Program-made: the position numbers and the translations under genes
Shown: positions 1 through 64,000 of the stretch, piece after piece
How the letters are laid out: each line of letters begins with the position of its first letter
Position numbering within the stretch: the first letter of the stretch is position 1
The notes under the pieces: model-generated
Told to the model about the DNA's origin: nothing
Database searches by the model: none
Seen by the model: the letters and a program-made list of their open reading frames with translations, nothing else
Assembly (NCBI RefSeq): GCF_024296685.1
Contig: NZ_CP100763.1
Location: 2,666,001-2,730,000, forward strand
Source: Natrinema marinum
GTDB taxonomy: Archaea; Halobacteriota; Halobacteria; Halobacteriales; Natrialbaceae
Direction: 5' to 3'
DNA length: 64,000 nt

Positions 1-310
1 CGAACGCTACCCCCGCAAATGCGACTGCGGGGACGAACCACGCGGCCGTCAGCCGGCCGCTGCAACCCGTTCGCTCGGGTAGTCCGTTGGCCCTCGCCGC
101 GAGGGCGCTGCCGACCACGAGTCCGATCGAGAGGGTCGTTGGAACGGTGGCGACGAGGATGCCGCTCGAGGCGTTCAGGGCGACGCCGGCGACGAGCGCC
201 GTGCCGGTCAGAATCGCGGCGAGGTAGACGCCAATCCCGACCCGGAAGCCGGTGTCGGGGGGGTCGAAATCGTCGGGGTGCGAGAGACCGCGGGCAGCCG
301 TCGGAAACAC
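1..310 (-). CDS. Multipass membrane protein, 3' end outside window
   Basis: This frame is open from a GTG at 310-308 to the left edge (103 codons visible), so the C-terminus is missing. The upstream in-frame region has a stop and no ATG, which is why I chose the GTG. After a polar N-terminus (residues 1-22, containing HPDDFDPPDTG) there are three hydrophobic stretches at about residues 23-45, 49-72 and 87-103, with short polar loops, as in an integral membrane protein. The family is not recognisable from this part. The 90 bases to the right carry the decayed synthetase start on the other strand, so the two genes are divergent. Confidence 0.6.
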   Translation of the reverse strand, partial: MFPTAARGLSHPDDFDPPDTGFRVGIGVYLAAILTGTALVAGVALNASSGILVATVPTTLSIGLVVGSALAARANGLPERTGCSGRLTAAWFVPAVAFAGVAF

Positions 311-400
311 GAGCCAGAGTACGGAACGAGAGGTGATAAAATGTCACTGAATTCGGCAGATCGAAACAACCGCATATTCTGTCAATGAAATTTGATATGT

Positions 401-645
401 ATGCACAAACCACTGCTCGTTCCGGGGTTCCTAGACCGGGCACGGACCTACTACGGCGACGACGAGGCGGTCGTCGCCACCACGGGGGACCGGTTTCACG
501 TACGACGAACTCGGCGAACTACAAGGTCGTCCACCGGGTCGAGTTCGTCGACGAGTTGCGGACCACCGCGACTGGGGAGGTCCAGAAGTACGAACTCCGA
601 CAGGAGGAGTAGGAGGACGAAGAGCGGATGGTCGGGCAGGGGTGA
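401..645 (+). pseudogene. Decayed acyl-CoA synthetase (AMP-forming), internally deleted
   Basis: The first 30 or so codons (KPLLVPGFLDRARTYYGDD) match the start of the intact synthetase at 27849-29459 (TPLIVTDFLEQARTYYGDE). Near 490 one extra base shifts the frame; in the new frame the sequence continues FTYDELGE, matching YTYAEFGE. It then jumps directly to the C-terminal end (YKVVHRVEFVDEL..TATGEVQKYELRQEE), matching YKTVRRIEYVTELPKTATGK. About 440 internal residues are therefore missing. A TAG replaces the Trp codon of EWEDED, after which the frame still reads EDEERMVGQG and stops where the intact gene does. The A10 lysine (TATGK) is Glu here. The alternative ATG at 392 is equivalent. No function is expected. 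Confidence 0.85.
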
Positions 646-667
646 TTCGGCGGTCCAGCGAAGATCG

Positions 668-955
668 TCAGAACCCGCGTCGTTCGTCCCCTTCGTCGCC
701 GTCGTCCCTCTCCTCGGTCGTCAACCGCCGGCCGTTCCAGCCGAACTCCTCGTGCTGATCGCCGCAGTCGGCCCCGTCCGGCGGAGCGGTCGAACGCGAC
801 GATCCGCGGCCGCCGCGTTCCTTTGCGATCCGTTCCGCCTCGGCACGGTCGACCACGGTCGGCTCCGCCGTCTCCTGGCTGATCGCCGCCCAGAGTACTA
901 ACGGGATCACCAGCGCCATCGCGAACAGCAGGGCGAAGACGACAGCGGCGGACAT
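668..955 (-). CDS. Small single-pass membrane protein
   Basis: The protein has 95 residues. Residues 2-24 (SAAVVFALLFAMALVIPLVL) form one N-terminal membrane helix or uncleaved signal anchor. The rest is soluble, charged and rich in Arg, Asp, Glu and Gly, ending in an acidic tail. The start is the ATG at 955, since upstream in-frame sequence reads as noise. It is divergent from the zinc-ribbon gene at 1014, with 58 bases between them that probably hold both promoters. I do not recognise a family; a small haloarchaeal membrane protein is the safest description. Confidence 0.6.
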   Translation of the reverse strand: MSAAVVFALLFAMALVIPLVLWAAISQETAEPTVVDRAEAERIAKERGGRGSSRSTAPPDGADCGDQHEEFGWNGRRLTTEERDDGDEGDERRGF

Positions 956-1013
956 GACTCGAGGAATACTCGACGGCCCGAGCACAAATGTTTTATGAAT
1001 TGACAATAATAGC

Positions 1014-1223
1014 ATGAATATGAGAGACGACGGGCACGGCTGTCCGAAGTGCGGAGAGACGGAGACGGAGATCGACGAGATTTCGACGACCGGAGGCGGG
1101 CTGTCAAAGATGTTCGACATCCAGAACCGTCGATTCCACGTCGTGAGCTGTACGAACTGCGGCTACTCAGAGCTCTACAAGGGGCAGTCGTCGGGCGACA
1201 TGGTCGACCTGTTCCTCGGCTAG
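1014..1223 (+). CDS. Small zinc-ribbon protein
   Basis: The protein has 69 residues with two CxxC knuckles (CPKCGE at residues 10-15 and CTNCGY at 46-51), the pattern of a one-domain zinc ribbon. It resembles the predicted nucleic-acid-binding family COG3478, whose members end in a GYSELYKG..GDMVDLFLG-like tail, as this one does. It presumably binds one zinc ion; its partner is unknown. The ATG at 1020 could be the real start instead of 1014, because both are in frame. The gene stands alone, between a divergent membrane protein and atpD. Confidence 0.75.
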   Translation: MNMRDDGHGCPKCGETETEIDEISTTGGGLSKMFDIQNRRFHVVSCTNCGYSELYKGQSSGDMVDLFLG

Positions 1224-1283
1224 CGGTTCGCGACCGCAGACCGAGTCAACGCATCGCCTACAGCGGGCGCGGGCGGGCGCGGA

Positions 1284-1321
1284 AACTGTAAACAGTTATC
1301 CGACTGGGGGCGCTAGCCCCC
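1284..1321. promoter_or_regulatory. Palindrome and hairpin upstream of atpD
   Basis: AACTGT aa ACAGTT at 1284-1297 is a perfect 6-bp inverted repeat. It is followed by GGGGGC-GCTA-GCCCCC at 1306-1321, a perfect 6-bp stem with a 4-base loop. The second hairpin ends 6 bases before the atpD start codon. The AT-rich palindrome sits where a TATA box would be, about 31-44 bases upstream of the ATG. An operator overlapping the promoter plus a hairpin in a very short leader is possible; this is inference. Confidence 0.45.
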
Positions 1322-1327
1322 GACAAG

Positions 1328-2044
1328 ATGGCCAACGACGTCAAGCCCACCCGCAAGAACTTGATGGCGATCGAGGATCGCATCGAGCTCTCCGAGCGGG
1401 GACACGGGACGCTCGAGAAGAAACGCGACGGGCTGATCATGGAGTTCATGGACATCCTGGACAAGGCCCAGGACGTCCGCGGAGATCTGGCCGACGACTA
1501 CGAACAGGCCCAGCAGAAGATCAACATGGCCCGGGCGATGGAAGGCGACGTCGCCGTCCGCGGTGCCGCGGCGGCGCTGCAGGAACACCCCGAAATCACC
1601 ACCGAATCGAAAAACATCATGGGCGTCGTCGTCCCGCAGATCGAGTCTTCGCGCGTCTCGAAGAGCCTCGATCAACGCGGTTACGGGATCATGGGAACCT
1701 CCGCCCGCATCGACGAGGCCGCCGAAGCCTACGAGGACCTCTTGGAGAGCATCATCCTCGCCGCCGAGGTCGAGACGGCGATGAAGAAGATGCTCCGCGA
1801 GATCGAGACCACCAAGCGCCGCGTCAACGCGCTGGAGTTCAAGCTCCTCCCCGAACTCTACGAAAACCAGGAGTACATCGAGCAGAAACTCGAGGAACAG
1901 GAACGCGAGGAGACGTTCCGCCTGAAGAAGATCAAGGAGAAGAAGGAAGCCGAGGAGAAAGAAGCCCGCGAGACCGCAGGCGAGACCGAGCCCGAGTCGG
2001 AAGACGAGACCGAACTCGAGCAGGCGACCGCCGACGACGACTGA
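1328..2044 (+). CDS. atpD: A/V-type ATP synthase subunit D
   Basis: Subunit D is the central rotor-stalk subunit that couples the A3B3 head to the membrane ring in the archaeal ATP synthase. The 238-residue protein begins with the family pattern [20 protein letters not shown] and has long N- and C-terminal helices that would form the antiparallel coiled coil. The middle (about 105-135) includes [14 protein letters not shown]. The C-terminus is a highly charged Lys/Glu coiled coil with an acidic extension typical of haloarchaea. No other atp gene is visible in the window, so the rest of the operon is probably to the left or elsewhere. Inverted repeats lie just upstream. Confidence 0.95.
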
Positions 2045-2076
2045 TCGAACGCCGAGCGGCCGCGGTCGAGTGAATC

Positions 2077-2481
2077 ATGGCCTGTTCCGAGTGCGGCGCG
2101 TCGCCGGTTTCGATTTCCCTCCCCGACGAGTACCGCGGGTACGCGCCGTCGGACGCCGCGGTCGTACTGTTCTGTCCTCACTGTCTGCGTCTCGAGCCGG
2201 CGGCCGAGCGGGAGGTCTCTCCGGACGCCACGCCCGAGTTCTCGCGGGTGAGCGACGCGTTCCCTACGCGCCCGGAGCGGGCGATCCCGCTCGCGCTCGC
2301 GCTCGGCCTCTGTTCGTCGCTGGCGACGAACCGCACCGCGATCGAACTGCTGCTCAGGGAGGTCGAGAGCGCCGGCGCGGATCCATTACTCGTCCTCGAT
2401 CGGCTCGTCGCCGACCCGTCGGTCGAGCCCGCGATCGACCTCGAGCGCAGGCGCCATCAACTCGAGCAACTGTTGTACTGA
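2077..2481 (+). CDS. DUF6276-like haloarchaeal protein
   Basis: The protein has 134 residues and an N-terminal CSEC knuckle (residues 3-6) paired with CPHC near residue 33, so the N-terminal 40 residues look like a zinc ribbon. A mainly helical C-terminal half follows, with Leu-rich helices and a final LEQLLY. It resembles the uncharacterised haloarchaeal family DUF6276. It begins 32 bases after atpD on the same strand, so co-transcription with atpD is likely, though no functional tie is known. Confidence 0.65.
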   Translation: MACSECGASPVSISLPDEYRGYAPSDAAVVLFCPHCLRLEPAAEREVSPDATPEFSRVSDAFPTRPERAIPLALALGLCSSLATNRTAIELLLREVESAGADPLLVLDRLVADPSVEPAIDLERRRHQLEQLLY

Positions 2482-2525
2482 CGCATCGATCGCGACCTCG
2501 TGCGAAGCGGAGAACGAGCCGTTCG

Positions 2526-2924
2526 TTACTTGCCGGTCGGCCGGACGCTGTCGCTGACGGCCTGTTTCACCTGCAAAGCGGCGCTGGCAGCCAGACCCCG
2601 GGCGACCTCGTCGCGTTCGTCGGCGGTGATGACCTCCTCGGCGGCGGCTTCTTCCTCCAGTTCCGGCGTGAAACCGGCGCTGACGGCGTGGCCGACGGGC
2701 GGGCGGACGGCGACGGTGACCTGGGGACCGGTCAGGCCGCTCGAGACGTCGGCGTCGACGACGTATTCGCTGGGGAGAAACTCCCGCGTCCGGGCGGCGA
2801 TCCGGGAGACATCGCGGTGGAGCAGCCGTTTCTGTGCGCTCGAGAGGTCCGGAACGTCCGCCGCGGCGCGCTGCCCAGCACCAGTCTCGCCCGGTAACCC
2901 TGCGTACGGCGTATTTCCGTTCAT
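2526..2924 (-). CDS. DUF5811 family protein
   Basis: The 132-residue protein starts MNGNTPYAGLPG, the recognisable opening of the haloarchaeal DUF5811 family. Its core contains AQKRLLHRDVSRIAARTREF and a predicted beta segment around VVDADVSSG..VTVAVRPPVGHAVSAGF. It has no signal peptide, membrane helix or catalytic motif. It converges with the DUF6276 gene and lies 60 bases downstream of the arginine decarboxylase on the same strand, so the two may share a transcript. Function unknown. Confidence 0.7.
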   Translation of the reverse strand: MNGNTPYAGLPGETGAGQRAAADVPDLSSAQKRLLHRDVSRIAARTREFLPSEYVVDADVSSGLTGPQVTVAVRPPVGHAVSAGFTPELEEEAAAEEVITADERDEVARGLAASAALQVKQAVSDSVRPTGK

Positions 2925-2984
2925 GAGAAGTGTGTGCCCGTAGCAATGGGATGGCAGGTGAAAAGGGTTCGCCTTCGGACAATC

Positions 2985-3464
2985 CTAGAGGATCGGTTCG
3001 CTGTCGCCGTAGACGGCGAGCACGACCGCGGTCGTGTACCGCCCCGAATCCGCCTGACAACTCTCGACGGCCACCCGCGGATCGGCGAACTCCCAGTCGC
3101 GGAGCGCTTGGCCCGCCGCCAGTCCCTCTCGGACCTTGCGTTCGACATCCTCGCGATCCATCTCGCCCGAGGTTTCGTAGAACAGTCCCGGGCCATCGTC
3201 GACGGACTGCGACCACGCGAGGGCGGCGCTCACGCGGCCGGGGCCGGCGGTGGTGGCCCGCGCTTCGACGACGGTCAGGCGCTCGCCGGCGGGGCCGAGA
3301 TCGGGCGCGGTACCGATGTCCTCAACCTCGACGCCAGCAGGAATCACGGACGACACCGAGACGAGGTTGTAATTCTCGACGCCAGCCTCGGCGAGCGCGG
3401 CGTCGTAGGAGGCCATCGCCGTGGGGCCCGACGCCGACCCCCAGACGACTCGAATCAGACTCAT
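2985..3464 (-). CDS. pdaD: Pyruvoyl-dependent arginine decarboxylase
   Basis: This enzyme makes agmatine from arginine, the entry to archaeal polyamine synthesis and a precursor for agmatidine in tRNA-Ile2. The proenzyme has 159 residues, the usual size. The self-cleavage motif NLVSVSSVIP lies at residues 33-42. By family knowledge, cleavage falls between Ser38 and Ser39, and Ser39 becomes the pyruvoyl group. The N-terminal pattern (VVWGSASGPTAMASYDAAL) also fits the family. The start is the ATG at 3464; the open frame extends further upstream, but that part is not conserved in character. Confidence 0.9.
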   Translation of the reverse strand: MSLIRVVWGSASGPTAMASYDAALAEAGVENYNLVSVSSVIPAGVEVEDIGTAPDLGPAGERLTVVEARATTAGPGRVSAALAWSQSVDDGPGLFYETSGEMDREDVERKVREGLAAGQALRDWEFADPRVAVESCQADSGRYTTAVVLAVYGDSEPIL

Positions 3465-3756
3465 ACTCGCCCTCGGTGACGAGCGGCGTAAGGCGTTGCG
3501 ATCCGGGATCGCTCTACTGTCGTCGGACGATCCTACAGCGGCCGCGAGCGGCACCCGAAGAATTGAGGGCACCGCGAGTCGGGGGAGAGCAGGCGACTCA
3601 CTGATACCCACCGCGAGCGAAGCCGAAGGCTGAGCGAGCGGGCCGACGACCGATGTGAAGGCTCGCGACGTGAGCCGAAACGGAGGAAGGAGTGCTTTTA
3701 ATCGAAATTTTACCGAGGGAGCGGCGAAGCCGCGACTGCAGCGTAAAATTTCGGTT
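3465..3756. repeat. Non-coding gap with nested inverted repeat after PAN
   Basis: No gene is apparent in these 292 bases. An 11-bp perfect inverted repeat, CGAAATTTTAC at 3703-3713 and GTAAAATTTCG at 3743-3753, encloses a second small hairpin, GCGGC-GAA-GCCGC at 3721-3733. The outer repeat begins 3 bases beyond the PAN stop codon, so it may end PAN transcription. The remaining sequence (3570-3690) is made of short purine-rich motifs such as GAGCGAAGCCGAAGG and GACGTGAGCCGAAACGG, a style of repeated intergenic DNA seen in haloarchaea. Confidence 0.5.
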
Positions 3757-4989
3757 CTATTGGTAGAAATACCCGGCCGACGAGACCACGTCGCTCGAGT
3801 CGTCGTTTTCGATCTTCTCTAAGGCCTCGGCGAAGTCCGAGTGAGTGACCTCGTCGCGGTCGTTGCGGATGGCGAACATGCCAGCCTCGGTGGCGAGGCT
3901 CTCGATGTCGGCGCCGGAGTAGCCGTCGGTGTCGGCGGCCAGCGCCGCGAAGTCGACGCCGTCGGCGATGTTCATGTTTCGGGTGTGGATCTCGAGGATC
4001 TGCTCGCGGCCGGACTCGTCGGGTTCGGGGACTTCGATGAGGCGGTCGAAGCGGCCCGGACGCAAAATCGCGCGATCGAGCATGTCGAAGCGGTTGGTCG
4101 CGGCGATGATGCGGATCTCGCCGCGGGCCTCGAAGCCGTCCATCTCGGAGAGCAGTTGCATCATCGTCCGCTGGACCTCGGCGTCGCCGGAGGTCTTCGA
4201 TTCGGTGCGGCGGGTGGCGATGGCGTCGATCTCGTCGATGAAGATGATAGCGGGTTCGCGCTCGCGGGCCATCTCGAAGAGGTCGCGGACGAGCCGCGAG
4301 CCCTCGCCGATGAACTTGCGGACGAGTTCGGAGCCGGCCATCTTGATGAAGGTGGCGTCGGTCTCGTTGGCGACGGCCTTGGCGAGCATCGTCTTGCCCG
4401 TCCCCGGTGGGCCATACAGCAAGACGCCGCTGGGCGGGTCGATCCCGACCTCGTCGAACAGTTCGGGCTCCGCGAGGGGCTGTTCGACGGCCTCGCGGAC
4501 CTCCCGGACCTGCTCGTCGATCCCGCCGATGTCGGCGTAGGTGACCTCGGGTTTCTCGGTGATCTCCATCGACTGGGCGCGCGCGTCGGTCTCGGCGTTC
4601 AAAATCGTCTGGATTGCGAAGGAGTCGTTGACCGCGACGCGGTCGCCGGGCTCGACGCGGTCGCTCATCCGCGTCGAAACTTCGGTGAGCACCTCCTGGT
4701 TGTTACCGTGCTGTTTGACGATTACCTCCTCGCCCTCGAGCACGTCCTCGACGGTCGCGATGTACAGCGAGGAACTCTTCAGCGTCTCGTTTTCGCGCTC
4801 GACGCGGTCGACCTTCTCCCGAAGGCGTTCACGGCGATCCTCGGCGTCGTCGAGCTGGGCCGACAGCTGCTCGTTGACGTCGACGAGGTCCGCGTAGTGC
4901 CCGCGAAGCGCCTCGAGCCGTTCGTCGTCCGGGAGATCGGGGTCGATATCGCGGTGAGGTCGGTCGGGAATAGACGGGCTTCGAGACAT
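3757..4989 (-). CDS. pan: Proteasome-activating nucleotidase (PAN)
   Basis: PAN is the hexameric AAA+ ATPase that unfolds proteins and feeds them to the archaeal 20S proteasome. The 410-residue protein has an N-terminal coiled coil (about 25-72), an OB-fold (about 75-140), Walker A GPPGTGKT at 193-200, Walker B IIFIDEID at about 248-255 and second-region-of-homology arginines around RPGRFDR. The C-terminus ends FYQ, a proper HbYX motif (hydrophobic-Tyr-any) for docking into the proteasome. Haloarchaea usually have two PANs; which one this is cannot be told here. A nested inverted repeat follows the stop codon. Confidence 0.95.
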   Translation of the reverse strand: MSRSPSIPDRPHRDIDPDLPDDERLEALRGHYADLVDVNEQLSAQLDDAEDRRERLREKVDRVERENETLKSSSLYIATVEDVLEGEEVIVKQHGNNQEVLTEVSTRMSDRVEPGDRVAVNDSFAIQTILNAETDARAQSMEITEKPEVTYADIGGIDEQVREVREAVEQPLAEPELFDEVGIDPPSGVLLYGPPGTGKTMLAKAVANETDATFIKMAGSELVRKFIGEGSRLVRDLFEMAREREPAIIFIDEIDAIATRRTESKTSGDAEVQRTMMQLLSEMDGFEARGEIRIIAATNRFDMLDRAILRPGRFDRLIEVPEPDESGREQILEIHTRNMNIADGVDFAALAADTDGYSGADIESLATEAGMFAIRNDRDEVTHSDFAEALEKIENDDSSDVVSSAGYFYQ

Positions 4990-5185
4990 CCTGATGTACG
5001 CCGATAAGATAGCGACAGTAAATGTGCCTTTGGGTCCCGGAGGGATTTCTGTTGTATGGTATCAATCACCATCCAGCGGTCGCAGGGCGAACTGACGGAC
5101 GGTGTCGTTGCGAGAATCACGCCGAAACAGCCGTCACGAGCGCGGTGACGACGAAGCGCGGAATCGCCGGACTGCGGCTGTCCGC

Positions 5186-6979
5186 TCAGTCGAGCAGCGA
5201 TTCGAACTCCGCGAGCCGGTCGCCGTAGGTCTCGAGCGCGCGCTCGATTGGCTCCGAGGAGCTCATGTCGACGCCGGCGATCCGCAGGAGCTCGAGCGGG
5301 TACTCGCGGGAGCCCCGCCGAAGGAACTCGAGGTAGTCCTCGGCGGCCGGCTGCCCGCGCGCTAACACGTCGTCGACGATGGCCAGCGCCGCGGAGATAC
5401 CGGTCGCGTACTGGTAGACGTAGAAGGCCCGGTAGAAGTGGGGGATGCGCATCCACTCGCGGGCGATCCGGTCGTCGATGACGGCGGGCTCGTAGTAGTC
5501 TTCCTTCAGCCCGCGGTAAACCTCGTCGAGCCGGTCGGCGGTCAGCGGCTCGCCGTTTTCCTCGAGTCGGTGGGTCTCGTGTTCGAACTCCGCGAAGAGC
5601 GTCTGGCGGTACAGCGTCGAGCGCACCCGCTCTAAGAACTCGTTCAAGACGTGCTTGCGGAACTCGGGGTCCTCGACGGTCTCGAGGAGGTGGGTAGTGA
5701 GTAAGGCCTCGTTGACCGTGCTGGCGACCTCGGCGACGAAGATCTCGTAGTTCGAGTAGATGAAGGGCTGTTCCTCTTTCGTGAGTTCGGAGTGCATCGA
5801 GTGGCCGAGTTCGTGGGCCAGCGTGTACATCGAGGAGATGTCCCGCTGGTAGTTCAGCAGGATGAACGGCTGGGTGTCGTAGGTGCCCCCCGAGTACGCG
5901 CCGGACTGTTTGCCCTCGTTCTCGTAGACGTCGACCCACTGGGAGTCGAGTCCGTCCGCGACGCGAGACTGGTACGCCTCGCCCAGCGGCGCGAGCGCGT
6001 CGACGACGTACTCGGTCGCCTGCTCGTACTCGAGGTCGGGACCTTCGTCGCCGGTCAGCGGCATGTAGAGGTCCCACATCTGCAGTTCGTCGACACCCAG
6101 CGCGCGCTGCTTGAGTTCGGCGTGGCGGTGGAGCGTGTCGACGTTGTCGTGGACGGTGTCGACGAGCGTATCGTAGACTTCGGCGGGAACGTTCGGCCCG
6201 TCGAGGGCGGCTTCGCGCGCGGTGTCGTAGTTGCGCGCTCGAGCGGTTTTGACGTCGGCTTTCACGCTGTTCTTGTAGCTGGCCGCGACCGTGTTCCGGA
6301 CCGACTCCCACTCGTCGAAGTAGCCCTCGTAGACCCGCTTGCGGAACTCGCGGTCGGGTCGCTTGAGCAAGTTGGTGAAGTTACTCTGGGTGATCTCGAC
6401 TGCGTCCCCCGTCGGGTCTTCGACGGTCGGGAACGTCATGTCGGCGTTCGAGAGCATGTTGTAGACCTCGCCCGTCGCGCCGGTCACCTCGCTCAAGTCC
6501 GCCAGCAGCGCCTCGACCTCGGCCGAGCGCGTGTGGGATTTCATCCGGAGGACGTCGTCGACGTAGTGGTCGTAGGTCTCGAGGTCGGACTCGGCTTCGA
6601 CCAGCGACTCGAACTCCTCGCGGGTGAGTTCCTGAATCTCGGGATCGATGAACGAAGCGGCGGATTGCGCGTCGGCCGCGAGCGACTGAGCGCGGGCAGT
6701 CAGCGCCTGATACTGCTGATTCGTCGTGTCCTCGTCGCGGCGCATCCGCGCGTAGGCCGCGACCGTCGACACCTCGCGCATGACCTCGTCGCGTAACTCG
6801 AGGACGGCGAGGAGGGTTTCGGCGTCCTCGGTGACCTCTCCCTCGTAGCTCTCGAGGTCCGCGACGCGCTCGGCGACGGCCTCGTAGGCGGCCTCCCAGT
6901 CGGCGTCGGTGGCGTAGACGCTCTCGAGATCCCAGGTGTACTCCTCGTCGACCTCGGAGCGGTCGGGAACGGAACTCAT
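5186..6979 (-). CDS. pepF: Oligoendopeptidase F, M3B family
   Basis: This is a cytoplasmic zinc metallopeptidase that cleaves short peptides, probably downstream of the proteasome. It has 597 residues, the family length. The zinc motif HELGH is at 389-393, in the typical context [13 protein letters not shown]. The upstream block [16 protein letters not shown] and a later glutamate-bearing region ([18 protein letters not shown]) also match M3B. I chose the ATG at 6979, giving [18 protein letters not shown], the usual PepF opening; the open frame further upstream is not family-like. It is divergent from hpt. Confidence 0.93.
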
Positions 6980-7146
6980 ACGGACGGATTCGGAGCGGCG
7001 GCGGTAAAGCGTGTCGGACCCCTTCACGCGCGGCGGGCGACACCGAAAAGCTGTCGAGCGCGGTCACGGGCGACGGCCGACACTCCGAGGCGGGGCCGGA
7101 ACGGCATAACGAACCGCTTTTCACTCCGATTTCCCGATTCGGCACT

Positions 7147-7692
7147 ATGGACCGGCTCCTCGAGTCGTTAGACGACGCACCGATCATCGACAAGGACGGG
7201 TACGAGTACCTCGTCCACCCGATCAGCAACGGCGTCCCGCGGCTCGATCCCGCCCTGCTGCGGGAGGTCGTCATCGAGGTGATGCGGGTCGCGGACCTCG
7301 ACGTGGACAAGATCGTCGCGCCCGAGGCGATGGGTATTCACCTCGCGACCGCGCTCTCGCTGCAGACCGACATTCCGCTGGTCGTCATCCGCAAGCGGCC
7401 CTACGGGCTCGAGGGAGAGGTGTCGCTCCATCAGGAGACCGGCTACTCGGAGTCGGAGATGTACATCAACGATATCGACGCGGGGGATCGCGTCGTGATC
7501 GTCGACGACATGCTCTCGACCGGTGGGACGCTGGCGGCGATCTGCGACGCGCTCGACGGCATCGGCGCGGAGATCGTCGATATCGTCGTCGTCCTGCGGA
7601 AAGTCGGCGATTCGGCGCTCGACGAGACGGACTACGAAGCGACGAGCCTCGTCGACATCACGGTCGAGGACGGCGACGTGACGGTGCACTGA
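7147..7692 (+). CDS. hpt: Hypoxanthine/guanine phosphoribosyltransferase-like protein
   Basis: A type I phosphoribosyltransferase of 181 residues that would convert purine bases and PRPP to nucleotides. The PRPP loop [13 protein letters not shown] is at 117-129, and residues 56-66 ([11 protein letters not shown]) and 79-86 (VVIRKRPY) fit the archaeal HGPRTase-like family, which is close to adenine PRTases. Substrate choice cannot be read from sequence. The following gene, 175 bases on and on the same strand, is an NCS2 nucleobase permease, which supports a purine salvage role. Confidence 0.88.
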
Positions 7693-7867
7693 CCGAGCCC
7701 GTTCGTTTCCGTCGTTCATCCCGAAAGAGCAGTGGGTAGCGACGGATCCGCATCGGTGCTAACGCACCCCTATGCACAACCGTGGATATAGTCGGCCCCA
7801 GTCGACCGCTCGATGAGCGCATATACGAGATTTTTTGTACATCGATTCGCTACGGGGAGGGTATAGT

Positions 7868-9268
7868 ATGTCGAACGAAACTGACGGGGGCATTCAAATC
7901 GAATACGGCGTCGACGAAAAACCGCCGTTACCGAAATCGATCCTGCTGGGCTTGCAACACGTCGCGGTCATGATCGTGCCGGCGACGGCGGTGGCGTACG
8001 TCGTCGCGAACGGGGTCGGCGTCGAGGCCGACGCGGCCTATCTCGTCCAGATGGTCCTGCTGTTTTCCGGACTGGCAACGATGGTCCAGGCGTACACCGT
8101 CGGCCCAGTCGGCGCGCGGCTGCCGATTGTCATGGGCTCGAGTTTTACCTTCGTCGGTGCGACGATCGATATCGGCGCGAGCTTCGGGTTGGCCGCCGTC
8201 TTCGGTGCGATCCTCGTGACCGGCTTCGTCGTCGAGGGGCTGATCGGCTGGCAGTTCAAACGTATCAAACCCTTCTTCCCGCCGCTGGTGACTGGCCTCG
8301 TCGTCGTCATCATCGGTCTCTACCTCGTTCCGGTCGCGATGGACTATGCCGCCGGCGGGGTCGGCGCGTCGGACTTCGGTGCCACACACCACATCGGACT
8401 CGCCGCGCTCGTGCTGGCGATCGCCGTCGGTCTCAACATGTTCACGCGCGGCGTCACGCGACTGTTGTCCGTGCTGTTTGCGATCGTCGTCGGCTACGCG
8501 GCCGCCATCGCCCTCACGTTCGCGACCGGCCTCGAGCTCGTCGACTTCTCGAGTGTCGGGAGCGCCGCGTGGATCGCGCTCCCGTCGCCGACGCGCTTCG
8601 GCTTCGAGTTCGAGCCGATCGCGATCGCCACGTTCGCCGTCCTCTTTCTCGTCTCCTCGATGGAGACCGTCGGCGACATGTCCGGCGTCACGGCCGCCGA
8701 GGGGCGCAACCCGACGAACGAGGAGTTCCGCGGCGGGCTGTTCAACGACGGGCTGCTGAGTTCGATCGGCGCCGTCTTCAGTGCGTTCCCGATCACGTCG
8801 TTCTCCCAGAACGTCGGCATCGTCAATTTCACCGGCGTGATGAGCCGGCACGTCGTCGGCATCGGCGGCGTCTTCCTCGCCGTCCTCGGACTGAGCCCGA
8901 AGGTCGGCGCCGCCGTGACGACGATCCCCAGCGCGGTCTTCGGGGGGGCCGTCCTGCTGATGGCCGGGATGGTCGCCGCAAGTGGGTTCCGGCTGATCGT
9001 CACGCACGTCGAGCTCGATCGTCGGAACACGGTCATCGTCGCCGTCTCGCTCGGCCTCGGGCTCGGCGTCACGACGACGCCCGAGGCGCTGGCGGGACTC
9101 CCGAGCGGTGCGGAGCTGTTCTTCGGACAGTCGGTCATCGTGACCGCGCTCTCGGCGCTGGTCCTCAACACGTTCGTTCCCGGCACGGAGAGCCCGCTGT
9201 TCGACGCACCGTCCGTCGAGTCGGACTCGGCTGCGGAGTCCGCGCCCGTCGAACCCAGCGACGACTGA
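7868..9268 (+). CDS. NCS2 family nucleobase:cation symporter (xanthine/uracil permease type)
   Basis: The 466-residue protein has about 12-14 hydrophobic segments and the NCS2 features GLQHVAVM near residue 28, a substrate-site stretch SSMETVGDMSGVT and the later ITSFSQNVGIVNFTGV..SRHVV block. It should import xanthine, hypoxanthine, guanine or uracil with a cation. I chose the ATG at 7868 (MSNETDGG); an in-frame upstream start at 7835 adds 11 residues. The C-terminal tail is acidic. It follows hpt on the same strand, so import and phosphoribosylation of purines would be paired. Confidence 0.88.
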   Translation: MSNETDGGIQIEYGVDEKPPLPKSILLGLQHVAVMIVPATAVAYVVANGVGVEADAAYLVQMVLLFSGLATMVQAYTVGPVGARLPIVMGSSFTFVGATIDIGASFGLAAVFGAILVTGFVVEGLIGWQFKRIKPFFPPLVTGLVVVIIGLYLVPVAMDYAAGGVGASDFGATHHIGLAALVLAIAVGLNMFTRGVTRLLSVLFAIVVGYAAAIALTFATGLELVDFSSVGSAAWIALPSPTRFGFEFEPIAIATFAVLFLVSSMETVGDMSGVTAAEGRNPTNEEFRGGLFNDGLLSSIGAVFSAFPITSFSQNVGIVNFTGVMSRHVVGIGGVFLAVLGLSPKVGAAVTTIPSAVFGGAVLLMAGMVAASGFRLIVTHVELDRRNTVIVAVSLGLGLGVTTTPEALAGLPSGAELFFGQSVIVTALSALVLNTFVPGTESPLFDAPSVESDSAAESAPVEPSDD

Positions 9269-9337
9269 TTCGGTTCGGCGCGGACGGCCGGGGAGCCCCT
9301 GGCCCGCTTTTTTCCCGCTCGATGGAGAACCGACGGT

Positions 9338-10711
9338 ATGGACGACGGCGACCGAGAGACCGGTTTCGCTAATTCGCCGACGCTCGAGCGTGTGATCGGT
9401 CGCGCGTGGACCGACGATCGACCCTGGGAACTACTGACCCGCCTGACCGAACTCCCCCACCGGCTCGGCGGCTCGAGTGGCGAACGACGGGCCGCCGGGA
9501 TCGTCCGCGAGGCACTGAGCGAGGCGGGACTCGAAAACGTTCGACTCGACGAGTTTCCCATGCAACACTGGACACGCGGCGCGACCGAGTTCGCGGTCCT
9601 CGAGAGCGGGGACGCGAACGGCCGTTCGTTCGAGGCGGTCGCGCTGCCGTACTCGCCGGCTGGGGACATCGAGGGACCGCTGGTGGACATCGGGCACGGC
9701 ACCCCCGAGGAGATCGACGCAGTCGACCTGCAGGGCGCGATCGCCGTCGCGAGCACGACGACGCCGCCCGAGCAGCGGTTCGTCCACCGACTGGAGAAGT
9801 TCGGCCACGCGGTCGCGGCGGGCGCGGCGGCGTTCGTCTTCGGCAACCACGTTCCCGGTCAACTGCCGCCGACGGGCGCGCTGCAGTTCGACGCCGAGGC
9901 CGCCGTGCCGGGCGTCGGCGTCAGCGCCGAAACGCGCGACTGGCTCGCGGAGTACGCCGAGCGCGGGGCCAAAGCGCGGCTCCGCGTCGACGCGACGACG
10001 CGGAGTGGCTCGAGTCGGAACGTCTGTGGCAGACTCGGACCGGAGACGGACGAGGAAGTGCTCGTCCTCGCCCACTACGACGCCCACGATATCGGCGAGG
10101 GAGCGCTTGACAACGGCTGCGGGATCGCCACCGTCACCGGCGCGACGGCGATCCTCGCGGCGATCGAGGACGCCCTCGAGTGTCGGGTTCGTATCGTCGG
10201 CGTCGGCTGTGAGGAACTCGGCCTGCTCGGGGCCGAGGCGCTGGCCGACGAACTCGACCTCGAGTCCGTCCGCGCGGTCGTCAACGTCGACGGGGCGGGC
10301 CGCCACCGGAATCTGCGGGCGTTTTCGCACGGTTCGACAGCGCTCGAGACGCTCGCCGAGGACGTGACCGACGCCGCCGGCCAACCGGTCGTCCACGAGC
10401 CCGATCCGCATCCGTTCAGCGACCACTGGCCGTTCCTTCGAGCGGGGGTGCCGGCGCTGCAACTCCACAGCGAACCGCCCGAGGGCGGCGAGCGCGGTCG
10501 GGGCTGGGGGCACACGGCTGCCGACACCCGCGACAAGGTCGACCCGCGAACCCTCCGAGAGCACGCGATACTGACGGCGCTGTGCGTCCGCGAGCTCGCG
10601 ACGCGGGACATGCCCCGCGTCGACGAGGACGAGCTCCGCGAGCAGTTGCGAGCGCAGGAGTACGAACCCGGCATGCGCGCGGCGGACATCTGGCCCGAGC
10701 CGTGGTCGTGA
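9338..10711 (+). CDS. M28 family zinc aminopeptidase
   Basis: The 457-residue protein has the bimetal M28 ligands in order: HYD at 246-248, Asp258 in ALDNGCG, the Glu pair at 292-293 (GCEELGLLG), an Asp in VVNVDGAG and a His in SDHWPF. The stretch about 95-220 resembles an inserted PA-like domain. No signal peptide is visible, so it acts in the cytoplasm, or on substrates arriving there. It is one of four metallopeptidases within 12 kb. It converges on truA, with 27 bases between the stop codons. Confidence 0.88.
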   Translation: MDDGDRETGFANSPTLERVIGRAWTDDRPWELLTRLTELPHRLGGSSGERRAAGIVREALSEAGLENVRLDEFPMQHWTRGATEFAVLESGDANGRSFEAVALPYSPAGDIEGPLVDIGHGTPEEIDAVDLQGAIAVASTTTPPEQRFVHRLEKFGHAVAAGAAAFVFGNHVPGQLPPTGALQFDAEAAVPGVGVSAETRDWLAEYAERGAKARLRVDATTRSGSSRNVCGRLGPETDEEVLVLAHYDAHDIGEGALDNGCGIATVTGATAILAAIEDALECRVRIVGVGCEELGLLGAEALADELDLESVRAVVNVDGAGRHRNLRAFSHGSTALETLAEDVTDAAGQPVVHEPDPHPFSDHWPFLRAGVPALQLHSEPPEGGERGRGWGHTAADTRDKVDPRTLREHAILTALCVRELATRDMPRVDEDELREQLRAQEYEPGMRAADIWPEPWS

Positions 10712-10738
10712 GTCGAACCGATCGGTCGACTGACTCCC

Positions 10739-11584
10739 TCACCGCATTCCATTGGCCACCTGCTCGGCCACCCGCGCGCCCGTCGTCCGGTCGATCCGCC
10801 GTCGCTCGAAGACGGCTCGAGCGCTGTCGGCCGCGTCCTCGTCGATCTCGAACGCGAGATCGGGATAGCGCACGTCGGTCAGCACCAGCGGCTCCGGCGG
10901 GGCGGGCGCGATTCCCTCGTGACCGGGCAGCGGTTCCGGCTCGAAGACGCGGTCGATCTTTGCGAGCGGTTCGTCGCCGGCTCCGATGGCGCGAGCGAGC
11001 GACACCAGTCGGCGGACGAGTTCGCGGGCGAACCCGCCCGCGCTGACCGTGAGGACGAGGTAATCGTCGTCGCGGCGGACCTCGAGCGACGGCGCGCGCT
11101 CGGTGTTGTGATCGTCCGGCGTCAGGTTGTGGAAGTCGTGGGTACCGGAGAGCGCCTCGCAGGCCGCGCGAAATCGGTCATCGTCGATGACCGGCGCGGC
11201 GCGTCTCGATCCAGACACCGCTTCCGTGGGCGCGTACAGGTGATAGGTATAGATACGGCGGCTCGCGTGGTGAGTCGCGTGGAACCCTTCGGGCGCGTCG
11301 GCGGCCGCCCAGGCTCGAACGTCGGCGGGGAGGTCGCCGTTCAGCGCCCGCGGCGTGAGCCAGTCGGGGGCCTCGAGAGCGATCGTCTGAGCGATCGCAG
11401 AGACGCCCGCGTCGGTCCGGCCGGCAGCGGCGTAGCCCGCCGGTTTGTCGGCGTCGGGCTCGAGGACCTCGAGCGTGCGGAGTGCGTCGAAGACGGCGTC
11501 CTCGACGGTGGGGACGTCAGGCTGGCGCTGGAAGCCGTGATAACTAGTCCCGTCGTAGGCGATCCGGAACGCGCGCAATGACAT
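10739..11584 (-). CDS. truA: tRNA pseudouridine(38-40) synthase TruA
   Basis: This enzyme isomerises uridines 38-40 in the tRNA anticodon stem. It has 281 residues. The start MSLRAFRIAYDGTSYHGFQRQ is typical of TruA, and the catalytic aspartate is Asp58 in AAGRTDAGV. The second half keeps the FHATHHASRRIYTYHL region and the GGFARELVRRLVS helix. A TATA-like box (GGTATAACA on the minus strand near 11614-11622) lies about 33 bases upstream of the ATG, suggesting a leaderless or nearly leaderless transcript. Confidence 0.95.
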   Translation of the reverse strand: MSLRAFRIAYDGTSYHGFQRQPDVPTVEDAVFDALRTLEVLEPDADKPAGYAAAGRTDAGVSAIAQTIALEAPDWLTPRALNGDLPADVRAWAAADAPEGFHATHHASRRIYTYHLYAPTEAVSGSRRAAPVIDDDRFRAACEALSGTHDFHNLTPDDHNTERAPSLEVRRDDDYLVLTVSAGGFARELVRRLVSLARAIGAGDEPLAKIDRVFEPEPLPGHEGIAPAPPEPLVLTDVRYPDLAFEIDEDAADSARAVFERRRIDRTTGARVAEQVANGMR

Positions 11585-11805
11585 TGGTTCTCGAGTCGAC
11601 CCAGCGCGGCGAGTGTGTTATACCGTTCGCTGTGACGACGGCTCGCGCCGCTGCTCGAGCCGCCGACCGGCGAGCGGTTCGTAGAACGAAGCGAAAAAAC
11701 TGGACGAAGTGATCCGGACGAGAGCGCCCGGACCCGACAGGATTTATGTAGACTCAGATGAGTAGAATTGAACTATTATCGGTGGGACGAGTCTGATGCG
11801 CCAGC

Positions 11806-12921
11806 GTGTTCGATACTCACGACCACAGAGACACGAAGCGACGAAGCGTCCTGAAATCGATCGGCACCGGCGCACTCGCGACGACGGGCGCGGTTGCGGC
11901 GAGCGGGTCCGCGAACGCCGACGCCAGTTGGAACCACTACCACAATCCGGTCGGCCCGGTCGGATTCGGTGACGTGACCGCGATCCAGGCCGACGACGGC
12001 ACGTACTACGCGTACGGGACCGAAACGCCGAACGACATCGTTCCGATAGCGACCTCGGACGATCTGGTGGACTGGACGTACATCGATTCGGCACTCGACA
12101 GCTACCCCGACTGGCGCAACAATCCTGACGCCGGCGTGTGGGCACCCGATATCAACTACTACAACGGCCAGTACTACCTCTACTACTCCTACTCGACGTG
12201 GGGGAGTCAGAACAACCCCGGAATCGGCCTCGCGACCGCCGACTCGCCGGACGGTCCGTTCGAGGACCAGGGGCCGGTGTTCAGGGCCGAAGACCTCGGA
12301 ATGACCAACGCTATCGACTCGGAGTTCCGCGTCGTCGACGGCACGCCGTATCTCGTGTGGGGGAGTTGGTACGGGATCCACGGCGTCGAACTCACGAGCG
12401 ACGGGACGGATTACGTTCCGGGGACGACGTTCCACCTGGCCGGCGACAAACGCGAGGGCGGGATGATCGTCCGAGAGAACGGCTACTACTACCTGTTTTA
12501 CTCGACTGGCCACTGCTGTGAGGGCTCCGACAGCACCTACGAGGTCGAAGTCGGCCGCTCCGAGTCGTTCTTCGGCCCCTACCACAACGAGAACGGGACC
12601 GATCTGCGCGACCTGAACGAACACCGCAGCGGCGTGGCGATCCTCGAGGGGACGAACGAGTTCATCGGTCCTGGTCACAACACTGCGATTCAGGACGAGA
12701 ACGGCGACTGGTGGATGCTCTACCACGTCGAGGCCACGGCCGACCGGGAAGATCGAACGATGATGATCGATCGGATTCAGTGGGAAGACGGCTGGCCGGT
12801 CGTCGCCTGCGATGGGACGCCGAGCACACAGAGCCCGCTGCCGGGCAGCGGCAGCTACGATTGCGACACCTCTGACGACGACGATACCGGAAGCGGCGAT
12901 TGGCCGTTCGATCTGTTCTAA
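11806..12921 (+). CDS. Tat-exported GH43 arabinan endo-1,5-alpha-L-arabinosidase-like enzyme
   Basis: This 371-residue protein starts at a GTG and has a twin-arginine signal (RRSVLK at 12-17, then a hydrophobic stretch to about 36 ending SANADA). The mature part reads as a five-bladed GH43 propeller: an N-terminal Asp in GFGDVTAI (about 56), the conserved GVWAPDINYYNGQYYLYYS, AIDSEF (modulator Asp) and ILEGT (acid Glu). It should cleave alpha-1,5-arabinan outside the cell. The C-terminal tail is Asp- and Gly-rich. No sugar transporter or pentose pathway gene is nearby, so the gene stands alone. Confidence 0.87.
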   Translation: MFDTHDHRDTKRRSVLKSIGTGALATTGAVAASGSANADASWNHYHNPVGPVGFGDVTAIQADDGTYYAYGTETPNDIVPIATSDDLVDWTYIDSALDSYPDWRNNPDAGVWAPDINYYNGQYYLYYSYSTWGSQNNPGIGLATADSPDGPFEDQGPVFRAEDLGMTNAIDSEFRVVDGTPYLVWGSWYGIHGVELTSDGTDYVPGTTFHLAGDKREGGMIVRENGYYYLFYSTGHCCEGSDSTYEVEVGRSESFFGPYHNENGTDLRDLNEHRSGVAILEGTNEFIGPGHNTAIQDENGDWWMLYHVEATADREDRTMMIDRIQWEDGWPVVACDGTPSTQSPLPGSGSYDCDTSDDDDTGSGDWPFDLF

Positions 12922-13067
12922 TAGGACGATAGCAACTCGCTGACGGCGGACGCGGTATCGTCGCCCAGCGTTCGCTAGTCTCTGCCCTCACCCGCGATCC
13001 ACCGGTTCACCCCGCTCGCGAACCCGTTGTCGCAGGCGGGTCGATTCCAGGAGCTATTGCGGGCGAC

Positions 13068-13574
13068 CTACAGTTGGTCGTCGGGGTCGAACCGGTCGCT
13101 GTCGGGGTCGTGAGCGCCGATATCGTCGGTTCCGGGTTCGTCGAGATCGAACGCGTCGGTCTCGAGCGCCGATCCGTCGGCGCTGATGGCCCCGTCCTGG
13201 ATCTCGATGGTGACACCGTCCTCGCCGTCGGCCATGCCGAGTAGCCGGCCGGTCGCCGACTCCACTTGCTGGTTGACCGACCAGACGAACCGCAGGACGG
13301 ACTCGAGTTCGGTGCCGGCATCGCGGACGCCTCGCCGAGATGGGAGTTCGCCTACGCTCTGTGCGCCCTCGGGGTGGAGGTACTGGAGCGGGTGCTCGGT
13401 CGGTACCTCCCGGAGGTCGACGTCGAACGACCAGAGGTACGGGAGGATCTGGAGGGCGTAGCCCTGCGGTTTCGGCGCTCGTCGGCCGGCGGCGCTCAGC
13501 GCGATGGTTTTGGCCGTCGACTCGCCGTCGGTATCGAAGTAGACACCGGGAACGCGCGGAATGGAGACTCGCAT
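13068..13574 (-). CDS. Uncharacterised haloarchaeal acidic protein
   Basis: The protein has 168 residues starting at the ATG at 13574 (MRVSIPRVPGVYFDTDGES). It has no signal peptide or membrane helix. Residues 1-65 look alpha/beta (QGYALQILPYLWSFDVDLREVP); the C-terminal 40 residues are almost purely acidic (ETDAFDLDEPGTDDIGAHD). The length and internal codon usage suggest a real gene. I do not recognise a family. It lies 103 bases downstream of the SDR gene on the same strand. Confidence 0.6.
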   Translation of the reverse strand: MRVSIPRVPGVYFDTDGESTAKTIALSAAGRRAPKPQGYALQILPYLWSFDVDLREVPTEHPLQYLHPEGAQSVGELPSRRGVRDAGTELESVLRFVWSVNQQVESATGRLLGMADGEDGVTIEIQDGAISADGSALETDAFDLDEPGTDDIGAHDPDSDRFDPDDQL

Positions 13575-13677
13575 ACCCGTGAGAGACGGTGCGGACGGGT
13601 GAGTCCCCACCCGGCACTTCCAGCCTCGTTTTATAGGGGCCGGGGCCGGGTCCGTCGTCCGCGTCCCGTCGCCGCCA

Positions 13678-14421
13678 TCAGTGGAAGGTGTCGGTGAACT
13701 TGTCCCGGCGGTTGATATCGAGTTCGCTGATGCTCGAGCCCCCGCGGCTCGCGGCGAAGCGGATCGCTTGCGCGACCTCCTCGGGTTCGGTGACCTCGCC
13801 TTCGTCGAACCGCTCGGAGAAACTCTCGCCGTAGGCCGCTCCGAACTCGGAGCGGACTTCCGCGGGGTTGACGATCGTGATGCCGATATCGTCGTCGCCG
13901 ACCTGCGCCGCGAGGCTCTTGGCGAAGCCCCGGACCCACCACTTCGTGGCGGCGTAGACCGGGTTGGATGGCCGCGGATGCCGACCCGCGAAACTGGCGA
14001 CGAAGATCGCGTGGCCGTCGCGCTCGCGGAGAGAGGGAATCGCCGCCCGCGTCGCGTAGAAGACGCCGTCGACGTTGGTCTCCTGCATCGTCTCGTAGTC
14101 GTCGGTCGACAGCGACTCGACGTCTCCGCCGCGGGCCAGCCCCGCGTTGTTCACCAGCACGTCGATCCCGCCGAACTCGTCGACGGTCGCCTCGAGGAGC
14201 GCGTCGACCGCGTCCTCCTCGCGGACGTTCGTCGGTTCGACGAGCGTCTCGACATCGTGGGTCGCCTCGAGGTCGTCCGCGATCTCGGCGAGCCGATCCT
14301 CGCTGCGGGCCGCGAGGACGACGTTCGCGCCCGCGGCCGCGAGTTCGCGACAGGTCGCCGCGCCGATGCCGGTACTCGCGCCCGTCACGATCGCCGTTTT
14401 TCGCTCGAGTGAGTTCGTCAT
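13678..14421 (-). CDS. Short-chain dehydrogenase/reductase
   Basis: A classical SDR of 247 residues with a Rossmann fold. The cofactor loop TGASTGIG is at 13-20, the NNAG motif at 91-94, and the catalytic Ser143, Tyr156 and Lys160 are in place (VASFAG and YAATK). Arg40 after the second beta strand (LAARSEDRL) suggests NADP(H) preference, by general SDR rules. The substrate is not predictable. It belongs to a run of minus-strand genes with the M32 and M20 peptidases. Confidence 0.9.
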   Translation of the reverse strand: MTNSLERKTAIVTGASTGIGAATCRELAAAGANVVLAARSEDRLAEIADDLEATHDVETLVEPTNVREEDAVDALLEATVDEFGGIDVLVNNAGLARGGDVESLSTDDYETMQETNVDGVFYATRAAIPSLRERDGHAIFVASFAGRHPRPSNPVYAATKWWVRGFAKSLAAQVGDDDIGITIVNPAEVRSEFGAAYGESFSERFDEGEVTEPEEVAQAIRFAASRGGSSISELDINRRDKFTDTFH

Positions 14422-14514
14422 CGGTCGACGGCTAGACGGGCAGTGCCCTAAAATCGAGGGTCGCGGAGGACGAGGCCGACGAATCGCGCGTGGGGGGGAC
14501 GGAACGGGAGCGCC

Positions 14515-16044
14515 TCAGTAGTCCTCGAGGTCGTACAGCTCGCCGTACTTCTCGGTGACGTACGCGAGGAAGTGGTCGGCGGTCAGGTCCTCACCGGTCG
14601 CCCGCTCGATCAGGTCGGGCGTGACGTAGCGCTTGCCGTGTCGGTGGACGTTCTCGCGGAGCCAGCCGTTGAGTTCGTCGAACTCGCCCTCTCGGATCTG
14701 CTCGTCGAACTCGCCGCGATCAGCTTCGGCGGCGGCGTACAGCTGTGCGGCGAGCACGGACCCCAGCGAGTACGTCGAGAAGTAGCCGAAGTCGCCGTGG
14801 GACCAGTGGATGTCCTGCAGGCAGCCTTCGGCGTCGGTCTCCGGGCGCACGCCGAGATACTCCTCGTACTTGTCGTTCCAGACCTCGGGCACCTCCGAGA
14901 CCTCGAGGTCGCCCCGGATCAGATCGCGCTCGATCTCGAAGCGGATCACGATGTGGAGGTGGTAGGTGAGCTCGTCGGCCTCGACCCGGATCAGGTTGTC
15001 GTCGTGGACCTGATTGGCGGCTTCGTAGGCCTCTTCGGGCGATACGTCCTCGAGTTCGGGGAACCGCTCGCGGGCGATCGGGAGGAAGTGCTCCCAGAAG
15101 GGACGCGAGCGACCGACGTGGTTCTCCCAGAGTCGCGACTGGGACTCGTGGACCGAGAGATCGCGGGCCTCGCCCAGCGGCGTGCCGTAGCCCTCGTCGG
15201 GGAGCCCCAGCGTGTAGTTGGCGTGGCCGAACTCGTGAATCGTGGAGGTGATCGACCCCAACAGGTCGTCTTCCTCGAACCGAGTCGTCACGCGCGCGTC
15301 GAATTGCGTCCCCGAGGAGAAGGGATGTGGCGCGGTGTCGAGCCGGCCGCGGCCCCAGTCGTAGCCCAGCGAATCCAGCACGTCGCGCGCGAGAGCTTCC
15401 TGATCGTCGTCGTCGAACTCGCCCGCGAAGGCGTCCGTCTCGAGGTCGGCGTCGCTCTCCTGAACGGCGTCGATCAGCGGAACGAGTTCCTCGCGCAGGC
15501 GCTCGAGGACTCGTTCGGCGGTCTCGAGGTCGATGTACGGCTCGTAGTCCGCAAAGAGCACCGCGTAGGGATCGGCGTCGGGGTCGATGTGCTCGGCGTA
15601 CTCGCGTTTGAGTTCCACCAGCTTCTCCAAGGTCGGCGCGAACTGCTCGAAGTCGTCCTCCTCGCGGGCCTGCTTCCACGTGGGGTGGGCGTTCGAGGCC
15701 GTCGCGGAGATCTCCTCGACTAACTCCTGGGGAACGCTCGTCTCGCGGTCGTACTTCCGGCGGACTTCGCGGACGACCGCCGCTTGCTCGTCGGCCAAGT
15801 TCTCGCCTTCCAGTCGCTCGAGCAACTCGCCGGTCTCGTCGTCGGTCAACAGCTCGTGGCTGAGCGAGGACAGCGTCGAGAGCTGCTGTGCGCGGGCCGG
15901 GGTCCCCTCGTCGGGCATCACGACCTCCTGATCCCACTGGAGGACGCCGGCGGCGTTGCCGACGTTCGAGATGCGTTTGACGCGCCGTTCGAACTGCTCG
16001 TAGGTGTCGGCCGCGGCGTCACCGGGGGCCTGATCGGTCGCCAT
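14515..16044 (-). CDS. M32 family metallocarboxypeptidase
   Basis: A zinc carboxypeptidase that trims C-terminal residues from peptides. The 509-residue protein keeps all M32 signatures: HPF at 240-242, DARVTT at 249-254, HEFGH at 270-274, HESQSR at 299-304, IRVEAD and GCLQDIHW. The N-terminal half is helical, as in the dimeric thermophilic homologues. No signal peptide is seen. The M20 peptidase gene lies 53 bases upstream in the same direction, so the two may be co-transcribed. Confidence 0.95.
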   Translation of the reverse strand: MATDQAPGDAAADTYEQFERRVKRISNVGNAAGVLQWDQEVVMPDEGTPARAQQLSTLSSLSHELLTDDETGELLERLEGENLADEQAAVVREVRRKYDRETSVPQELVEEISATASNAHPTWKQAREEDDFEQFAPTLEKLVELKREYAEHIDPDADPYAVLFADYEPYIDLETAERVLERLREELVPLIDAVQESDADLETDAFAGEFDDDDQEALARDVLDSLGYDWGRGRLDTAPHPFSSGTQFDARVTTRFEEDDLLGSITSTIHEFGHANYTLGLPDEGYGTPLGEARDLSVHESQSRLWENHVGRSRPFWEHFLPIARERFPELEDVSPEEAYEAANQVHDDNLIRVEADELTYHLHIVIRFEIERDLIRGDLEVSEVPEVWNDKYEEYLGVRPETDAEGCLQDIHWSHGDFGYFSTYSLGSVLAAQLYAAAEADRGEFDEQIREGEFDELNGWLRENVHRHGKRYVTPDLIERATGEDLTADHFLAYVTEKYGELYDLEDY

Positions 16045-16097
16045 GGGCGTACCGTTCGCTCGGAAACGGTATCAACGTCGTGGTCGAGGAACCGGCG

Positions 16098-17192
16098 TCA
16101 CCGCGCCGGCCACGTCTCCGCGACCAGCCGGTAGGTCTCCCGGCAGCGCTCGAGGGCGGCGATCGAGACGCTCTCGTCGTCGGTGTGGGCCTCGCCGGGC
16201 TCCGAAGGGCCGACGACGACACACTCCGTGCCGGCCGCGGCGAGCCAGCCCGCGTCGGTCGCGTGGGGTTTCGTCACGAGTTCCGGATCGACGTCCTGCG
16301 AATCGGCGGCGGCCGCGAGCACGGTCTCGGCGAACGCCTCGTCCGTACACTCCATCGGCGGCCAGTCCTGGTCGACGGTCCACTCGATCCCCTCGAGTTC
16401 GGCGACCGTCTCGAGGGCGGCGCGCTCGCCCGGCACCGTCCGTTCGTCGATCGTGAACGCACAGCGGGCGGGGACGACGTTCCAGGCGGAGCCACCTTCG
16501 ATCTCCGTGACGGTGAGCCGACCGTCGAGCGTCTCGCCGGCCACGTCGACCGACGGGAGCTCGAGGTCGCGCACGCGGTCGATGGCCGCGGTTGCCCGGT
16601 AGATAGCGTTCTCGCCGGCGTCGGCCTCGCTAGCGTGGGCCGCGGTCCCGCGGGCGGTGATCGTGCTCCCGCGCCGACCCTTGTGGGCGACGGCCACGTC
16701 GGTGACGTTCGGACCGGAGTAGTTCGTCGAGCCCTCGCCAACGACGGCGTAATCGGGGGCGAACCCCTCGTCGATCGCGTACTGAGAACCGACGCCGCCA
16801 GTCTCCTCGCCGACGAAGCTCGCGAAGACGAGTTCGCCCGTGGGATCGGCCTCCCGGAAGGCCAGCAGGGCGGCGGCGACCGCGCCCTTCATGTCAGCCG
16901 TCCCGCGACCGTAGAGTCGGCCGTCTCGTTCCTCGACGGCGTATTCGGTCGCGCCGTCTCCGTCCGCGCTGGCGACCTGCGACTCGGCTGGCTCGACGAC
17001 GTCGTGGTGGCCGACCAGCGCGAGCGAGTCGCCGCCCGCCCCCCTTCGGGCGATTACGTTGCCGGCGTCGTCCCGTTGCACGTCGGCATCGGTCTCGCTG
17101 CGCAGCCATTCCGCTATGAAGTCGCCGGCGGCGGTCTCGTCCTCGTAGCTCGGAATCGAGACGAGGTCGCGAGTGAGGGCGACGAGAGTCAT
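16098..17192 (-). CDS. M20 family metallopeptidase (ArgE/DapE type)
   Basis: A 364-residue amidohydrolase of the ArgE/DapE/CPG2 group. Metal motifs are GHHDVV (62-64), YGRGTADMKG (Asp100) and GEETGG (Glu129-Glu130), followed by a dimerisation domain and a C-terminal metal-binding His. The substrate could be an acylated amino acid or a dipeptide. The start is the ATG at 17192 (MTLVALTRDLVSIPSYE), the usual opening of the family; the longer open frame upstream overlaps low-complexity sequence. It is upstream of M32 in the same direction. Confidence 0.88.
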   Translation of the reverse strand: MTLVALTRDLVSIPSYEDETAAGDFIAEWLRSETDADVQRDDAGNVIARRGAGGDSLALVGHHDVVEPAESQVASADGDGATEYAVEERDGRLYGRGTADMKGAVAAALLAFREADPTGELVFASFVGEETGGVGSQYAIDEGFAPDYAVVGEGSTNYSGPNVTDVAVAHKGRRGSTITARGTAAHASEADAGENAIYRATAAIDRVRDLELPSVDVAGETLDGRLTVTEIEGGSAWNVVPARCAFTIDERTVPGERAALETVAELEGIEWTVDQDWPPMECTDEAFAETVLAAAADSQDVDPELVTKPHATDAGWLAAAGTECVVVGPSEPGEAHTDDESVSIAALERCRETYRLVAETWPAR

Positions 17193-17313
17193 AGCAAGCG
17201 TCTCGACGGCCGGCGTGTTCAGTCCACCGGAAGGGGAGATCACCGTCGGGCGGTCGAACGACCCTCCTCGAGCGACGGCTGTACCCGCGTTCATCGCGCG
17301 ACAGCGCCCCGAC

Positions 17314-18954
17314 TCACTCCACCCGCTCGTAGACCGGCGGCTCCGCGTCGGATTCGTCGTCGGTGAGCCGCGCGACCGAGTCGCGCACCTCGCGCAGGCT
17401 GGCCGTCTGCTGCTCGCTGGCCGCCGCCACCGACTCCGCCGCGCTGGCGACCTGATCGGCCGAGTTCGAGAGGTCCTCGAGCGTCTCCGCGGCCACCTCG
17501 ACGCCGCGGGCCTGCTGGTCGGCCGCAGCGGCCACGTCCTCCATGCCGGCCGCGGTCTCCTCGGCCGATTCGTGGATCGCCTCGAGCGAGTCGACCGTCT
17601 CGCGGACGCGATCGGTGCCGGCATCGACGCGGGCGACCGTCTCCTCGGTCGTCTCGACCGTCGCCGCGGCCTCCTCACGGACCGCTTCGACGGCGGACTC
17701 GATCTCCGAGAGGTCCGATTTCGTCTGCTCGGCGAACGAACGGACTTCGCTCGCGATGACGCCCATCGTCTCACCGCCAGCGTCACCTCGCGAGGACTCG
17801 ATCTTCGCGTTGGCCGCCAGCACCGTCGTCCGCTCGGCCAGATCGTCGAGTCGCTCGACCACCTCGTCGATCTCGTCGGTCCGCTCGGCGAGCGCGTCGA
17901 CGGCCTCAGCGACGCGGTCGGTCGCGTCCTCGATCGCCTCGAGTTCGTCCAAGGCGTCGTCGGCCGCATCGACGCCGTCGGCGGCCAGCCGTTCGGTCCG
18001 GTCGCTCTCCTCGCGGACCTCGTCGGCGACGCTCGCGACCTCCTCGACCGCGGCGCTGACCTCGTTGAGCTCGTTCGCGGCTCTCGTGACGCCGGCCGCC
18101 TGCGATTCCGTGTGATCGCTGATCGCCTCCGCACGGCGCGCGACCACCTGACTCGAGTCGTAGAGGTCCGTGATCGGCTGTTGCACGTCGCGTTCGACCT
18201 CGCGCGCGAGTCGCTCCCGACGCTCGATCGACTCCTCGAGTCGCTGGGCGTAGGAGTCGACGTACGTGTCAGTCGCGATCTGCAGGTCGAGGTTGATGAT
18301 CCGCAGCAGCGAGAGCACGTCCATCATGCCGTCGTCGATGGCTCCCCTGACCGCCTCCTCGAAGGAGTCCTCGAGCCCGTCCGCCCCGTCGTCCTCGTCG
18401 CCGAGTCCCAGCGCGCCGACGAACCGCTCGAGGCCGCTCCCCTCCCGTTGGGCCTCGCGCTCCTCGGCCCACTCCTCGATGGCGTCGACGACTCGATCCT
18501 GCACCCGCTCGTTGAGCCTCGAGAGGATGAGATCGTAGTAGACGCCGTACTGTCCGACGTAGTGTTTCAGCGGCATGTCCAGCAGTTCGTGGAGCTTCCC
18601 GATCCGGGCCCGGTTCTGGAAATAGGATCGGTCGTAGTCGCCCGTTGCCAGCGAAACGAGGTACGCCTGCTGGGTCTGCTTGAGGGCGTCGACTCCCTTC
18701 GGGGAGCGGTCGACGACCTCCCGCGTCCCCTCGTAGCGCAGCACGTTCTCGTAGAAGTCGTCGGCAATCTCCTCGCGATTGTCGCGCAACAGCGGCTCGA
18801 GTTCCGATAGCCGCCGTTCGTCGTCCGCGTCGAACCCGATGAACTCCTTTCGCCAGGCGATCTCGGCGTCATCGAGCCCGATCCGATCGACGAGTTCGTC
18901 GACATCGAGAAAGCCGTTGAGTCCCCCGCGACCGAACGTCTCTGCTGGTTGCAT
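17314..18954 (-). CDS. hemAT: HemAT-type globin-coupled aerotaxis transducer
   Basis: The 546-residue soluble transducer has an N-terminal globin sensor domain (about 1-180) and a C-terminal methyl-accepting signalling domain. The proximal haem ligand is most likely His122 in RARIGKLHELLDM. The long coiled coil (about 240-540) contains the MCP hairpin tip near ANAKIESSRGDAGGETMGVIA, followed by SEVRSFAEQT, the CheA/CheW contact zone. There are no membrane helices. By family knowledge it senses oxygen and drives aerophobic swimming. It stands alone, without che or arl genes nearby. Confidence 0.93.
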   Translation of the reverse strand: MQPAETFGRGGLNGFLDVDELVDRIGLDDAEIAWRKEFIGFDADDERRLSELEPLLRDNREEIADDFYENVLRYEGTREVVDRSPKGVDALKQTQQAYLVSLATGDYDRSYFQNRARIGKLHELLDMPLKHYVGQYGVYYDLILSRLNERVQDRVVDAIEEWAEEREAQREGSGLERFVGALGLGDEDDGADGLEDSFEEAVRGAIDDGMMDVLSLLRIINLDLQIATDTYVDSYAQRLEESIERRERLAREVERDVQQPITDLYDSSQVVARRAEAISDHTESQAAGVTRAANELNEVSAAVEEVASVADEVREESDRTERLAADGVDAADDALDELEAIEDATDRVAEAVDALAERTDEIDEVVERLDDLAERTTVLAANAKIESSRGDAGGETMGVIASEVRSFAEQTKSDLSEIESAVEAVREEAAATVETTEETVARVDAGTDRVRETVDSLEAIHESAEETAAGMEDVAAAADQQARGVEVAAETLEDLSNSADQVASAAESVAAASEQQTASLREVRDSVARLTDDESDAEPPVYERVE

Positions 18955-19109
18955 GTGAGAACGTGTTCGGCCAGTCGTTTACTTTTCTGTGAGTGTTCCC
19001 AGCGGGTAGGAACGAGGATCGAGGCCCGGCGTCGGTGTATGGGACGTGAGAGCGCGACCCGCGGATTTGCTGTGGACACCCTTATGGGCGTACGACGACC
19101 AGTTTACGT

Positions 19110-20984
19110 ATGAACGTCGTGCCGGACACGAGCGTGGTCATCGACGGCCGCGTCTCGGCGACTATCGAAGACGGGCAGTTCGAGGGAGCGACGATCTGCG
19201 TCCCCGAGGCGGTCGTCGCGGAACTCGAGGCGCAGGCCAACGACGGGATCGACAGCGGCTGGGACGGACTCGAGGAACTCCAGCGGCTGGCCGATCTGGC
19301 CGACGACGGCACCATCGACCTCGAGTACGTCGGCGAGCGGCCCAACGCCATCGAGCGGGGCCACGCCTCCGAGGGCGAGATCGACGCCCTGATTCGGGAC
19401 CTCGCGGAGGACCTCGACGCGACCTTCGTCACGAGCGACATCGTGCAAGCCGAGGTCGCGAAAGCGAAGGGGCTGGACGTAGAGCACGTCTCCCCTGAGG
19501 TTCGGCGGGTCGGCACGCTCGCGATCGAGGAGTTCTTCGACGACCAGACGATGAGCGTCCACCTGAAGACCGACGCCGTCCCGAAGGCCAAGCGCGGCGA
19601 ACTCGATGCAATGCGCTACGAATCGATCGCCGAGGAGCCACTCGACGAGGCGACGATGGACGAGTACGCCCGCGAGGTCGTCGACGGCGCGAAGGAAGCC
19701 CCGGACGGTTTCATCGAGCTTTCGGAACCGGGGATGAAGATCGTCCAGTTCCGGGACTACCGGATCGCGATCGGTCGGCCGCCCTTTTCCGACGGCATCG
19801 AGATCACGGCCGTCCGCCCGATCGCCCAGACCGACATCGAAGACTACGAGCACGCCGACGAGTTGAAAGAGCGGCTGCTCGAGCGCCAGCGCGGCGTCCT
19901 CATCTCCGGCGCGCCCGGCGCGGGGAAATCGACGTTCGCGCAGGCGGTCGCCCGCTATATCGCAGACCACGACTACTCGGTCAAGACGATGGAGAAGCCT
20001 CGCGACTTGCAGGTCGGCCCCGACATCACCCAGTACACGGAACTGGGCGGCCAGATGGCGAAGACCGCCGACGCCCTGCTGATGGTCCGGCCCGATTACA
20101 CCATCTACGACGAGGTCCGCAAGACGGACGATTTCGAGGTGTTCTCGGACATGCGGCTGGCCGGCGTCGGCATGATCGGCGTCGTTCACGCGACCCGGCC
20201 AATCGACTCGCTCCAGCGGCTCGTCGGCCGCGTCGAACTCGGGATGATCCCCCAGGTCGTCGACACCGTCGTCTACATCGAGGCCGGCGAGGTCGAGACC
20301 GTCTACGACGTGAAAACGGAGGTCAAGGTGCCCGCCGGCCTCACCGAGGAAGACCTCGCCCGCCCCGTCATTCAGGTGACGAACTTCCAGACCGGCGAGC
20401 CCGAGTACGAGATCTACACCTTCAACCGCCAGGTCGTCACCGTCCCGCTCAAAGACGAGGAGGGCGGCCCCGGCAGCGAGTCCGGCGTCGACCGCATCGC
20501 CAAACAGGAGATCGAACGCGAGATCCGCTCGATCGCGCGGGGCTACGTCGACGTCGAACTCAAGAGCCAGGACAAAGCCGTCGTCTACGTCGAAGAAGAC
20601 GACATCTCGAGCGTCATCGGCAAGGGCGGCGGCCGGATCACCGACGTCGAGAACCGTCTGGGGATCAACATCGACGTCCGCACCCACGACGAGAACCCCA
20701 ACTACGGCGCGGGCGGCGCTGCCGGCGGCGGCGCGAACGCCGACGGCGGCAGTGCGTCGCAGGCCGGTCAGATGGTCCAGCCCGAGATCACCTCGAGACA
20801 CATCGTCATCCCCGTCGACGGCAACCACGGCGAGACCGTCGAGGTGCAGGCTGCCGGCGACTACCTCTTCACCGCGACGGTGAGCCGCGGCGGCGAGATC
20901 CAGGTGTCGCGCGGCAGCGCGATCGCGGAGGAACTCGAGCGAGCGATCGATCGGAAGGATCCGATCACGATCGTTCCGTCATAA
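19110..20984 (+). CDS. PIN domain-KH domain ATPase (PINA-like)
   Basis: The 624-residue protein starts with a PIN nuclease fold (1-125), with acidic residues Asp6, Asp92 and Asp110 in MNVVPDTSVVIDG, EGEIDALI and TSDIVQAE. A PilT-like ATPase follows, with Walker A GAPGAGKST at 267-275, and then a KH-like segment near residue 515 (VIGKGGGRI). This order matches archaeal PINA proteins, for which a Sulfolobus member was reported to migrate Holliday junctions. A TATA-like CCCTTATGG at 19079-19087 gives a leaderless start at 19110. A Gly/Ala-rich linker sits near residues 535-555. Confidence 0.88.
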   Translation: MNVVPDTSVVIDGRVSATIEDGQFEGATICVPEAVVAELEAQANDGIDSGWDGLEELQRLADLADDGTIDLEYVGERPNAIERGHASEGEIDALIRDLAEDLDATFVTSDIVQAEVAKAKGLDVEHVSPEVRRVGTLAIEEFFDDQTMSVHLKTDAVPKAKRGELDAMRYESIAEEPLDEATMDEYAREVVDGAKEAPDGFIELSEPGMKIVQFRDYRIAIGRPPFSDGIEITAVRPIAQTDIEDYEHADELKERLLERQRGVLISGAPGAGKSTFAQAVARYIADHDYSVKTMEKPRDLQVGPDITQYTELGGQMAKTADALLMVRPDYTIYDEVRKTDDFEVFSDMRLAGVGMIGVVHATRPIDSLQRLVGRVELGMIPQVVDTVVYIEAGEVETVYDVKTEVKVPAGLTEEDLARPVIQVTNFQTGEPEYEIYTFNRQVVTVPLKDEEGGPGSESGVDRIAKQEIEREIRSIARGYVDVELKSQDKAVVYVEEDDISSVIGKGGGRITDVENRLGINIDVRTHDENPNYGAGGAAGGGANADGGSASQAGQMVQPEITSRHIVIPVDGNHGETVEVQAAGDYLFTATVSRGGEIQVSRGSAIAEELERAIDRKDPITIVPS

Positions 20985-21044
20985 GCGCACGAACCGCAAA
21001 CGAACGGAGAGAGTGAGCGGTTTTTAGTGTCTGACGCGAGCGGC

Positions 21045-22106
21045 TCAGACCGACCACATTCCTTCTTCTCGATCGAGCAGCGAAACCACGACGACGTGCG
21101 GGAGCGTCAACACGGCGATCGCGACCAGATACACGGCGAGAACGGCGGGGACGGTCGCAGGCGTCCGTGGGACGGCGAACCAGATACCGGCGAGGACGGC
21201 CAGCGCGGCGATGGTCAGCGGTGCCGCGTCGCGGGCGAAGCGACGAAATGCGATCCGAATCGCGCCGCGCTCGAGGGCCGCGCCGGCGACGGGATCCACG
21301 AGCATCGTTCTGAGGACGTGTCGGAGCGAGTGCCAGCAACAGAAGTAGAGCCCGATCGCGAGGATCGGCGGCACGACGGCGAAGTAGCAGACGAGGCCGA
21401 TCGTCTCCGCGGCGTCGACGAACCACGGCCACCGCTCACCGGGGCTCGTTCGACGGACCCCGAGGAGAAGCGAAAGCGCGATCAGGGACCCGAACCCGAA
21501 CGTCACGGCCGCCCGGACCGCCGGTGTGAAGATCGGCTCGAGCGCGGTCGCCGCGTCGGCGTCGAACAGCCCGACGAGCGTCTCGGCGACGAACGCGTAC
21601 TGCGATGGGAAGGCGACCAGCGGGACGAGCATCGGGATACCGCCCCTGACGAGGAGGGCGAGCAGCCGGCTGGCTCGCGTCTCGAGGTGGTCGGCGCCGA
21701 CGAACGCGAGGAGCGCGTAGACATCGCCCTGTCCCCAGTGGACGAGCGTGACGAGGACGAACGAGACGAACGCAGCGGCGGGCGCGAGAACCCAGACGAC
21801 GGCGTACGCGCCCCCGAGGAGCAGATAGAGGACGCCGACGGCGGCAAGCGACCGCGGAGTCACCGGGTCGTCTCGGACCCGCGGTAACACGAGGTGGTCG
21901 ACGGCGCCGTGGGGAAGGCCGAGAACGACGACGCTGACCGCCAACGGCACGTACTGGTAGACGAGCGGCGGCGACCCGAACGCGATCGTCGCCACGGCGG
22001 CGACGGCGAGCAGCGAGCCGACGCCAAGGCTCAACCGCGCGGCCCGCGATCGGCGCTTGGACCCCGCTCGCACGTCGGCGCGCCCGTCGATCGCGTCACC
22101 ACTCAT
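21045..22106 (-). CDS. brp: Brp/Blh beta-carotene 15,15'-dioxygenase
   Basis: This membrane enzyme cleaves beta-carotene to two retinals, the chromophore for the rhodopsins next door. The 353-residue protein has about eight hydrophobic segments and the family histidines in GLPHGAVDH (66 and 71), LVHWGQGD and CCWHSLRH, which bind iron. Its start overlaps the crtY stop by 11 bases, so the two genes are translationally linked: lycopene to beta-carotene, then to retinal. The N-terminal 25 residues are basic. Confidence 0.93.
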   Translation of the reverse strand: MSGDAIDGRADVRAGSKRRSRAARLSLGVGSLLAVAAVATIAFGSPPLVYQYVPLAVSVVVLGLPHGAVDHLVLPRVRDDPVTPRSLAAVGVLYLLLGGAYAVVWVLAPAAAFVSFVLVTLVHWGQGDVYALLAFVGADHLETRASRLLALLVRGGIPMLVPLVAFPSQYAFVAETLVGLFDADAATALEPIFTPAVRAAVTFGFGSLIALSLLLGVRRTSPGERWPWFVDAAETIGLVCYFAVVPPILAIGLYFCCWHSLRHVLRTMLVDPVAGAALERGAIRIAFRRFARDAAPLTIAALAVLAGIWFAVPRTPATVPAVLAVYLVAIAVLTLPHVVVVSLLDREEGMWSV

Positions 22107-22881
22107 CGGAACTCGTCGCCAACTGCCGGGACTCGCCCGTCCGTTCCGGCAGTCCGTCGAATCGCTCGAGCACCCAGACGTACAGGACGAGTCCTTGAAC
22201 GACGAAGAGGTTGGTCACGAGGAAGAACAGCGCCTCTTCGATGGGAAGTCCGAGGAGCGCGTACCCCGTGGTGTGCGCGTCGGAGATGACCCAGACGCCG
22301 AGTTCGATCGCGATCCGGTCGACGAGCCAGAGATACAGCGTCGGGACGGCGATCGCGACCAGCAGCGACCTGCGGACCGTCCACAGGTACGTCGATCCGA
22401 ACCCCCACTGAACGGCGAGGACCGGCCCGGCCCAGAGGAACAGCCAGCCCAGGTAGTACGTGGAGAGATCGCCGAACAGTAGCAGCAGGCCGACGACGGC
22501 GACCGCCAGCCCGCCGGCGACGCCGAGCAGCCGGTGTCGGCGGGGGAGCGTCAGCGGCCGGTCGGCGGCCGGTCGCACCTGAAACAGCCAGAGCGCGGTC
22601 AGGATCGGCTGGAGGACGAAGAAGAGGTACTCCTCGATCGGCGTGTGCCAGACGGTCGCGAGCACTGCTCCGTCCCCGTACCACCAGACGCCGGCGGGAA
22701 TGAGGTGGTTCGTAAACGGCGTCGTGTAGGCGACCGCGAGGAGGATCACGATGCCGAGGCCCGAGAGGGGGCGAAGGCCCAACCAGACGCGGTCGCGCCG
22801 GACCGCAAGCGACCACAGAATCAGGATTGGCGGCAGCAGGAAGGCGACGTGGATTCCGAGGTACGTGATCGGGATGGTCAT
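22096..22881 (-). CDS. crtY: Lycopene beta-cyclase, CrtYcd/CarR type
   Basis: The archaeal integral-membrane lycopene cyclase turns lycopene into beta-carotene. At 261 residues it consists of two homologous halves, each with its signature: HTPIEEYLFF (PIEE at 81-84) and GLPIEEALFF (PIEE at 213-216). It has seven or so membrane helices. It is directly upstream of, and overlaps, brp, forming a two-gene retinal operon. The gap of 201 bases to the halorhodopsin stop codon could hold its own promoter, but no clear TATA box stands out. Confidence 0.93.
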   Translation of the reverse strand: MTIPITYLGIHVAFLLPPILILWSLAVRRDRVWLGLRPLSGLGIVILLAVAYTTPFTNHLIPAGVWWYGDGAVLATVWHTPIEEYLFFVLQPILTALWLFQVRPAADRPLTLPRRHRLLGVAGGLAVAVVGLLLLFGDLSTYYLGWLFLWAGPVLAVQWGFGSTYLWTVRRSLLVAIAVPTLYLWLVDRIAIELGVWVISDAHTTGYALLGLPIEEALFFLVTNLFVVQGLVLYVWVLERFDGLPERTGESRQLATSSDEW

Positions 22882-23082
22882 GAGCGGGTCGGCGGTGGCC
22901 GTCGGTGCCCCGGGGGAAACGATACCTCCGCGAGCGGAGATACGACCGGGAGCCCAATAGCGGCGTGTCCATACTGGTTAGGGGCACTGGAGACGGTCGA
23001 TCGGACCGGTCGAAGCCGGCGAAGAGCGGCGGTCCGGGCGGAACCCTCTCGCCGACCGCGGATCGATCGCGGACCGGTTCGA

Positions 23083-23958
23083 TCAGTCGTCGCCTGGGAC
23101 GGGACCGGGCGTGCTGGCGCCGTAGTCCGCCCCGCCGGTGATCGCGTCGGGTTCGGCGGCGATGTAGCGCATGGCGACGAACGTCACGACGTACTTCGTG
23201 ATGATGTCGAGGACGCTGTACCCCCAGGAAGTGACGGTGACGCTCAGGACGGCGAACCCTTCGACGCCGAGGGCCCAGAGGATCGGGTAGCCGAACCAGC
23301 CGACGACGGTGAGCAGTTTCAGCGTTCCGAACAGGTCGGCGGTGCCGGTGGTCCGCGCTTCCGCTGTCCAGTCGACGAGGATGACGTAGACGATCACGAG
23401 GAAGAAAATCGACCCCAGGAAGAACCACCACCACCGCAGCACCAGCGAGGACGTGGTCAACGCGGCGGCCAGACCGGTGACGCACATCGCGATCGTGAAC
23501 GCGCAGGTCGTGAGGATCTTCGTCCAGTTCGACCCCGCGATCATCCCGAGCGCGATCAGGATGAACGGGGTCGAGAACGTCCACGTGAGGTAGCGGCCCC
23601 ACATCGTCAGGACGCCGTCCTGTCCGGCCGTCGTCGCACCCGCAGCCGGGTGACCCGGCGGCATCTCGACGATACCCAGAGTCAGCCCCGACGCGAGGCC
23701 CGTGTAACTCGAGATCGAAACGATCGAGATCAACATCAGCGCCATCGCGATCGCCTTCGACCGGGAATCCGTCAGGTTCCGCCCGAGGTAGGCGATCCCG
23801 AGGATCGTGAGCCCGGCCAGAGCGATGTTGAGGACGAACGACAGCGCGAGGAGGGCGTTGTCACCGCCGAAGACGTACTCGAATAGTTCCCGGTCCGTCG
23901 CGCCGTTTTGCAGGACGGCGTTCTGGACGCGGAAACCGAGGGCGTGGGCTGACTGCAT
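23083..23958 (-). CDS. hop: Halorhodopsin, light-driven chloride pump
   Basis: A seven-helix microbial rhodopsin of 291 residues. In helix C, WGRYLTWTFSTPFILIALG carries Thr125, Ser129 and Ala136 at the three key positions (Asp85, Thr89 and Asp96 of bacteriorhodopsin), the TSA motif of inward chloride pumps. Arg122 is kept and the Schiff-base lysine is Lys255 (LDIITK). The overall sequence resembles the Natronomonas halorhodopsin. I chose the ATG at 23958 because a TATA-like box lies about 30 bases upstream; the open frame extends 21 codons further. Confidence 0.95.
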   Translation of the reverse strand: MQSAHALGFRVQNAVLQNGATDRELFEYVFGGDNALLALSFVLNIALAGLTILGIAYLGRNLTDSRSKAIAMALMLISIVSISSYTGLASGLTLGIVEMPPGHPAAGATTAGQDGVLTMWGRYLTWTFSTPFILIALGMIAGSNWTKILTTCAFTIAMCVTGLAAALTTSSLVLRWWWFFLGSIFFLVIVYVILVDWTAEARTTGTADLFGTLKLLTVVGWFGYPILWALGVEGFAVLSVTVTSWGYSVLDIITKYVVTFVAMRYIAAEPDAITGGADYGASTPGPVPGDD

Positions 23959-23984
23959 GAGCGCGGTTCGCTTCACCACCGCGA

Positions 23985-23992
23985 CACATAAA
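23985..23992 (-). promoter_or_regulatory. TATA box of hop
   Basis: On the minus strand this reads TTTATGTG, centred about 30 bases upstream of the ATG at 23958. The spacing implies a leaderless or near-leaderless message. No good copy of the Halobacterium Bat activator site (ACC...ACTAGTT.GG) was seen upstream. Confidence 0.5.
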
Positions 23993-24173
23993 CGACTGTT
24001 CGTCGCGAGCCGGAGACTCACGAGCGGTGACCGAACCGGTGTTCGAGAGCCGTTATCGCGTCGAGCGCGATGGCCGCCCGTCGGTCACTCGCGTTCGAAC
24101 TGTCGACAAAATCGATCGCTGACCGGCCGCGACCGGAGCGTCGCGAGGCCGATGGTCGGAGTCGGTGCCGTCC

Positions 24174-24899
24174 TCAGGCCGGTGCAGCTGTCGGCGAAAC
24201 GGCCCGCTCGAGGACGGTGCGGCTGCGGAGCAGGACCACCCCGAAGCCGACCTTCGCCGAGAGGTCGAGCACCATGAACGCCGCGGTTTCCCAGTATAGC
24301 GGGAGGATACCGAAGGTGCCCTCCGTGCCGAGGATCCAGACCACCGGATAGAGGAGCCACAGCGCGATGACCAGGTTGCGGAGTCGCCCGAACAGCGACG
24401 CCACCTCGGGGGACCGACCGCGCGCGTTCTCGGAGAGCGTCCCGACGAGGACGTACAGCAGGGCGAGCAGGGCGCCGGTGCTGATACCCCACCAAGCGAT
24501 CCGGGTGCCGGGAGTGGCCGCGAACGCCGCGATCGCACCGGTCCCGATCATGAAGACATCGAGGCCGATCAGCGTCGCGATGGTGTTTCGGTTCGCCCCC
24601 GCCAGCAGCGCGAGGTCGAGCAGCAACAACGGCGTCGTGAACAACCAGTCGGCGTAACGCGCCCAGTAGATCGTGAGCGCCTCGTCCCCGACCACGACTT
24701 CGGTGACGCCGAAGCCGGTCGCCATCGCGAAGTACATCGCAGCGGCGATCGTGGTGATGAACGTCGTGATGATGTAGAACTCCTGCATCTTCGGGTCGCG
24801 AACGCCGCGCCCACGGCCGATGAAGTATAGGGTTCCGAGCGTCATCCCGATCGTGCCGATCCACAGCCAGACGGATTCTGCGCCTACTGTTGCGACCAT
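24174..24899 (-). CDS. bop: Bacteriorhodopsin (deltarhodopsin-like), light-driven proton pump
   Basis: A seven-helix retinal protein of 241 residues that pumps protons outward. Helix [19 protein letters not shown], has Arg81, Asp84 (acceptor), Thr88 and Asp95 (donor), the DTD motif. The Schiff-base lysine is Lys216 in LDLSAKVGF, and the release-group glutamates are around 193 and 204. From memory it looks closest to the Haloterrigena deltarhodopsins. There is little N-terminal extension before helix A. It lies 215 bases upstream of hop in the same direction, and each gene has its own TATA box. Confidence 0.97.
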
Positions 24900-24920
24900 G
24901 AACGATTCTAAGGCGAGCGA

Positions 24921-24928
24921 ATATATAC
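24921..24928 (-). promoter_or_regulatory. TATA box of bop
   Basis: Minus strand GTATATAT, centred about 26 bases upstream of the bop ATG, predicts a leaderless transcript. Directly upstream on the same strand is GTTAGGCTCAACC (24931-24943), whose GTT..AAC ends are inverted; it sits where an activator or BRE contact would lie, but it does not match the classical Bat site. Confidence 0.6.
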
Positions 24929-25064
24929 TGGTTGAGCCTAACGAAATTAAACTCTAGAGTGCCCTGTATAACCGGAAATCTGACGTTGGCTGTGAAATCG
25001 CAGCGTATTTCGGGACGCTCTGTGTCCGGTCGGATAGCCCGAGCGCGGAGCGCCCTCCAGAACG

Positions 25065-25667
25065 ATGACTCAGACTGATCCGAACGACCCGATCGCAGAT
25101 GCGTTGCTCGGCGAATCGACGTACGAACGACTCAGAGTGGAGCGGTACGCGTTGATCAAGCGGCGAATCCCACAGAAACTCCGCTACCAGAGCGGCCTGC
25201 TGTTCGCACTCGCGCTGGTCGTCCCGATCGTCGCGACCTATCCGTCGTCGGTGCAGGCGGCGTTTCCGGGCGGCGATCCGCTGTGGTCGTCGCCGCTCGT
25301 CCTCTGGGTCGGGGTCTCCGCCGGCGGTATTCAACTGGGGACCGCGACCTGTCTCGTCGCGGTCGCGATCGCGCGCCGGCGGTACGAACACCATCTCTCG
25401 GAGTCGCAGGTACACGCGCTGTTGAACGTCGAAGACGTCGCGTCGATGTTCGGACTGGCGACCGGGGGCTTCGCGATCCTGATCACGGTCGGGTTCTTCC
25501 TGGTCGGTCACGCCGGCGTCGACACGTTCACCGCCGTCGTCGAATCCGCGCCTCGAGATCCCTACGGACAGACAGGCGTGTCGGTACCCGTCATCATCGT
25601 CGGTGTCGCGGCAGCGATCAGTTCCTGCGGCGTCTACGCCGTCGGTCGATACCTCTCCCCGGAGTGA
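25065..25667 (+). CDS. Four-helix membrane protein divergent from bop
   Basis: A 200-residue protein with a soluble N-terminus (about 1-45, with YERLRVERYALIKRRI) and four membrane segments at about 46-66, 78-102, 128-148 and 172-194. I do not recognise the family. It faces away from bop across 165 bases that would contain both promoters. That position suggests, but does not prove, a link to opsin expression or energy metabolism. No signal peptide or cofactor motif is visible. Confidence 0.6.
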   Translation: MTQTDPNDPIADALLGESTYERLRVERYALIKRRIPQKLRYQSGLLFALALVVPIVATYPSSVQAAFPGGDPLWSSPLVLWVGVSAGGIQLGTATCLVAVAIARRRYEHHLSESQVHALLNVEDVASMFGLATGGFAILITVGFFLVGHAGVDTFTAVVESAPRDPYGQTGVSVPVIIVGVAAAISSCGVYAVGRYLSPE

Positions 25668-25895
25668 GTGACGGCGCCGGAAACGCCTTTTCCGCCCGGT
25701 TCGTCCCCGAAGCCGTCCAGGAGCGAAGCGAAGCCGCGCCCGTTAGGGTGACAGACGGTCCTGCCGACAGTAGAACGCCGCCTCCACCACGAAACGGGGC
25801 GACAGCAGAGTGGACGAACGGTCACCGAACCGATCGGGACCCGTCCATGTCGGTGCAAACCACACCACCGACTACTAGCTGTTTAAGCATTAGCT

Positions 25896-25904
25896 TCTTA
25901 TATG
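25896..25904 (+). promoter_or_regulatory. TATA-like box of nadE
   Basis: CTTATATGA lies about 50 bases upstream of the nadE ATG, so the leader would be about 20 bases. The rest of the 283-base gap (25668-25950) shows no gene. Confidence 0.45.
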
Positions 25905-25950
25905 AGACAATCGTTTGGAGAAGTAGCGTGAACAAGAGTGATCCCAACGC

Positions 25951-26868
25951 ATGAGCGTAGATAAGAAGACGTTCGTCTACTCCAGTATCGGTCACACGAG
26001 CGGACCGTTTTGCACCGATCACCGGTCGCTCGAGGCGGTCCGCGAGCGGATCGTCGCCGACATTCGGACGACGGTCGCCGATGCGGGTGCGGACGGCGTC
26101 GTCGTCGCGATGAGCGGCGGCATCGACTCGACGCTGACGACGGCGCTGGCAGTCGAGGCCATCGGAGCCGAGAACGTCCTCGGGCTCGGCCTCCCCTGTA
26201 ACATGACCGATGCCGCCCACGTCAGCGACGCCCGCACGATCGCGGAGGGGATGGGCATCGAGTTCGAAGAGATCCAGCTTCGACCGCTGCTCGAGGCCTT
26301 CGAGGAGACCGTCGCGAGCGAACTCGAGTCGCCGGCGAACGACGCGGACCGGCCGAACGAGCGCAACCACGAGATCGGCAACGCAACTGCGCGCCTCCGG
26401 ATGATCACCGCCTACTACGCGGCGAACCGCGGGTCGCGGCTCGTCCTCGGCACCGCAAACCGCTCGGAGGTGTTGCTCGGCTACTTCACCAAGTACGGCG
26501 ACGGCGCGGCCGATGCCTACCCGATCGGCGACCTCTACAAGACCGAGGTCCGCGCGATGGCCAAACACATCGGGCTCCCCCGCCGGATCGTCAGCAAGGA
26601 GCCGACCGCGGGCTTTTGGGCCACCCAGACCGACGCGGGCGAACTCGGCGCGCGGTACGACGATATCGATCCGCTGCTGTACCGGCTCGTCGAAGAAGAT
26701 CGGCCGATCGACGAGGCCGTCGCCGAGTTGCGGATCGACCGCGAGACGGCCGACGAAATCGCCTCGATGCACGCCGGGACCGACCACAAACGGTCGCTGC
26801 CGCCGACGCCGGGGATCGCCAACAGGGGCAACGGCGACTCGGGCGACGGCGCGGACGGACCCGAGTGA
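25951..26868 (+). CDS. nadE: NAD(+) synthase
   Basis: An ATP-dependent enzyme that amidates nicotinic acid adenine dinucleotide in the last step of NAD synthesis. The 305-residue protein has the N-type ATP pyrophosphatase loop SGGIDST at 55-61 and the family blocks LVLGTANRSEVLLGYFTKYGD and YPIGDLYKTEVR. There is no glutaminase domain, so it uses ammonia or a partner for nitrogen. The C-terminal 20 residues are Gly/Asp-rich, a haloarchaeal extension. Confidence 0.95.
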   Translation: MSVDKKTFVYSSIGHTSGPFCTDHRSLEAVRERIVADIRTTVADAGADGVVVAMSGGIDSTLTTALAVEAIGAENVLGLGLPCNMTDAAHVSDARTIAEGMGIEFEEIQLRPLLEAFEETVASELESPANDADRPNERNHEIGNATARLRMITAYYAANRGSRLVLGTANRSEVLLGYFTKYGDGAADAYPIGDLYKTEVRAMAKHIGLPRRIVSKEPTAGFWATQTDAGELGARYDDIDPLLYRLVEEDRPIDEAVAELRIDRETADEIASMHAGTDHKRSLPPTPGIANRGNGDSGDGADGPE

Positions 26869-26887
26869 GTCGGCACCCGAACCCGAG

Positions 26888-27301
26888 TCAGCGTTCGCGG
26901 TCGCCCGCGTACAGCCCCGGATTGCGCCACCAGAACAGCCCCCACGCCAACAGGAAGCCGGCAGCCATCGCGAGGATGTCGAGCAGGAACGACGACAGTC
27001 CCAGATCGGCCACAGCGACGAGCGCGATCGCCGCCCCGGTCGTGGCTCCGCTCACGACGAACAGCACGTCACCGACGATCTTCGTCCGTGAGGCCCTCCA
27101 GTACTCCTGTCGGTCCTCGTCGTACCAGACCCCGACGTAGATCACCACCGGCGACATGGTCGCGATGACCGTGATCGCTCGGTAGGTCTCCGGGAAGACG
27201 GCCGGCACGAGGACGAGCAGATTGAGCAAGTTAGCGACTAACACGGCGAGAAACAGCCCGATCATCAGCCAGCCCCAGCGCGGTAACCGCTCTTTGTCCA
27301 T
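26888..27301 (-). CDS. Four-helix membrane protein, unknown
   Basis: A 137-residue protein with hydrophobic segments at about 9-33, 40-58, 76-100 and 104-127, separated by short charged loops (WYDEDRQEYWRASR). I placed the start at the ATG at 27301, because an AT-rich TATA-like stretch (minus-strand ATTATTTT near 27325-27332) lies 26-30 bases upstream; an upstream in-frame start at 27316 is possible. It converges with nadE and is 43 bases downstream of the winged-helix gene. No family is recognised. Confidence 0.55.
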   Translation of the reverse strand: MDKERLPRWGWLMIGLFLAVLVANLLNLLVLVPAVFPETYRAITVIATMSPVVIYVGVWYDEDRQEYWRASRTKIVGDVLFVVSGATTGAAIALVAVADLGLSSFLLDILAMAAGFLLAWGLFWWRNPGLYAGDRER

Positions 27302-27344
27302 ACCGTGGACGGTCACCGCGAGAAAATAATGCTACCGCTCGACG

Positions 27345-27638
27345 TTATTCCGCGCAGCAGGCGTCCTTCTTCGGGGACTCCTCGACGCCGTTGCCGTCGG
27401 CCGCGACCGGTTCCTCGAGCCGATAGAGACTCTGGCGGGCGTCCGCAAAGTAGATATCCTCGTCGACGATCCCGATCTCCTCGAGTCGCTCGAGCGCGTA
27501 CCGCACCGTCCGGGCCGAGAGCATCGATTCCTCGACGATCTGTTTCTGTGTCAGCGGCCCGTCGTACTCGAGAACCTTGAAGACGAGTTTCGCACTCGGT
27601 GGCAAGTCTTCGATCTCCTCCCCGTCGGTCTCTGCCAT
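27345..27638 (-). CDS. Winged helix-turn-helix regulator
   Basis: A 97-residue one-domain DNA-binding protein. Residues 15-70 (LVFKVLEYDGPLTQKQIVEE..LSARTVRYALERLEEIGIV) form a MarR/TrmB-like winged helix with recognition helix ARTVRYALERL. The tail includes CC near the C-terminus (KKDACCAE), which could bind a metal or sense redox state; this is speculative. A strong TATA box is 28 bases upstream. It may be co-transcribed with the membrane protein downstream. Confidence 0.8.
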   Translation of the reverse strand: MAETDGEEIEDLPPSAKLVFKVLEYDGPLTQKQIVEESMLSARTVRYALERLEEIGIVDEDIYFADARQSLYRLEEPVAADGNGVEESPKKDACCAE

Positions 27639-27662
27639 ACTACGAATCGAAAGGCCCCAGCA

Positions 27663-27670
27663 GTATAAAA
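27663..27670 (-). promoter_or_regulatory. TATA box of the winged-helix gene
   Basis: Minus-strand TTTTATAC, centred 28 bases upstream of the ATG at 27638, implies a leaderless message. The next 60 bases upstream are unusually AT-rich (27690-27732). Confidence 0.65.
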
Positions 27671-27848
27671 GTTGAGCCTTACCCGAACGGCAATTATTAT
27701 ATATTACTATGTATTCTACCGAGTATAATTCTGTTTGAGCCCCCGAACCTCGAGATGTGAAAATTGCGCCCGGGAGGCAGACACATATATGCCGCGGAGA
27801 TTGTGGGGATATCGGACGCGTTCGATCGCGAGGGGACGGCCGAGGCGA

Positions 27849-29459
27849 TCAGCCCTCGCCGATCATCCGGTCTTCGTCCTCCCACTCCTGCTTGCGCAGT
27901 TCGTACTTCTGGGTCTTCCCGGTCGCTGTCTTGGGGAGTTCCGTGACGTACTCGATCCGACGGACGGTCTTGTAGCTCGCCAGTCGATCGCGGGTGAACT
28001 GGGTCAGTTCGTCGGCCGACACCGGTGGGTCGTTCGGATCGCCGTTCGACGGGACGACGAACGCCTTCGGCGTCTCGCCCCACTCGTCGCTCGGTGCGGG
28101 GATCACCGCCGCGTCGGCGACCGCATCGTGGTCGAACAGCGTGTCCTCGAGTTCGATGCTCGAGATGTTCTCGCCCCCGGAGATGATGATGTCCTTCTTG
28201 CGGTCCCGAATGGCGATCAGCCCGTTGTCGTCGACCGTCGCGAGGTCGCCAGTGTGGTAGTAGCCCTCGACCCGGTCGTTGAACGCTTCGTCGGTCTGGT
28301 CGGGCTTGTTCCAGTAGCGGTCCATCACCTGGTTGCCGCGGACGACGATCTCGCCGAGCGTCGCGTCGTCGCGGGGGACATCGTTCCCGTCGTCATCGAC
28401 GACGCGAACCTCGGTGCCGAGGACGCCCATCCCCTGGCGCTTCTTGATCTCGAAGCGGTTCTCGTCGTTCATCAGCCGCTTGGTGTCGGAGATCGTAATG
28501 AGGGGACCGGTCTCGGTAGCGCCGTAGAGGTGTTTCAGGTACCAGCCGAAGCGGTCCTCGACGGCGCGGATGGTGGCCTCCGGCGGCGCGCTACCGGCGG
28601 TCGTCACCCGAACCTGCTTCTCGCCCATCATCTCGGGTTCGCCCTCGCTCTCGTAGTAGTCGATCAACTGATTGAGCACCGCGGGAGCGGCACAGAGGAA
28701 CGACACGTCCTCCGCGCGGATGGCGTCGACGACCTCGTCCGCGTTGACCCCGCGCGTGCAGACGTGAGTCGCGCCCATCCCGGTCACCGCGTAGATGTGG
28801 CCCCACCCGTTGACGTGGAACATCGGCAGCGTCCACAGGTAGGTGTCGTCGTCGGTGATCTCGTGATAGATCGACATCAGATAGGCGTGGATGGTCTCCG
28901 TCCGGTGAGTCCGGCAGACCCCCTTCGGGTCGCCCGTCGTGCCCGAGGTGTAGTTGATCGTGATGATCTCGTCCTCGCTCATCTCGGGCTGGTCGAACTC
29001 GGTGCCGGCCTCCTCGAGCGCCGCGTCGAAGCTCTCCCACTGGCCCTCGACCGCGTCGGCGTCGTTCGTGACGAACGTCTCCGTCGGCACGTCGTCGCGG
29101 ATCGCCTCGATCTTCTCGGCGTACTCGTAATCCGCGTAGATCGCGTCGACGCCGGCATCAGAGAGGATATACTCGTAGTCGTTCGGCTCGAGGCGGTAGT
29201 TCAGCGGCGTGAAGATCGCCCCGAGCTGCATCGCGCCGAACGCCGCCTCGAGGTGGTAGTGGGTGTTCGGGTCGAGTACCGCAACGCGGTCGCCTTTCTC
29301 GATGCCCCGTTGCTCGAGCGCCGCGGCGAACCGGTCGGCGCGCTCGCCGAACTCCGCGTACGTGTATCGGTCGCCGTCTACCCCGACGATCGCGTCCTCG
29401 TCCCCGTAGTAGGTGCGAGCCTGCTCGAGGAAGTCCGTGACAATGAGTGGCGTTTCCAT
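27849..29459 (-). CDS. Long/medium-chain acyl-CoA synthetase (AMP-forming)
   Basis: The enzyme activates a fatty or other carboxylic acid with ATP and CoA. It has 536 residues. The AMP-binding P-loop is YTSGTTGDPKG, followed by YGATETGP (A5), GDLATVDDNG (A7), DRKKDIIISGGENISS (A8) and the catalytic Lys in PKTATGK near the C-terminus. Chain length cannot be predicted. The start is the ATG at 29459 (METPLIV); a TTG three codons upstream is less likely. The decayed gene at 401-645 is its paralogue. Confidence 0.92.
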   Translation of the reverse strand: METPLIVTDFLEQARTYYGDEDAIVGVDGDRYTYAEFGERADRFAAALEQRGIEKGDRVAVLDPNTHYHLEAAFGAMQLGAIFTPLNYRLEPNDYEYILSDAGVDAIYADYEYAEKIEAIRDDVPTETFVTNDADAVEGQWESFDAALEEAGTEFDQPEMSEDEIITINYTSGTTGDPKGVCRTHRTETIHAYLMSIYHEITDDDTYLWTLPMFHVNGWGHIYAVTGMGATHVCTRGVNADEVVDAIRAEDVSFLCAAPAVLNQLIDYYESEGEPEMMGEKQVRVTTAGSAPPEATIRAVEDRFGWYLKHLYGATETGPLITISDTKRLMNDENRFEIKKRQGMGVLGTEVRVVDDDGNDVPRDDATLGEIVVRGNQVMDRYWNKPDQTDEAFNDRVEGYYHTGDLATVDDNGLIAIRDRKKDIIISGGENISSIELEDTLFDHDAVADAAVIPAPSDEWGETPKAFVVPSNGDPNDPPVSADELTQFTRDRLASYKTVRRIEYVTELPKTATGKTQKYELRKQEWEDEDRMIGEG

Positions 29460-29659
29460 ACGACGCAATTTTTGCGAATGCGGCAGATACGTATTTCGTT
29501 TCTTATCAACTGGTCGGAACTGGCGCCCCCAAAGAGGTGGGGCGGCGACGACGGTGACGAATCGCTACGGACGGAGAGCGGTGCAGAAACGGACCGAAAG
29601 CCGGTCTCGACGGCAGAACCGAACGCGCGGGGAGGTACCGAGAACAGCCGCGATATCCG

Positions 29660-30835
29660 TCAGAGCTGTTCCCAGACTTGCTCGTCGTCGTCGAAGTCCG
29701 GTTCGTCGGACGAGGTGAACGCGTCGCCCCCCTCGAGTTCCGAGAGGTCCTCGGCCGAGAGGTCCCCGTCGGCGTCGACGACGGGCGGTTGCTCCTCGAG
29801 GTCCATCTCCGGCCAGGCGGTCTCCTCCCAGAGGCCGCGGTCGCTGTAGTAGTAGACGACGCCGTCGTTGACGACCGCGAACAGCCCGCGTTGTTGGTCG
29901 TGGACGACGCGCTCGTTGGTGTCGATGGCCACGTCGACCACGTCCTCTAACGTGTCGAGCGAGACGTGGTAATCGCCGATCCACATCGGAATCGAGCCCC
30001 GCGAGATCCACTCCGCGTAGCGTTGTTCGTGGACCGCTCGGCGGGCGGCGTCGATATCGGTCGGCGAGCGCCGGGCGACGACCGCAGCGCTGACGAGCGA
30101 GAGCGTTCCGAGCACCGACAGGCCGCCGATCAGCGCCGTGCCTCGGGACTCGGTCGTCCGTTCGACGCCGCGTTGATAGCTGTGAGTCGCCGAGTCGGAC
30201 AGCGAGCCGCCGACCCAGTAGGCATTACCGGTAATCTGCAGCGGAGCGGTCGAGGTCAACGTCCCCGACTGCCGGCCGGTGTCGTACGTGACGCGAAGCT
30301 CCATCGTGAGCGAGACCGAGCCGATGCCGCTGACTTCGCGCTGGAGTTGCTGCTGTCGCTGCTGGTAGTCTTCGATGTCGATGGTCGCCTCCGAGGTCGC
30401 GACGCCGTCTTCGATCGTCGGCGACTCCCGTAACACCTCGTGGGTCTCGTTCCAGAACGTCGATCCGTCGCGAGTCGCCTCAAAGCGGAGGACGAGCTCG
30501 TGGGTCACGTTCGCGTCCTCGAGCGAGCCGCCCGACTCTCGCAGCCGCGTTTTCGGCGTGACCGTCAGCTCCGGCGAGGCGTTGAGCACGTAGACGGAGC
30601 TATCGGTGAGCCGTTCGCCCTCGTTCCAGAGCGTGCCGTTTTCGGTGACGACAGCGCTCGTCCCCACGCCGGTCGTCACGCGCTCTTCGCCGAACTGCGG
30701 CTCCGTCGTCGTCACCGGGTTGGCGACGGCCCAGCCGCTCGCGCCGATGGCGAGCACGCCGACGACTGCCAACACGATCACGATCGATCGACCGCTTCGT
30801 GCGAGCAACAGATCGAGCCGCGGATTATCGATCAC
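29660..30835 (-). CDS. DUF5305 family membrane-anchored protein
   Basis: A 391-residue protein with an N-terminal membrane segment (about 18-40), a beta-rich outer domain (about 45-235) and a second membrane segment (about 240-260). A cytoplasmic acidic C-terminal part follows, ending in DDDEQVWEQL. The pattern fits haloarchaeal DUF5305, a family found beside signal peptidases and DUF1102 proteins. It is the last gene of the minus-strand surface set (DUF1102, CARDB-like, signal peptidase, this gene), 160 bases after the signal peptidase. It could be an assembly platform or anchor (inference). Confidence 0.72.
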   Translation of the reverse strand: MIDNPRLDLLLARSGRSIVIVLAVVGVLAIGASGWAVANPVTTTEPQFGEERVTTGVGTSAVVTENGTLWNEGERLTDSSVYVLNASPELTVTPKTRLRESGGSLEDANVTHELVLRFEATRDGSTFWNETHEVLRESPTIEDGVATSEATIDIEDYQQRQQQLQREVSGIGSVSLTMELRVTYDTGRQSGTLTSTAPLQITGNAYWVGGSLSDSATHSYQRGVERTTESRGTALIGGLSVLGTLSLVSAAVVARRSPTDIDAARRAVHEQRYAEWISRGSIPMWIGDYHVSLDTLEDVVDVAIDTNERVVHDQQRGLFAVVNDGVVYYYSDRGLWEETAWPEMDLEEQPPVVDADGDLSAEDLSELEGGDAFTSSDEPDFDDDEQVWEQL

Positions 30836-30995
30836 TCGTGGGACACCTGCCGAATCGCGATTGGACCTGCCGTCCGCCAGCCCGGTTCGACCCGCGGTCG
30901 GCCGTCCCGCGAGCGGGGTTGAATACCGGGATAATCACGGATAGATGAAGGAAATCGACTATTATAAGCGTAGTGGCTTCTCTAGTCGCCGGCGG

Positions 30996-32171
30996 TCAGT
31001 CTCGCAACCATTTGCGAAGCTTTCGCTGGAGACGGGTCGACAGCGCGACGTGATCGCCCGGCGTGCGAAACCGGATGTCGCCGCTGCCGAAGATCACGAG
31101 GACGAGCGCGACGGAGAGGCCGACGATGACGCCGTTGACCGCGGCGATCGCGACGAGCGGATGGACGCCGTGGAGCCAGACCAGCACCCGTGGCGGAAAG
31201 AGGGCGAGATAGCGGTACTCGCCGAGGTGGCGCGTGTATTCCCCGGTCTCCTCCGGTGCGGAGAGTCGTACCGTGGTCTCGCCGCCGGCGCGGCTGCCGA
31301 CCGTCTGCCACTCCGGCGTCGTGGCGATCCCACCGCTTTCGGCCTCGTGGACGACGACCACCGGGAGATAGCCGGCGTTGTCGACGGTGCGCGTGAGTTC
31401 GGCCGTCGCGCCTGGCGCGACGACCTGCGGATCGTCGCTCGGCGATTCGGTGCTAACGAGTCCGTACTCGTAAGTGCCCGAAGGCACGACCATCGCCGCG
31501 GTCGCGAACGTGACGAACACGAGCAAGACGAGCCCGAGCGCCGTCCAGAAGGCGATCACGTTCTCGCGGGAGCGGCGTCTGGTCGTTTCTCGGTGTTCGG
31601 GTCCGAGGCGCTCGAAGACGGTGCCGAAGCCGAGCAAGGCGACGCCGACGGCGACCAGCATCGAGCCAAGGCCGTCGGAGGTGGCCGTCGTCGTCACGCC
31701 GACGATCGGCGCGACCGTCCCGTAGACCTGCTCTGCGAGCCCCTGAATCGCCATGACGGCGCTCCCGAGGTGAGGGATCGTCACGACCGTCCCGCGGATC
31801 TGGAGGGCTTCGGCGACGATCTGACCCTCCTGAACGGGGGGCTCGCCGCCGTCTTGATCGGTAAACGGGTTCGCGTCTCCTTTCGTCACGTAGCCGTCGT
31901 CGGTTTCGTCGACGACGCGATGGGTCGTCAGGCCGCCGTCGTGGAGCTCTCTGGCCTGAAAGACGACGACGTCGTCCTCCTCGACGTCGCCGGAGACGAC
32001 GCTCGGAACCGCGACGAAGCCGTCGCCGGCGTCCATCGTCGGCTCCATGCTGCCGGTCGCGACGTAGCCCAGCAGGATCGGCTGGCCGAGGAGCTGACCG
32101 ACGAGCAAGAGGATGACGACCAGCGCGACGACGAAGCCGAGTCCCCGCTTGACGAGGTCGGTGGCGGTCAT
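30996..32171 (-). CDS. ER-type (SipW-like) signal peptidase I with extra C-terminal domain
   Basis: An S26B serine protease that removes signal peptides outside the membrane. After a membrane helix (about 10-33) it has TGSMEPTM with Ser41, the general base in TTHRVV (His84) and TKGDAN (Asp99): the Ser-His type of the eukaryotic and SipW branch. At 391 residues it is much longer than the core enzyme. After about residue 130 come further membrane helices, a beta domain (about 240-330) and a basic C-terminal tail (RLQRKLRKWLRD). It sits among surface-protein genes, suggesting a dedicated substrate set. Confidence 0.85.
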   Translation of the reverse strand: MTATDLVKRGLGFVVALVVILLLVGQLLGQPILLGYVATGSMEPTMDAGDGFVAVPSVVSGDVEEDDVVVFQARELHDGGLTTHRVVDETDDGYVTKGDANPFTDQDGGEPPVQEGQIVAEALQIRGTVVTIPHLGSAVMAIQGLAEQVYGTVAPIVGVTTTATSDGLGSMLVAVGVALLGFGTVFERLGPEHRETTRRRSRENVIAFWTALGLVLLVFVTFATAAMVVPSGTYEYGLVSTESPSDDPQVVAPGATAELTRTVDNAGYLPVVVVHEAESGGIATTPEWQTVGSRAGGETTVRLSAPEETGEYTRHLGEYRYLALFPPRVLVWLHGVHPLVAIAAVNGVIVGLSVALVLVIFGSGDIRFRTPGDHVALSTRLQRKLRKWLRD

Positions 32172-32331
32172 GGGCAGGATGCGAGGACGGTCATGATTGG
32201 CTGACGGTTCGAGTTCACTATGCGACTGCTCCAGTATAAAGCCCGCGAGAGTTCCGACGACGGAGACTCGAGGTCGACGCGCTCGAGGAGTTGTAGTTTC
32301 GTCTACGCGGTCGAATCGGCTGCACGGACGG

Positions 32332-33483
32332 CTACCGAAGGATCGCCCAGCGACGGTTCGCCGTCACCGCGAGGAACAACAGCCCCGCCGTCGCTGGCGG
32401 CGCGAGTGCGGCCGTCGTCGACGCTGACAGCTCCCGGTTACGGATCGTAAACGGCCCCGGCTCCTCGACCGTCACCGCTCCGGCGGCGACCCCGCTGACC
32501 GAAATCTCGTACGTTCCCGGCTCGGCGAAGGCCCGCTCGAAGGTCACCGTCCGTTCGCCGTTGGCCGGGATCGAAACGGCCCGACTCTCGACGACGATCC
32601 CGTCGACCGCTAGCTCGAGCGTGCGGTCGACTGGCGCGTCGGTCGGGTTCCTGACTGTCGCTTGCATCGTCGCCGTCTCCCCCGCAGTGACCGTCTCGTC
32701 GCCGACGGAGGCGGTAACCACCTCGATCGGCGGCCCCTCGACGGTCACCCGCCTGCTCCCGATTCCCTCGACGCCGACCTCGTAGGCGCCCGGCCAGTAC
32801 ATCGTCCGCTCGAAGGCGACCGATTTCGTCTCGCCGGGTCGCAGCTCGAGCGTCCGCTGATCGACGACCGTCCCGTCGACGGTCAGCGACGCCGTCGTCG
32901 TCCCTCGTTCGTCGCCGTAGTTGTGGTACGTGACGTTGGCCGTCAACGTATCGCCGGTCTCGAGCGCCGTCGGCGAGACCGTGAGGTTCGTCCCCTCGAT
33001 CGCCGGCTGGGAACCGGATTCGGGCGTCGTTTCGTCGGCGTACTCCACCACGACCGAGAACGATTCCGTCCCGCTCTGAGCGCTGTGGGTGTCGACCGCG
33101 ACCCCGACGTGTGCCGTGTCGCCGGTCGATAGCTCGAGCGGGTTCGATTCGCTGACGACATCGGTCGGATCGTCGCCCCTGTAGAACGTGAGCCCCGCGA
33201 CGTCGTTCTCGATCCAGACCCGCTCGACCTCGTCCTCGGTGACGGTGATCGTCAAAACGTTATCTGCACGCGTGACGGCGTCGTCGTTCAAGTTCTCGAG
33301 ATTGAGTTCGACTGCCCCGCCGGAGACCGTCGCGTACTGGCCATTCGGACCGCTCGAGGGAGCCAGCTCGAGGCTCGAGGTCGTATCGGCCTGCGTCCCG
33401 CCCGTCGCGGCGATCACGACCGCGCCGGTGGGGACGATCCCCATGATAACGAGGACGACGATGGCGGCGGTACGGAGTGACAT
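32332..33483 (-). CDS. DUF1102-like surface protein with CARDB-type repeats
   Basis: A 383-residue exported protein: a signal segment (about 6-26), a DUF1102-like beta domain (about 35-150), then two Ig/CARDB-like repeats (about 165-250 and 255-340). Each repeat has the pattern TALETGDTLTANVTYHNYG and TVTAGETATMQATVRNPTD. A C-terminal hydrophobic helix (about 357-375) is followed by NRR, anchoring it in the membrane. The DUF1102 part (FYRGDDPT..GDTAHVGVAVDT) is clearly related to the next gene upstream (VYDGDTPG..GNTGAVGIAVNT). Confidence 0.75.
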   Translation of the reverse strand: MSLRTAAIVVLVIMGIVPTGAVVIAATGGTQADTTSSLELAPSSGPNGQYATVSGGAVELNLENLNDDAVTRADNVLTITVTEDEVERVWIENDVAGLTFYRGDDPTDVVSESNPLELSTGDTAHVGVAVDTHSAQSGTESFSVVVEYADETTPESGSQPAIEGTNLTVSPTALETGDTLTANVTYHNYGDERGTTTASLTVDGTVVDQRTLELRPGETKSVAFERTMYWPGAYEVGVEGIGSRRVTVEGPPIEVVTASVGDETVTAGETATMQATVRNPTDAPVDRTLELAVDGIVVESRAVSIPANGERTVTFERAFAEPGTYEISVSGVAAGAVTVEEPGPFTIRNRELSASTTAALAPPATAGLLFLAVTANRRWAILR

Positions 33484-33531
33484 GGGTCGATGACAGCTAG
33501 GGAACCGAACAGGACGGTGAGCGCGTTAGTA

Positions 33532-34029
33532 TCAGGCCGTGGAGGTCGCTTCGATGGTGATCGTGTGATCGTCGGCCGAGTCGAACGTAGTCGTATTGAC
33601 CGCGATCCCGACCGCACCAGTGTTACCGGCGTTGACAGTACCGATGCTGGCGGTCTGGCTATCGTCGAAGGTACCGGGCGTGTCGCCATCGTAAACCATG
33701 AGGCCACTGCCGCTACTGCTGACGGTCACGTCGACGTTCTCCGCGCCGTTGTTGGTGATATTCAGGAGTCCGTCGTAGTAGATCGTCGAGTTCTCGTTTA
33801 GGTCCTGGAACTGGATCTGGATCGCATCGCCCGACCCGTTCTGGACGTAACTGTCCGTCACGGTGTCGTTTAGCTCGAGTCCGAGCGCAGCGTTTGCGTC
33901 GCCGGTCGTCTCCACGGTCACGTCACGCGTCGCTTCCACCTGACTGAACGCCCCGGAGGCGATGAGCATCCCGCCGAGGAGGATCGTCGTTCCAAGCACG
34001 AACAGCACATTGCGTCGATTCATTCTCAT
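33532..34029 (-). CDS. DUF1102 family secreted protein with SipW-like signal
   Basis: A 165-residue protein. NRRNVLFVLGTTILLGGML is a basic N-region plus hydrophobic core. It runs into IASGAFSQVEATRDVTV, a start of the kind seen in SipW-processed fibre proteins such as TasA and camelysin. The mature part (about 120 residues) is all beta in character, with DANAALGLELND and TITIEATSTA. It is the first gene of the minus-strand surface set; the abundant fibre or envelope subunit is a fair guess. The ATG at 34023 is an alternative start. Confidence 0.75.
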   Translation of the reverse strand: MRMNRRNVLFVLGTTILLGGMLIASGAFSQVEATRDVTVETTGDANAALGLELNDTVTDSYVQNGSGDAIQIQFQDLNENSTIYYDGLLNITNNGAENVDVTVSSSGSGLMVYDGDTPGTFDDSQTASIGTVNAGNTGAVGIAVNTTTFDSADDHTITIEATSTA

Positions 34030-34475
34030 GGGTATGATCTCGTTTCGGACCGCCCCGGCAACCGTATGCGACGGTTGACCGGCCCGGTTCTTACTCGATC
34101 CTATGAACGTCATCCACTTTGTATTGAGCCGCCAGAACGTCAGAAAGACCGGCCATACGGCCGTTCAAGCCGGCCCTGAAGGAGCGGCTCGAGCCGAAAG
34201 CAGGTCGAGAATCCGTCCGAAAACCGGTTTGAACCGAGTGGCAGCCTCGCTCGAGAGAGTCGACCGGATGTGTCGGTCGGTCGCTGCAGGAACGGGACCG
34301 AGACGAGCCCTCGAGCGACGTCGACAGTGAGCCAACACTGGTGGGACGGAGGACGATGTCACCGGGCGAGTCGGCAGGGAGCCAGCGTCGTAATCCACGT
34401 TCACGAGACACACACGTCGGCGATAAGGGTTATGTGACAGTAATTCGTTTGTTCGCGACAGAATGGGGGCGTACC
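34030..34475. other. Divergent intergenic region of the surface locus
   Basis: These 446 bases separate the two surface gene sets and contain no convincing gene. A hairpin CAACCGT-ATGCG-ACGGTTG (34059-34077, 7-bp stem) lies 30 bases upstream of the DUF1102 start, in its presumed leader. Toward the other side, a TATA-like GATAAGGGTTATG (34422-34434) and a G-rich run (GGGGG at 34465-34469), 6 bases before the ATG at 34476 and usable as a ribosome site, mark the promoter and leader of the regulator gene. Confidence 0.45.
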
Positions 34476-35012
34476 ATGGCGACGAAGGGTGAGGCTGGGC
34501 CCCAGCGCGGCGAGATTTTCGATCTCCTGAGCAATCACCGTCGTCGGTACGCGATTCACTACTGCAAGCGGGAAGACGAGCCGGTGACGCTCGGCACCCT
34601 CGCCGAACACGTCGCCGCCTGGGAACTCGACAAGGAGGTCGACGAAATCACCTCGGCCGAGCGAAAACGGGTGTACACGTCGCTTCAGCAAACCCACCTC
34701 CCCACGCTCGAGCAGGCCGATATGATCAAGTTCGACGATCGAACGATCGAGCTCACCGACGAGGCGTCCGAGTTGGATGTCTACCTCGATGTCGTCCCGG
34801 AGGACTCGATCCCCTGGGGGTACTACTATCTGGGGCTGACCGCAGTCGGGTCCGTCGTGATGGCCGGGCTGTGGCTCGACGTGATTCCGACCGAACCGGT
34901 CTCCGCGCTCGGGTGGGCGACGCTCGTCTTCGCGCTGTTTGGCATCTCCGCGGTCGTCCACGTCGCGCAGAGCCGGCGGATGCGCCTCGGAGAGATGGAA
35001 CGGCCGCCATGA
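34476..35012 (+). CDS. Membrane-bound winged-helix regulator (DUF7344-like)
   Basis: A 178-residue protein. Residues 12-105 carry a haloarchaeal DUF7344-type winged helix (EIFDLLSNHRRRYAIHYC, then TLGTLAEHVAAWE and a LPTLEQADMIKFDD wing). Two membrane helices follow, at about 114-132 and 142-160, with a basic tail. It would be a membrane-tethered transcription regulator. The last four bases overlap the next start codon (ATGA at 35009-35012), so it is translated together with the secreted protein downstream, which it may control. Confidence 0.75.
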   Translation: MATKGEAGPQRGEIFDLLSNHRRRYAIHYCKREDEPVTLGTLAEHVAAWELDKEVDEITSAERKRVYTSLQQTHLPTLEQADMIKFDDRTIELTDEASELDVYLDVVPEDSIPWGYYYLGLTAVGSVVMAGLWLDVIPTEPVSALGWATLVFALFGISAVVHVAQSRRMRLGEMERPP

Positions 35013-36055
35013 CCAACAGGGTCACGAAACTCGGCGTCCTGTTCGTGCTGCTGGGTGCTCTCACGCTACTCGCGCCCGCGTTCGGGTTCGACTTTCTCGC
35101 TATCGATCGCGGGATCGACGCGAGCGTCGCGGACGACGAGCAAAACGCACCGCTTGGCGTTCGGACGACGTACGACGGAACTACGATCGAGTACGAGACC
35201 GGCTTCTTCGGATTCCCGCGGACGAACACGACCGCGACGGTCGCCGAGCTCCGGAACAACGTCGATAGTCCGTTCACCGTCGAAGCCGAGGTTTCGTCGG
35301 TCGTCTGGGCGAGCGGTAACGACCAACGGGTGTTAGCTCCGGTCTCGAGCAGCCTGACGCTCGGAAGTGGGCAGACGGATACGGTCGAACTGCGGTGTAG
35401 TCAGGAAGTCGCTGGCGAGGCCAGCGACGCGACGGTCGATCTCGACCTGAAAGCGTCGGGTACGCCGGTCACCATCGATCGCCGGGAGTACACGGTAAGC
35501 GGCGTTTCGTTCGCGTGCGAAGGAACGCAAAGCGCGGGCAGTGGCGGGCCGGACGAGATCATGCCGATCGGAGAGACCGACCTCACCCTCGTCAACGGAA
35601 GCGTCGCGGCCGAACAATCGACCGGCGCATCGCAAGAGCCGGGAAGCCGAGTCACGTTCGACGTGAGAAACGACGGGTCGGACGATATCATGGTGACAGG
35701 CATCGGGGTGTACAACACGACGAGTACCGCAAACGAGGTCTACTACTGTGCGAACTACTGGTTCTTCGGCTGTACCGCGACGGACAACGAAGTCACCATC
35801 GACGGAACGACCGACGGCTACCGGAGCGTCGACGAGGCGATGGCCATCGGCGAGGGCAACACCTACGACCTCGACCAGAACGCGACGATCGCGACGGGCG
35901 ACACCGCGACGGTCGCGATAGAGCAGTTCCGCGAGGACGGATTCAACACCCAGGTCGATATGAGCGGAACGGAGGTTACGGTGGTGCTCGTCGTCGAGGA
36001 CAACACTACCGGCGAAGAAGTCGGTATCGAGACGGAGCTTACGCTTCCGCCGTAG
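35009..36055 (+). CDS. Secreted beta-rich Cys-pair surface protein A
   Basis: A 348-residue exported protein: basic start MTNRVTK, hydrophobic core to about 27 (LGALTLLAPAFGF), then AIDRGIDASVADDEQNA. The first domain (about 35-170) has two cysteines in TVELRCSQE and VSFACEGT, and the next gene has the same arrangement (VTLVCAES and VDIQCNKG), so the two share a homologous domain, probably with a disulfide. The second domain (about 185-348) contains another Cys pair (YYCANYWFFGC). There is no C-terminal anchor. It overlaps the regulator gene by 4 bases. Confidence 0.72.
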   Translation: MTNRVTKLGVLFVLLGALTLLAPAFGFDFLAIDRGIDASVADDEQNAPLGVRTTYDGTTIEYETGFFGFPRTNTTATVAELRNNVDSPFTVEAEVSSVVWASGNDQRVLAPVSSSLTLGSGQTDTVELRCSQEVAGEASDATVDLDLKASGTPVTIDRREYTVSGVSFACEGTQSAGSGGPDEIMPIGETDLTLVNGSVAAEQSTGASQEPGSRVTFDVRNDGSDDIMVTGIGVYNTTSTANEVYYCANYWFFGCTATDNEVTIDGTTDGYRSVDEAMAIGEGNTYDLDQNATIATGDTATVAIEQFREDGFNTQVDMSGTEVTVVLVVEDNTTGEEVGIETELTLPP

Positions 36056-36367
36056 CGCCACGGTCGTCCGACGGTGGGTCCGAACGGATCCGTTGCGAAG
36101 CGGTTCGACACCGAGAAAAAAGAGATGCGCGCTTGCCCGTGAGCGTCCGCTCTTCTCCGCGTTCACCCCGTTTAGATCGGAATGAACGATTCTGGATCGA
36201 ATGAACGTTCTGAATGGTATACCGTCTTTATACGGACCTGACCGGAAGCGGAAGGTAGCAAGCGTCGGGAAACCGAACGGCGTCGCCGGATCTCGTCCGA
36301 ATCGTGGCCGTGATGCGGTGTTCATCGACGGTTGCCAGATCGCAAATGGAACAGGAAGGGGGAAGGC
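36056..36367. other. Intergenic region between the two Cys-pair proteins
   Basis: No gene is seen in these 312 bases. A TATA-like TTTATA at 36227-36232 would give a leader of about 110 bases for the next gene. A purine-rich AGGAAGGGGG at 36352-36361 lies 6 bases upstream of the GTG at 36368 and is a plausible ribosome site, which decided the start. Confidence 0.4.
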
Positions 36368-37219
36368 GTGTTCAGGAATCCGATGGTCAAACCGGCGGTC
36401 GTGTGCATTCTCGCGGGAACGCTCTTACTGGCCGGACCGTCGTTCGGATTCAGTTCGTTCGCGGCAGATCGCGGCGTCAGCGGCGAGGTCGTCGCCGACG
36501 CGAACGCGAACCTCGCCGTCGACAGTGCGGGCGACATCGGAACGCTCCGCGGTGACAGTTCGCCGAAGCGAGCCGCGACCCTGACCAACAATCTCAGTGA
36601 AGACGTCGACGTCCTCGGATTCGAAATCACCAACGACGGCAACGCGTTAGCGGTCGACAGTCCGACCCCCGGCTCGACGATCGCGTCCGGAACGAGCGAC
36701 GACGTGACGCTCGTGTGCGCGGAATCGACTTCGGTCGGCGTCCGCAACGTCGAAGTCGAGGTGACCGAAGTCGACGGTCCGACGACCACGATCAGGGGCG
36801 TCTCGTTCAACGTGACCGTCGATATCCAGTGTAACAAAGGCAGCGGCAGCGGCGTCGTGAACTTCAGCGCCGACGACATCGCCACCACAAACACGAGCCA
36901 GACGTTCTCGTTCAACGCGGACGGATTGAAGAACAGGGACGAGGCGTACATCGATCTCAGCGACCCACAGACGAGCGGTGGCGTGGACTACACCGGCGGG
37001 ACTACCGTCGTCACCGGCAGCGGCACAGCCACCTACGACGCCGCCACCGACCGGATCGTCTACACTACGTCCGGCAACCCGAAGGGAACGATCGAGATCC
37101 GGATCGACGGAATCGACGTCACCGGGAGCGCCGGCGAGCGGTATACGGTCACCTACACCGAGCAACGAAAGGGAAGCAACAACCGCGAGGACAGCGATAT
37201 CTTCTATCTCACCGGGTAG
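36368..37219 (+). CDS. Secreted beta-rich Cys-pair surface protein B
   Basis: A 283-residue exported protein. From the GTG start, the N-terminus (MFRNPMVKPAVV..LAGPSFGF) aligns with that of protein A, including the following ADRGVSGEVVADANANLAV. The DxNAxLxV piece is also shared with the DUF1102 protein at 33532. The first domain holds the conserved Cys pair; the C-terminal half (about 165-283) is Thr/Gly/Ser-rich beta sequence, ending SDIFYLTG. An ATG at 36383 is the alternative start. It is probably secreted and either cell-associated or assembled. Confidence 0.7.
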   Translation: MFRNPMVKPAVVCILAGTLLLAGPSFGFSSFAADRGVSGEVVADANANLAVDSAGDIGTLRGDSSPKRAATLTNNLSEDVDVLGFEITNDGNALAVDSPTPGSTIASGTSDDVTLVCAESTSVGVRNVEVEVTEVDGPTTTIRGVSFNVTVDIQCNKGSGSGVVNFSADDIATTNTSQTFSFNADGLKNRDEAYIDLSDPQTSGGVDYTGGTTVVTGSGTATYDAATDRIVYTTSGNPKGTIEIRIDGIDVTGSAGERYTVTYTEQRKGSNNREDSDIFYLTG

Positions 37220-37357
37220 GCTGCTGACGAACCGAGACCGAATCGCGGTCCGCTGTCCCCTCGAGTCGACACCGCTGTGAGGTGCCGTGGCTGCGTCCGG
37301 TAGACCGTCGTCGATCAATGCGAACGCCTTTTTAGCGCCGGCCTCCCACGTTCCCCC

Positions 37358-37675
37358 ATGTCGACCGAATCGATCAGCGACCGACGCGAGCACATTCGCT
37401 CGGTCAGCGTGACCGCCCTGTCCGCGCTGGCGGGTGTCGCCGCGGCGCTGGCCTCCGCGACCTGGGTTGGCCTCTCGGAGGCGGCGGCCCAGAACACGCA
37501 GGCGCTCGCGTTCGTCCTGGGCGCGATTTTCGTCCAGTATCTGCTCATCAACGTCTCGGGGATCTACGGCGAAGACGAGTTCGGGACGAAACACTACCTG
37601 TTCATCGGGTTCATGACCTTCGCACTCTGGTTCGTCACGTGGGGCATCCTGCTCACCGCGGAGGCGACGGGCTAA
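37358..37675 (+). CDS. EMC6-like small membrane protein
   Basis: A 105-residue protein with three membrane segments at about 15-36, 47-67 and 81-100, linked by the loop NVSGIYGEDEFGTKHY. Size, topology and position immediately before the ABCE1 gene fit the archaeal EMC6-like family, related to a subunit of the eukaryotic membrane protein insertase EMC. The stop codon is separated from the ABCE1 ATG by a single base, so the two are co-translated. The assignment rests on topology and neighbourhood more than on motifs. Confidence 0.6.
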   Translation: MSTESISDRREHIRSVSVTALSALAGVAAALASATWVGLSEAAAQNTQALAFVLGAIFVQYLLINVSGIYGEDEFGTKHYLFIGFMTFALWFVTWGILLTAEATG

Positions 37676-37676
37676 G

Positions 37677-39491
37677 ATGGCCGACGACAGCATCGCCGTC
37701 GTAGATCTAGACCGGTGCCAGCCCGACCGGTGTGGCTACGAGTGCAAGAACTACTGTCCGCCTAACCGCACGGGAAAGGAGTGTATCACCCTCCGCGGCG
37801 AGGAGGCCGACGAGGGCCAACCCGAACAGATCCACATCTCCGAGGAGATCTGTCTGGGCGAGACCTGCGGGATCTGCGTCGAGAAGTGTCCGTTCGACGC
37901 CATCGAGATCATCAACCTGCCCAAGGAATTACAGGACGAGCCCGCCCACCGCTACGGCGAGAACGCCTTCTCGCTGTACGGGCTCCCGGCACCCCAGGAC
38001 GGACAGGTCACCGGCATCCTCGGTCCCAACGGGATCGGGAAGACGACCGCCGTCCGCATCCTCGCAGGCGAACTCGAGCCGAACCTCGGCCGCTACGAGG
38101 AATCGCCGGGCTGGGACGAGGTGCTGGAAGCCTACCGCGGGACAGAGCTACAGGATTACATCGCTGACGTACGCGACGGCGACGTGACGATCGCGCGAAA
38201 GCCCCAATACGTCGACCAGATCCCGAACAGCTTCGACGGCAACACGCGAGAACTGCTCGAGCGAACCGACGAGCGGGGGGCCCTCGAGTCGCTGGTCGAG
38301 CGGCTCTCGATCGGGCCGGTCATGGAGCAGTCGATCGACGACCTCTCGGGCGGCGAACTCCAGCGGGTCGCGCTGGCGGCCACGCTGGCTCGCGATACGG
38401 ATTTCTACTTCTTGGACGAGATCACGCCGTATCTGGACATCGGCCAGCGCGTGACGGCGGCGCGATTGATCCGCGAACTCGCCGAGGAAGAGGACAAGTC
38501 GATGCTGGTCATCGAACACGACCTCGCAATTTTGGACCTGCTGGCCGACACGCTCCACGTCGCCTACGGTGAGCCCGGCGCGTACGGCGTTATCACGTCG
38601 CCGAAGTCGGTCCGCAACGGGATCAACGAGTACCTCTCGGGCTATCTCGACAACGAGAACATGCGGATCCGGCCGAACCCGATCGAGTTCGAAGAACACG
38701 CACCCCGGAGCGTGACCCGCGCGGACACGCTCGTCGAGTACCCCGATCTGACCAAGAGCTACGGCGATGGGGAGTTCACCCTCGAGGTCGAGGGCGGCGA
38801 GATCCGCGAAAACGAAGTGCTGGGCGTCGTCGGTCCCAACGGGATCGGGAAGTCGACGTTCGCGAAGCTGCTGACGGGCAACCTCTCTCCCGACGCGGGC
38901 GACGCCGATCTCGACCTCGAGATTTCCTACAAGCCCCAGTACGTCACCATCGACCAGCACATGCGGGTCGACGCCTTCCTCTCCTCTATTACGGACCAGT
39001 TCGGCTCGTCGTACTGGAACACCGAGATCGCTCAGCCGCTCCAACTCGAGCGGATCATGGAGCAGACCCTCTCGGACCTCTCGGGCGGGGAACGCCAGCG
39101 AGTCGCCATCGCGGCGTGTCTCTCGGACTCGGCGGATCTCTACCTGCTGGACGAGCCCTCCGCCCACCTGGACGTCGAACAGCGCGTCCAGGCCACGAAG
39201 GCGATCCGCCGCTACGCCGAACAGCAGGACGCCACCGTGTTAGTCATCGACCACGACATCTACATGATGGACCTGCTCGCCGACCGGCTGATGGTCTTCG
39301 ACGGCGAACCTGCGGTTCGCGGTCGCGCCGGCCAACCACAGCCCATGCGCGACGGCATGAACGAGTTCCTCGCGAACCTCGAGGTGACCTTCCGCCGTGA
39401 CGAGCGCACCTCGCGCCCGCGGATCAACAAGCCCGAGTCGCAACTGGATCGCCAGCAGAAAAGCGAGGGCGAGTACTACTACGCGCCCTGA
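37677..39491 (+). CDS. rli: ABCE1/Rli1 ribosome recycling ATPase
   Basis: ABCE1 splits terminated ribosomes into subunits. The 604-residue protein starts with two 4Fe-4S clusters (cysteines in CQPDRCGYECKNYC and CLGETCGICVEKCP). Two ABC domains follow: NBD1 has Walker A GPNGIGKTT and signature LSGGELQR, NBD2 has GPNGIGKST and LSGGERQR. NBD2 reads DEPSAHLD at Walker B/D-loop while NBD1 reads DEITPYLD. The C-terminus ends in a charged tail. It is expressed with the EMC6-like gene one base upstream. Confidence 0.97.
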   Translation: MADDSIAVVDLDRCQPDRCGYECKNYCPPNRTGKECITLRGEEADEGQPEQIHISEEICLGETCGICVEKCPFDAIEIINLPKELQDEPAHRYGENAFSLYGLPAPQDGQVTGILGPNGIGKTTAVRILAGELEPNLGRYEESPGWDEVLEAYRGTELQDYIADVRDGDVTIARKPQYVDQIPNSFDGNTRELLERTDERGALESLVERLSIGPVMEQSIDDLSGGELQRVALAATLARDTDFYFLDEITPYLDIGQRVTAARLIRELAEEEDKSMLVIEHDLAILDLLADTLHVAYGEPGAYGVITSPKSVRNGINEYLSGYLDNENMRIRPNPIEFEEHAPRSVTRADTLVEYPDLTKSYGDGEFTLEVEGGEIRENEVLGVVGPNGIGKSTFAKLLTGNLSPDAGDADLDLEISYKPQYVTIDQHMRVDAFLSSITDQFGSSYWNTEIAQPLQLERIMEQTLSDLSGGERQRVAIAACLSDSADLYLLDEPSAHLDVEQRVQATKAIRRYAEQQDATVLVIDHDIYMMDLLADRLMVFDGEPAVRGRAGQPQPMRDGMNEFLANLEVTFRRDERTSRPRINKPESQLDRQQKSEGEYYYAP

Positions 39492-39530
39492 TCGGCCGTA
39501 TCGTTTCTCGCCGATATCGGAGAACGGGCC

Positions 39531-40052
39531 TCACCCCATGAGGCGCTGACAGCTCCCACAGAGGTTCTCCTCCTTGATGTCGACCTCGCGGACGGTCGGC
39601 GAGAAGTTCATGACACAGCGGTTGTTGTCGCAGTGCTCTAAGCCGTAGGTGTGGCCGATCTCGTGGACGATCTCCTTGCGGACGCGGTCCTCGAAGATGT
39701 CGGCGGCGCTCTGATTCGAGAAGCCGCCGTCGCTCGAGGTCTGGAGCCGATAGGTCGAAACGACGCTGCCGCTGCCGTCGAGGTAGGCCAGGCCGAAGAC
39801 GTAGTTGCGCCGTCGATAGAAGAGGTCCTTGGGGGTGATGGCGATGTTCTTCTCGCCGCGGCCGATCCGCTCGGCGAGCTGGATGAACGTTTCGGCGGAG
39901 TACTGGTTTCGGTCGGAGTCGTAGGCTCCGTTGGGGACCGACTGCGAGTCGTTGACCGAGACGTCGCAGTCGTAGACCGATCGCAACGCGGTGGAGGCCG
40001 ACCGCTTGACCTCCGCGGGGACGTTGCCGACCGGCACGATATCGACGAGCAT
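39531..40052 (-). CDS. amzA: Archaemetzincin
   Basis: A single-domain zinc peptidase of 173 residues. The long zinc motif HEIGHTYGLEH is at 130-140, followed by the archaemetzincin four-cysteine site (Cys141, Cys146, Cys165 and Cys168) that binds a second zinc, and the Met-turn CVMNF. The start is the ATG at 40052 (MLVDIVPVG), which fits the family. No export signal. It is divergent from the UPF0146 gene, with only 39 bases between the start codons, so the promoters must overlap. Confidence 0.93.
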   Translation of the reverse strand: MLVDIVPVGNVPAEVKRSASTALRSVYDCDVSVNDSQSVPNGAYDSDRNQYSAETFIQLAERIGRGEKNIAITPKDLFYRRRNYVFGLAYLDGSGSVVSTYRLQTSSDGGFSNQSAADIFEDRVRKEIVHEIGHTYGLEHCDNNRCVMNFSPTVREVDIKEENLCGSCQRLMG

Positions 40053-40091
40053 GGAAAGTGGTATGGCCGCGGGCGGCATAAACGTCCCGCC

Positions 40092-40496
40092 GTGGCCCAC
40101 TCCCGCCGGAATTTAACGACACTGAATGATCACCTCGCCGACTACGAGCGCGTCGTCGAGATCGGGATCGGCCGTCGGACCGAGACGGCTCGAGCGCTGG
40201 CGGACCGCGGGCTCTCGGTGACCGCGACGGACGTTCACGACCGGGCGGTTCCCGACGGCGTGGAGTTCGTCCGCGACGATATCGTCGACCCGGAGCCAAC
40301 GGTCTACGCGGGCGCGGACGCGGTGTACGCGCGGAACCTGCCACCGGAACTTCATCGCCCCGCGCTCGAGGCGGCCCGCGACGCCGGCGCCGACTTCCTG
40401 TTTACGACCCTCGGTGGCGACCAGCCGGCGGTACCGGTCGAGCGGACGACGATCGCGGAGGGGACGCTGTACGTTGCTCGAGCGCTGCCGGAGTGA
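40092..40496 (+). CDS. UPF0146 family protein (SAM methyltransferase-like fold)
   Basis: A 134-residue protein from a GTG start. The first beta-loop-helix (YERVVEIGIGRRTETARALADRG) resembles the SAM-binding motif I of Rossmann methyltransferases, and TATDVHDR fits motif II, as in UPF0146. The catalytic half of a methyltransferase is missing, so activity is uncertain. The start is set by the short gap to amzA; the longer upstream open frame is antisense to amzA. Confidence 0.75.
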   Translation: MAHSRRNLTTLNDHLADYERVVEIGIGRRTETARALADRGLSVTATDVHDRAVPDGVEFVRDDIVDPEPTVYAGADAVYARNLPPELHRPALEAARDAGADFLFTTLGGDQPAVPVERTTIAEGTLYVARALPE

Positions 40497-40577
40497 CGAG
40501 CGGCGAGTCGCGGCCGATCGGTCCTCGCGCGAACGCAATCCGACCGCCTTTATCCCCGTCGTCCCGTCTTAGCGGAC

Positions 40578-41459
40578 ATGAACGCAGACGCAGTCGTCCT
40601 CGACATCGACGGGGTGCTCGTCGACGTCGCCGACTCCTACCGGCGGGCGATCGTCGAGTCCGTCGAGGCAGTCTACGACCGGACGATTCGCAAGGACGAC
40701 ATTCAAGAGTTCAAGGACGCTGGCGGGTTCAACAACGACTGGGAACTGACGTACGCGGCCGCGCTCTACGTACTGGCGACCGGGGAAGGGTACGACCGCT
40801 CGCTCGAGGCCTTCACCGACGACATCGGCGCTACGGGCGGCGGCCTCGAGGCGGCCGAAACCGTCGTTCGGAACGCGATCGGTGCGCAGGCGACCCAGCG
40901 CGTCCGCGAGCGCTGGGACCGCGAGCGCCTGCGCGATGTCTTCCAGCAACTCTATCTGGGTGACGAACTCTATCGCGGCCTCGAAGGCGGCGAGCCCGAT
41001 CTCGAGCGCGAGACGCCGGGCTTTATCCACGACGAGCCGGTGTTGCTCGAGCCGGAGGCGCGGGATCAGCTGCTCGAGGGCTACGACGTGGGGGTGCTGA
41101 CCGGCCGGCCGGCGGCCGAGGCCGAGATCGCCCTCGAGCGGGTCGGACTCGACGACGCGATCCCGGCCGATCGACGGTTCACGATGGACGACTGGGAGGA
41201 GGGCAAGCCCCACCCGCGGGCGCTGACGACGCTCGCGGCGCGGTTCGACGCCGACGCGGTGGCCTTCGTCGGTGACACGCTAGACGACGTTCGGACGGCG
41301 GTCAACGCGAGCGAGGCCGATCCGGACCGCGAGTACCGCGGCGTCGGCGTGCTGACCGGCGGGCTGACCGGCGAGGAGGGACGGCGAAAGTACGAGGACG
41401 CGGGCGCGGCGGCGGTTCTGGAATCAGTCAATGCCGTTCCCGACTGGCTCGAGTCGTAA
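40578..41459 (+). CDS. HAD-superfamily hydrolase, TIGR01548-like
   Basis: A 293-residue HAD-like phosphatase. Motif I is [16 protein letters not shown] (residues 5-20), the cap region is helical (about 20-150), motif II is in [13 protein letters not shown], motif III is the Lys in EEGKPHP and motif IV is FVGDTLDDV. It matches the HAD-IA subfamily called TIGR01548, common in haloarchaea and sometimes linked with histidine or aromatic metabolism. The substrate is unknown. It converges with the response regulator. Confidence 0.82.
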
Positions 41460-41477
41460 GCGAGCGGGTCAGTCGCC

Positions 41478-41927
41478 TCAGTCGTCGGGAAAGCGGACGA
41501 ATGTGAGCCAGAAGTCCTCGAACGAACGCCCGAGGCGGATGAACTCGTCTGGTCCAACCGGCTTCTGGACGTAGGCGTTCGCGTGGAGGTCGTACGAGCG
41601 AGCGATGTCCTCCTCCGAAGCGGAGCTCGTCATGACGATCACGGGAATCGATCGCAGCGCCGGCTCGGATTTGAGCTCCGAGAGGACATCGGCACCGGTG
41701 ACGCCGGGAAGTTGGAAATCGAGCAGGATCATGTCGGGTCGCGGGCTGTCCGCGTGATCGTTGCGCTGATGGACGAAATCGAGAGCGGCTTCCCCGTCGG
41801 TGACGGTGCGGATGTCACAAGCGATAGTAGCGTCGTCGAACGACTCGGAGAATAGCCGCGCGTCACCGGGGTTCGGTTCGACCAAGAGGACGGTGATGGC
41901 GTCCTCGATGGGCGGGGACATACCCAT
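41478..41927 (-). CDS. Stand-alone response regulator (receiver domain)
   Basis: A 149-residue CheY-like receiver with no output domain. Phospho-acceptor Asp70 is in MILLDFQLPG, the acidic pocket near Glu17 reads LLVEPNPGD (usually two acids), the switch Ser/Thr is in IVMTSSAS, and the Lys is in YVQKPVGP. It would receive phosphate from a histidine kinase encoded elsewhere. The ATG at 41921 is an alternative start; a TATA-like TCTTTTGAT lies just upstream. Confidence 0.85.
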   Translation of the reverse strand: MGMSPPIEDAITVLLVEPNPGDARLFSESFDDATIACDIRTVTDGEAALDFVHQRNDHADSPRPDMILLDFQLPGVTGADVLSELKSEPALRSIPVIVMTSSASEEDIARSYDLHANAYVQKPVGPDEFIRLGRSFEDFWLTFVRFPDD

Positions 41928-42118
41928 AATTCGGTGTCCGATCAAAAGAGATGAGCGGTTAGTCCCAGTGAAATGGATGGAATGTTCATCGATACCTACC
42001 AGAATACGAAGATTGGGTCCCGGAAGCGGCGAATCAGGCTAACCGACAGTCGTTGATAGCACCAGACTAGAACGAATCCGACCGACGGCACGACGACTTC
42101 GGGCCAGCGTTGGCAGCG

Positions 42119-42673
42119 TTACGCGGCCGACTCGGTCAGTCGACGACAGGAATCGAACCGATCGTCGGTCAGATAGACGGCTCCGTCGCGAACGGCGACC
42201 GCGATCGACTCGAGGGCGTCGCCGCGACACGGGCCGGCCGTACAGACGCCGTCGCCGCACTCGAAGCGCGCGCCGTGTTCATGACAGACCAGCTGGTCGT
42301 CGCGGACGATCGCGCCGGAGCCGGGATCGAGCCGGACCGCCGGCTTGTGCGGACAGGAGTTTCGCCACGCCGATACGGTCTCGCCCTCTCGCCGGAGGAT
42401 CAGTTCCGTTCCGCGATTGCCGGACCGAGCTTCGCAGCGAAGCGTTCCCTTCGTCGGCACGTCCGCGAGCGGGGCGATGCGACGGGGATCGTCCGCCTCA
42501 CTATCGGCGACGGGTCCCTCATCGGTATCGGCGGGTTCGCTCTCCGGGCGGTCGCCGCCGACGCTGAAGCGGAACGTCGCGTCGTCGGTCGAAACGTCGC
42601 CCTCGTCGTCGTAGATGCGGACGGACGCCGAGTCGGCTGCACTCTCGAGGGTCACGCGGACGGGATCGGTCAT
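42119..42673 (-). CDS. Rieske [2Fe-2S] ferredoxin-like protein
   Basis: A 184-residue protein whose C-terminal 115 residues form a Rieske domain. The cluster ligands are Cys107 and His109 (SCPHKP) and Cys130 and His133 (VCHEHGA). The N-terminal 65 residues are a separate acidic segment with no recognised fold. There is no membrane helix, so it is a soluble electron carrier, perhaps for a dioxygenase or reductase encoded elsewhere. Confidence 0.88.
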   Translation of the reverse strand: MTDPVRVTLESAADSASVRIYDDEGDVSTDDATFRFSVGGDRPESEPADTDEGPVADSEADDPRRIAPLADVPTKGTLRCEARSGNRGTELILRREGETVSAWRNSCPHKPAVRLDPGSGAIVRDDQLVCHEHGARFECGDGVCTAGPCRGDALESIAVAVRDGAVYLTDDRFDSCRRLTESAA

Positions 42674-42805
42674 ACGCCCTATTTTCGGCCAGCCTAAAAG
42701 TGTGTTCCGGACCGACCGCTGCCCGACGACACCGCGCTCGAGCGACGGACTCGACCGGCGAGAACGCGCGGTATTCCTTTAGGGGAGCCCGAAGAACGAA
42801 CGCCC

Positions 42806-43102
42806 ATGGACGACGCCGAAGTCACCGTCGACGTCGAGGTCGAAGTGGCGGTCGATTCGAGCGAACTCGAGATCGAAGTCGGGGACGAACGCGAGTTCGA
42901 GGGCGAACTCGAGGCGGGCGGGCTCACGATCGAAGTCGAAGCCGAAGTAGAGGTCGAAGGCGAGAAAGTGGCGTCGCCTGACGAACCGGAGGAGAGCGAC
43001 GCCGAAGCCGACGAGACCGAGGAGGAAGCCGCCGAAGATAACGGGGAAACCGACGATTCCGAGGCCGAGGCGGACGAAGACGAGGCCGACGAGGAGGACT
43101 GA
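42806..43102 (+). CDS. Extremely acidic repetitive protein
   Basis: A 98-residue protein made almost entirely of Asp, Glu, Val, Ala and Ser. Residues 1-55 show an alternating Val-Glu pattern (VTVDVEVEVAVD, IEVEAEVEVEGE) that could form beta strands; residues 56-98 are nearly all acidic with no hydrophobics. Hardly any basic residues are present. I do not recognise a family. A short distance upstream is a TATA-like TCCTTTAGG (near 42775). It precedes the acyl-CoA synthetase by 59 bases on the same strand. Confidence 0.6.
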   Translation: MDDAEVTVDVEVEVAVDSSELEIEVGDEREFEGELEAGGLTIEVEAEVEVEGEKVASPDEPEESDAEADETEEEAAEDNGETDDSEAEADEDEADEED

Positions 43103-43161
43103 ACCGACGGATCCTCGCGCGTGTCGAAAGACGCTATGTGCTGGCACCGGAAGGCCGGAAC

Positions 43162-44817
43162 ATGAGCTGGACGGTAATGCCGACGTTCGACGACCACGAG
43201 GCGGCTCGCGAGGAGTTCTCGTGGGACCTCCCCGACGAGTACAATCCGGCCGTCGACTTTCTGCGAAAACACGAGGACACGAGTCGAACGGCGCTGCGCT
43301 ACGAAGACCCCGAGACGGGCCTCGAGACATACTCCTTCGACGACCTCGACGAGCGGTCGGATCGCCTCGCGGCCGCGCTGGCCGACCTCGGCGTCGAAGC
43401 CGGCGACCGCGTGGGCGTCGTCGTTCCCCAGAAGCCACAGAACCCGCTGACCCACCTCGCGAACTGGAAACTGGGCGCGGTGTCGGTGCCGCTGACGGTG
43501 CTGTTCGGCCGCGACGCCTTGCAGTATCGACTCGCGGACAGCGAGGCGAAAGCCGTCGTCGTCGACCCGAGCGTCCGCGAGACGGTCGACGAGATCCGCG
43601 ACGAGTGTCCCGAACTCGAGGCCGTGATCGAGCTCGGCGACGGCGACTCGGTAACGGGCGAGGCCCGCGCCTTCGACGACCTCGTCGCCGCCCACGAGCC
43701 CGGCATCGAGGTCTACGACGCGACGCCGGCGACGCCGACGGCGATCATGTACACGAGCGGCTCGACGGGGCCGCCGAAGGGCGTTCGCCACAGCCACGCA
43801 CTCTGGCTCGGGCGGGCCGCCGCGGCATACAACTACTTCGATCAGGGGCTCGCGGAAGGGGAAGCGACGCTGTGGACCCCGGCCGACTGGGCCTGGGGCG
43901 CGGCGCTGGGCGGGACGCTGTTCGCGGCGTGGCACCACGGCTGTACCATCGTCGGCTGGCCCCGCGACGGGTTCGACCCCGCCGAAGCCTACGACCTCAT
44001 GGAGCGCCACGACGTGACGAAAGCCTTCATGCCCCCGACCGCGCTCCGAATGCTGATGGGCGTCGATGACCCCGAAGACGCCTACGACCTCTCGCTCGAG
44101 ACGTTCGGCTCGGCCGGCGAACCGCTGACCTCGGAGGTCGTCGACTGGGTCGAGTCGACGTTTGAGGACGTGGCGATCAACGAGTTCTACGGCCAGACCG
44201 AACTCAACCTCGTCGTCGGCAACGCCGAGACGTGGTTCGACACGCGACCGGGTAGCATGGGCAAACCGTTCCCCGGCTACGAGATCGCCGTGCTCGACCC
44301 CGAGACGCACGAGCGACTCGAGCGCGGCGAAACCGGCGAACTCGCGGTGAAGCCGGGCGATCGCCGGGTTTTCTTCGACGAGTACCACAACCTGCCGGAG
44401 AAGACGGCGAACAAGCGGACGGAGGACGGATGGTTCCTGACGGACGATCTGGTTGAGCGCGACGAGGACGGCTACCTGTGGTTCGTCTCGCGGGCCGACG
44501 ACGTGATCCTCACCAGCGGCTACCGCGTGGGGCCGATGGAGGTCGAGGACGCGATCCTCACCCACGAGGCCGTCGAGCAGGCCGGCGTCGTCGGCGTTCC
44601 CGACGAGACCCGCGGCGAGGCGATCAAAGCGTTCGTCGAGCCCGCTACCGATGCATATGAGCCCGACGACCTCCGCGAGGAGATCCGCGACCTCGTCCGC
44701 GACCGACTCGCCGAGTACGAGTACCCCCAGCACATCGAGTTCGTGGAGACGCTGCCGACCACGACGACGGGCAAGATCCAGCGGCGGTCCCTGCGGGACG
44801 AGGGCGACGAACCGTAG
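43162..44817 (+). CDS. Acyl-CoA synthetase (AMP-forming), acetate/medium-chain type
   Basis: The 551-residue enzyme adenylates a carboxylic acid and transfers it to CoA. Motifs are [11 protein letters not shown] (P-loop), TPADWAWG and [11 protein letters not shown] typical of the acetyl/medium-chain branch, FYGQTE, a [15 protein letters not shown]-like A7 block and [11 protein letters not shown] (A8), and the Lys in TTTGKIQR near the end. It differs clearly from the 27849 enzyme, which is of the FadD-like type. An upstream in-frame GTG at 43138 or the ATG at 43177 are alternatives. Confidence 0.88.
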
Positions 44818-44901
44818 CGTCCCCGTTATCGCCCGCGAGCGTCGTCGACCGGCGCTCGATCGTCCGCCGGCACGCTCCGAACGGGCGAGAAGTAAAGACG
44901 G

Positions 44902-44909
44902 TTTTATTA
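44902..44909 (+). promoter_or_regulatory. TATA box of the UspA gene
   Basis: TTTTATTA is centred 27 bases upstream of the ATG at 44933, the spacing of a leaderless haloarchaeal transcript. Confidence 0.65.
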
Positions 44910-44932
44910 TTCCACATTCGAAAGGTCGAATC

Positions 44933-45358
44933 ATGTATCGCGTGTTGCTGCCCGTCGACACCAACGAGGATCGCGCGCTGGCCCAAGCGGAGTACGTCGC
45001 GTCGCTGCCCAACGCCGCCGATTCGGTCGAGGCCTACATTCTGTTCGTCTTCAGCGAGGACGGCGAAGACCTCCCTCAGGAGTTCGAGAAGTTCAAATCC
45101 GCCTCTCGGATCGGTTCGGTCCGCCGCGCCAAGGAGGCTCTCGAGGAGGCCGGCGTCTCGGTGACGATCCTGGAAGACAGCGGCGATACGGAAGACGACA
45201 TTCTCGAGGAGGCAACGGCGTACGACGTCGACGAGATCGTCCTCGGCGGGCGGAAGCGCTCGCCCGTCGGCAAGGCGCTGTTCGGCAGCACCACCCAGGG
45301 CGTCATCCTCAGCACCGACCGGCCGGTGGTCGTCACCGGCGGTGGCGGTGAGGAGTAA
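44933..45358 (+). CDS. Universal stress protein (UspA family)
   Basis: A 141-residue one-domain UspA protein. It opens [20 protein letters not shown] and ends with the nucleotide loop [28 protein letters not shown], which matches the ATP-binding G-2x-G-9x-G(S/T) pattern. It probably binds ATP. A strong TATA box lies 27 bases upstream. It is followed 71 bases later by the GNAT gene. Confidence 0.9.
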
Positions 45359-45429
45359 CCGCGACCGACCGTCCCGCCGCTTGTTCCCGCCGGCAGCCAC
45401 CTTATCCGAATCGATGCCGAGTGTCCGGT

Positions 45430-46248
45430 ATGGCAATTCGGCAACCGGAGGCGGACGAGGCCGCGCGGATCCGCGAGGTCGTCGAGAACTCGATGACGAC
45501 CTCGTTCACGCTCAGTCCGGGGCAGATCGGCGCGGTGACGGACGAACAGTTCGCCGACGACGCCGTCGCCGAGCGGCTCGGGGACGAGAACACCGTCTTT
45601 CGCGTCGCCGAAACCGGCGCGGAGATCGAGGGCGAAGCCATTGCCGGCGTCGTCGAGGGCCGCCTCGAGGGCGACCGGGGTGAGGTGAACTGGCTGTTCG
45701 TCGACCCGGAACACCGGGGCCGAGGGATCGGGACGGAGCTCTACGAGACGGTAACCGAGACGCTCCGCGACCGCGGTGCCGAAACCCTTTGTGTCACCGT
45801 CCTCGAGGCCAACACCGAGGGACACGGATTCGTCGAGCGATTCGACCTCGAGCACGCCGACGACCGCCGGGTCGATATCGCCGACGAGTCCCTCGTGAAG
45901 TACGTCTACGCGGAGCCGGACGTCGACGCGGATCTCCCGAGCGACTCGACGGACGCGGACGTGAGCGAGGACGAGTTTCCCGAAGCGGAGGCTGAAGACG
46001 GTTCGCTGACGATGACAGACGTCGGCCAGACGGTGTACATCGATCGCGACGAGCCGGAGTCCGGTACCGCGGCCTCGTTTTACGTCACTTACGAGGACGC
46101 CGATCTCACCGAGCAGTACGGCTTCTACTGCGCGAACTGCGGCTCGCTCGACATCTCGATGGACAACATGGACCGCCTCGAGTGCGGCGACTGCGGGAAC
46201 GCCCACGCAGAACGCTCCGGAGAAGCGTACGACGAATCGTACCTCTAG
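45430..46248 (+). CDS. GNAT acetyltransferase fused to zinc ribbon
   Basis: A 272-residue fusion. Residues 1-155 form a GNAT fold with the acetyl-CoA loop RGRGIGT at 96-102 after NWLFVDPEH. An acidic linker (about 160-195) leads to a C-terminal domain ending in a zinc ribbon, CANCGS and CGDCGN, 16 or so residues apart. The ribbon may recruit a protein or nucleic acid for acetylation (inference). An in-frame GTG at 45421 is a less likely start. Single transcription unit. Confidence 0.85.
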   Translation: MAIRQPEADEAARIREVVENSMTTSFTLSPGQIGAVTDEQFADDAVAERLGDENTVFRVAETGAEIEGEAIAGVVEGRLEGDRGEVNWLFVDPEHRGRGIGTELYETVTETLRDRGAETLCVTVLEANTEGHGFVERFDLEHADDRRVDIADESLVKYVYAEPDVDADLPSDSTDADVSEDEFPEAEAEDGSLTMTDVGQTVYIDRDEPESGTAASFYVTYEDADLTEQYGFYCANCGSLDISMDNMDRLECGDCGNAHAERSGEAYDESYL

Positions 46249-46348
46249 AGGCTATCGCGACCGGCAACTGCGACGAGCGGACCCCGACCCGCCGAAGGGC
46301 CGTCGTCGGTGCCGACGCGAAAATCGTCCGGCCGGGCAGTGCGATACG

Positions 46349-46807
46349 CTATCCGTTCTGTTTCGAGAAGATGCTGTCGGCCGTCGCCGCGCCGACGACG
46401 CTGAAGACCGAGCCGACGCTCACGGCCTTGAACGTCGTCTCGAGGGCGTCGCGGGGCGATTCGGTGAACTGACCGGCGAAGACGTCAGGAGCATCTAACA
46501 GGAGCGCGAGCAGCGCCACAGAGCCAAAGGAGACGATCATTAGCGAGATGAAACGAAGCGGGACGCCAGCGACGTCTTGCTCGTCTTCCACGTCGCGGGT
46601 CGTGTCTGCCGTGTACAGCGCGCCGTAGCCGATCCCGAACACCACGATCACGGTGCCGAGCGCCTGCCAGACGTTCATGCTCGCCGCGAGTTCCCAGACC
46701 TCCGCGGTGACCACGAACGGGCCCGCGAGCAGAATGCCGCCGACGATCTGCTGCGCCGAGTCCGCGAGCCGAAATTGCTGCGGACGGCGCGGCCGTCGAA
46801 GCTTCAT
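46349..46807 (-). CDS. DUF2391 family membrane protein
   Basis: A 152-residue protein. After the basic start KLRRPRRPQQFR there are four membrane segments at about 21-40, 46-66, 83-105 and 125-145. The opening and the FVVTAEVWELA segment fit the DUF2391 (TIGR02587-like) integral membrane family. Function unknown. It is followed on the same strand by other membrane protein genes (ZIP-like and the exchanger lie upstream in transcription). Confidence 0.72.
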   Translation of the reverse strand: MKLRRPRRPQQFRLADSAQQIVGGILLAGPFVVTAEVWELAASMNVWQALGTVIVVFGIGYGALYTADTTRDVEDEQDVAGVPLRFISLMIVSFGSVALLALLLDAPDVFAGQFTESPRDALETTFKAVSVGSVFSVVGAATADSIFSKQNG

Positions 46808-46897
46808 AGCGGGGGGATTACGGCGGAACGGTAAAACGGTCCCGTTTGCGTACCTGATCGCGGACCGCGGGCGTCGACCGGGCCATCGAAATCGCCG

Positions 46898-47635
46898 TCA
46901 GACGAAAAACAACAGCGCTGCGTATCCCCCGCCGCCGAGCGCGAACGCCCAGAACCGGCTCTCGCGGTCGGACGGGAGTTCCTCCTTGATCACGTTGAGA
47001 ACGACACCGCCGGCCAGAAACGGCAGGAAGACGGCGATCAGGAGTTCGGTCCCCTCGAGTGCGTACCCCGCTCCGAAGCCGACGAGCACCGCGACCGACA
47101 GGAGCCAGCGCCCTCGGCGGTGGTAGAGGCGGCCGTAGTGCTCGCGGAGGCCGTCGTCCGTGACGACGAAGTGCAACGCCATCGCGACGACGAACAGGGC
47201 GACGCTATCGAGTTCGGGGTCCCAGAGCAGCGAGCCGACGATGGCGTTGTAGACGGCGAACGCGCCGAGGTGGAGCCAGAAGACGCCGGCCGCGACGGCG
47301 TCTCCGCTCGAGTTGTCGGCGTTCGCCCGGCGAGCGAGTTGCTCGAGGCCGTAGAAGGTGACGAACCCAACGAGGGCCACCAGATAGCCGTACTGTTCGC
47401 CGAGCGGTACGGGGAGCCCGTGGCGGTCGATCGTCGCGGCGGCGTCGTGGATCTCGGGTAGGAGGTGGACGAACACGTACGCGACCGAGACGCCGCCGGC
47501 GATCGAGAGCCATCGGCTCCGGGGGATCCGATCGCCGATACCCAACCGGCCGGCGAAGAAGTGGACTAGTGCGAGGACGATCGCGTACGCGAAGAGAACC
47601 CCGGCGGCGGGGGCCGCCGACTCGCTCGGAGACAT
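46898..47635 (-). CDS. ZIP-like multipass membrane protein
   Basis: A 245-residue protein with about eight membrane segments. The stretch AYVFVHLLPEIHDAA resembles the metal-binding helix of ZIP transporters (His-Leu-Leu-Pro-Glu), and a second polar helix HLGAFAVYNAIVG could contribute. The central His-rich loop of classical ZIPs is missing. It is therefore at best ZIP-like; a metal transport role is inference. It lies 45 bases downstream of the Na/Ca exchanger gene on the same strand, so co-transcription is likely. Confidence 0.6.
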   Translation of the reverse strand: MSPSESAAPAAGVLFAYAIVLALVHFFAGRLGIGDRIPRSRWLSIAGGVSVAYVFVHLLPEIHDAAATIDRHGLPVPLGEQYGYLVALVGFVTFYGLEQLARRANADNSSGDAVAAGVFWLHLGAFAVYNAIVGSLLWDPELDSVALFVVAMALHFVVTDDGLREHYGRLYHRRGRWLLSVAVLVGFGAGYALEGTELLIAVFLPFLAGGVVLNVIKEELPSDRESRFWAFALGGGGYAALLFFV

Positions 47636-47680
47636 CGCCGACGAGTATGCGAGGGGCGAACAAATGGCTTGGCCGGCGAT

Positions 47681-49066
47681 TCAGTCGTCGACGCTGTGCG
47701 CCCGATCGCTCCCCCCCGGCATCGCGGCGCCGACCGTTCCGGCCGTTCGCCGGAGGAGCCGGCGGAACGACTGCCAGCGGCGAACGAACAGCGCGAGCCC
47801 GAGGAGCAGGTAGATCCCGGTGTAGACGAACAACAGTTCGGTGCTCTCGATCGGCAACCCGAAGTACTCCTGGATGATGGCGAACTCGAGGAGGACCTGC
47901 GAGAGGAAGAGGGCGAGCAGCGTGATCGCCTCCCTGACGGACAGCTCGAAATTGAGCAAGAGGCCGATCGCGAAAAACGACTGGGCGGCGGTCAGCCAGA
48001 TCTCCGCGGACTGCTTGGAGTCGAAGGCGAGGACGCCGTACCGGCCCAGCGCGAGCGAGTGGACGACGACGAGGGTGCCGATGAGCAGCGTCCACTGGTT
48101 GAGTTTCGAGGAGATGAGCGCGTTGAAGCCGGCCGTCGAGCGTGCCTTGTTGACGAGGTAGATGACGACGATCAGTTCCGGCGATTCGGAGGCCAGCGGC
48201 GCGATCCACTGGATCATGAAAAAGGACGGGACGCCGACCTCCTGACCGAGGTGCTCGAGCCCGTGAGCGAAGGGCTCGACGGCCGTAAAGATCATCGCGC
48301 CGGCGTAGCCAAAGAGGAGGAGGACGGTCAGGACGCGGCGACCCCGCGAAAACTGCTGGAGATAGGCCGGCACGCCGACGTGTTCGGTCTCGGGTTCGGC
48401 CTCGCCGCGGAGGATGACCGCGATGTAAAGCACGTAGAGGCCGACCAGAAACAGCATGTCGAAGATATCGATGCCGCCGTTGAACGGGACGAGAAAAGCC
48501 CAAGCCGTCGCGACGAGGAGGAAGACGACCTCGAGGCCGATATCCCGGTCGAGGACGACGACGTCGGCGAGGAAGCCGGAGCGGGGCTCGACCGCGGGGT
48601 CGGTCGACGATCCCCGGCGGAAGATCGTAAAGAGGGCGACGCCGGCCCACCCGATGCCGATGAGGATCCGGTTCGCGCCGGTCATGTTGGCGACCGCGAG
48701 GTTTCCAGCCTCGACGCCGCGTTCGGTTCCCGCGAACACGCCCGCGTTCCAGGCGTAGAGGGCGTCGACGGCGTACTCGGGCGCGACGGCGAGCACCGCG
48801 AGCACCGCGATCGCGAACGCTCGCGGCACGTCCTTCTCGGCGGTCTCGGCCGCCCACGCGAGCAGGAACGAGGCGCCGAGGACGGCGAGCCCGGTCACGA
48901 GGACGGTCTGCAGCGTCGACAGCGACTCGAGGGGCGCCGGCGCGCCGTAGCCGACCCCCGCTGCCGTCGCGATCCAGGGGAGGACCTCCGTGGTCCCCCA
49001 GACGGCGACCCAGGGAAGTGTCAGTACGAGGGCGGCCGAAATCGCGCCGAGCGCTTGTCGTCTCAT
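47681..49066 (-). CDS. Sodium/calcium exchanger family antiporter
   Basis: A 461-residue cation:cation antiporter with about 11-12 helices in two inverted halves. The first alpha repeat reads AVLAVAPEYAVDALYA then GNLAVANMTGANRILIG; the second is WIAPLASESPELIVVIY then FNALISSKLNQWTLLIG. These match the NCX/CaCA alpha-repeat patterns with acidic ion ligands. It would expel Ca2+ against Na+ or H+. The C-terminal tail is basic and then acidic. Confidence 0.9.
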   Translation of the reverse strand: MRRQALGAISAALVLTLPWVAVWGTTEVLPWIATAAGVGYGAPAPLESLSTLQTVLVTGLAVLGASFLLAWAAETAEKDVPRAFAIAVLAVLAVAPEYAVDALYAWNAGVFAGTERGVEAGNLAVANMTGANRILIGIGWAGVALFTIFRRGSSTDPAVEPRSGFLADVVVLDRDIGLEVVFLLVATAWAFLVPFNGGIDIFDMLFLVGLYVLYIAVILRGEAEPETEHVGVPAYLQQFSRGRRVLTVLLLFGYAGAMIFTAVEPFAHGLEHLGQEVGVPSFFMIQWIAPLASESPELIVVIYLVNKARSTAGFNALISSKLNQWTLLIGTLVVVHSLALGRYGVLAFDSKQSAEIWLTAAQSFFAIGLLLNFELSVREAITLLALFLSQVLLEFAIIQEYFGLPIESTELLFVYTGIYLLLGLALFVRRWQSFRRLLRRTAGTVGAAMPGGSDRAHSVDD

Positions 49067-49134
49067 ACGGGTCGTACTGAAACGGGTGCAGCCGGACGAT
49101 TATAAGTAATGCGTTGCGGTGACGGTACTGCCTG

Positions 49135-49803
49135 CTACTGCTGTGGCCCGCGTTCCTCGTAGGGCTGGACGACGACGAACCCGTCAGATCCGGAGAAGTC
49201 GAGCTGGTAGGTCTCATCGGAGGACGATCCGATCATGTTCGAGAGGCTCTTGTCGACGTAGTTGCCCGGGGACAGATTCCCGCTCCAGGCGACGGTCGCG
49301 CTGGGGTCCGTTCGAACCGGCGGCCGCAAGACCAGCGGCTCACCGTGGGTTGTGATCGCGATGGAACCCGGCCCGGTGAGGAAGACGTTCGTCATTCCGC
49401 CGGCCGAGAACCCGGCGATGCTCTTCATCGTCCGAATCTCGTAGTTCACGCTCGACTCGAACGCGAGGACGTCGTTTCCGTTGACCGAGATCTCGTCTCC
49501 CGCCTCGAGTTCGATGATCTGGATCTTCTTTTCCTGGTCGGCAACGTAGAGGTGACCAGTGCCGCTTGCTTCCATCACGTCCGTCCCTTCACCCGTCGCC
49601 TTCTCTTTGAGGAACCCCGTGATGCCGCCTTCAGCGGAGGACTTACCCGTGAACGAGATGTCACCGCTGTAGGCGACCATCGAGCCGGTCTTCGTGGTTA
49701 CGGTCCCGTCGAGGTTGATATCGAGTAGCTTCCCATTTTCGAGTTGAAACGATTCGCCGCCTTCTCTCGGTTCGTTTGCGTTGACAAATTCGTCGACGTT
49801 CAT
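49135..49803 (-). CDS. AIM24 family protein
   Basis: A 222-residue all-beta protein, predicted as a double-stranded beta-helix. The family features are the SMVAYSGDISFTGK start of the core, GTGHLYVADQEKKI in the middle, and GPGSIAITTHGEPLVLRPP then a conserved Pro/Gly end. In eukaryotes AIM24 is mitochondrial; prokaryotic members are widespread and poorly characterised. The start is the ATG at 49803 (MNVDEFVNANEPRE). No signal peptide. Single gene between the exchanger and the GMC oxidoreductase. Confidence 0.85.
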   Translation of the reverse strand: MNVDEFVNANEPREGGESFQLENGKLLDINLDGTVTTKTGSMVAYSGDISFTGKSSAEGGITGFLKEKATGEGTDVMEASGTGHLYVADQEKKIQIIELEAGDEISVNGNDVLAFESSVNYEIRTMKSIAGFSAGGMTNVFLTGPGSIAITTHGEPLVLRPPVRTDPSATVAWSGNLSPGNYVDKSLSNMIGSSSDETYQLDFSGSDGFVVVQPYEERGPQQ

Positions 49804-49903
49804 AATGTTTCGAGCCTGAGAACGGCTCTGTCGGCCCGGTTGGAAGGGAGGTATCAAATAGTTACGCGTAGATACTTTTTCACTCGGTGAAATACGGCCG
49901 CGG

Positions 49904-51499
49904 CTACGCTTCGTTCCGGACGAAATCCGCCGCTTTCTCGGCGATCATCGTCGTCGGCGCGTCCGTGTTCCCGCTCGTGATAGTCGGCATCACCGAGGCG
50001 TCGACGACGCGCAGCCCGGAGAGCCCGCGGACCCGGAGCCGGTCGTCGACGACGGCCATGTCGTCGTCGCCCATCTTGCAGGTGCCGACGGGGTGGTAGA
50101 GCGTCTCGGCGGTCTCGCGGATGTACTCGATCAAGCCCTCGTCGCTTTGCACGTCCGACCCCGGTAGCACCTCCTCGCCGCGGTACTCGTCGAACGGCGC
50201 GGCCCGCAGGATCTCCCGGACCAGTTTGATCCCCTCGAGCAAGACCTCGAGATCCTCGTCCGCGGTCAGATACTGCGGGTCGATGGCGGGTTCGTCGAAG
50301 GGATCGGCCGATCGGAGCGTGATCCGGCCGCGGCTGTCGGGTCGCAGCCGGAGTGCACCGAGCGAGAAGCCGTGACCCTCCGGGTTGTCGAACCCGTGCT
50401 CGACGAAATACGTCGGCCCGAAGTGAAACTGGATGTCGGGTCGGTCGACGCCGTCGGTGACGGACGCGAAGCCGCCGGCCTCCGCGATGTTCGAGGTCAA
50501 CGGCCCTTTCTTCAGCGCGAGGAATTTGAGGAGGTTCCAGAGCGAGTCGGCGTCCTCGAGGCTGATCGGTTTCTCGCACTCGTAGTTGACCCCGACCTGC
50601 AGGTGGTCCTGCAGGTTCCGGCCGACGCCGGGGAGATCGTGGACGACGTCGATGCCGTGCGCTTCGAGGTGGTCGGCCGGGCCGACCCCCGACAGCATGA
50701 GCACCTGCGGCGAGTTGATCGCGCCGGCAGAGAGGATTACGTCTTCGCTCGCATCGACCGTCGCGGGACTGCCGTCGGCGTCGTCTCGAGCGTACTCCAC
50801 GCCGACGGCCTGCTGCCCGTCGAACCGCACTCGCGTCACCCGCGCCCCGGTCACCGCGGTCAGGTTGTCGCGGTCGAGAACCGGCTTCAGGTACGCGTCG
50901 GCGGCGCTGTGGCGACGACCGCCCTGCTGCGTGACCTGATAGAAACCGACTCCCTCCTGGTCGCCGTCGTTGAAGTCCTCGTTGTGGGGCAATCCGACGG
51001 CCCGTCCGGCCTCGACGAACGCCTCGCTGAGTTCGTTCAGCGACCGGATGTCGGCCACGTTCCGCGGCCCGCTGATCGCGTGGGCGTCCGAGGGACCGCG
51101 TTCGTTGTGCTCGGCCCGCTTGAAGTACGGCAGCACGCCCTCGTACCCCCAGCCCTCGTTGCCCAGTTCGGCCCACCGATCGTAATCCTCGGGCTGGCCC
51201 CGAACGTAGATCATCGCGTTGATCGAACTCGAGCCGCCCAGCGTCTTCCCGCGGGGCCAGTAGAGCTCCCGGTCGTGCAGTTCCGACTGCGGTTCGGTGT
51301 GGTAGTTCCAGTCCACGTCCGACTGGAACAGTTCCGAGAACGCCGCCGGAATGCCGATCTCGCGCTCCTCGTCGGGCTTTCCGGCCTCGAGGAGGAGGAC
51401 CTCGGTCTCGGCGTCGGCCGACAACCGATTCGCGAGCACACACCCCGCCGGCCCCGCGCCGACGATCACGTAGTCGTAGGACCGCCCTGCCCCTGACAT
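49904..51499 (-). CDS. GMC family FAD oxidoreductase (choline dehydrogenase-like)
   Basis: A 531-residue flavoenzyme with the FAD-binding start VIVGAGPAGCVLANRL (11-26), the GKTLGGSSSINAM GMC signature 1, the INSPQVLMLSGVGPADHL signature 2, and the C-terminal catalytic His in LYHPVGTCKMG with a second polar residue near the end. Substrate could be choline, glucose or another alcohol. No betaine aldehyde dehydrogenase is adjacent, so an osmolyte role is not supported by context. A TATA box is 29 bases upstream. Confidence 0.92.
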   Translation of the reverse strand: MSGAGRSYDYVIVGAGPAGCVLANRLSADAETEVLLLEAGKPDEEREIGIPAAFSELFQSDVDWNYHTEPQSELHDRELYWPRGKTLGGSSSINAMIYVRGQPEDYDRWAELGNEGWGYEGVLPYFKRAEHNERGPSDAHAISGPRNVADIRSLNELSEAFVEAGRAVGLPHNEDFNDGDQEGVGFYQVTQQGGRRHSAADAYLKPVLDRDNLTAVTGARVTRVRFDGQQAVGVEYARDDADGSPATVDASEDVILSAGAINSPQVLMLSGVGPADHLEAHGIDVVHDLPGVGRNLQDHLQVGVNYECEKPISLEDADSLWNLLKFLALKKGPLTSNIAEAGGFASVTDGVDRPDIQFHFGPTYFVEHGFDNPEGHGFSLGALRLRPDSRGRITLRSADPFDEPAIDPQYLTADEDLEVLLEGIKLVREILRAAPFDEYRGEEVLPGSDVQSDEGLIEYIRETAETLYHPVGTCKMGDDDMAVVDDRLRVRGLSGLRVVDASVMPTITSGNTDAPTTMIAEKAADFVRNEA

Positions 51500-51523
51500 G
51501 ATACACCATATCGTATTGCTGGA

Positions 51524-51533
51524 TGATAATAAG
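51524..51533 (-). promoter_or_regulatory. TATA box of the GMC oxidoreductase
   Basis: Minus-strand CTTATTATCA, centred 29 bases upstream of the ATG at 51499, supports that start over the one at 51541. Confidence 0.6.
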
Positions 51534-51655
51534 CGTTGCACGGTAGTTCGCCCGCTCGATCGGGTCGGCCGGCGATAGGGACCGCGAGGAGAACGAGGAT
51601 CGATTAGTTCGCGGCTGCGACAGGCCTAAATAGACATCCACTCATCTCGGGATAT

Positions 51656-52360
51656 ATGCGACACGAGGTGTTCAACGAGTCGGGGGAGCGCGACCTCGTC
51701 TTCGTGCTGGGGTGGGGCAACAAAATCGAACACGAGAACGTCCAGTGGCTCGTCGATCGGCTGGTCGACGCCGACTACCGCGTCACCGTCTTCCAGATTC
51801 CGACCGTCGTCACCGACTTCGAAACGGAGTGGGTGAAGCCGGTCGCGGAGTACGTCGACGGCCTCGAGGACTACCGCCTGCTGACCCACAGCACGGGCGG
51901 GCTCATCGCCGAATACCTCGAGGGGGCCGAGTACCGCGTCTACCTGAGTCCGTGGTGGGGGTTCCACGACGATCTGCAGAACCCGATCGTCTCGCTGGCG
52001 CTAAAGGTGCCGCTCTCGTGGTCGATCCTGCCGACCGGCGGCACCGACCGCGAGATGCTCGGCGAACTCGCCACCGATCGGCAACTCGCGGACACGCCGA
52101 GCCGCATCGCACCGACCTTTCTGCACGAAGCGAAACGAGCACAGGCACACCTCCCGCCGTTCCAGTTTCCCGAGCGCAGCGCCGTCTTCTACACGCCCGA
52201 CGACGCCGTCGTCAGCGCCGCGACAATCCGAGAGCGTGCGCCGGAGGCCAATCAGGTCGTCTACGAGGGCGGCCACCAGCTGTTCGACTCGCCATCGCGC
52301 GAGGAACACATCGAGACGATCCTCGCGGCGCTCGCGGAGGGACGTGCCGCGCTCGAGTGA
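51656..52360 (+). CDS. Alpha/beta hydrolase
   Basis: A 234-residue hydrolase. The oxyanion/HG-like stretch LVFVLGWGNKIEHENVQWL is at 14-32, the nucleophile elbow is HSTGG (Ser at about 79), the acid could be the Asp in YTPDDAVVS and the base the His in EGGHQLFDS. All three triad members are therefore plausible. The substrate is unknown. It is the first of three same-strand genes with short gaps (LEA14 and pyridoxamine oxidase-like). Confidence 0.8.
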   Translation: MRHEVFNESGERDLVFVLGWGNKIEHENVQWLVDRLVDADYRVTVFQIPTVVTDFETEWVKPVAEYVDGLEDYRLLTHSTGGLIAEYLEGAEYRVYLSPWWGFHDDLQNPIVSLALKVPLSWSILPTGGTDREMLGELATDRQLADTPSRIAPTFLHEAKRAQAHLPPFQFPERSAVFYTPDDAVVSAATIRERAPEANQVVYEGGHQLFDSPSREEHIETILAALAEGRAALE

Positions 52361-52480
52361 CCGGCAGTCGGCGACGGCATCGGACCGCCCGTCGCCGCTC
52401 CGGCCGACGGCCGGCCGGACTTCAACGCCCTGAACGTTCCACGCGACGGTCGAACTATCGTGGCGTGGAACCCCCGGTAG

Positions 52481-53536
52481 ATGGTTCGTCGCAGAACGTG
52501 GCAGGTGGCGCTGGTGGCACTCGTCCTGATCGTCGCGACGGTAGCCTACGGCGTCGTCGCCGTGGATCGGCCGCAAGTCGAATCGGTCGAGAACGAGTGG
52601 GGGGCCGTGACGAGCGAGCGGACCGAGGTTCGAACGGAGGTGGCCGTCGACAACCCGTTCTTGCTCCGGGTGGGCGATGCCGCCGCGGACATCTCCTATA
52701 CGGTCTCGCTGAACGACGTCGAGGTCGCGACGGGGGAAGAAAAACGGGTCCGACTCGCCGGCGACGAGAGTACGGTCACCGTCTCGACGTGGATCGACAA
52801 CGACGAGATTCCGGCGTGGTGGGCCTCCCACGTCGCCAACAACGAGACAACGACGGTCCGCGTCGAGCCGGATATCGTCGTCGACTACGCCGGGCTTCGG
52901 CTTCCCGCGGAGTCGTTGACGCGCACCCGTACCGTTCGCACGGATCTGCTCGAGCCCCTCGCGACGAACGAGAGTCGGCAGTTCCAGGTCGCGAATCGGA
53001 CGGTGTTCGTGGTCAACGAGACCGACGCGCAGTGGGGTACCGTCACCGTCGACCGGACGCCGATCGAGGCGTCGGCGACGATCACCAACTCGCTCGGGGT
53101 TCCAGTCCCGATCACCCAGATCGGCTACACGGTCCGGCTGAACGGGCTCGTCGTCGGCCAGGGCGTCGCCGCCGAACAGACCGTGCTCGAGCCCAACCGG
53201 ACGCGAACGCTCGAGGCCAGCGCAGCCATCGACAACTCCAAACTCGACGAGTGGTGGGTCACACACCGCCGGCAGGGCGGCGTCTCGAACCTGACCGTGG
53301 ACTTCAACGCCACCGTCGCGTTCGGCGGCGTCGAACGAACCCTCCCGCTCGAGTTCCTCTCCTACCAGCGCCAGTTCCGGACGGACTTGTTCGAGACGGG
53401 GAACGCAACCGGGAACGCGAGCGCGAACGAGTCCGGGAGTGACGGAAACGGCGGCGAAGGCGGCGGGCAGGAGCCGGCCAAGAACGGAACACAGTTCGTC
53501 GGGAGTGACGGTGCGTCCAGCTCTCGCGGAGACTGA
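52481..53536 (+). CDS. Tandem LEA14 (WHy) domain protein
   Basis: A 351-residue protein with a single N-terminal membrane segment (about 8-28), then two LEA type 2/WHy domains. Each has a beta sandwich pattern with the IDN..P..WW motif: TWIDNDEIPAWWASHVAN near 107 and AAIDNSKLDEWWVTH near 249. The C-terminus is low-complexity (Asn/Gly/Ser/Glu) and may be glycosylated (several N-x-S/T). It probably acts outside the membrane; stabilising proteins under desiccation is inferred from the family. Confidence 0.8.
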   Translation: MVRRRTWQVALVALVLIVATVAYGVVAVDRPQVESVENEWGAVTSERTEVRTEVAVDNPFLLRVGDAAADISYTVSLNDVEVATGEEKRVRLAGDESTVTVSTWIDNDEIPAWWASHVANNETTTVRVEPDIVVDYAGLRLPAESLTRTRTVRTDLLEPLATNESRQFQVANRTVFVVNETDAQWGTVTVDRTPIEASATITNSLGVPVPITQIGYTVRLNGLVVGQGVAAEQTVLEPNRTRTLEASAAIDNSKLDEWWVTHRRQGGVSNLTVDFNATVAFGGVERTLPLEFLSYQRQFRTDLFETGNATGNASANESGSDGNGGEGGGQEPAKNGTQFVGSDGASSSRGD

Positions 53537-53615
53537 GCAAGCCTTGTTTCGGTCTCGACCTGAGGCTACCGGGAGCGACTCGAGCTATTTCACGCTCCGC
53601 CGCGAACGATCGAGT

Positions 53616-54080
53616 ATGACCGACTTCCGCGGCGCCTGGACCGAGCACGAGGTCGAGACCTTCCTGGGGGAGGCGACGATCCCGATCCGCATCGCCACCC
53701 GTCGTCCGGACGGCTCGCTGTGGCCCGTCGCGCTGTGGTATCGCTATCGTGAGGGCGTCCTCGAGTGCGCGACGGGCGCGAATTCGAATCTGGTTCGGTT
53801 CCTGCGTCACGACCCCGATATCGGCTTCGATATCTCGACGAACGACGTTCCCTACCGCGGGATCAGGGGCACCGGAACCACGACGATCGAACGCGACGAC
53901 GGGAAGGCGGTCCTCCGGGACCTGCTCGAGCGCTATCTGGGCGGCACCGACTCCTCGCTCGCCCGGTGGCTGCTCGCCGACGACCGCGAGGAGGTCCGCA
54001 TCGAGATCGAGCCCCGGGAGATCTACAGCTGGGACTACGCGAGTCGGATGGGCCAGGGCTCGAGCGACGGCTCTGGATAG
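53616..54080 (+). CDS. Pyridoxamine 5'-phosphate oxidase-like FMN-binding protein
   Basis: A 154-residue split-barrel protein. TIPIRIATRRPDGSLWPVALWYRY (first strands) and GFDISTNDVPYRGIRGTGTTTI are typical of the PNPOx-like superfamily, which binds FMN or F420. Haloarchaea have many such proteins, including F420-dependent ones. The real cofactor is undetermined. The start is the ATG at 53616; the open frame upstream overlaps the LEA14 gene. Confidence 0.8.
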   Translation: MTDFRGAWTEHEVETFLGEATIPIRIATRRPDGSLWPVALWYRYREGVLECATGANSNLVRFLRHDPDIGFDISTNDVPYRGIRGTGTTTIERDDGKAVLRDLLERYLGGTDSSLARWLLADDREEVRIEIEPREIYSWDYASRMGQGSSDGSG

Positions 54081-54149
54081 CCGAACGCGTAGAGGGGACG
54101 GCCACGATCCTTCGAGCGCGATCCCGCCCGATCATCGAACCGAGTCCGC

Positions 54150-55511
54150 CTACCGGTACGCGGCCAGCGGCGACTCGAGGCGCGCTCCCGATTCGGCTCG
54201 CCGCTTGAGTTCCCGGAGCAGCCCGCGCTCCACGACGAAGTGGGCGGGCTCCCACCAGAGGTAGTTCAGCGCCTCGTGACGCGTCGGCACCGGGACCGAG
54301 GAGTCGCTCGCGGCCCCTCCCAGATCCGATCGCGTCCGGGCGAGCAGCCGCGTCGTCTCCCGGTCGACCGGCTCGAGGACGAACGCCCACGTCCACGGGG
54401 GAGATTCGCCCGCTGGCTCGAGGACCAGCGCGTGTCCGGGCTCGAACAGGGCGATCTCCGGCGATTCGGCGGGCGCGAGCGGCGAGCCGTCGGCGACGTC
54501 GACGGTGTCGCCCGCCTCGAGATCGGAGACCCCCGGCGCGAACTGGGAGACGGCGTTGCCGCCCGCGCCGACGGCGGTCTCGAGGGGGTCCTCGCCGTCG
54601 GCCGCGTCTCGGCCCCCGGCGAGCCGGACGAGCCACGGCCAGACCGCCTCCGCGGGCGCGTCGATCTCGACCGCGCGGGTGACCTGCTCCGTCGCGTCCG
54701 GTAGCAGGTCGTCGCCGGGAAGCGGTGCTTGCGTCTCCCGGTCGGTAGCCCCCCAGCGGCGCTGCCAGGGCCGGATCGCGACGTGGTACGCGCCGGCCGC
54801 AGCGAGCGCGACCGCCCCGAGGAGCCGCCGGGCGGTCAGGATCGACCCCCCGCGGTCGTCGTCGCGGTCGCGCTCCGCCCGTGATCGCCGGCGTGCGAGA
54901 GCCGTCGCGTCGGCCGCGATCCGCTCGAGGGCTTTCGACATGAGGTAGCCGGCAAACGGGCCGATGAGCCGCCAGTACCGCCGGAAGTTGCGACGGGCGC
55001 GCTCGTCGGTCGTCGCCGTGCGCGCCTCGTAGGTCAGCAGCGTCCGGCCGTCGCCGTACGGGCGGACCGAGAGGCCGACGGCGAGTTTCGCGTAGCCGGG
55101 TTCGTCGAACGCTGCGAACGCGTCGGCGTCGATCTGCCGCCACTCGATCGCGGGTCGCCAGAATTTACCGATCGCACCGAAGACGAACTCCTCGCCGGGC
55201 TCGTCGGCGAGTTCGGTCCACTCGTCGGTCTCCGGAACGTCCGCGAACCGCAGCGTCTTGGGGGGCGCGTCCCGCGACGTGCCGCCGATCCAGTGGGCAA
55301 CCGCCGTCGGCGCGTCCCGCAGCCATCCGAGCGCGCGTACGATCGGTCCGGTGTCGGTCAGATCGGCCGCGAGCATCGCCTCGTAGGTCGTCTCGGGGTC
55401 GGCGTCGACGACCGCGTGTCGGGTCGTCGTTACGTCGTACTCGGGCAGGTATCGGTCGATGGACATCGGCGAGTCGGCGTCCGCTCCCGGCGCAGTGAAC
55501 GGGGTCTGCAT
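54150..55511 (-). CDS. Two-domain SRPBCC (START/Bet v1-like) protein
   Basis: A 453-residue protein with two SRPBCC beta-helix-grip domains. The first (about 20-200) starts TTTRHAVVDADPETTYEAML; the second (about 265-420) starts EQVTRAVEIDAPAEAVWPWLVRLAGG. Between them is a basic linker and a hydrophobic helix (about 222-245), so part of the protein may be membrane-bound. It would bind hydrophobic ligands. The start at the ATG 55511 is supported by a TATA box 27 bases upstream. Confidence 0.75.
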   Translation of the reverse strand: MQTPFTAPGADADSPMSIDRYLPEYDVTTTRHAVVDADPETTYEAMLAADLTDTGPIVRALGWLRDAPTAVAHWIGGTSRDAPPKTLRFADVPETDEWTELADEPGEEFVFGAIGKFWRPAIEWRQIDADAFAAFDEPGYAKLAVGLSVRPYGDGRTLLTYEARTATTDERARRNFRRYWRLIGPFAGYLMSKALERIAADATALARRRSRAERDRDDDRGGSILTARRLLGAVALAAAGAYHVAIRPWQRRWGATDRETQAPLPGDDLLPDATEQVTRAVEIDAPAEAVWPWLVRLAGGRDAADGEDPLETAVGAGGNAVSQFAPGVSDLEAGDTVDVADGSPLAPAESPEIALFEPGHALVLEPAGESPPWTWAFVLEPVDRETTRLLARTRSDLGGAASDSSVPVPTRHEALNYLWWEPAHFVVERGLLRELKRRAESGARLESPLAAYR

Positions 55512-55533
55512 GCCATGGTCTATCACGACATGG

Positions 55534-55542
55534 GTGATAAAC
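55534..55542 (-). promoter_or_regulatory. TATA box of the SRPBCC gene
   Basis: Minus-strand GTTTATCAC, centred 27 bases upstream of the ATG at 55511, predicts a leaderless transcript and excludes the GTG at 55526 as start. Confidence 0.6.
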
Positions 55543-55568
55543 GAACGGTCGGTGTACCCGGTTGAGGG

Positions 55569-56408
55569 TCACTCGCTCGAGTCGTACTCTTGGTAGATGA
55601 CGTGGCCACACGCCTTGCAGTGGGAGGCGTCCCGGTCGTGTGCCGAGAGACCGCAGTTGGGGCAGGTGACATCGACCTTGTCCCGTCGGGTCCACTCGCG
55701 GATGATCTTGCTGGCCTGCCACGGGAGAACGATGATGCCGGCCAGAATCGCCGCCACGGTCACCCATCGGCCCGCGGCCGTCACCGGGACGATGTCGCCG
55801 AAACCGACGGTCGATAGCGCCACGACGACGTAGTAAAAGGCGTCGCCGAACGTATCGACGGCGGGGTTGACGGCGTGTTCCGCGCTGTAAAACAGGCCGG
55901 CGGAGACGAACAAAAGGACGAGCACCGTCAACAGGAGCTTCAGCGCACGCAGGGCGTTGTCGGAGACAGTCCCGAAGAAGAACTCCGCGTCCTTCGTGAA
56001 CCGATAGAACCGGAGTACGCGGACGACCCTAATCACGCGCAGGAAGCCGACGTTGGCGACCATCACCGCCCCCGGCCAGAGCAGGACGAAAAACGTCGGC
56101 AGGATCGCGAGCAGATCCACCAGCGTGTAGGCGTTGAACACCTCTCCGAGACGATCCGCTGCACCGTAGAGTCGCAGGGCGTACTCGAGCAGGAACACGC
56201 CGGCGATGGCGATCTCAGCGTTCCAGAGGAGGGTTTCGAGGGACGGAGAGAGGGGGTACGTCTCCGCGACGAAGATGGCGACGAAGACGAGGTTCAGCGC
56301 CAGCAACGCGATATCGATGCCTTTCCCCAGCCACGTCCGATGGTCCAACAGATAGAAGCGAACGGCCTGCCGGAGATCGCCGTGCCGCGCCCTCGACTCG
56401 GTCGTCAT
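55569..56408 (-). CDS. Voltage-gated potassium channel with zinc ribbon
   Basis: A 279-residue six-helix channel. S4 (123-137, FLRVIRVVRVLRFYR) carries regularly spaced arginines, the pore helix precedes the selectivity filter TVGFGD (200-205), and S6 follows (216-235). The C-terminal cytoplasmic part has a zinc ribbon (Cys249, Cys252, Cys264 and Cys267), which is unusual for the family and could bind a regulator or metal. It would conduct K+ (important in salt-in haloarchaea). Start at the ATG 56408. Confidence 0.9.
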   Translation of the reverse strand: MTTESRARHGDLRQAVRFYLLDHRTWLGKGIDIALLALNLVFVAIFVAETYPLSPSLETLLWNAEIAIAGVFLLEYALRLYGAADRLGEVFNAYTLVDLLAILPTFFVLLWPGAVMVANVGFLRVIRVVRVLRFYRFTKDAEFFFGTVSDNALRALKLLLTVLVLLFVSAGLFYSAEHAVNPAVDTFGDAFYYVVVALSTVGFGDIVPVTAAGRWVTVAAILAGIIVLPWQASKIIREWTRRDKVDVTCPNCGLSAHDRDASHCKACGHVIYQEYDSSE

Positions 56409-56581
56409 TCGACCGTAGCTCCGGAGTCGAGATACGTAGACCCTCGGATCCGCCGGACGGCGGTCGGTGGCGGGGCGGTCACCGGATCGCGTCGGAACGG
56501 TCGCGGACGATCGGCGCGCAGTGGAATCGAACGACGGCCGCGTCCCCGGTGTGATACCGTGATCCGAAGCAGTCCGAACCC

Positions 56582-56986
56582 TTACGACGAAGACGCGGCT
56601 TCGGCGGCGTCTAACAGTCTGGCGATCGTCGGCTCGTCCTCGAGAAAGATGACCACACCGTCGCTGTACTCGACGAGGCCGTGCGCTCGCAACAACGGGA
56701 GCGCGAGGTGGTGCAAATCGATTTCCGCCCGTTCGAGTTCGTCGGCCGGGACCGCGTCCGGGGGACACTCGAGTTTGCGGGCGGCGACGTGTCTGGCGAG
56801 TTCCGTCCTATCGACCGCCGATCCCTCGCGGCGGAGGTAGCTCAGGGCGTGGCGTCGCGTCGGGTTTGTGAGGATCGTGAACGCGTCGTCGACCGAGAGC
56901 GACGAGCCGCCGTCGGTACAGATCCGGCCGGGGATGTCGCTGGTCCGACGCGGTGGCGGGGTGTGTCCGCGGTATCGCACCGTCAT
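56582..56986 (-). CDS. Winged-helix regulator, DUF7344 type
   Basis: A 134-residue protein. Residues 33-110 (DAFTILTNPTRRHALSYLRREGSAVDRTELARHVAA..LHHLALPLLRAHGLVEYSD) are a haloarchaeal DUF7344 winged helix, here soluble, with no membrane helices. Targets unknown. It belongs to a group of regulatory genes on this strand (HalOD1 protein 53 bases upstream). The first 30 residues (PPPRRTSDIPG) have no clear structure. Confidence 0.72.
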   Translation of the reverse strand: MTVRYRGHTPPPRRTSDIPGRICTDGGSSLSVDDAFTILTNPTRRHALSYLRREGSAVDRTELARHVAARKLECPPDAVPADELERAEIDLHHLALPLLRAHGLVEYSDGVVIFLEDEPTIARLLDAAEAASSS

Positions 56987-57039
56987 ACACCTTCCACGAC
57001 GGTACAGCCACTAAGATGCGTGGCTTGCGCCCGCTACCA

Positions 57040-57375
57040 TTACGGGCCGGGTCGGCGGAGACTGTCTGCCGGCGGTTCGATAACGATTCGACCGCCGCCG
57101 ATAGTGACATCGTGGTCGTGGATGGCGACTGTGACGCCGACATCGGCATCGTCGTTCGCCGCGGCCGCCTCGACCGTGTTGACGAGGACGTTGGCGTCGA
57201 CGCTCTCGCCGACCGGATCGATCTCGACCGGCGAAACGCCGGCGACGTCGGCCACCGATCTGATCGCGCTGACGACGATTGCCAGTCCGTCGGTGGTATC
57301 GTATGACTGTTCGTACGTTCCGGTCCGCGGGTCGAAAGTCGGACCATCGGTCGGCTGGTGGCTCTTTTCTGACAT
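57040..57375 (-). CDS. HalOD1 output domain protein
   Basis: A 111-residue protein composed of one haloarchaeal output domain 1: YDTTDGLAIVVSAIRSVADV through VSPVEIDPVGESVDANVLVNTVEAA to VTVAIHDHDVTIGGGRIVI. This domain occurs in stand-alone form or joined to receiver domains in haloarchaeal signalling. Partner unknown. The ATG at 57375 was chosen; an AT-rich CAAATTTAA near 57428-57437 may be its TATA box, giving a leader of about 27 bases. Confidence 0.8.
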   Translation of the reverse strand: MSEKSHQPTDGPTFDPRTGTYEQSYDTTDGLAIVVSAIRSVADVAGVSPVEIDPVGESVDANVLVNTVEAAAANDDADVGVTVAIHDHDVTIGGGRIVIEPPADSLRRPGP

Positions 57376-57524
57376 AGTTGGACAACATCGGAGACGGGGG
57401 ATCCGCTGACCGTGATACACTCGCTAGACTGTTAAATTTGGCGCCCTTAGCCCCCATATCCCGATATTTTCCCAATGACGAAATCGTTCCCACGAATGAA
57501 AACGAGTCCACTGCTGGAGAACTC

Positions 57525-58292
57525 TCAGAATAGTGTTGCGTATTCCGACCGGTCTCGATACCGCTCGTACAGCGATTCCGCCCACTGAAAGACGTCGGGA
57601 TCGTCGGAGGCGACGAAGAGCCGAAGGAAGCCGTCGTCGTCGTGGGCGGCGATGCCGACCGTCTCGTCACAGATGAAGAGCGCGAACGGACAGTGACCGT
57701 AGACCAGTACCTCGAAGCAGCCGGTTCGAGCCGCCTTACGGGCGTCGCGACCGTACTCGGAAAAGAGGATCTCGACGACCTCACGGTCGAAAATCGCAGC
57801 CACCTCCGTCCCGTTCCGGACCTGCTCGTAGGCCATATCGAGGTAGATCGGCGAGATCACGCCCGCAAAGAGGCGGATCCGATCGGCGTCAGCCATCAGG
57901 TCGGCGATCCGTCTGGTCGTGGCGTGGGCGTGTGCTCGGTTCGGATACGTGACCTCGGCGTCCGCGAGGTGCTCGAGCGGAAACGTCACGGCCGACGTAT
58001 CGACTTCCTCGAGCAGCGGGCGGAGCCGGCCCGCGGTCTCGATGGTCGTGTGACAGCCGGTAATCTCCGCCGCGACGGCGCGGCCGAGTCCGGTGAGTTC
58101 GAACGCGTTGCCCGTCTCGGCGAGGACGCACTGGTCGATAAGTGACTCGAGCGCCCGGTGGATCGTCGACCGAGAGAGCGACGTTTCCTCGTCGAGTTCG
58201 TTTGGCGTCTTCGGCCCGTCTAACAGCGCGGCGAGGAGTTCGCTGCGGCGCATCAGCTCGACGGGATCGGGCGCGGTCTCGTCTCCGGGCAT
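57525..58292 (-). CDS. HTH regulator with FilR1-like sensor domain
   Basis: A 255-residue transcription regulator. Residues 12-75 form a winged helix (LLDGPKTPNELDEETSLSRSTIHRALESLIDQ), and the remaining 180 residues (LEHLADAEVTYPNRAHAH..RIADLMADADRIRLFAGVISPIYL) resemble the DUF1724/FilR1 ligand-binding part of methanogen regulators, related to HKD/PLD folds. The signal is unknown. The start is the ATG at 58292. Twelve bases separate it from the DUF1059 gene, so they are co-transcribed. Confidence 0.78.
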   Translation of the reverse strand: MPGDETAPDPVELMRRSELLAALLDGPKTPNELDEETSLSRSTIHRALESLIDQCVLAETGNAFELTGLGRAVAAEITGCHTTIETAGRLRPLLEEVDTSAVTFPLEHLADAEVTYPNRAHAHATTRRIADLMADADRIRLFAGVISPIYLDMAYEQVRNGTEVAAIFDREVVEILFSEYGRDARKAARTGCFEVLVYGHCPFALFICDETVGIAAHDDDGFLRLFVASDDPDVFQWAESLYERYRDRSEYATLF

Positions 58293-58304
58293 CGCGACCA
58301 CTGG

Positions 58305-58463
58305 CTACACTGCTTCTATTTCCGGTTCGATGGCGTCGCGTTCGATGTCGAGGTCGTGTGCGTACGCGGCGTGTTTGTCGACGAGGTGGACGATCTCGTC
58401 GGTGCTGTCGGCGCGCACGAGGAACGAACAGCCGTCTTGGAAGCACTCGAACTTGTATGCCAT
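58305..58463 (-). CDS. DUF1059 small protein
   Basis: A 52-residue protein, MAYKFECFQDGCSFLV..DEIVHLVDKHAAYAH, with the DUF1059 pattern: two cysteines (7 and 12), then histidines at 26 and 31, like a small C2H2-like zinc site. Family members are common in haloarchaea and have no known function. It is co-transcribed with the downstream HTH regulator (12-base gap), which suggests that the regulator uses or responds to it. Confidence 0.8.
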   Translation of the reverse strand: MAYKFECFQDGCSFLVRADSTDEIVHLVDKHAAYAHDLDIERDAIEPEIEAV

Positions 58464-58594
58464 GATAAGACGATGCAAGAAACGGCGCGAGGACGGGTAA
58501 AGCCGCCCCCGGCAACTGCAACCCCGAATCGACCGCCGAGCGCGCCCCACGGTCGGAACGGCGACTCGCTCGCGGTTGCCACTCCGAGCGCGGT

Positions 58595-59128
58595 CTACGA
58601 CGACCCGCGCCGGAGCCGTACTTCGTCACGGAGTCGAACGACGGCGTGGCGCAGCGTCCGCGTGACGAGCGACTCGCGGGTGGAGTCGACGCCCCACGAC
58701 TCGAGCACTCGCCGCATCACTTCGACGCCGTCCGATCGCCGGATTCCCTCCTGATCGGCGTGTTTGAGCGGATGGCTGAGCCAACTGTACTCGGTGTGTG
58801 CATAGATATCGGTCCGGTCGCGGCTCCGCTCGAAGAGGACGACGTGGAGCTGTCGGTCGGCGAGCCACGACGGCCGATAGGCCCAGCTTCCGTCCGACTC
58901 GTTGCCGACCAGCGTGTAGTGATACAGGCTCAACGGGTCCCACGAAAAGCCCTCGTCGTGCAGTTTCTCCTCTAGCTCTTCGATCGGGACGGGAACCGTC
59001 GCGACGTACCCTTTCGGCCAGACGCGGTACTCCGGTTGGCCGACTCGCTGTGCCACTCGATCGATCGCGGGCCCCATTCGCCGACGGAGCCGGCGGGGTA
59101 CGGTCGGTCGAACGTCGCTGCCGAGCAT
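58595..59128 (-). CDS. Conserved haloarchaeal protein of unknown function
   Basis: A 177-residue basic protein. It contains a WPKGYVATVPVPIEELEEKL segment, then SWDPLSLYHYTLVGNESDGSWAYRPSWL and HVVLFERSRDRTDIYAHTEYSWLSHPLKH. The mixed alpha/beta composition and low repetition suggest a real soluble domain. I do not recognise it. It stands alone, 131 bases upstream of the DUF1059 gene on the same strand. Confidence 0.65.
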   Translation of the reverse strand: MLGSDVRPTVPRRLRRRMGPAIDRVAQRVGQPEYRVWPKGYVATVPVPIEELEEKLHDEGFSWDPLSLYHYTLVGNESDGSWAYRPSWLADRQLHVVLFERSRDRTDIYAHTEYSWLSHPLKHADQEGIRRSDGVEVMRRVLESWGVDSTRESLVTRTLRHAVVRLRDEVRLRRGSS

Positions 59129-59274
59129 CGGGGCGAGCTACACCGCCGACAGTAAAAGGGGCTCCGTCGGCAACTGCTGCCACCGTTCTCTCCGCGGCAC
59201 GCTCGAGTCCGGCGAGCAGACGTTAGATCGTGGCCTGCAGTTCGGTCGCCGAACCGCGGCGTGGTCGTGCTCGG

Positions 59275-59721
59275 TCAGTTCGGCAAAAACGCCGCCGACG
59301 AGTGACCGACTGTCGCCGATTCGCGAGCGACCGGCAGTCGGTCATCGTCACGAGCTGGCGATCGATTATGCGGTCCGACCCGCTTCGTCGTCGATCGGAT
59401 CGGGCAGGTCGACGCGACGACAACGATAGCGTGTTTCCTGACGCGTTCGTCGCTGTCCGCAACGGCAGTCAGAACGGTCTCGAGCCGAAGCTCGACGAGC
59501 AGCGGCTCGGTCTCGGCGAGGCTGGCGATGGCGCGGGCTGCAGCCCGCCTGGTCGCGACGGTATCGTCGTGAAGGCGGTCGAACAATCGATTTCGCACCG
59601 GGACGACACACATCGGGTCCGAGGCGGCGACCGCCGGAAAGAACGCGATCGTGAGCACGTTCGAACACGCTATCCGCCCGCGGCGGAGCAGTGACCACGC
59701 CCGGTTTCGAGCGCGATTCAT
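59275..59721 (-). pseudogene. HEAT-repeat protein remnant
   Basis: Between about 59407 and 59664 the minus strand reads two to three HEAT repeats: NVLTIAFFPAVAASD, RLFDRLHDDTVATRRAAARA, then LETVLTAVADSDERVRKHAI. Before and after this the frame becomes Arg/Ser-rich and loses the repeat pattern, and no good start is present. It is most likely the remains of a longer HEAT-repeat gene, though a short functional protein is not excluded. It sits just before the AT-rich right-hand region. Confidence 0.45.
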
Positions 59722-59790
59722 TCGAGAGTTGCTCTTCGAGTATGGTCCGGTTCACCGAGTGCTACCCGAGTCCAGAGACACGATACCGGC

Positions 59791-60183
59791 TTACGCTTCG
59801 TCCGTCACCCCGTAGAACGCTCCCATCTCGGTATAGCGAGCGAACACTGCTTGCGCGCCCGTCTCGATCGGCAGCGTATCCGTCTCGGACGCGAGCTCGA
59901 AGAACTCGTCCCCCTCCCGGATACCGAACCGAAGCTCGATCTCGACCGAGCGGCCGCTCCCTGGATACTCGAGTGCATTTTCGAACCGATCGATTTCGCC
60001 ACCGGCCACCGACCCCGTCTCCTCGAAGTCCTCGATACGAATCTCGTAGTCGATCCGCTCGTCGATGTCGTTTCGTATCCAGACGTTGAGATCGGTCGAC
60101 AGCGCACTGAGACAACCTGCAGTACTACTAATCGCGCCCGCCCCCACCATCTTCAGGAGCGTTCGCCGATGGTTCTCCCCCAT
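59791..60183 (-). CDS. Tat-exported lipoprotein, unknown
   Basis: A 130-residue protein with a twin-arginine start (HRRTLLK at 5-11), a hydrophobic core and a lipobox ending ISSTAGC (Cys24), so it should be exported folded and lipid-anchored. The mature part is acidic beta sequence (VWIRNDIDERIDYEIRIEDFEET, SVEIELRFGIREGDEFF). No family recognised. It is the last typical high-GC gene before the AT-rich region. Confidence 0.75.
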   Translation of the reverse strand: MGENHRRTLLKMVGAGAISSTAGCLSALSTDLNVWIRNDIDERIDYEIRIEDFEETGSVAGGEIDRFENALEYPGSGRSVEIELRFGIREGDEFFELASETDTLPIETGAQAVFARYTEMGAFYGVTDEA

Positions 60184-60391
60184 AACCGCGTTTCAGTAAT
60201 GATATACTATAATATTTCCTATCTGTAGACAGATCCATCGTCGTGTCCTGGAGAAATACTACCAGAGATATTCGGCGAAAAGAGCGGATCGCTGCTCGCC
60301 ACTGCGTCAGTGCTCCTGACGGCGACTGGGTACCAACGATACGAGCGAGAAACGGGTCACTCAGCAACCCCTGGCATGGCGCGCAGTTCGT

Positions 60392-60832
60392 CTAGAGGTC
60401 TACGATGGACGAGAGAGATGAAGCATCGGGAATGTGTGGGCCTCGGCACTCATGGTTTTCTACTGTGGTACTACAATTACCACAGTCTTCTATAGGATCT
60501 GAGACGACTAGAATACTTCGGTAATAGGTGATACTATAGTTCAATTCATTTTCAAAAGTTCTCTCTAGAAATACTGTCAGTACTTTAGTTATAATCTCTT
60601 GAACACATAATTCACCCAACTTATTGTCAGATGATATAATATTATCAATGCTAACTGGACCAAGTCCTATATCAAAGGATCGGTGAATGTGACGTGTCGG
60701 GGACTGAACATCAATATCAAGCTCTGCGATATCCACGAAAATGAGCATGAGTGTATCTGTGAGTTCCTTGAACGCAGACTCTATATCGTCCTCTGACACC
60801 AAGATCGGCACCTTCTGGATATAGACGCTCAT
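60392..60832 (-). CDS. Orphan protein in AT-rich region
   Basis: A 146-residue protein starting at the ATG at 60832. Composition is less acidic than the haloarchaeal average, with many Ile, Ser, Thr and Asn codons ending in A/T. The first half (VSEDDIESAFKELTDTLMLIFVDIAELDI) is helical; the rest is mixed, with CVQEIITKVLTVFLERTFENELNY. Three cysteines lie near the C-terminus (DCGNC, HEC). I do not recognise it. A TATA-like box is about 31 bases upstream, and it is divergent from the TGT-like gene. Confidence 0.55.
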   Translation of the reverse strand: MSVYIQKVPILVSEDDIESAFKELTDTLMLIFVDIAELDIDVQSPTRHIHRSFDIGLGPVSIDNIISSDNKLGELCVQEIITKVLTVFLERTFENELNYSITYYRSILVVSDPIEDCGNCSTTVENHECRGPHIPDASSLSSIVDL

Positions 60833-60859
60833 ACACGGATACAGCGGTAAGATCTGAGT

Positions 60860-60883
60860 GATATATCTCTCACGCTTATATGG
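60860..60883. promoter_or_regulatory. Divergent promoters of the right-hand island
   Basis: Minus-strand GATATATC at 60860-60867 fits a leaderless start for the gene at 60832. Plus-strand CTTATATGG at 60875-60883 serves the TGT-like gene at 60941 with a leader of about 35 bases. The two boxes are 7 bases apart, so the two genes cannot easily be transcribed at the same moment. Confidence 0.5.
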
Positions 60884-60940
60884 ACACAATTCGCTTCATA
60901 ACCCAAACGGCTTAACCAACTGGTCTAGTAAGTCCCTGCT

Positions 60941-61873
60941 ATGGGAAAACGGCCTGAGATTGGCGCATTTGCGGAGGAAGTCGAGGACTTCCACGCGGAT
61001 CCTGATGACTTGGAACATTTTGATCCTCATCTGGTCTTAGGATACTTTCAACGCCTGGAGATGATCTTGGATGAATGTCCTGTGAATATCTATGCGGCAT
61101 CGTCGCTTAAGCATCCCTGGCCATATCGATTGCAAAAGGCCGGGGAGTGTGCTCCGGCATCGTTCTGGCGGAGTCAGCACCGCATCTTGGATTCTAATAT
61201 CACCGATCCACGGGTCACCAATGAGGACATCCTTGAGGAGGCGATACAGAAGGACGCGACAGCTGTCGTTGCCAAAGACTACCTGCCATTTCATCTCTAT
61301 GATCGCAAGTTTGACTTGGAAGAGCTGACGGGGGCAGCAAGCCACAGAGAGGCAACGACCCAAAGCATCCAGGAATTTATCGACCTCCACGATCCCGATC
61401 GGCACCCCCCGGCATATATCCCGCTGCAGCCCCCGTATGTCGATCACATACAAGATATCAGGGAAATTGTCGTCGACAGTCATCTCGAGGAGAAGTACAT
61501 GCTTGGCGGGCTCAAAAACGCGAACCCGAAACGACGGATCAGTGAAGCTCAGGCCCTCCGAGACGAAATCGGTGGCGAGCCGGACCTCCACGGACTGGGC
61601 TGGGGGCTCTCGGACGCCCTTGTTGAATCCCTCCGACACAATCCGGACCTGATTGAGTCCGTTGATAACAGCGGTCCATCACAGGCTATTCTTAACGACG
61701 GCCTGCTTGACAAGCACTGGCAAAAACAACCATTTGGATTGGTCGAAGGACAGATGCGGAACTCGGTCGCAGGTGCATTCGAGTTCGGAATCCTCCTCCA
61801 GGCAACGCACCGGCTCACCAAGTACAATACCGAGTTTACCACGAACCAGAAGAGTATCAGCGACTACCAATAA
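60941..61873 (+). CDS. Divergent TGT-fold protein without zinc site
   Basis: A 310-residue protein. The C-terminal half reads as the later strands of a tRNA-guanine transglycosylase TIM barrel: PLQPPYVDHIQDI, YMLGGLKNANPKRR, HGLGWGLSDALVE and IESVDNSGPSQA (Asp242 at the position of the TGT nucleophile). Earlier, RILDSNITDP and AVVAKDYLPF fall where substrate-binding strands would be. The Cys-x-Cys zinc motif of TGT is missing. This is either a base-recognising partner or a DpdA-like enzyme. It lies 8 bases before the next gene, so they form one operon. Confidence 0.5.
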   Translation: MGKRPEIGAFAEEVEDFHADPDDLEHFDPHLVLGYFQRLEMILDECPVNIYAASSLKHPWPYRLQKAGECAPASFWRSQHRILDSNITDPRVTNEDILEEAIQKDATAVVAKDYLPFHLYDRKFDLEELTGAASHREATTQSIQEFIDLHDPDRHPPAYIPLQPPYVDHIQDIREIVVDSHLEEKYMLGGLKNANPKRRISEAQALRDEIGGEPDLHGLGWGLSDALVESLRHNPDLIESVDNSGPSQAILNDGLLDKHWQKQPFGLVEGQMRNSVAGAFEFGILLQATHRLTKYNTEFTTNQKSISDYQ

Positions 61874-61881
61874 CCCGGGTC

Positions 61882-62331
61882 ATGACGAAAACCTTGGCGC
61901 TTGTAGGCTGTGGAAGCGAAAAACGTGATAAGCGGACGGAAGCGAAGTCACTCTATACCTCCACCTACTTCGCTAAAAAACGGCAGTGGGCCGAAGGATG
62001 CGATACCTGGCGTATCCTTTCTGCTGAACACGGGGTTGTCCACCCAGCCACTGTTTTGGAACCGTACGATACTGCGATGGCCGACCTCAGCGACGAGCAG
62101 ACCAATGAATGGGCGACAGATGTCATAGCCGATTTGGGTCCACAGCTCAGTAACTTTGACAACGTTGTCGTCCTCGCTGGCCGTGACTACTTTGCCCCAA
62201 TCAGTGACGAACTTCGCCAAGCAGCACCCACGGTGCAGTGGCCGTTTCAGGGAAAGAGGCTGTTCGAACAGATGGAATGGCTCAACCAAACCTCTCCCCC
62301 AGATCAGTCCACACTTGGATCGTTCGAATGA
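61882..62331 (+). CDS. DUF6884/YaaA-like protein 1
   Basis: A 149-residue protein. It opens LALVGCGSEKRDKRTEAKSL and continues RILSAEHGVVHPATVLEPYD, the pattern of DUF6884 proteins, which resemble the DNA-binding YaaA family. A ThrLysAla..YTSTYFAKKR helix sits between. The conserved Cys10 and the Ser-Ala-Glu-His (about 46-49) could be catalytic or binding residues. It is the second gene of the operon starting at 60941. Function unknown; the same architecture appears again at 62530. Confidence 0.65.
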   Translation: MTKTLALVGCGSEKRDKRTEAKSLYTSTYFAKKRQWAEGCDTWRILSAEHGVVHPATVLEPYDTAMADLSDEQTNEWATDVIADLGPQLSNFDNVVVLAGRDYFAPISDELRQAAPTVQWPFQGKRLFEQMEWLNQTSPPDQSTLGSFE

Positions 62332-62496
62332 CGCCCGATAAAATCCGACTTTTTCCCCCAAAACAAAACCATAAGAGTATATAATTGACTAGTCGGTTCC
62401 GGTTACCACTCTATATCCATACACTTCAGAAACCGCCGGTATGATGCCTGTACTTGTTGAATTCACCTGTTACACGGCGCGGTAGAGAACGTGGTA

Positions 62497-62506
62497 AGCT
62501 ATAAGG
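62497..62506 (+). promoter_or_regulatory. TATA-like box before the second DUF6884-like gene
   Basis: AGCTATAAGG is centred about 28 bases upstream of the ATG at 62530. A stronger TATATAAT at 62378-62385 lies 150 bases upstream and would produce a leader of about 120 bases; either may be used. Confidence 0.45.
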
Positions 62507-62529
62507 TCTCGGGGTCGAAAGAGGGAACC

Positions 62530-63012
62530 ATGTCAATACTGCTGGTACAGTCATGCTCAAAGTCCAAAAATAGGCCGGGAGAACCGGTCAATGCCCTTGA
62601 ATTGTACTCGGGATACTTCTTCAAAATCATCAAGAAAGCGATACGTGATGATGAACTGCAGGATGAAATCGATATTTGCGTTCTCTCGGCCGAACACGGA
62701 TTAATCGATACAACTGACGAAATCAGCTACTACGACCGACACATGAACCCGGATCGAGCAGCTGAGATCCGGGATGACATTACAACGGAACTGCGAGGAA
62801 GAGTTGCTGAGAACGATTACGAGCATGTCATCTTCAATCTCGGATCAGCATACAGGAGTGCGATCGGCGATCTGTCTGACCTTCCGGCATCGGTCCAGTT
62901 TATCGAAGGCGATGGCATCGGATACAAAGGACACACACTCAAACAGATCATCCGGGGCAACTATTCGTCGCTTGAGATGGAGGTGAGGAATGCCACAGCT
63001 CAAGCAAACTGA
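62530..63012 (+). CDS. DUF6884/YaaA-like protein 2
   Basis: A 160-residue protein related to the previous gene: MSILLVQSCSKSKNRPGE with CSKSK matching CGSEK, ALELYSGYFFKIIKKAI matching the helix SLYTSTYFAKKRQ, and ICVLSAEHGLIDTTDEIS matching RILSAEHGVVHP. Both proteins thus share the SAEHG core. The C-terminal half is different, with HVIFNLGSAYRSAIGD. The 3' end overlaps the start of the TGT gene by 23 bases, indicating translational coupling. Confidence 0.65.
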   Translation: MSILLVQSCSKSKNRPGEPVNALELYSGYFFKIIKKAIRDDELQDEIDICVLSAEHGLIDTTDEISYYDRHMNPDRAAEIRDDITTELRGRVAENDYEHVIFNLGSAYRSAIGDLSDLPASVQFIEGDGIGYKGHTLKQIIRGNYSSLEMEVRNATAQAN

Positions 63013-64000
63013 GCAGACTGCCTCATTCCAGGTTACCGCGACAGCCGGCGATGCCCGTGCCGGGACCCTCACCATCAACGGCCAGTCACTCGACACTCCA
63101 ACGTTTTTCCCCGTTCTAAGTTTCTACGGCGGTGGAACGAAATCCAGCGTCTTCGGCGGCGGCGTTCATAGGACAATAAAGGAGTTCATGCTCGGAAAGG
63201 AGGAGATCGGTGGCGGAACGTACGACAAATACTTCCGCGGAACGATGACCTCCGTTGCCTCCCTCACCGACTATGGCATCAACCAAGAACGGTTTAACGA
63301 TTACACCTCAGACCGAATCAAAGACCGAGAAACGTTTTCCGACTATAACGGCCTCATCTTCGTTGATTCTGGCGGATACAAATTCTTACATAACAATGGG
63401 CTTGACGGGAGTGATTTCGAGATAGAGATCGATCAGCGGGAAGCGTTCCGCATCCAGAAGCAGCTCGGCGGCGATATCATCGTCAACCTTGATCGGCCGA
63501 TCGCACCCAACGACACGTTCGACGAACGGCAACAGAAGGCCGAACGCACCGCCGAAAATGCGGTCGAGTTCGCACGTCTTACCCAGACCTATCCCGGTGC
63601 CCGGTACCTGACCGTCCACGGATATAACTATTCGATGCTCGACCGGTTCTTCGACCACATTCAATCCCAGTTCGGGAATATCGATATCTCCACCCTGTTT
63701 GACGGGATCGCCCTCGGAAGCCTTGTCCCGAAGAAAGATGACAAGGCAGCGTTGATCACCGCGGTCATGGACTGCGTCGAAATCATGGAGGAACGCGGGC
63801 TTGCCGATCTGCCACTCCACGTACTGGGGATTGGCAGTGGATCTATCCCGCTCCTCGTCGCCGCCGGCGCGGACACGTTCGACTCAACGACCTACATCCA
63901 GAACGCGATCAACCAAAAGTACGCCGTGAGTTTGACCAAGCACATTCCGCTGGACGCAGTTGATTTCAACCAGTGTGACTGTGCTGTCTGCTCCGACCCA
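62990..64000 (+). CDS. tRNA-guanine transglycosylase/DpdA-like enzyme, 3' end outside window
   Basis: 337 codons are visible. The TGT active site is complete: VDSGGYKF (Asp126), LDRPIAPND (Asp168), ALGSLVPKKDD, HVLGIGSGS and DTFDSTTY (Asp298, nucleophile position). The zinc site begins with Cys329, Cys331 and Cys334 (CDCAVC). It differs in character from the housekeeping archaeosine TGT, which has a longer C-terminal PUA region. A strong Shine-Dalgarno GGAGGTGA (62980-62987) precedes the ATG. It would exchange guanine for a 7-deazaguanine in tRNA or, as DpdA, in DNA. Confidence 0.75.
   Translation, partial: MPQLKQTEQTASFQVTATAGDARAGTLTINGQSLDTPTFFPVLSFYGGGTKSSVFGGGVHRTIKEFMLGKEEIGGGTYDKYFRGTMTSVASLTDYGINQERFNDYTSDRIKDRETFSDYNGLIFVDSGGYKFLHNNGLDGSDFEIEIDQREAFRIQKQLGGDIIVNLDRPIAPNDTFDERQQKAERTAENAVEFARLTQTYPGARYLTVHGYNYSMLDRFFDHIQSQFGNIDISTLFDGIALGSLVPKKDDKAALITAVMDCVEIMEERGLADLPLHVLGIGSGSIPLLVAAGADTFDSTTYIQNAINQKYAVSLTKHIPLDAVDFNQCDCAVCSDP

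Follow-up and report, generated by a model that had tools for sequence, protein, structure and literature searches.

Several fibres built by donor-strand exchange have been described in bacteria and archaea. The biofilm fibres of TasA from Bacillus subtilis assemble through an N-terminal donor strand, and the archaeal bundling pilus 7UEG has been called TasA-like (PMC9674648). In TapA the Ig fold is complete and holds a disulfide; its N-terminus, AFHDI/AFNDI, is common to TapA and TasA, and the filament end is the sole position that TapA can occupy (PMC10151520). The dedicated peptidase, SipW, handles Phe at P2' (PMC10269814), and in the Sulfolobus thread Saci_0405 has been proposed as a donor-only cap (PMC9715654). 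The case closest to ours is PDB entry 9P0A, made public in July 2025 under the title "Structure of Natrinema sp. J7-2 Tafi pilus"; its sole chain sequence is identical (100% over 215 aa) to the product of a Natrinema gari gene (L059:7965-8612). What initiates donor-strand fibres of this sort (TasA, bundling pili, Tafi), sets their direction and fixes them to the cell, in the absence of the outer-membrane machine of chaperone-usher systems, is an open question.

Here we describe a locus within a 64,000-nucleotide stretch of the Natrinema marinum genome (NZ_CP100763.1, positions 2,666,001 to 2,730,000; hereafter the window). An initial annotation, made from the sequence, had suggested that the locus could be the counterpart, in haloarchaea, of the TasA/SipW fibre system, and all seven genes that it listed are intact open reading frames where it had placed them (Table 1). 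We conclude that the locus very probably encodes, in a Natrinema-like haloarchaeon, a thin surface fibre of the Tafi pilus type (TasA-like, donor-strand). The pilin gene is a positional and sequence homologue of the solved Tafi pilin, and the accessory genes travel along with it. It occupies the same chromosomal slot as the N. gari gene identical to the 9P0A chain, with the order pilin, CARDB protein, peptidase and DUF5305 gene common to both loci, a DUF7344 gene and a Cys-pair tip gene present in both, and like neighbours at either end (acyl-CoA ligase; EMC6, ABCE1). The two loci also differ: the window pilin has 165 aa and a diverged body, as against 215 aa in the 9P0A type; the window has two tip genes, C1 and C2, where N. 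gari has one, which is bactofilin/FapA-like; and a 902-aa DUF7289 gene lies between regulator and pilin in N. gari but not in the window. The shared slot, together with the fold matches of the pilin model described below, supports the equivalence first proposed. The system is not new, as the Tafi kind had already been described at the structure level, which the initial annotation did not know.

Table 1. Features of the Tafi-type pilus locus, in window coordinates.
Feature	Position	Strand	Basis
DUF5305 membrane protein, 391 aa	29660..30835	-	Pfam PF17231 E 2e-49
SipW/ER-type (Ser-His) signal peptidase, 391 aa	30996..32171	-	TIGR02228 above cut-off
Anchored CARDB protein, proposed fibre base (TafF-like)	32332..33483	-	CARDB E 9e-13; N-domain hhalign
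Pilin, shaft subunit of Tafi-type TasA-like fibre, 165 aa	33532..34029	-	9P0A match, AF2 model, slot
Intergenic, divergent, pilin operon / regulator	34030..34475	.	No gene between both starts
DUF7344 winged-helix protein, two C-terminal membrane segments, candidate regulator	34476..35012	+	PF24035 E 3e-29
C1, secreted Cys-pair protein, proposed tip/initiator subunit	35009..36055	+	Signal, N-terminal segment, Cys130/Cys170
C2, secreted protein with a Cys pair and two Ig-like domains, TapA-like and TafC-like, proposed as tip/initiator	36368..37219	+	

The pilin, which homology indicates to start at the ATG at 34029 (MRMNRRNVL), has the signal region MRMNRRNVL...SGAFSQVEATR and matches 9P0A by sequence over residues 1-140 (E 1.3e-10). 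Its AF2 model shows a confident beta sandwich at residues 44-161, with the chain up to about residue 43 unpaired, and Foldseek ranks three entries highest: 7UEG (bundling pilus), 7PNB (Sulfolobus thread, in second place) and 9P0A; TasA itself is absent among the matches listed. By VIA the best structural neighbour is 7UEG (Z 8.2, rmsd 2.8, 109 residues), with Z 7.3 over 111 residues for 9P0A, values to be read knowing that unrelated Ig-like domains, e.g. MSP, also reach Z 7-8. The expectation of TasA-like folds thus held for the pilin, given these three leading matches, and failed for the body of C2, which is not TasA-like. Bacillus TasA-type proteins are also called camelysins and were historically regarded as proteases, so that one might read the locus as a camelysin-like set of secreted protease and surface proteins with no fibre at all; we noticed no catalytic motif, and a syntenic homologue that is the solved pilus 9P0A makes this very unlikely.

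A more serious question is whether the pilin is the shaft subunit. Against NCBIfam it comes closest to TafE, a "fimbrial adapter protein" (E 6e-22, 78 bits against a cut-off of 155), ahead of TafA (E 9e-15, 55 bits against 190), and TafA and TafE are separate genes in Haloferax and Halorubrum loci, while some Natrialbaceae loci hold several pilin-like genes. The fibre could then be real and this protein a TafE-like adapter, with the major subunit, the TafA equivalent, encoded elsewhere or being C1 or C2. The solved Natrinema Tafi pilin, however, scores alike (TafE 77 against 155, TafA 53 bits) and is the only chain sequence in its pilus, no other TafA-type gene was found in the window genome, and the Ig-like bodies of C1 and C2 are complete, at least that of C2 by model. 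We therefore consider an adapter role unlikely and retain the shaft assignment. Because the solved pilin also falls below the cut-offs, the TafE, TafA and TafC models describe the Haloferax-type subset. A point against the Tafi reading is that the bodies of orthologous pilins share only about 29% identity. The alignment made of the pilin family has 43 rows. The label "DUF1102-type" that the initial annotation had given to two of the proteins found no backing in Pfam, as PF06510 matches neither the locus proteins nor the genome, a weak negative since the model is silent in all control genomes too; TafE and TafA were matched instead.

The anchored CARDB protein consists of a signal peptide, a pilin-like domain, CARDB repeats matched in two stretches and a C-terminal membrane anchor; the repeats and the anchoring had been read from the sequence at the outset. 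Its N-domain aligns with the pilin family (hhalign 98.4%, E 5e-15; hhalign E-values here come from pairwise comparisons, not a database search) beginning at mature pilin position 18, and with TafF-type proteins at E 4e-28. The pilin-like domain has no N-terminal donor-type segment. The peptidase passes the TIGR02228 cut-off (54 bits against 51.85) and fails that of the Bacillus SipW model (E 5e-10, 39 bits against 190), and Ser41, His84, Asp99 and Asp105 are invariant in 7 relatives. About 190 further residues follow the matched peptidase domain, so the Ser-His peptidase with an extended C-terminus was correctly recognized. This extension includes an Ig/CARDB-like ectodomain between membrane segments; it resembles CARDB repeats (hhalign 90%, E 1.5e-6) and not a TasA-like domain (hhalign only 0.8%). 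Full-length, extended relatives of the peptidase occur in 147 of 194 haloarchaeal genomes, about three quarters.

C1, whose start overlaps the regulator stop (ATGA), has the signal and N-terminal segment FGFDFLAIDRGI and full-length relatives in two other loci (L041 and L040). For C2 homology favours the GTG at 36368 (MFRNP, corresponding to MLRNP in L041), the start first proposed. The two proteins were described from the outset as related, which agrees with their 29% identity over 164 aa and with a Cys pair showing little or no variation across the 31-34 aligned relatives; neither has a match in a PDB sequence search at E up to 1. The AF2 model of C2 (pLDDT 87) shows a complete Ig-like fold in the N-domain, resembling Ig domains of pilus chaperones (Z 8.6-9.7), and from the conserved Cys pair we infer a disulfide, so that C2 combines the pilin-like N-terminus, complete Ig fold and disulfide of a TapA-like initiator. 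The model does not support C2 itself as a TasA-fold pilin: the body is generic Ig-like/pilus-chaperone, and the matches listed include no pilin of TasA type. Foldseek matches to the two-domain adhesins Cna, ClfA and SdrD at TM about 0.3 are not evidence for a role as adhesin. The match to TafC is weak (E 2e-4, 21 bits against a cut-off of 410). The C-terminal domains of C1/C2 relatives vary widely and are unrelated in type, among them beta solenoid, Ig and LamG; NCBI gives the relative with LamG the name of a fimbrial protein, TafC.

Over its N-terminal 30 residues C2 aligns with the pilin family (hhalign E 9e-10), and the match between the C1/C2 family and pilin is confined to positions 1-30. 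The segment has the pilin consensus AFSSVEADRxVxVxTxGD and the tip consensus GFSSIAADRGVSVxTAxD. This segment could be a peptidase recognition site instead of a donor strand. C1 and C2 might then share with the pilin only the motif seen by the signal peptidase and be separate secreted surface proteins or sensors outside the fibre, which the limit of detectable similarity to the first 30 mature residues and the diverse C-terminal domains would fit. But the alternating pattern and the invariant Arg9 and Asp18 reach well beyond the cleavage site, a C1/C2-type gene adjoins the regulator in 49/64 loci, one relative has the fimbrial name given above, and TapA has exactly such an arrangement (PMC10151520). 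We regard a place outside the fibre as a minor though real possibility, and favour C1 and C2 as tip subunits.

Among 64 loci around peptidase relatives with enough flank, a pilin-like gene lies within 8 kb in 63, a DUF5305 gene in 61 and a DUF7344 regulator in 60, and the divergent pilin/regulator layout recurs in most loci examined. The association of the Ser-His peptidase with Ig-like extension, DUF5305 and DUF7344 with pilin genes is more than chance. The DUF5305 protein, an identification that Pfam bears out, has a median identity of 62% to Natrialbaceae orthologues; hhalign gives no match that would make it a pilin relative, and it is a candidate assembly or anchoring factor. The DUF7344 protein (median identity 77%) has the winged helix and, read from sequence, the two membrane segments of the membrane-bound protein first described, and its role as regulator is a candidate one.

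How might these parts work together? The Ser-His peptidase would cleave the pilin and C1/C2 right before the conserved aromatic residue (GA-F / FG-F) and so free their N-terminal strands, and each pilin would insert its strand into the neighbouring subunit, whose beta sandwich is incomplete. C1 and C2, in which the strand is joined to an Ig-like body that is already complete, as in TapA, could only start or cap the fibre, presenting their C-terminal domains outward. The CARDB protein, with an acceptor-type domain and no donor segment, would form the base and keep it in the membrane. Expression is probably under DUF7344 control, and assembly may have help from DUF5305 and from the ectodomain of the peptidase. 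The sequences suggest a part code of donor-only tips, donor-plus-acceptor shaft and acceptor-only base. We speculate further, with considerable reserve, that fibre polarity is written in the locus by this code, and that cleavage and strand exchange are coupled on the peptidase, its Ig-like ectodomain serving as an usher- or chaperone-like platform. A full parts list in one compact conserved locus of most haloarchaea, with hints in sequence at tip, shaft and base, would allow simple deletions, in a haloarchaeon amenable to genetics, to test polarity and assembly, and offers an archaeal second case for asking why such fibres have a SipW-type peptidase of their own.

The locus shares with tapA-sipW-tasA of Bacillus subtilis a dedicated Ser-His peptidase and a mature pilin starting with AF (PMC9674648, PMC10151520, PMC10269814), and a partner protein of Ig fold that has a Cys pair and an N-terminus like that of the pilin (PMC10151520). 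It differs in being archaeal, in the extra peptidase ectodomain and in the added anchored CARDB, DUF5305 and DUF7344 proteins, and no sequence match to TapA is detectable, a PDB sequence search with C1 and C2 at E up to 1 being empty. The bundling pilus 7UEG is 14% identical to the window pilin and belongs to another phylum and gene set. The Sulfolobus thread (Saci_0406/Saci_0405), also a donor-strand fibre, is 12% identical, and a dedicated peptidase is not reported for it. In the Taf fimbriae TafA/C/E/F (NCBIfam 2026; Haloferax, Halorubrum type) the gene order is different and TafA is distinct, a gene that the window lacks, and all scores of the window proteins lie under the curated cut-offs; yet the pilin matches TafE and TafA, C2 weakly matches TafC, the CARDB-protein N-domain is homologous to those of TafF-type proteins, and peptidase and DUF7344 genes are adjacent.

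The initial annotation described 29660-37219 as a surface-fibre-like locus with its own SipW-type signal peptidase, and its features are real: seven genes are in place, arranged in two divergent sets, with families assigned by Pfam and NCBIfam, while the name DUF1102 is unsupported by Pfam. The fimbrial models TafE, TafA and TafC were also matched at the locus in the same profile search.

Genes of the pilus locus, in window coordinates
Feature	Position	Direction	Remark
DUF5305 protein	29660-30835	leftward	DUF5305 by Pfam/NCBIfam
Signal peptidase	30996-32171	leftward	archaeal signal peptidase I by Pfam/NCBIfam
Anchored protein with CARDB repeats	32332-33483	leftward	CARDB by Pfam/NCBIfam
Pilin	33532-34029	leftward	
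DUF7344 winged-helix membrane protein (regulator)	34476-35012	rightward	DUF7344 by Pfam/NCBIfam
C1 (secreted Cys-pair protein)	35009-36055	rightward	ATG overlaps stop of regulator gene
C2 (secreted Cys-pair protein)	36368-37219	rightward	

A small archaemetzincin-like metalloprotease ORF with a HEIGHTYGLEHC motif lies close by (39531-40100, minus strand). Towards the window's right edge (60001-64000), GC content drops from about 0.66 to 0.51-0.53, which suggests imported DNA there.

Compared with the sequences of solved structures, the window pilin matched a single chain (E 1.3e-10), the 'Pilin' of PDB entry 9P0A, titled 'Structure of Natrinema sp. J7-2 Tafi pilus' and released on 2025-07-23. 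Using the peptidase as query and scanning one genome per species, we found 239 relatives and 80 loci. At the Natrinema gari JCM 14663 locus (L059), the gene between the regulator and CARDB genes encodes the 9P0A chain with 100% identity over all 215 residues. In both loci the order is pilin, CARDB, peptidase, DUF5305, the opposite side carries DUF7344 and a Cys-pair tip gene, and the flanks are alike, namely acyl-CoA ligase (86% identity) and EMC6/ABCE1 (89/94%). Given this identical gene, common order and common flanks, the window locus is the positional counterpart of a known Tafi pilus locus. The N. gari locus differs in an extra 902-aa DUF7289 protein between regulator and pilin (L059:4815-7523, minus strand), whose N-terminus is type-IV-pilin-like. 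The window pilin scores 78 bits against the TafE model, below the cut-off of 155, but this cut-off leaves out the type case too, since the solved pilin reaches only 77.

When the window pilin is modelled with AlphaFold2 from 43 sequences (mean pLDDT 74.8), residues 44-161 fold into a beta sandwich and the N-terminal stretch stays unpaired. Foldseek places this model closest to the archaeal bundling pilus 7UEG (VIA-align Z 8.2, rmsd 2.8, 109 residues), the Sulfolobus thread 7PNB, and 9P0A (Z 7.3, rmsd 2.9, 111 residues), but Z by itself is not decisive because unrelated Ig-like domains such as MSP reach 7.5. The decisive tie is the sequence link to 9P0A. As 188 of 215 residues are modelled in 9P0A, with numbering up to 215, the first would be about Phe28 provided there is no internal gap, and the mature N-terminus GA-F would then be ordered in the fibre.

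Within 8 kb of the peptidase, at loci with enough flank, Natrialbaceae carry pilin-like (37/37), DUF7344 (36/37), DUF5305 (37/37), CARDB-type (33/37) and C-type genes, the relatives of C1 and C2 (33/37); the corresponding counts in other haloarchaea are 26, 24, 24, 16 and 16 of 27, all from related loci rather than independent events. A TafE-like match occurs in 87 of 116 haloarchaeal genomes and a full-length peptidase in 147 of 194. Median identity between window and Natrialbaceae orthologues is 77% for the regulator, 72% for the peptidase, 62% for DUF5305 and 53% for the CARDB protein, falling to 29% for the pilin body and 28-34% for C-type proteins, with 57% for the pilin signal plus N-terminal segment. 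Constant machinery with diverged pilin and C-type proteins is the pattern that would be expected of exposed subunits with a fixed assembly apparatus. The Natrialbaceae cassette sits at a fixed spot (27849-39491), between acyl-CoA ligase and EMC6/ABCE1, and its pilin and tip genes differ in number and kind between loci; the spot is a site of surface-protein variation.

A twin-arginine-like signal (MxMNRRNVL) starts 105 of 130 ORFs of the window pilin and its relatives (haloarchaeal loci L039-L118), and 41 of 45 C-type tips are without RR in the signal; judging from these signals, folded pilin may be exported by Tat and tips by Sec. A second secreted protein of 378 aa with a TafE/TafC-like N-terminus, FSAVDADRPISVASADDGDALLGLEL, is encoded at L002:616-1752 (minus strand; genome C1 near 563303), remote from the pilus locus, adjoining a small winged-helix-like gene and with no peptidase seen alongside.

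Ser41 and His84 of the peptidase are invariant among aligned relatives. Further signal-peptidase genes lie elsewhere in the genome, so this one is probably dedicated to the pilus locus. An aromatic residue directly follows the predicted cleavage site of its putative substrates. This agrees with TasA, which has Phe at P2', a residue that SipW handles and E. coli LepB handles poorly (PMC10269814). Within its extra C-terminal part lies an ectodomain similar to the CARDB repeats in the anchored protein (profile comparison, 90%, E 1.5e-6), and we can only guess at a role in docking or assembly.

When mature N-termini are aligned, the consensus of the pilins is A-F-S-S-V-E-A-D-R-x-V-x-V-x-T-x-G-D and that of the C-type proteins G-F-S-S-I-A-A-D-R-G-V-S-V-x-T-A-x-D; the leading A/G-F partly served to locate the mature start, but conservation of Ala7, Arg9 and Asp18 is independent of that. 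Likeness between the two families is confined to the first 30 mature residues (profile comparison, 96.5%, E 9e-10), whereas the N-domain of the CARDB protein, like TafF-type proteins, matches the pilin without this segment, starting at mature residue 18 and continuing to the pilin's end (98.4%, E 5e-15). In the model of C2 (mean pLDDT 87), two Ig-like domains follow an N-terminal stretch that is unpaired; the first domain contains the conserved Cys pair and resembles the N-domain of the pilus chaperones YadV, Caf1M and FimC (Z 8.6-9.7). We propose that C1 and C2 are donor-only tips, the pilin a donor-and-acceptor shaft, and the CARDB protein a membrane-anchored, acceptor-only base. The published TasA logic is the same: the N-terminal donor strand of TasA goes into the next subunit (PMC9674648), and TapA, with an AFHDI N-terminus resembling TasA's AFNDI, has a complete Ig fold with a disulfide, leaving the filament end as its sole possible position (PMC10151520). 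A donor-only cap has also been proposed for Sulfolobus threads (PMC9715654). The Tafi pilus type itself is already known from the PDB entry and family models; what may be new is the species-level locus, its pair of tip genes and the proposed code of tip, shaft and base parts.

What the first reader, a model, noticed from the sequence alone, without database searches (positions are those of the whole stretch)
60941..64000. Possible 7-deazaguanine DNA modification or defence operon at the right edge
Four same-strand genes form the set TGT-fold protein without zinc, DUF6884/YaaA-like 1, DUF6884/YaaA-like 2, and a TGT with full active site. TGTs are normally single housekeeping genes; here one with intact catalytic aspartates is paired with a degenerate one and with two copies of a poorly known family. 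In the Dpd systems of bacteria and some viruses, a TGT paralogue inserts preQ0 or derivatives into DNA. The region is AT-richer than its surroundings and lacks housekeeping neighbours.
Basis: partly seen in the sequence, partly recalled or inferred. Interest (0 to 1): 0.85.

Follow-up and report, generated by a model that had tools for sequence, protein, structure and literature searches.

The report
Haloarchaeal 7-deazaguanine DNA-defence cassette
A mobile six-gene cassette in a salt-loving archaeon pairs two enzymes of the kind that swap guanine for a 7-deazaguanine base with DpdC-like proteins, an ATPase and a restriction nuclease, and its core recurs in about one in nine haloarchaeal genomes, so it is probably an undescribed archaeal self-marking and restriction system.

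Summary
Four genes (A: TGT-fold without zinc; B, C: DUF6884; D: complete TGT) begin an operon that runs past the window into a GHKL ATPase (E) and a GmrSD nuclease (F). A-F recurs intact in five sampled genomes under purifying selection. Core C-D-E occurs in 42 of 394 sampled haloarchaeal genomes, always in that order. Thirteen or fourteen of those neighbourhoods hold preQ0 genes queD/E/C; 11 hold DpdJ-like helicase plus DpdK-like PLD genes. All 37 non-A genomes also encode a TGT fused to an ArcS-type DUF5591 domain. The five A-type genomes lack it and carry A+B instead, so A+B looks like a split replacement. A belongs to the haloviral DpdA family (HRTV-29), is paired with DUF6884 in all five viral loci found, and keeps both catalytic aspartates, so it is not degenerate. 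Housekeeping TgtA and ArcS lie elsewhere. Most likely this is a Dpd-like 7-deazaguanine DNA modification-restriction system on a ~41 kb integrated element. It is not the bacterial Dpd system itself: D and A fail the DpdA model and no DpdB was seen. The modified base is unproven; nucleoside mass spectrometry would decide. I found no description of it in the open-access papers searched.

The parts
60941..61873 (+). Gene A, 310 aa: zinc-less TGT-fold protein of the archaeal-virus DpdA family; probable base-exchange enzyme
   Evidence: tblastn to HRTV-29 gp33 'DpdA' 26% id, 2e-15; hhalign to D E 2.4e-8; D84, D113, D242 invariant in 18 homologues; low-confidence fold search gives TGTs
61882..62331 (+). 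Gene B, 149 aa: DUF6884 (DpdC/YaaA-like), CxxxK and LSAxxG motifs present; partner of A
   Evidence: Pfam DUF6884 5.4e-38; PADLOC PDC-M57A 1e-31 and weak DpdC; DUF6884 adjacent to A-family genes in proviruses and viruses
62530..63012 (+). Gene C: second DUF6884 protein, part of the invariant C-D-E core (annotated GTG start 62491 gives 173 aa)
   Evidence: Pfam DUF6884 9e-13; adjacent to D and E in all complete loci
62990..64000 (+). Gene D: TGT with full active site and zinc site; runs past the window to 414 aa. It is followed outside the window (window numbering continued) by E, GHKL ATPase 521 aa (about 64237-65802), and F, GmrSD/DUF262-DUF1524 nuclease 829 aa (about 65887-68376)
   Evidence: Pfam TGT 6.5e-27, NCBIfam TgtA 2e-30 below cut-off; catalytic and zinc residues 43/43; E and F
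60439..60453 (.). Candidate left attachment repeat GGCCTCGGCACTCAT of the ~41.4 kb element; the only other copy in the stretch is at genome 2767810, the 3' end of the sR-tMet sRNA gene
   Evidence: the left end is inferred, the right end is fixed by synteny with relatives

Best explanation
A mobile haloarchaeal modification-restriction cassette. Two guanine transglycosylases, D and A, replace selected guanines in DNA with preQ0 made by the host (QueC is encoded elsewhere). The DUF6884 proteins C and B then convert the nitrile to an amide or amidine, as DpdC or ArcS do. E, a GHKL ATPase, couples DNA scanning to the state of the mark, and F, a GmrSD-type nuclease, sometimes with a GIY-YIG nuclease, DpdJ/DpdK-like or DrmABC-like modules, cuts unmarked DNA. 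Shown here: gene content, intact active sites, constraint, fixed C-D-E order, association with preQ0 genes, and A+B being found only where the TGT-DUF5591 fusion is missing. Inferred: DNA as substrate, the identity of the base, the roles of E and F, and protection of self DNA.
For: Six-gene A-F unit in 5 genomes, several with different flanks, dN/dS 0.02-0.24 for every gene. Core C-D-E in 42 genomes; C, D, E and TGT2 distances correlate, r 0.75-0.95. QueD in 14, QueC and QueE in 13 of 42 neighbourhoods of about 19.5 kb, chance about 1e-17 on a rough model; island QueC is a second copy in several genomes. TGT2 is TGT + DUF5591 without C2/PUA domains. TGT2 present in 37/37 non-A genomes and 0/5 A-type genomes. 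A is in the viral DpdA family next to DUF6884. HEL8 matches DpdJ at 4e-40 and PLD10 matches DpdK best; the pair lies directly upstream of A in two cassettes. DpdC is itself detected by the DUF6884 model (PMC11888242).
Against: No nucleoside data. D scores far better with TgtA than with DpdA models, so an RNA substrate is not excluded; in this genome TgtA itself also lacks a PUA match, so absence of PUA in D is not diagnostic. No DpdB was seen among the genes examined. The window cassette has no queCDE beside it. Defence genes cluster in islands, so helicase and PLD neighbours may be separate systems. The five A-type loci are close relatives, so the replacement of TGT2 may be one event; two of the distant TGT2 copies carry an in-frame stop.
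Confidence: 0.6

Rival explanations
1. Type IV-like defence aimed at viruses that carry 7-deazaguanine DNA. The TGT and DUF6884 proteins bind, flip or exchange the viral modified base, and E with F cut the marked DNA; the host DNA is unmodified.
For: GmrSD is a type IV (modified-DNA) restriction family; haloviruses such as HVTV-1 have about 30% of G as dPreQ1 (PMC6884629) and HRTV-29 carries an A-type DpdA.
Against: Both catalytic aspartates of the TGTs are kept and relatives carry preQ0 synthesis genes, which a pure sensor would not need.
Confidence: 0.15
2. The TGTs act on tRNA or another RNA: an accessory tRNA 7-deazaguanine pathway that changes translation during infection.
For: D and TGT2 are nearest to archaeal tRNA enzymes TgtA and ArcS by model score; Pfam authors propose a DNA-RNA hybrid ligand for the DUF6884 protein YfjM (PMC11701544).
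Against: TGT2 lacks the C2 and PUA domains that the genome's own ArcS has; A is in a viral DNA-modification family; DpdJ/DpdK-like and GmrSD neighbours act on DNA in known systems.
Confidence: 0.13
3. Nucleobase-protein conjugation as in type IV CBASS (Cap9/Cap10): a TGT-like enzyme handles a deazaguanylated partner protein.
For: Cap10 is a remodelled TGT-family protein in anti-phage defence (PMC11996544); D has a trace match to the Cap10 structure, E 0.17.
Against: No CD-NTase or Cap9/QueC-like conjugase in the cassette; D keeps the full catalytic and zinc set and resembles TgtA far more closely.
Confidence: 0.05

Closest known systems
Bacterial Dpd system (dpdA-K), 7-deazaguanine DNA modification and restriction
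   Same: TGT-fold enzyme plus DpdC-like DUF6884 protein, association with preQ0 genes, DpdJ-like helicase and DpdK-like PLD in 11 of 42 relatives
   Different: Two TGT-fold genes; D and A miss the DpdA model; no DpdB seen; a GHKL ATPase in the core; GmrSD nuclease; in relatives a TGT fused to an ArcS-type domain
HRTV-29 (Dpdavirus) YaaA-DpdA pair
   Same: DUF6884 gene adjacent to an A-family gene; same invariant residues
   Different: The viral pair stands alone as counter-defence, in the order DUF6884-DpdA; in the window A-B precedes C-D-E-F
Housekeeping TgtA and ArcS of archaeosine biosynthesis
   Same: D shares the TGT catalytic and zinc set; TGT2 has DUF5591
   Different: Separate genes near 11-20 kb of the chromosome; ArcS has C2 and PUA domains, TGT2 does not
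BREX-related BRC system with TGT (PMC12839542)
   Same: TGT in a proposed defence system, found in some archaea
   Different: BRC has PglZ, DUF6079, DUF4007, HerA and GNAT, none of which is in A-F, and the authors report no DpdC homologue
PADLOC candidate PDC-M57 (PDC-M57A)
   Same: B and C match PDC-M57A at 1e-31 and 2.5e-9; the GIY-YIG neighbour matches PDC-M57B weakly, 0.024
   Different: The candidate is defined by its own models; no paper on it was found

Membership tests
Bacterial Dpd system | DpdA matching the curated model NF041059 (cut-off 200 bits) | tested here: not met
   D 25.5 bits, A no match
Bacterial Dpd system | DpdC or homologue | tested here: inconclusive
   B and C match DUF6884 strongly but DpdC models only weakly, 1e-4 to 5e-3; DpdC is reported to hit DUF6884
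Bacterial Dpd system | DpdB | tested here: inconclusive
   No DpdB match among the cassette and neighbour proteins scanned; not searched genome-wide
Bacterial Dpd system | Restriction genes dpdD-K | tested here: inconclusive
   DpdJ-like and DpdK-like genes beside A in L036 and L037 and in 11/42 relatives, DpdJ below the curated cut-off (137 of 800 bits); not beside the window cassette
7-deazaguanine DNA modification systems | 7-deazaguanine nucleoside in DNA | not testable with these tools
   Needs LC-MS/MS
Archaeal-virus DpdA family | Sequence homology to HRTV-29 DpdA with shared invariant residues | tested here: met
   2e-15 over 90% of the query; shared invariants D84, D113, H217, D242
Archaeosine TGT (TgtA) | Reaches the TgtA equivalog cut-off (350 bits) | tested here: not met
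   D 105.6 bits; the genome has a separate TgtA
TGT superfamily (D) | Two catalytic Asp and CxCxxC...H zinc site | tested here: met
   Invariant in 43/43
GmrSD nuclease (F) | DUF262 and DUF1524 domains | tested here: met
   1e-27 and 6e-8, both over cut-off; DGQQR and HILP motifs present
Type IV CBASS Cap10 | CD-NTase and Cap9 neighbours | tested here: not met
   None among A-F and the neighbours scanned

The most novel reading that the evidence does not exclude
Many haloarchaea mark their own DNA with 7-deazaguanines, possibly deoxyarchaeosine, using an obligate pair of transglycosylases (D plus a TGT-ArcS fusion) powered by a GHKL ATPase; in one lineage the fusion was replaced by a DpdA-DUF6884 pair taken from viruses, turning a viral anti-restriction module into host restriction.
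Probability: 0.35. Interest if true: 0.9.

Novelty: new variant of a known kind. Interest (0 to 1): 0.77.

Why it matters
If true, a cellular system for 7-deazaguanine DNA marking exists in about 11% of sampled haloarchaea, which would extend Dpd-like immunity to Archaea with a different core, link tRNA archaeosine enzymes (ArcS domain) to DNA marking, and suggest an exchange of the same enzyme pair between viruses and hosts. It makes a testable prediction in cultured, named organisms.

Tried and rejected
Housekeeping archaeosine TGT: rejected, TgtA and ArcS are elsewhere. A as a degenerate TGT: rejected, catalytic Asp positions invariant. Bacterial Dpd membership: defining DpdA model not met. 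Bacterial relatives of E as a guide to its partner: they have neither TGT nor DUF6884 within reach and no shared neighbour. Single-sequence fold of A failed, pLDDT 33; the 6-sequence fold stayed weak at 48.5, so it is used only as support. D alignment scan of genome contigs and four of five viral scans gave nothing. C vs DUF5591 is only suggestive, 55%. An empty integration site could not be shown on the left: relatives match only from the repeat rightwards. The Gedara 2023 and Thiaville 2016 Dpd papers were not held. From memory only: Cui et al. 2023 name a DpdA4 subfamily of archaeal viruses; whether A belongs to it was not tested.

Full report
1. What is there. The window is bases 2666001-2730000 of a single-contig 3.77 Mb haloarchaeal genome. 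The four genes of the finding are present and are the start of a longer same-strand operon: A 310 aa, B DUF6884, C DUF6884, D TGT of 414 aa, E 521-aa GHKL (HATPase_c_3) protein, F 829-aa GmrSD (DUF262+DUF1524). C and D overlap, D and E are 2 bases apart. The operon lies in a 51-55% GC block inside a 65% GC chromosome. The block ends at genome 2767810, where synteny with 28 congeneric genomes resumes exactly at a 15-bp sequence, GGCCTCGGCACTCAT, at the 3' end of an sR-tMet C/D-box sRNA gene; the only other copy in the stretch is at window 60439. The element, about 41.4 kb, also carries tyrosine integrases, proteins that I read from sequence as conjugation-type ATPases and a DISARM-like gene set.

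2. A is a TGT-fold enzyme and not a degenerate one. Pfam, PDB-sequence and NCBIfam searches are silent, but profile comparison with D (E 2.4e-8) and with a second TGT family (E 1.1e-9) aligns A-D84 with the DSGG aspartate D126 and A-D242 with the nucleophile D298. Those residues are invariant across 18 homologues and among viral homologues. A six-sequence AlphaFold model is weak (pLDDT 48.5) yet 49 of its 50 best PDB hits are TGTs. The nearest annotated relative is DpdA of Halorubrum tailed virus 29, preceded by a DUF6884 gene; the PLoS Biology 2021 paper suggests that this virus modifies its DNA with host preQ0 (PMC8651126). All five IMG/VR loci found, one of which looks like HRTV-29 itself (100% identical, same length), have the same adjacent pair, and two haloarchaeal loci have A followed by DUF6884.

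3. The cassette is a unit. A-F is found whole in five genomes; the flanks differ, though two of them share flanking genes. Pairwise dN/dS is 0.02-0.24 for all six genes.

4. The core is widespread. E marks 43 of 394 sampled genomes of the class, in 26 of 86 genera. One copy is decayed; in the other 42, C-D-E stand in this order. D keeps D126, D298, C329, C331, C334 and H360 in 43/43 sequences, two of them from plasmids. C, D, E and TGT2 distances are strongly correlated. Named carriers include species of Halorubrum, Haloplanus, Halorussus, Natrinema and Natronorubrum, and plasmids of Haladaptatus and Natrinema carry the core too.

5. The second transglycosylase. 31 of the 42 neighbourhoods hold a TGT of mostly 630-680 aa (TGT2) with a DUF5591 domain, the ArcS core, and no C2/PUA match (domains checked on two representatives). 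The six non-A genomes that lacked it nearby have it about 10-180 kb away, two with an in-frame stop; the five A-type genomes have none. So 37/37 against 0/5 (Fisher 1.2e-6; not corrected for relatedness). A+B, a TGT-fold protein and a DUF6884 protein, thus matches TGT2, a TGT and a DUF5591 domain. DUF6884 and DUF5591 align weakly with CxxxK and LS(A/G)xxG in register, which fits a common nitrile chemistry but does not prove it. A small tree puts D and TGT2 as separate groups apart from TgtA and from another plasmid TGT, with low support for D as a group.

6. The link to preQ0 and to restriction. QueD lies in 14, QueC and QueE in 13 and FolE in 4 of the 42 neighbourhoods; in several genomes this is a second QueC copy, in others the only one. 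The window genome has one full-length QueC elsewhere, enough to supply preQ0. A DpdJ-like helicase and a DpdK-like PLD protein occur in 11 of 42 neighbourhoods and directly upstream of A in two cassettes; other loci have MrfA-type helicases, GmrSD, GIY-YIG or DrmABC-like sets. Because defence genes cluster, I give weight mainly to the fixed core, the preQ0 genes and the A/TGT2 exclusion.

7. Mechanism, most likely version. preQ0 -> base exchange into DNA by D and A -> conversion by C and B -> E-driven discrimination -> cleavage of unmarked DNA by F. Steps supported by sequence: the enzyme classes and their intact sites. Steps inferred: substrate, final base, direction of discrimination. The main rival is a type IV-like system against 7-deazaguanine viruses, which the kept catalytic residues and the preQ0 genes argue against.

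8. Known or new. It works like Dpd but is not a member by the curated models. DpdC is detected by the DUF6884 model (PMC11888242). The 2026 BREX survey describes a different TGT-containing system (PMC12839542). Searches of the open-access library found no description of the C-D-E core or of cellular archaeal 7-deazaguanine DNA marking; subscription papers were not searched. Hence a new variant of a known kind.

Noticed in passing
L059:4771-7677 (Haloarcula sinaiiensis pHsi139, NZ_CP073372.1): 969-aa protein matching DpdA (3e-69) with a C-terminal DpdC/DUF6884 part, next to QueE, QueD, an EVE gene, a PD-(D/E)XK gene and a TGT-unknown-BrxD-like ATPase trio; a similar trio is on a Halobaculum plasmid (L060). 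It looks like a separate haloarchaeal Dpd-type island.
   Followed up: partly
window 60439-60453 and genome 2767810 (L204:5811): The ~41 kb element appears to have integrated at the 3' end of an sR-tMet C/D-box sRNA gene rather than a tRNA gene.
   Followed up: partly
L119:11153-16671 and equivalents in L097, L099, L105, L109, L112, L128: Recurrent cluster beside the core: zinc-ribbon protein, RAMP-like, Cmr3-like, DEDD-exonuclease-like and HNH proteins; a possible unusual CRISPR-type effector.
   Followed up: partly
L004:15543-20000 and L005:402-3893: DrmA-, DrmB- and PLD-like genes with a MADS mad8-like ATPase on the same element; DrmA/B/PLD homologues directly follow the core in L038 and lie close to it in L125.
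   Followed up: partly
G000:C1:184774-185346 (L048): A second A-family (DpdA-like) gene in the same genome, without DUF6884 found nearby.
   Followed up: no
L061 (Natrinema thermotolerans plasmid CP031298.1): Copy of the core with D truncated next to an IS1595 transposase gene.
   Followed up: no
L166-L202: E-like GHKL ATPases (about 30% identity) scattered through bacteria and other archaea without any conserved neighbour; function unknown.
   Followed up: partly
L004:12474-13037 (window numbering about 68473-69036): GIY-YIG nuclease gene on the opposite strand after F in four of five A-F cassettes and in 12 of 42 core neighbourhoods.
   Followed up: partly
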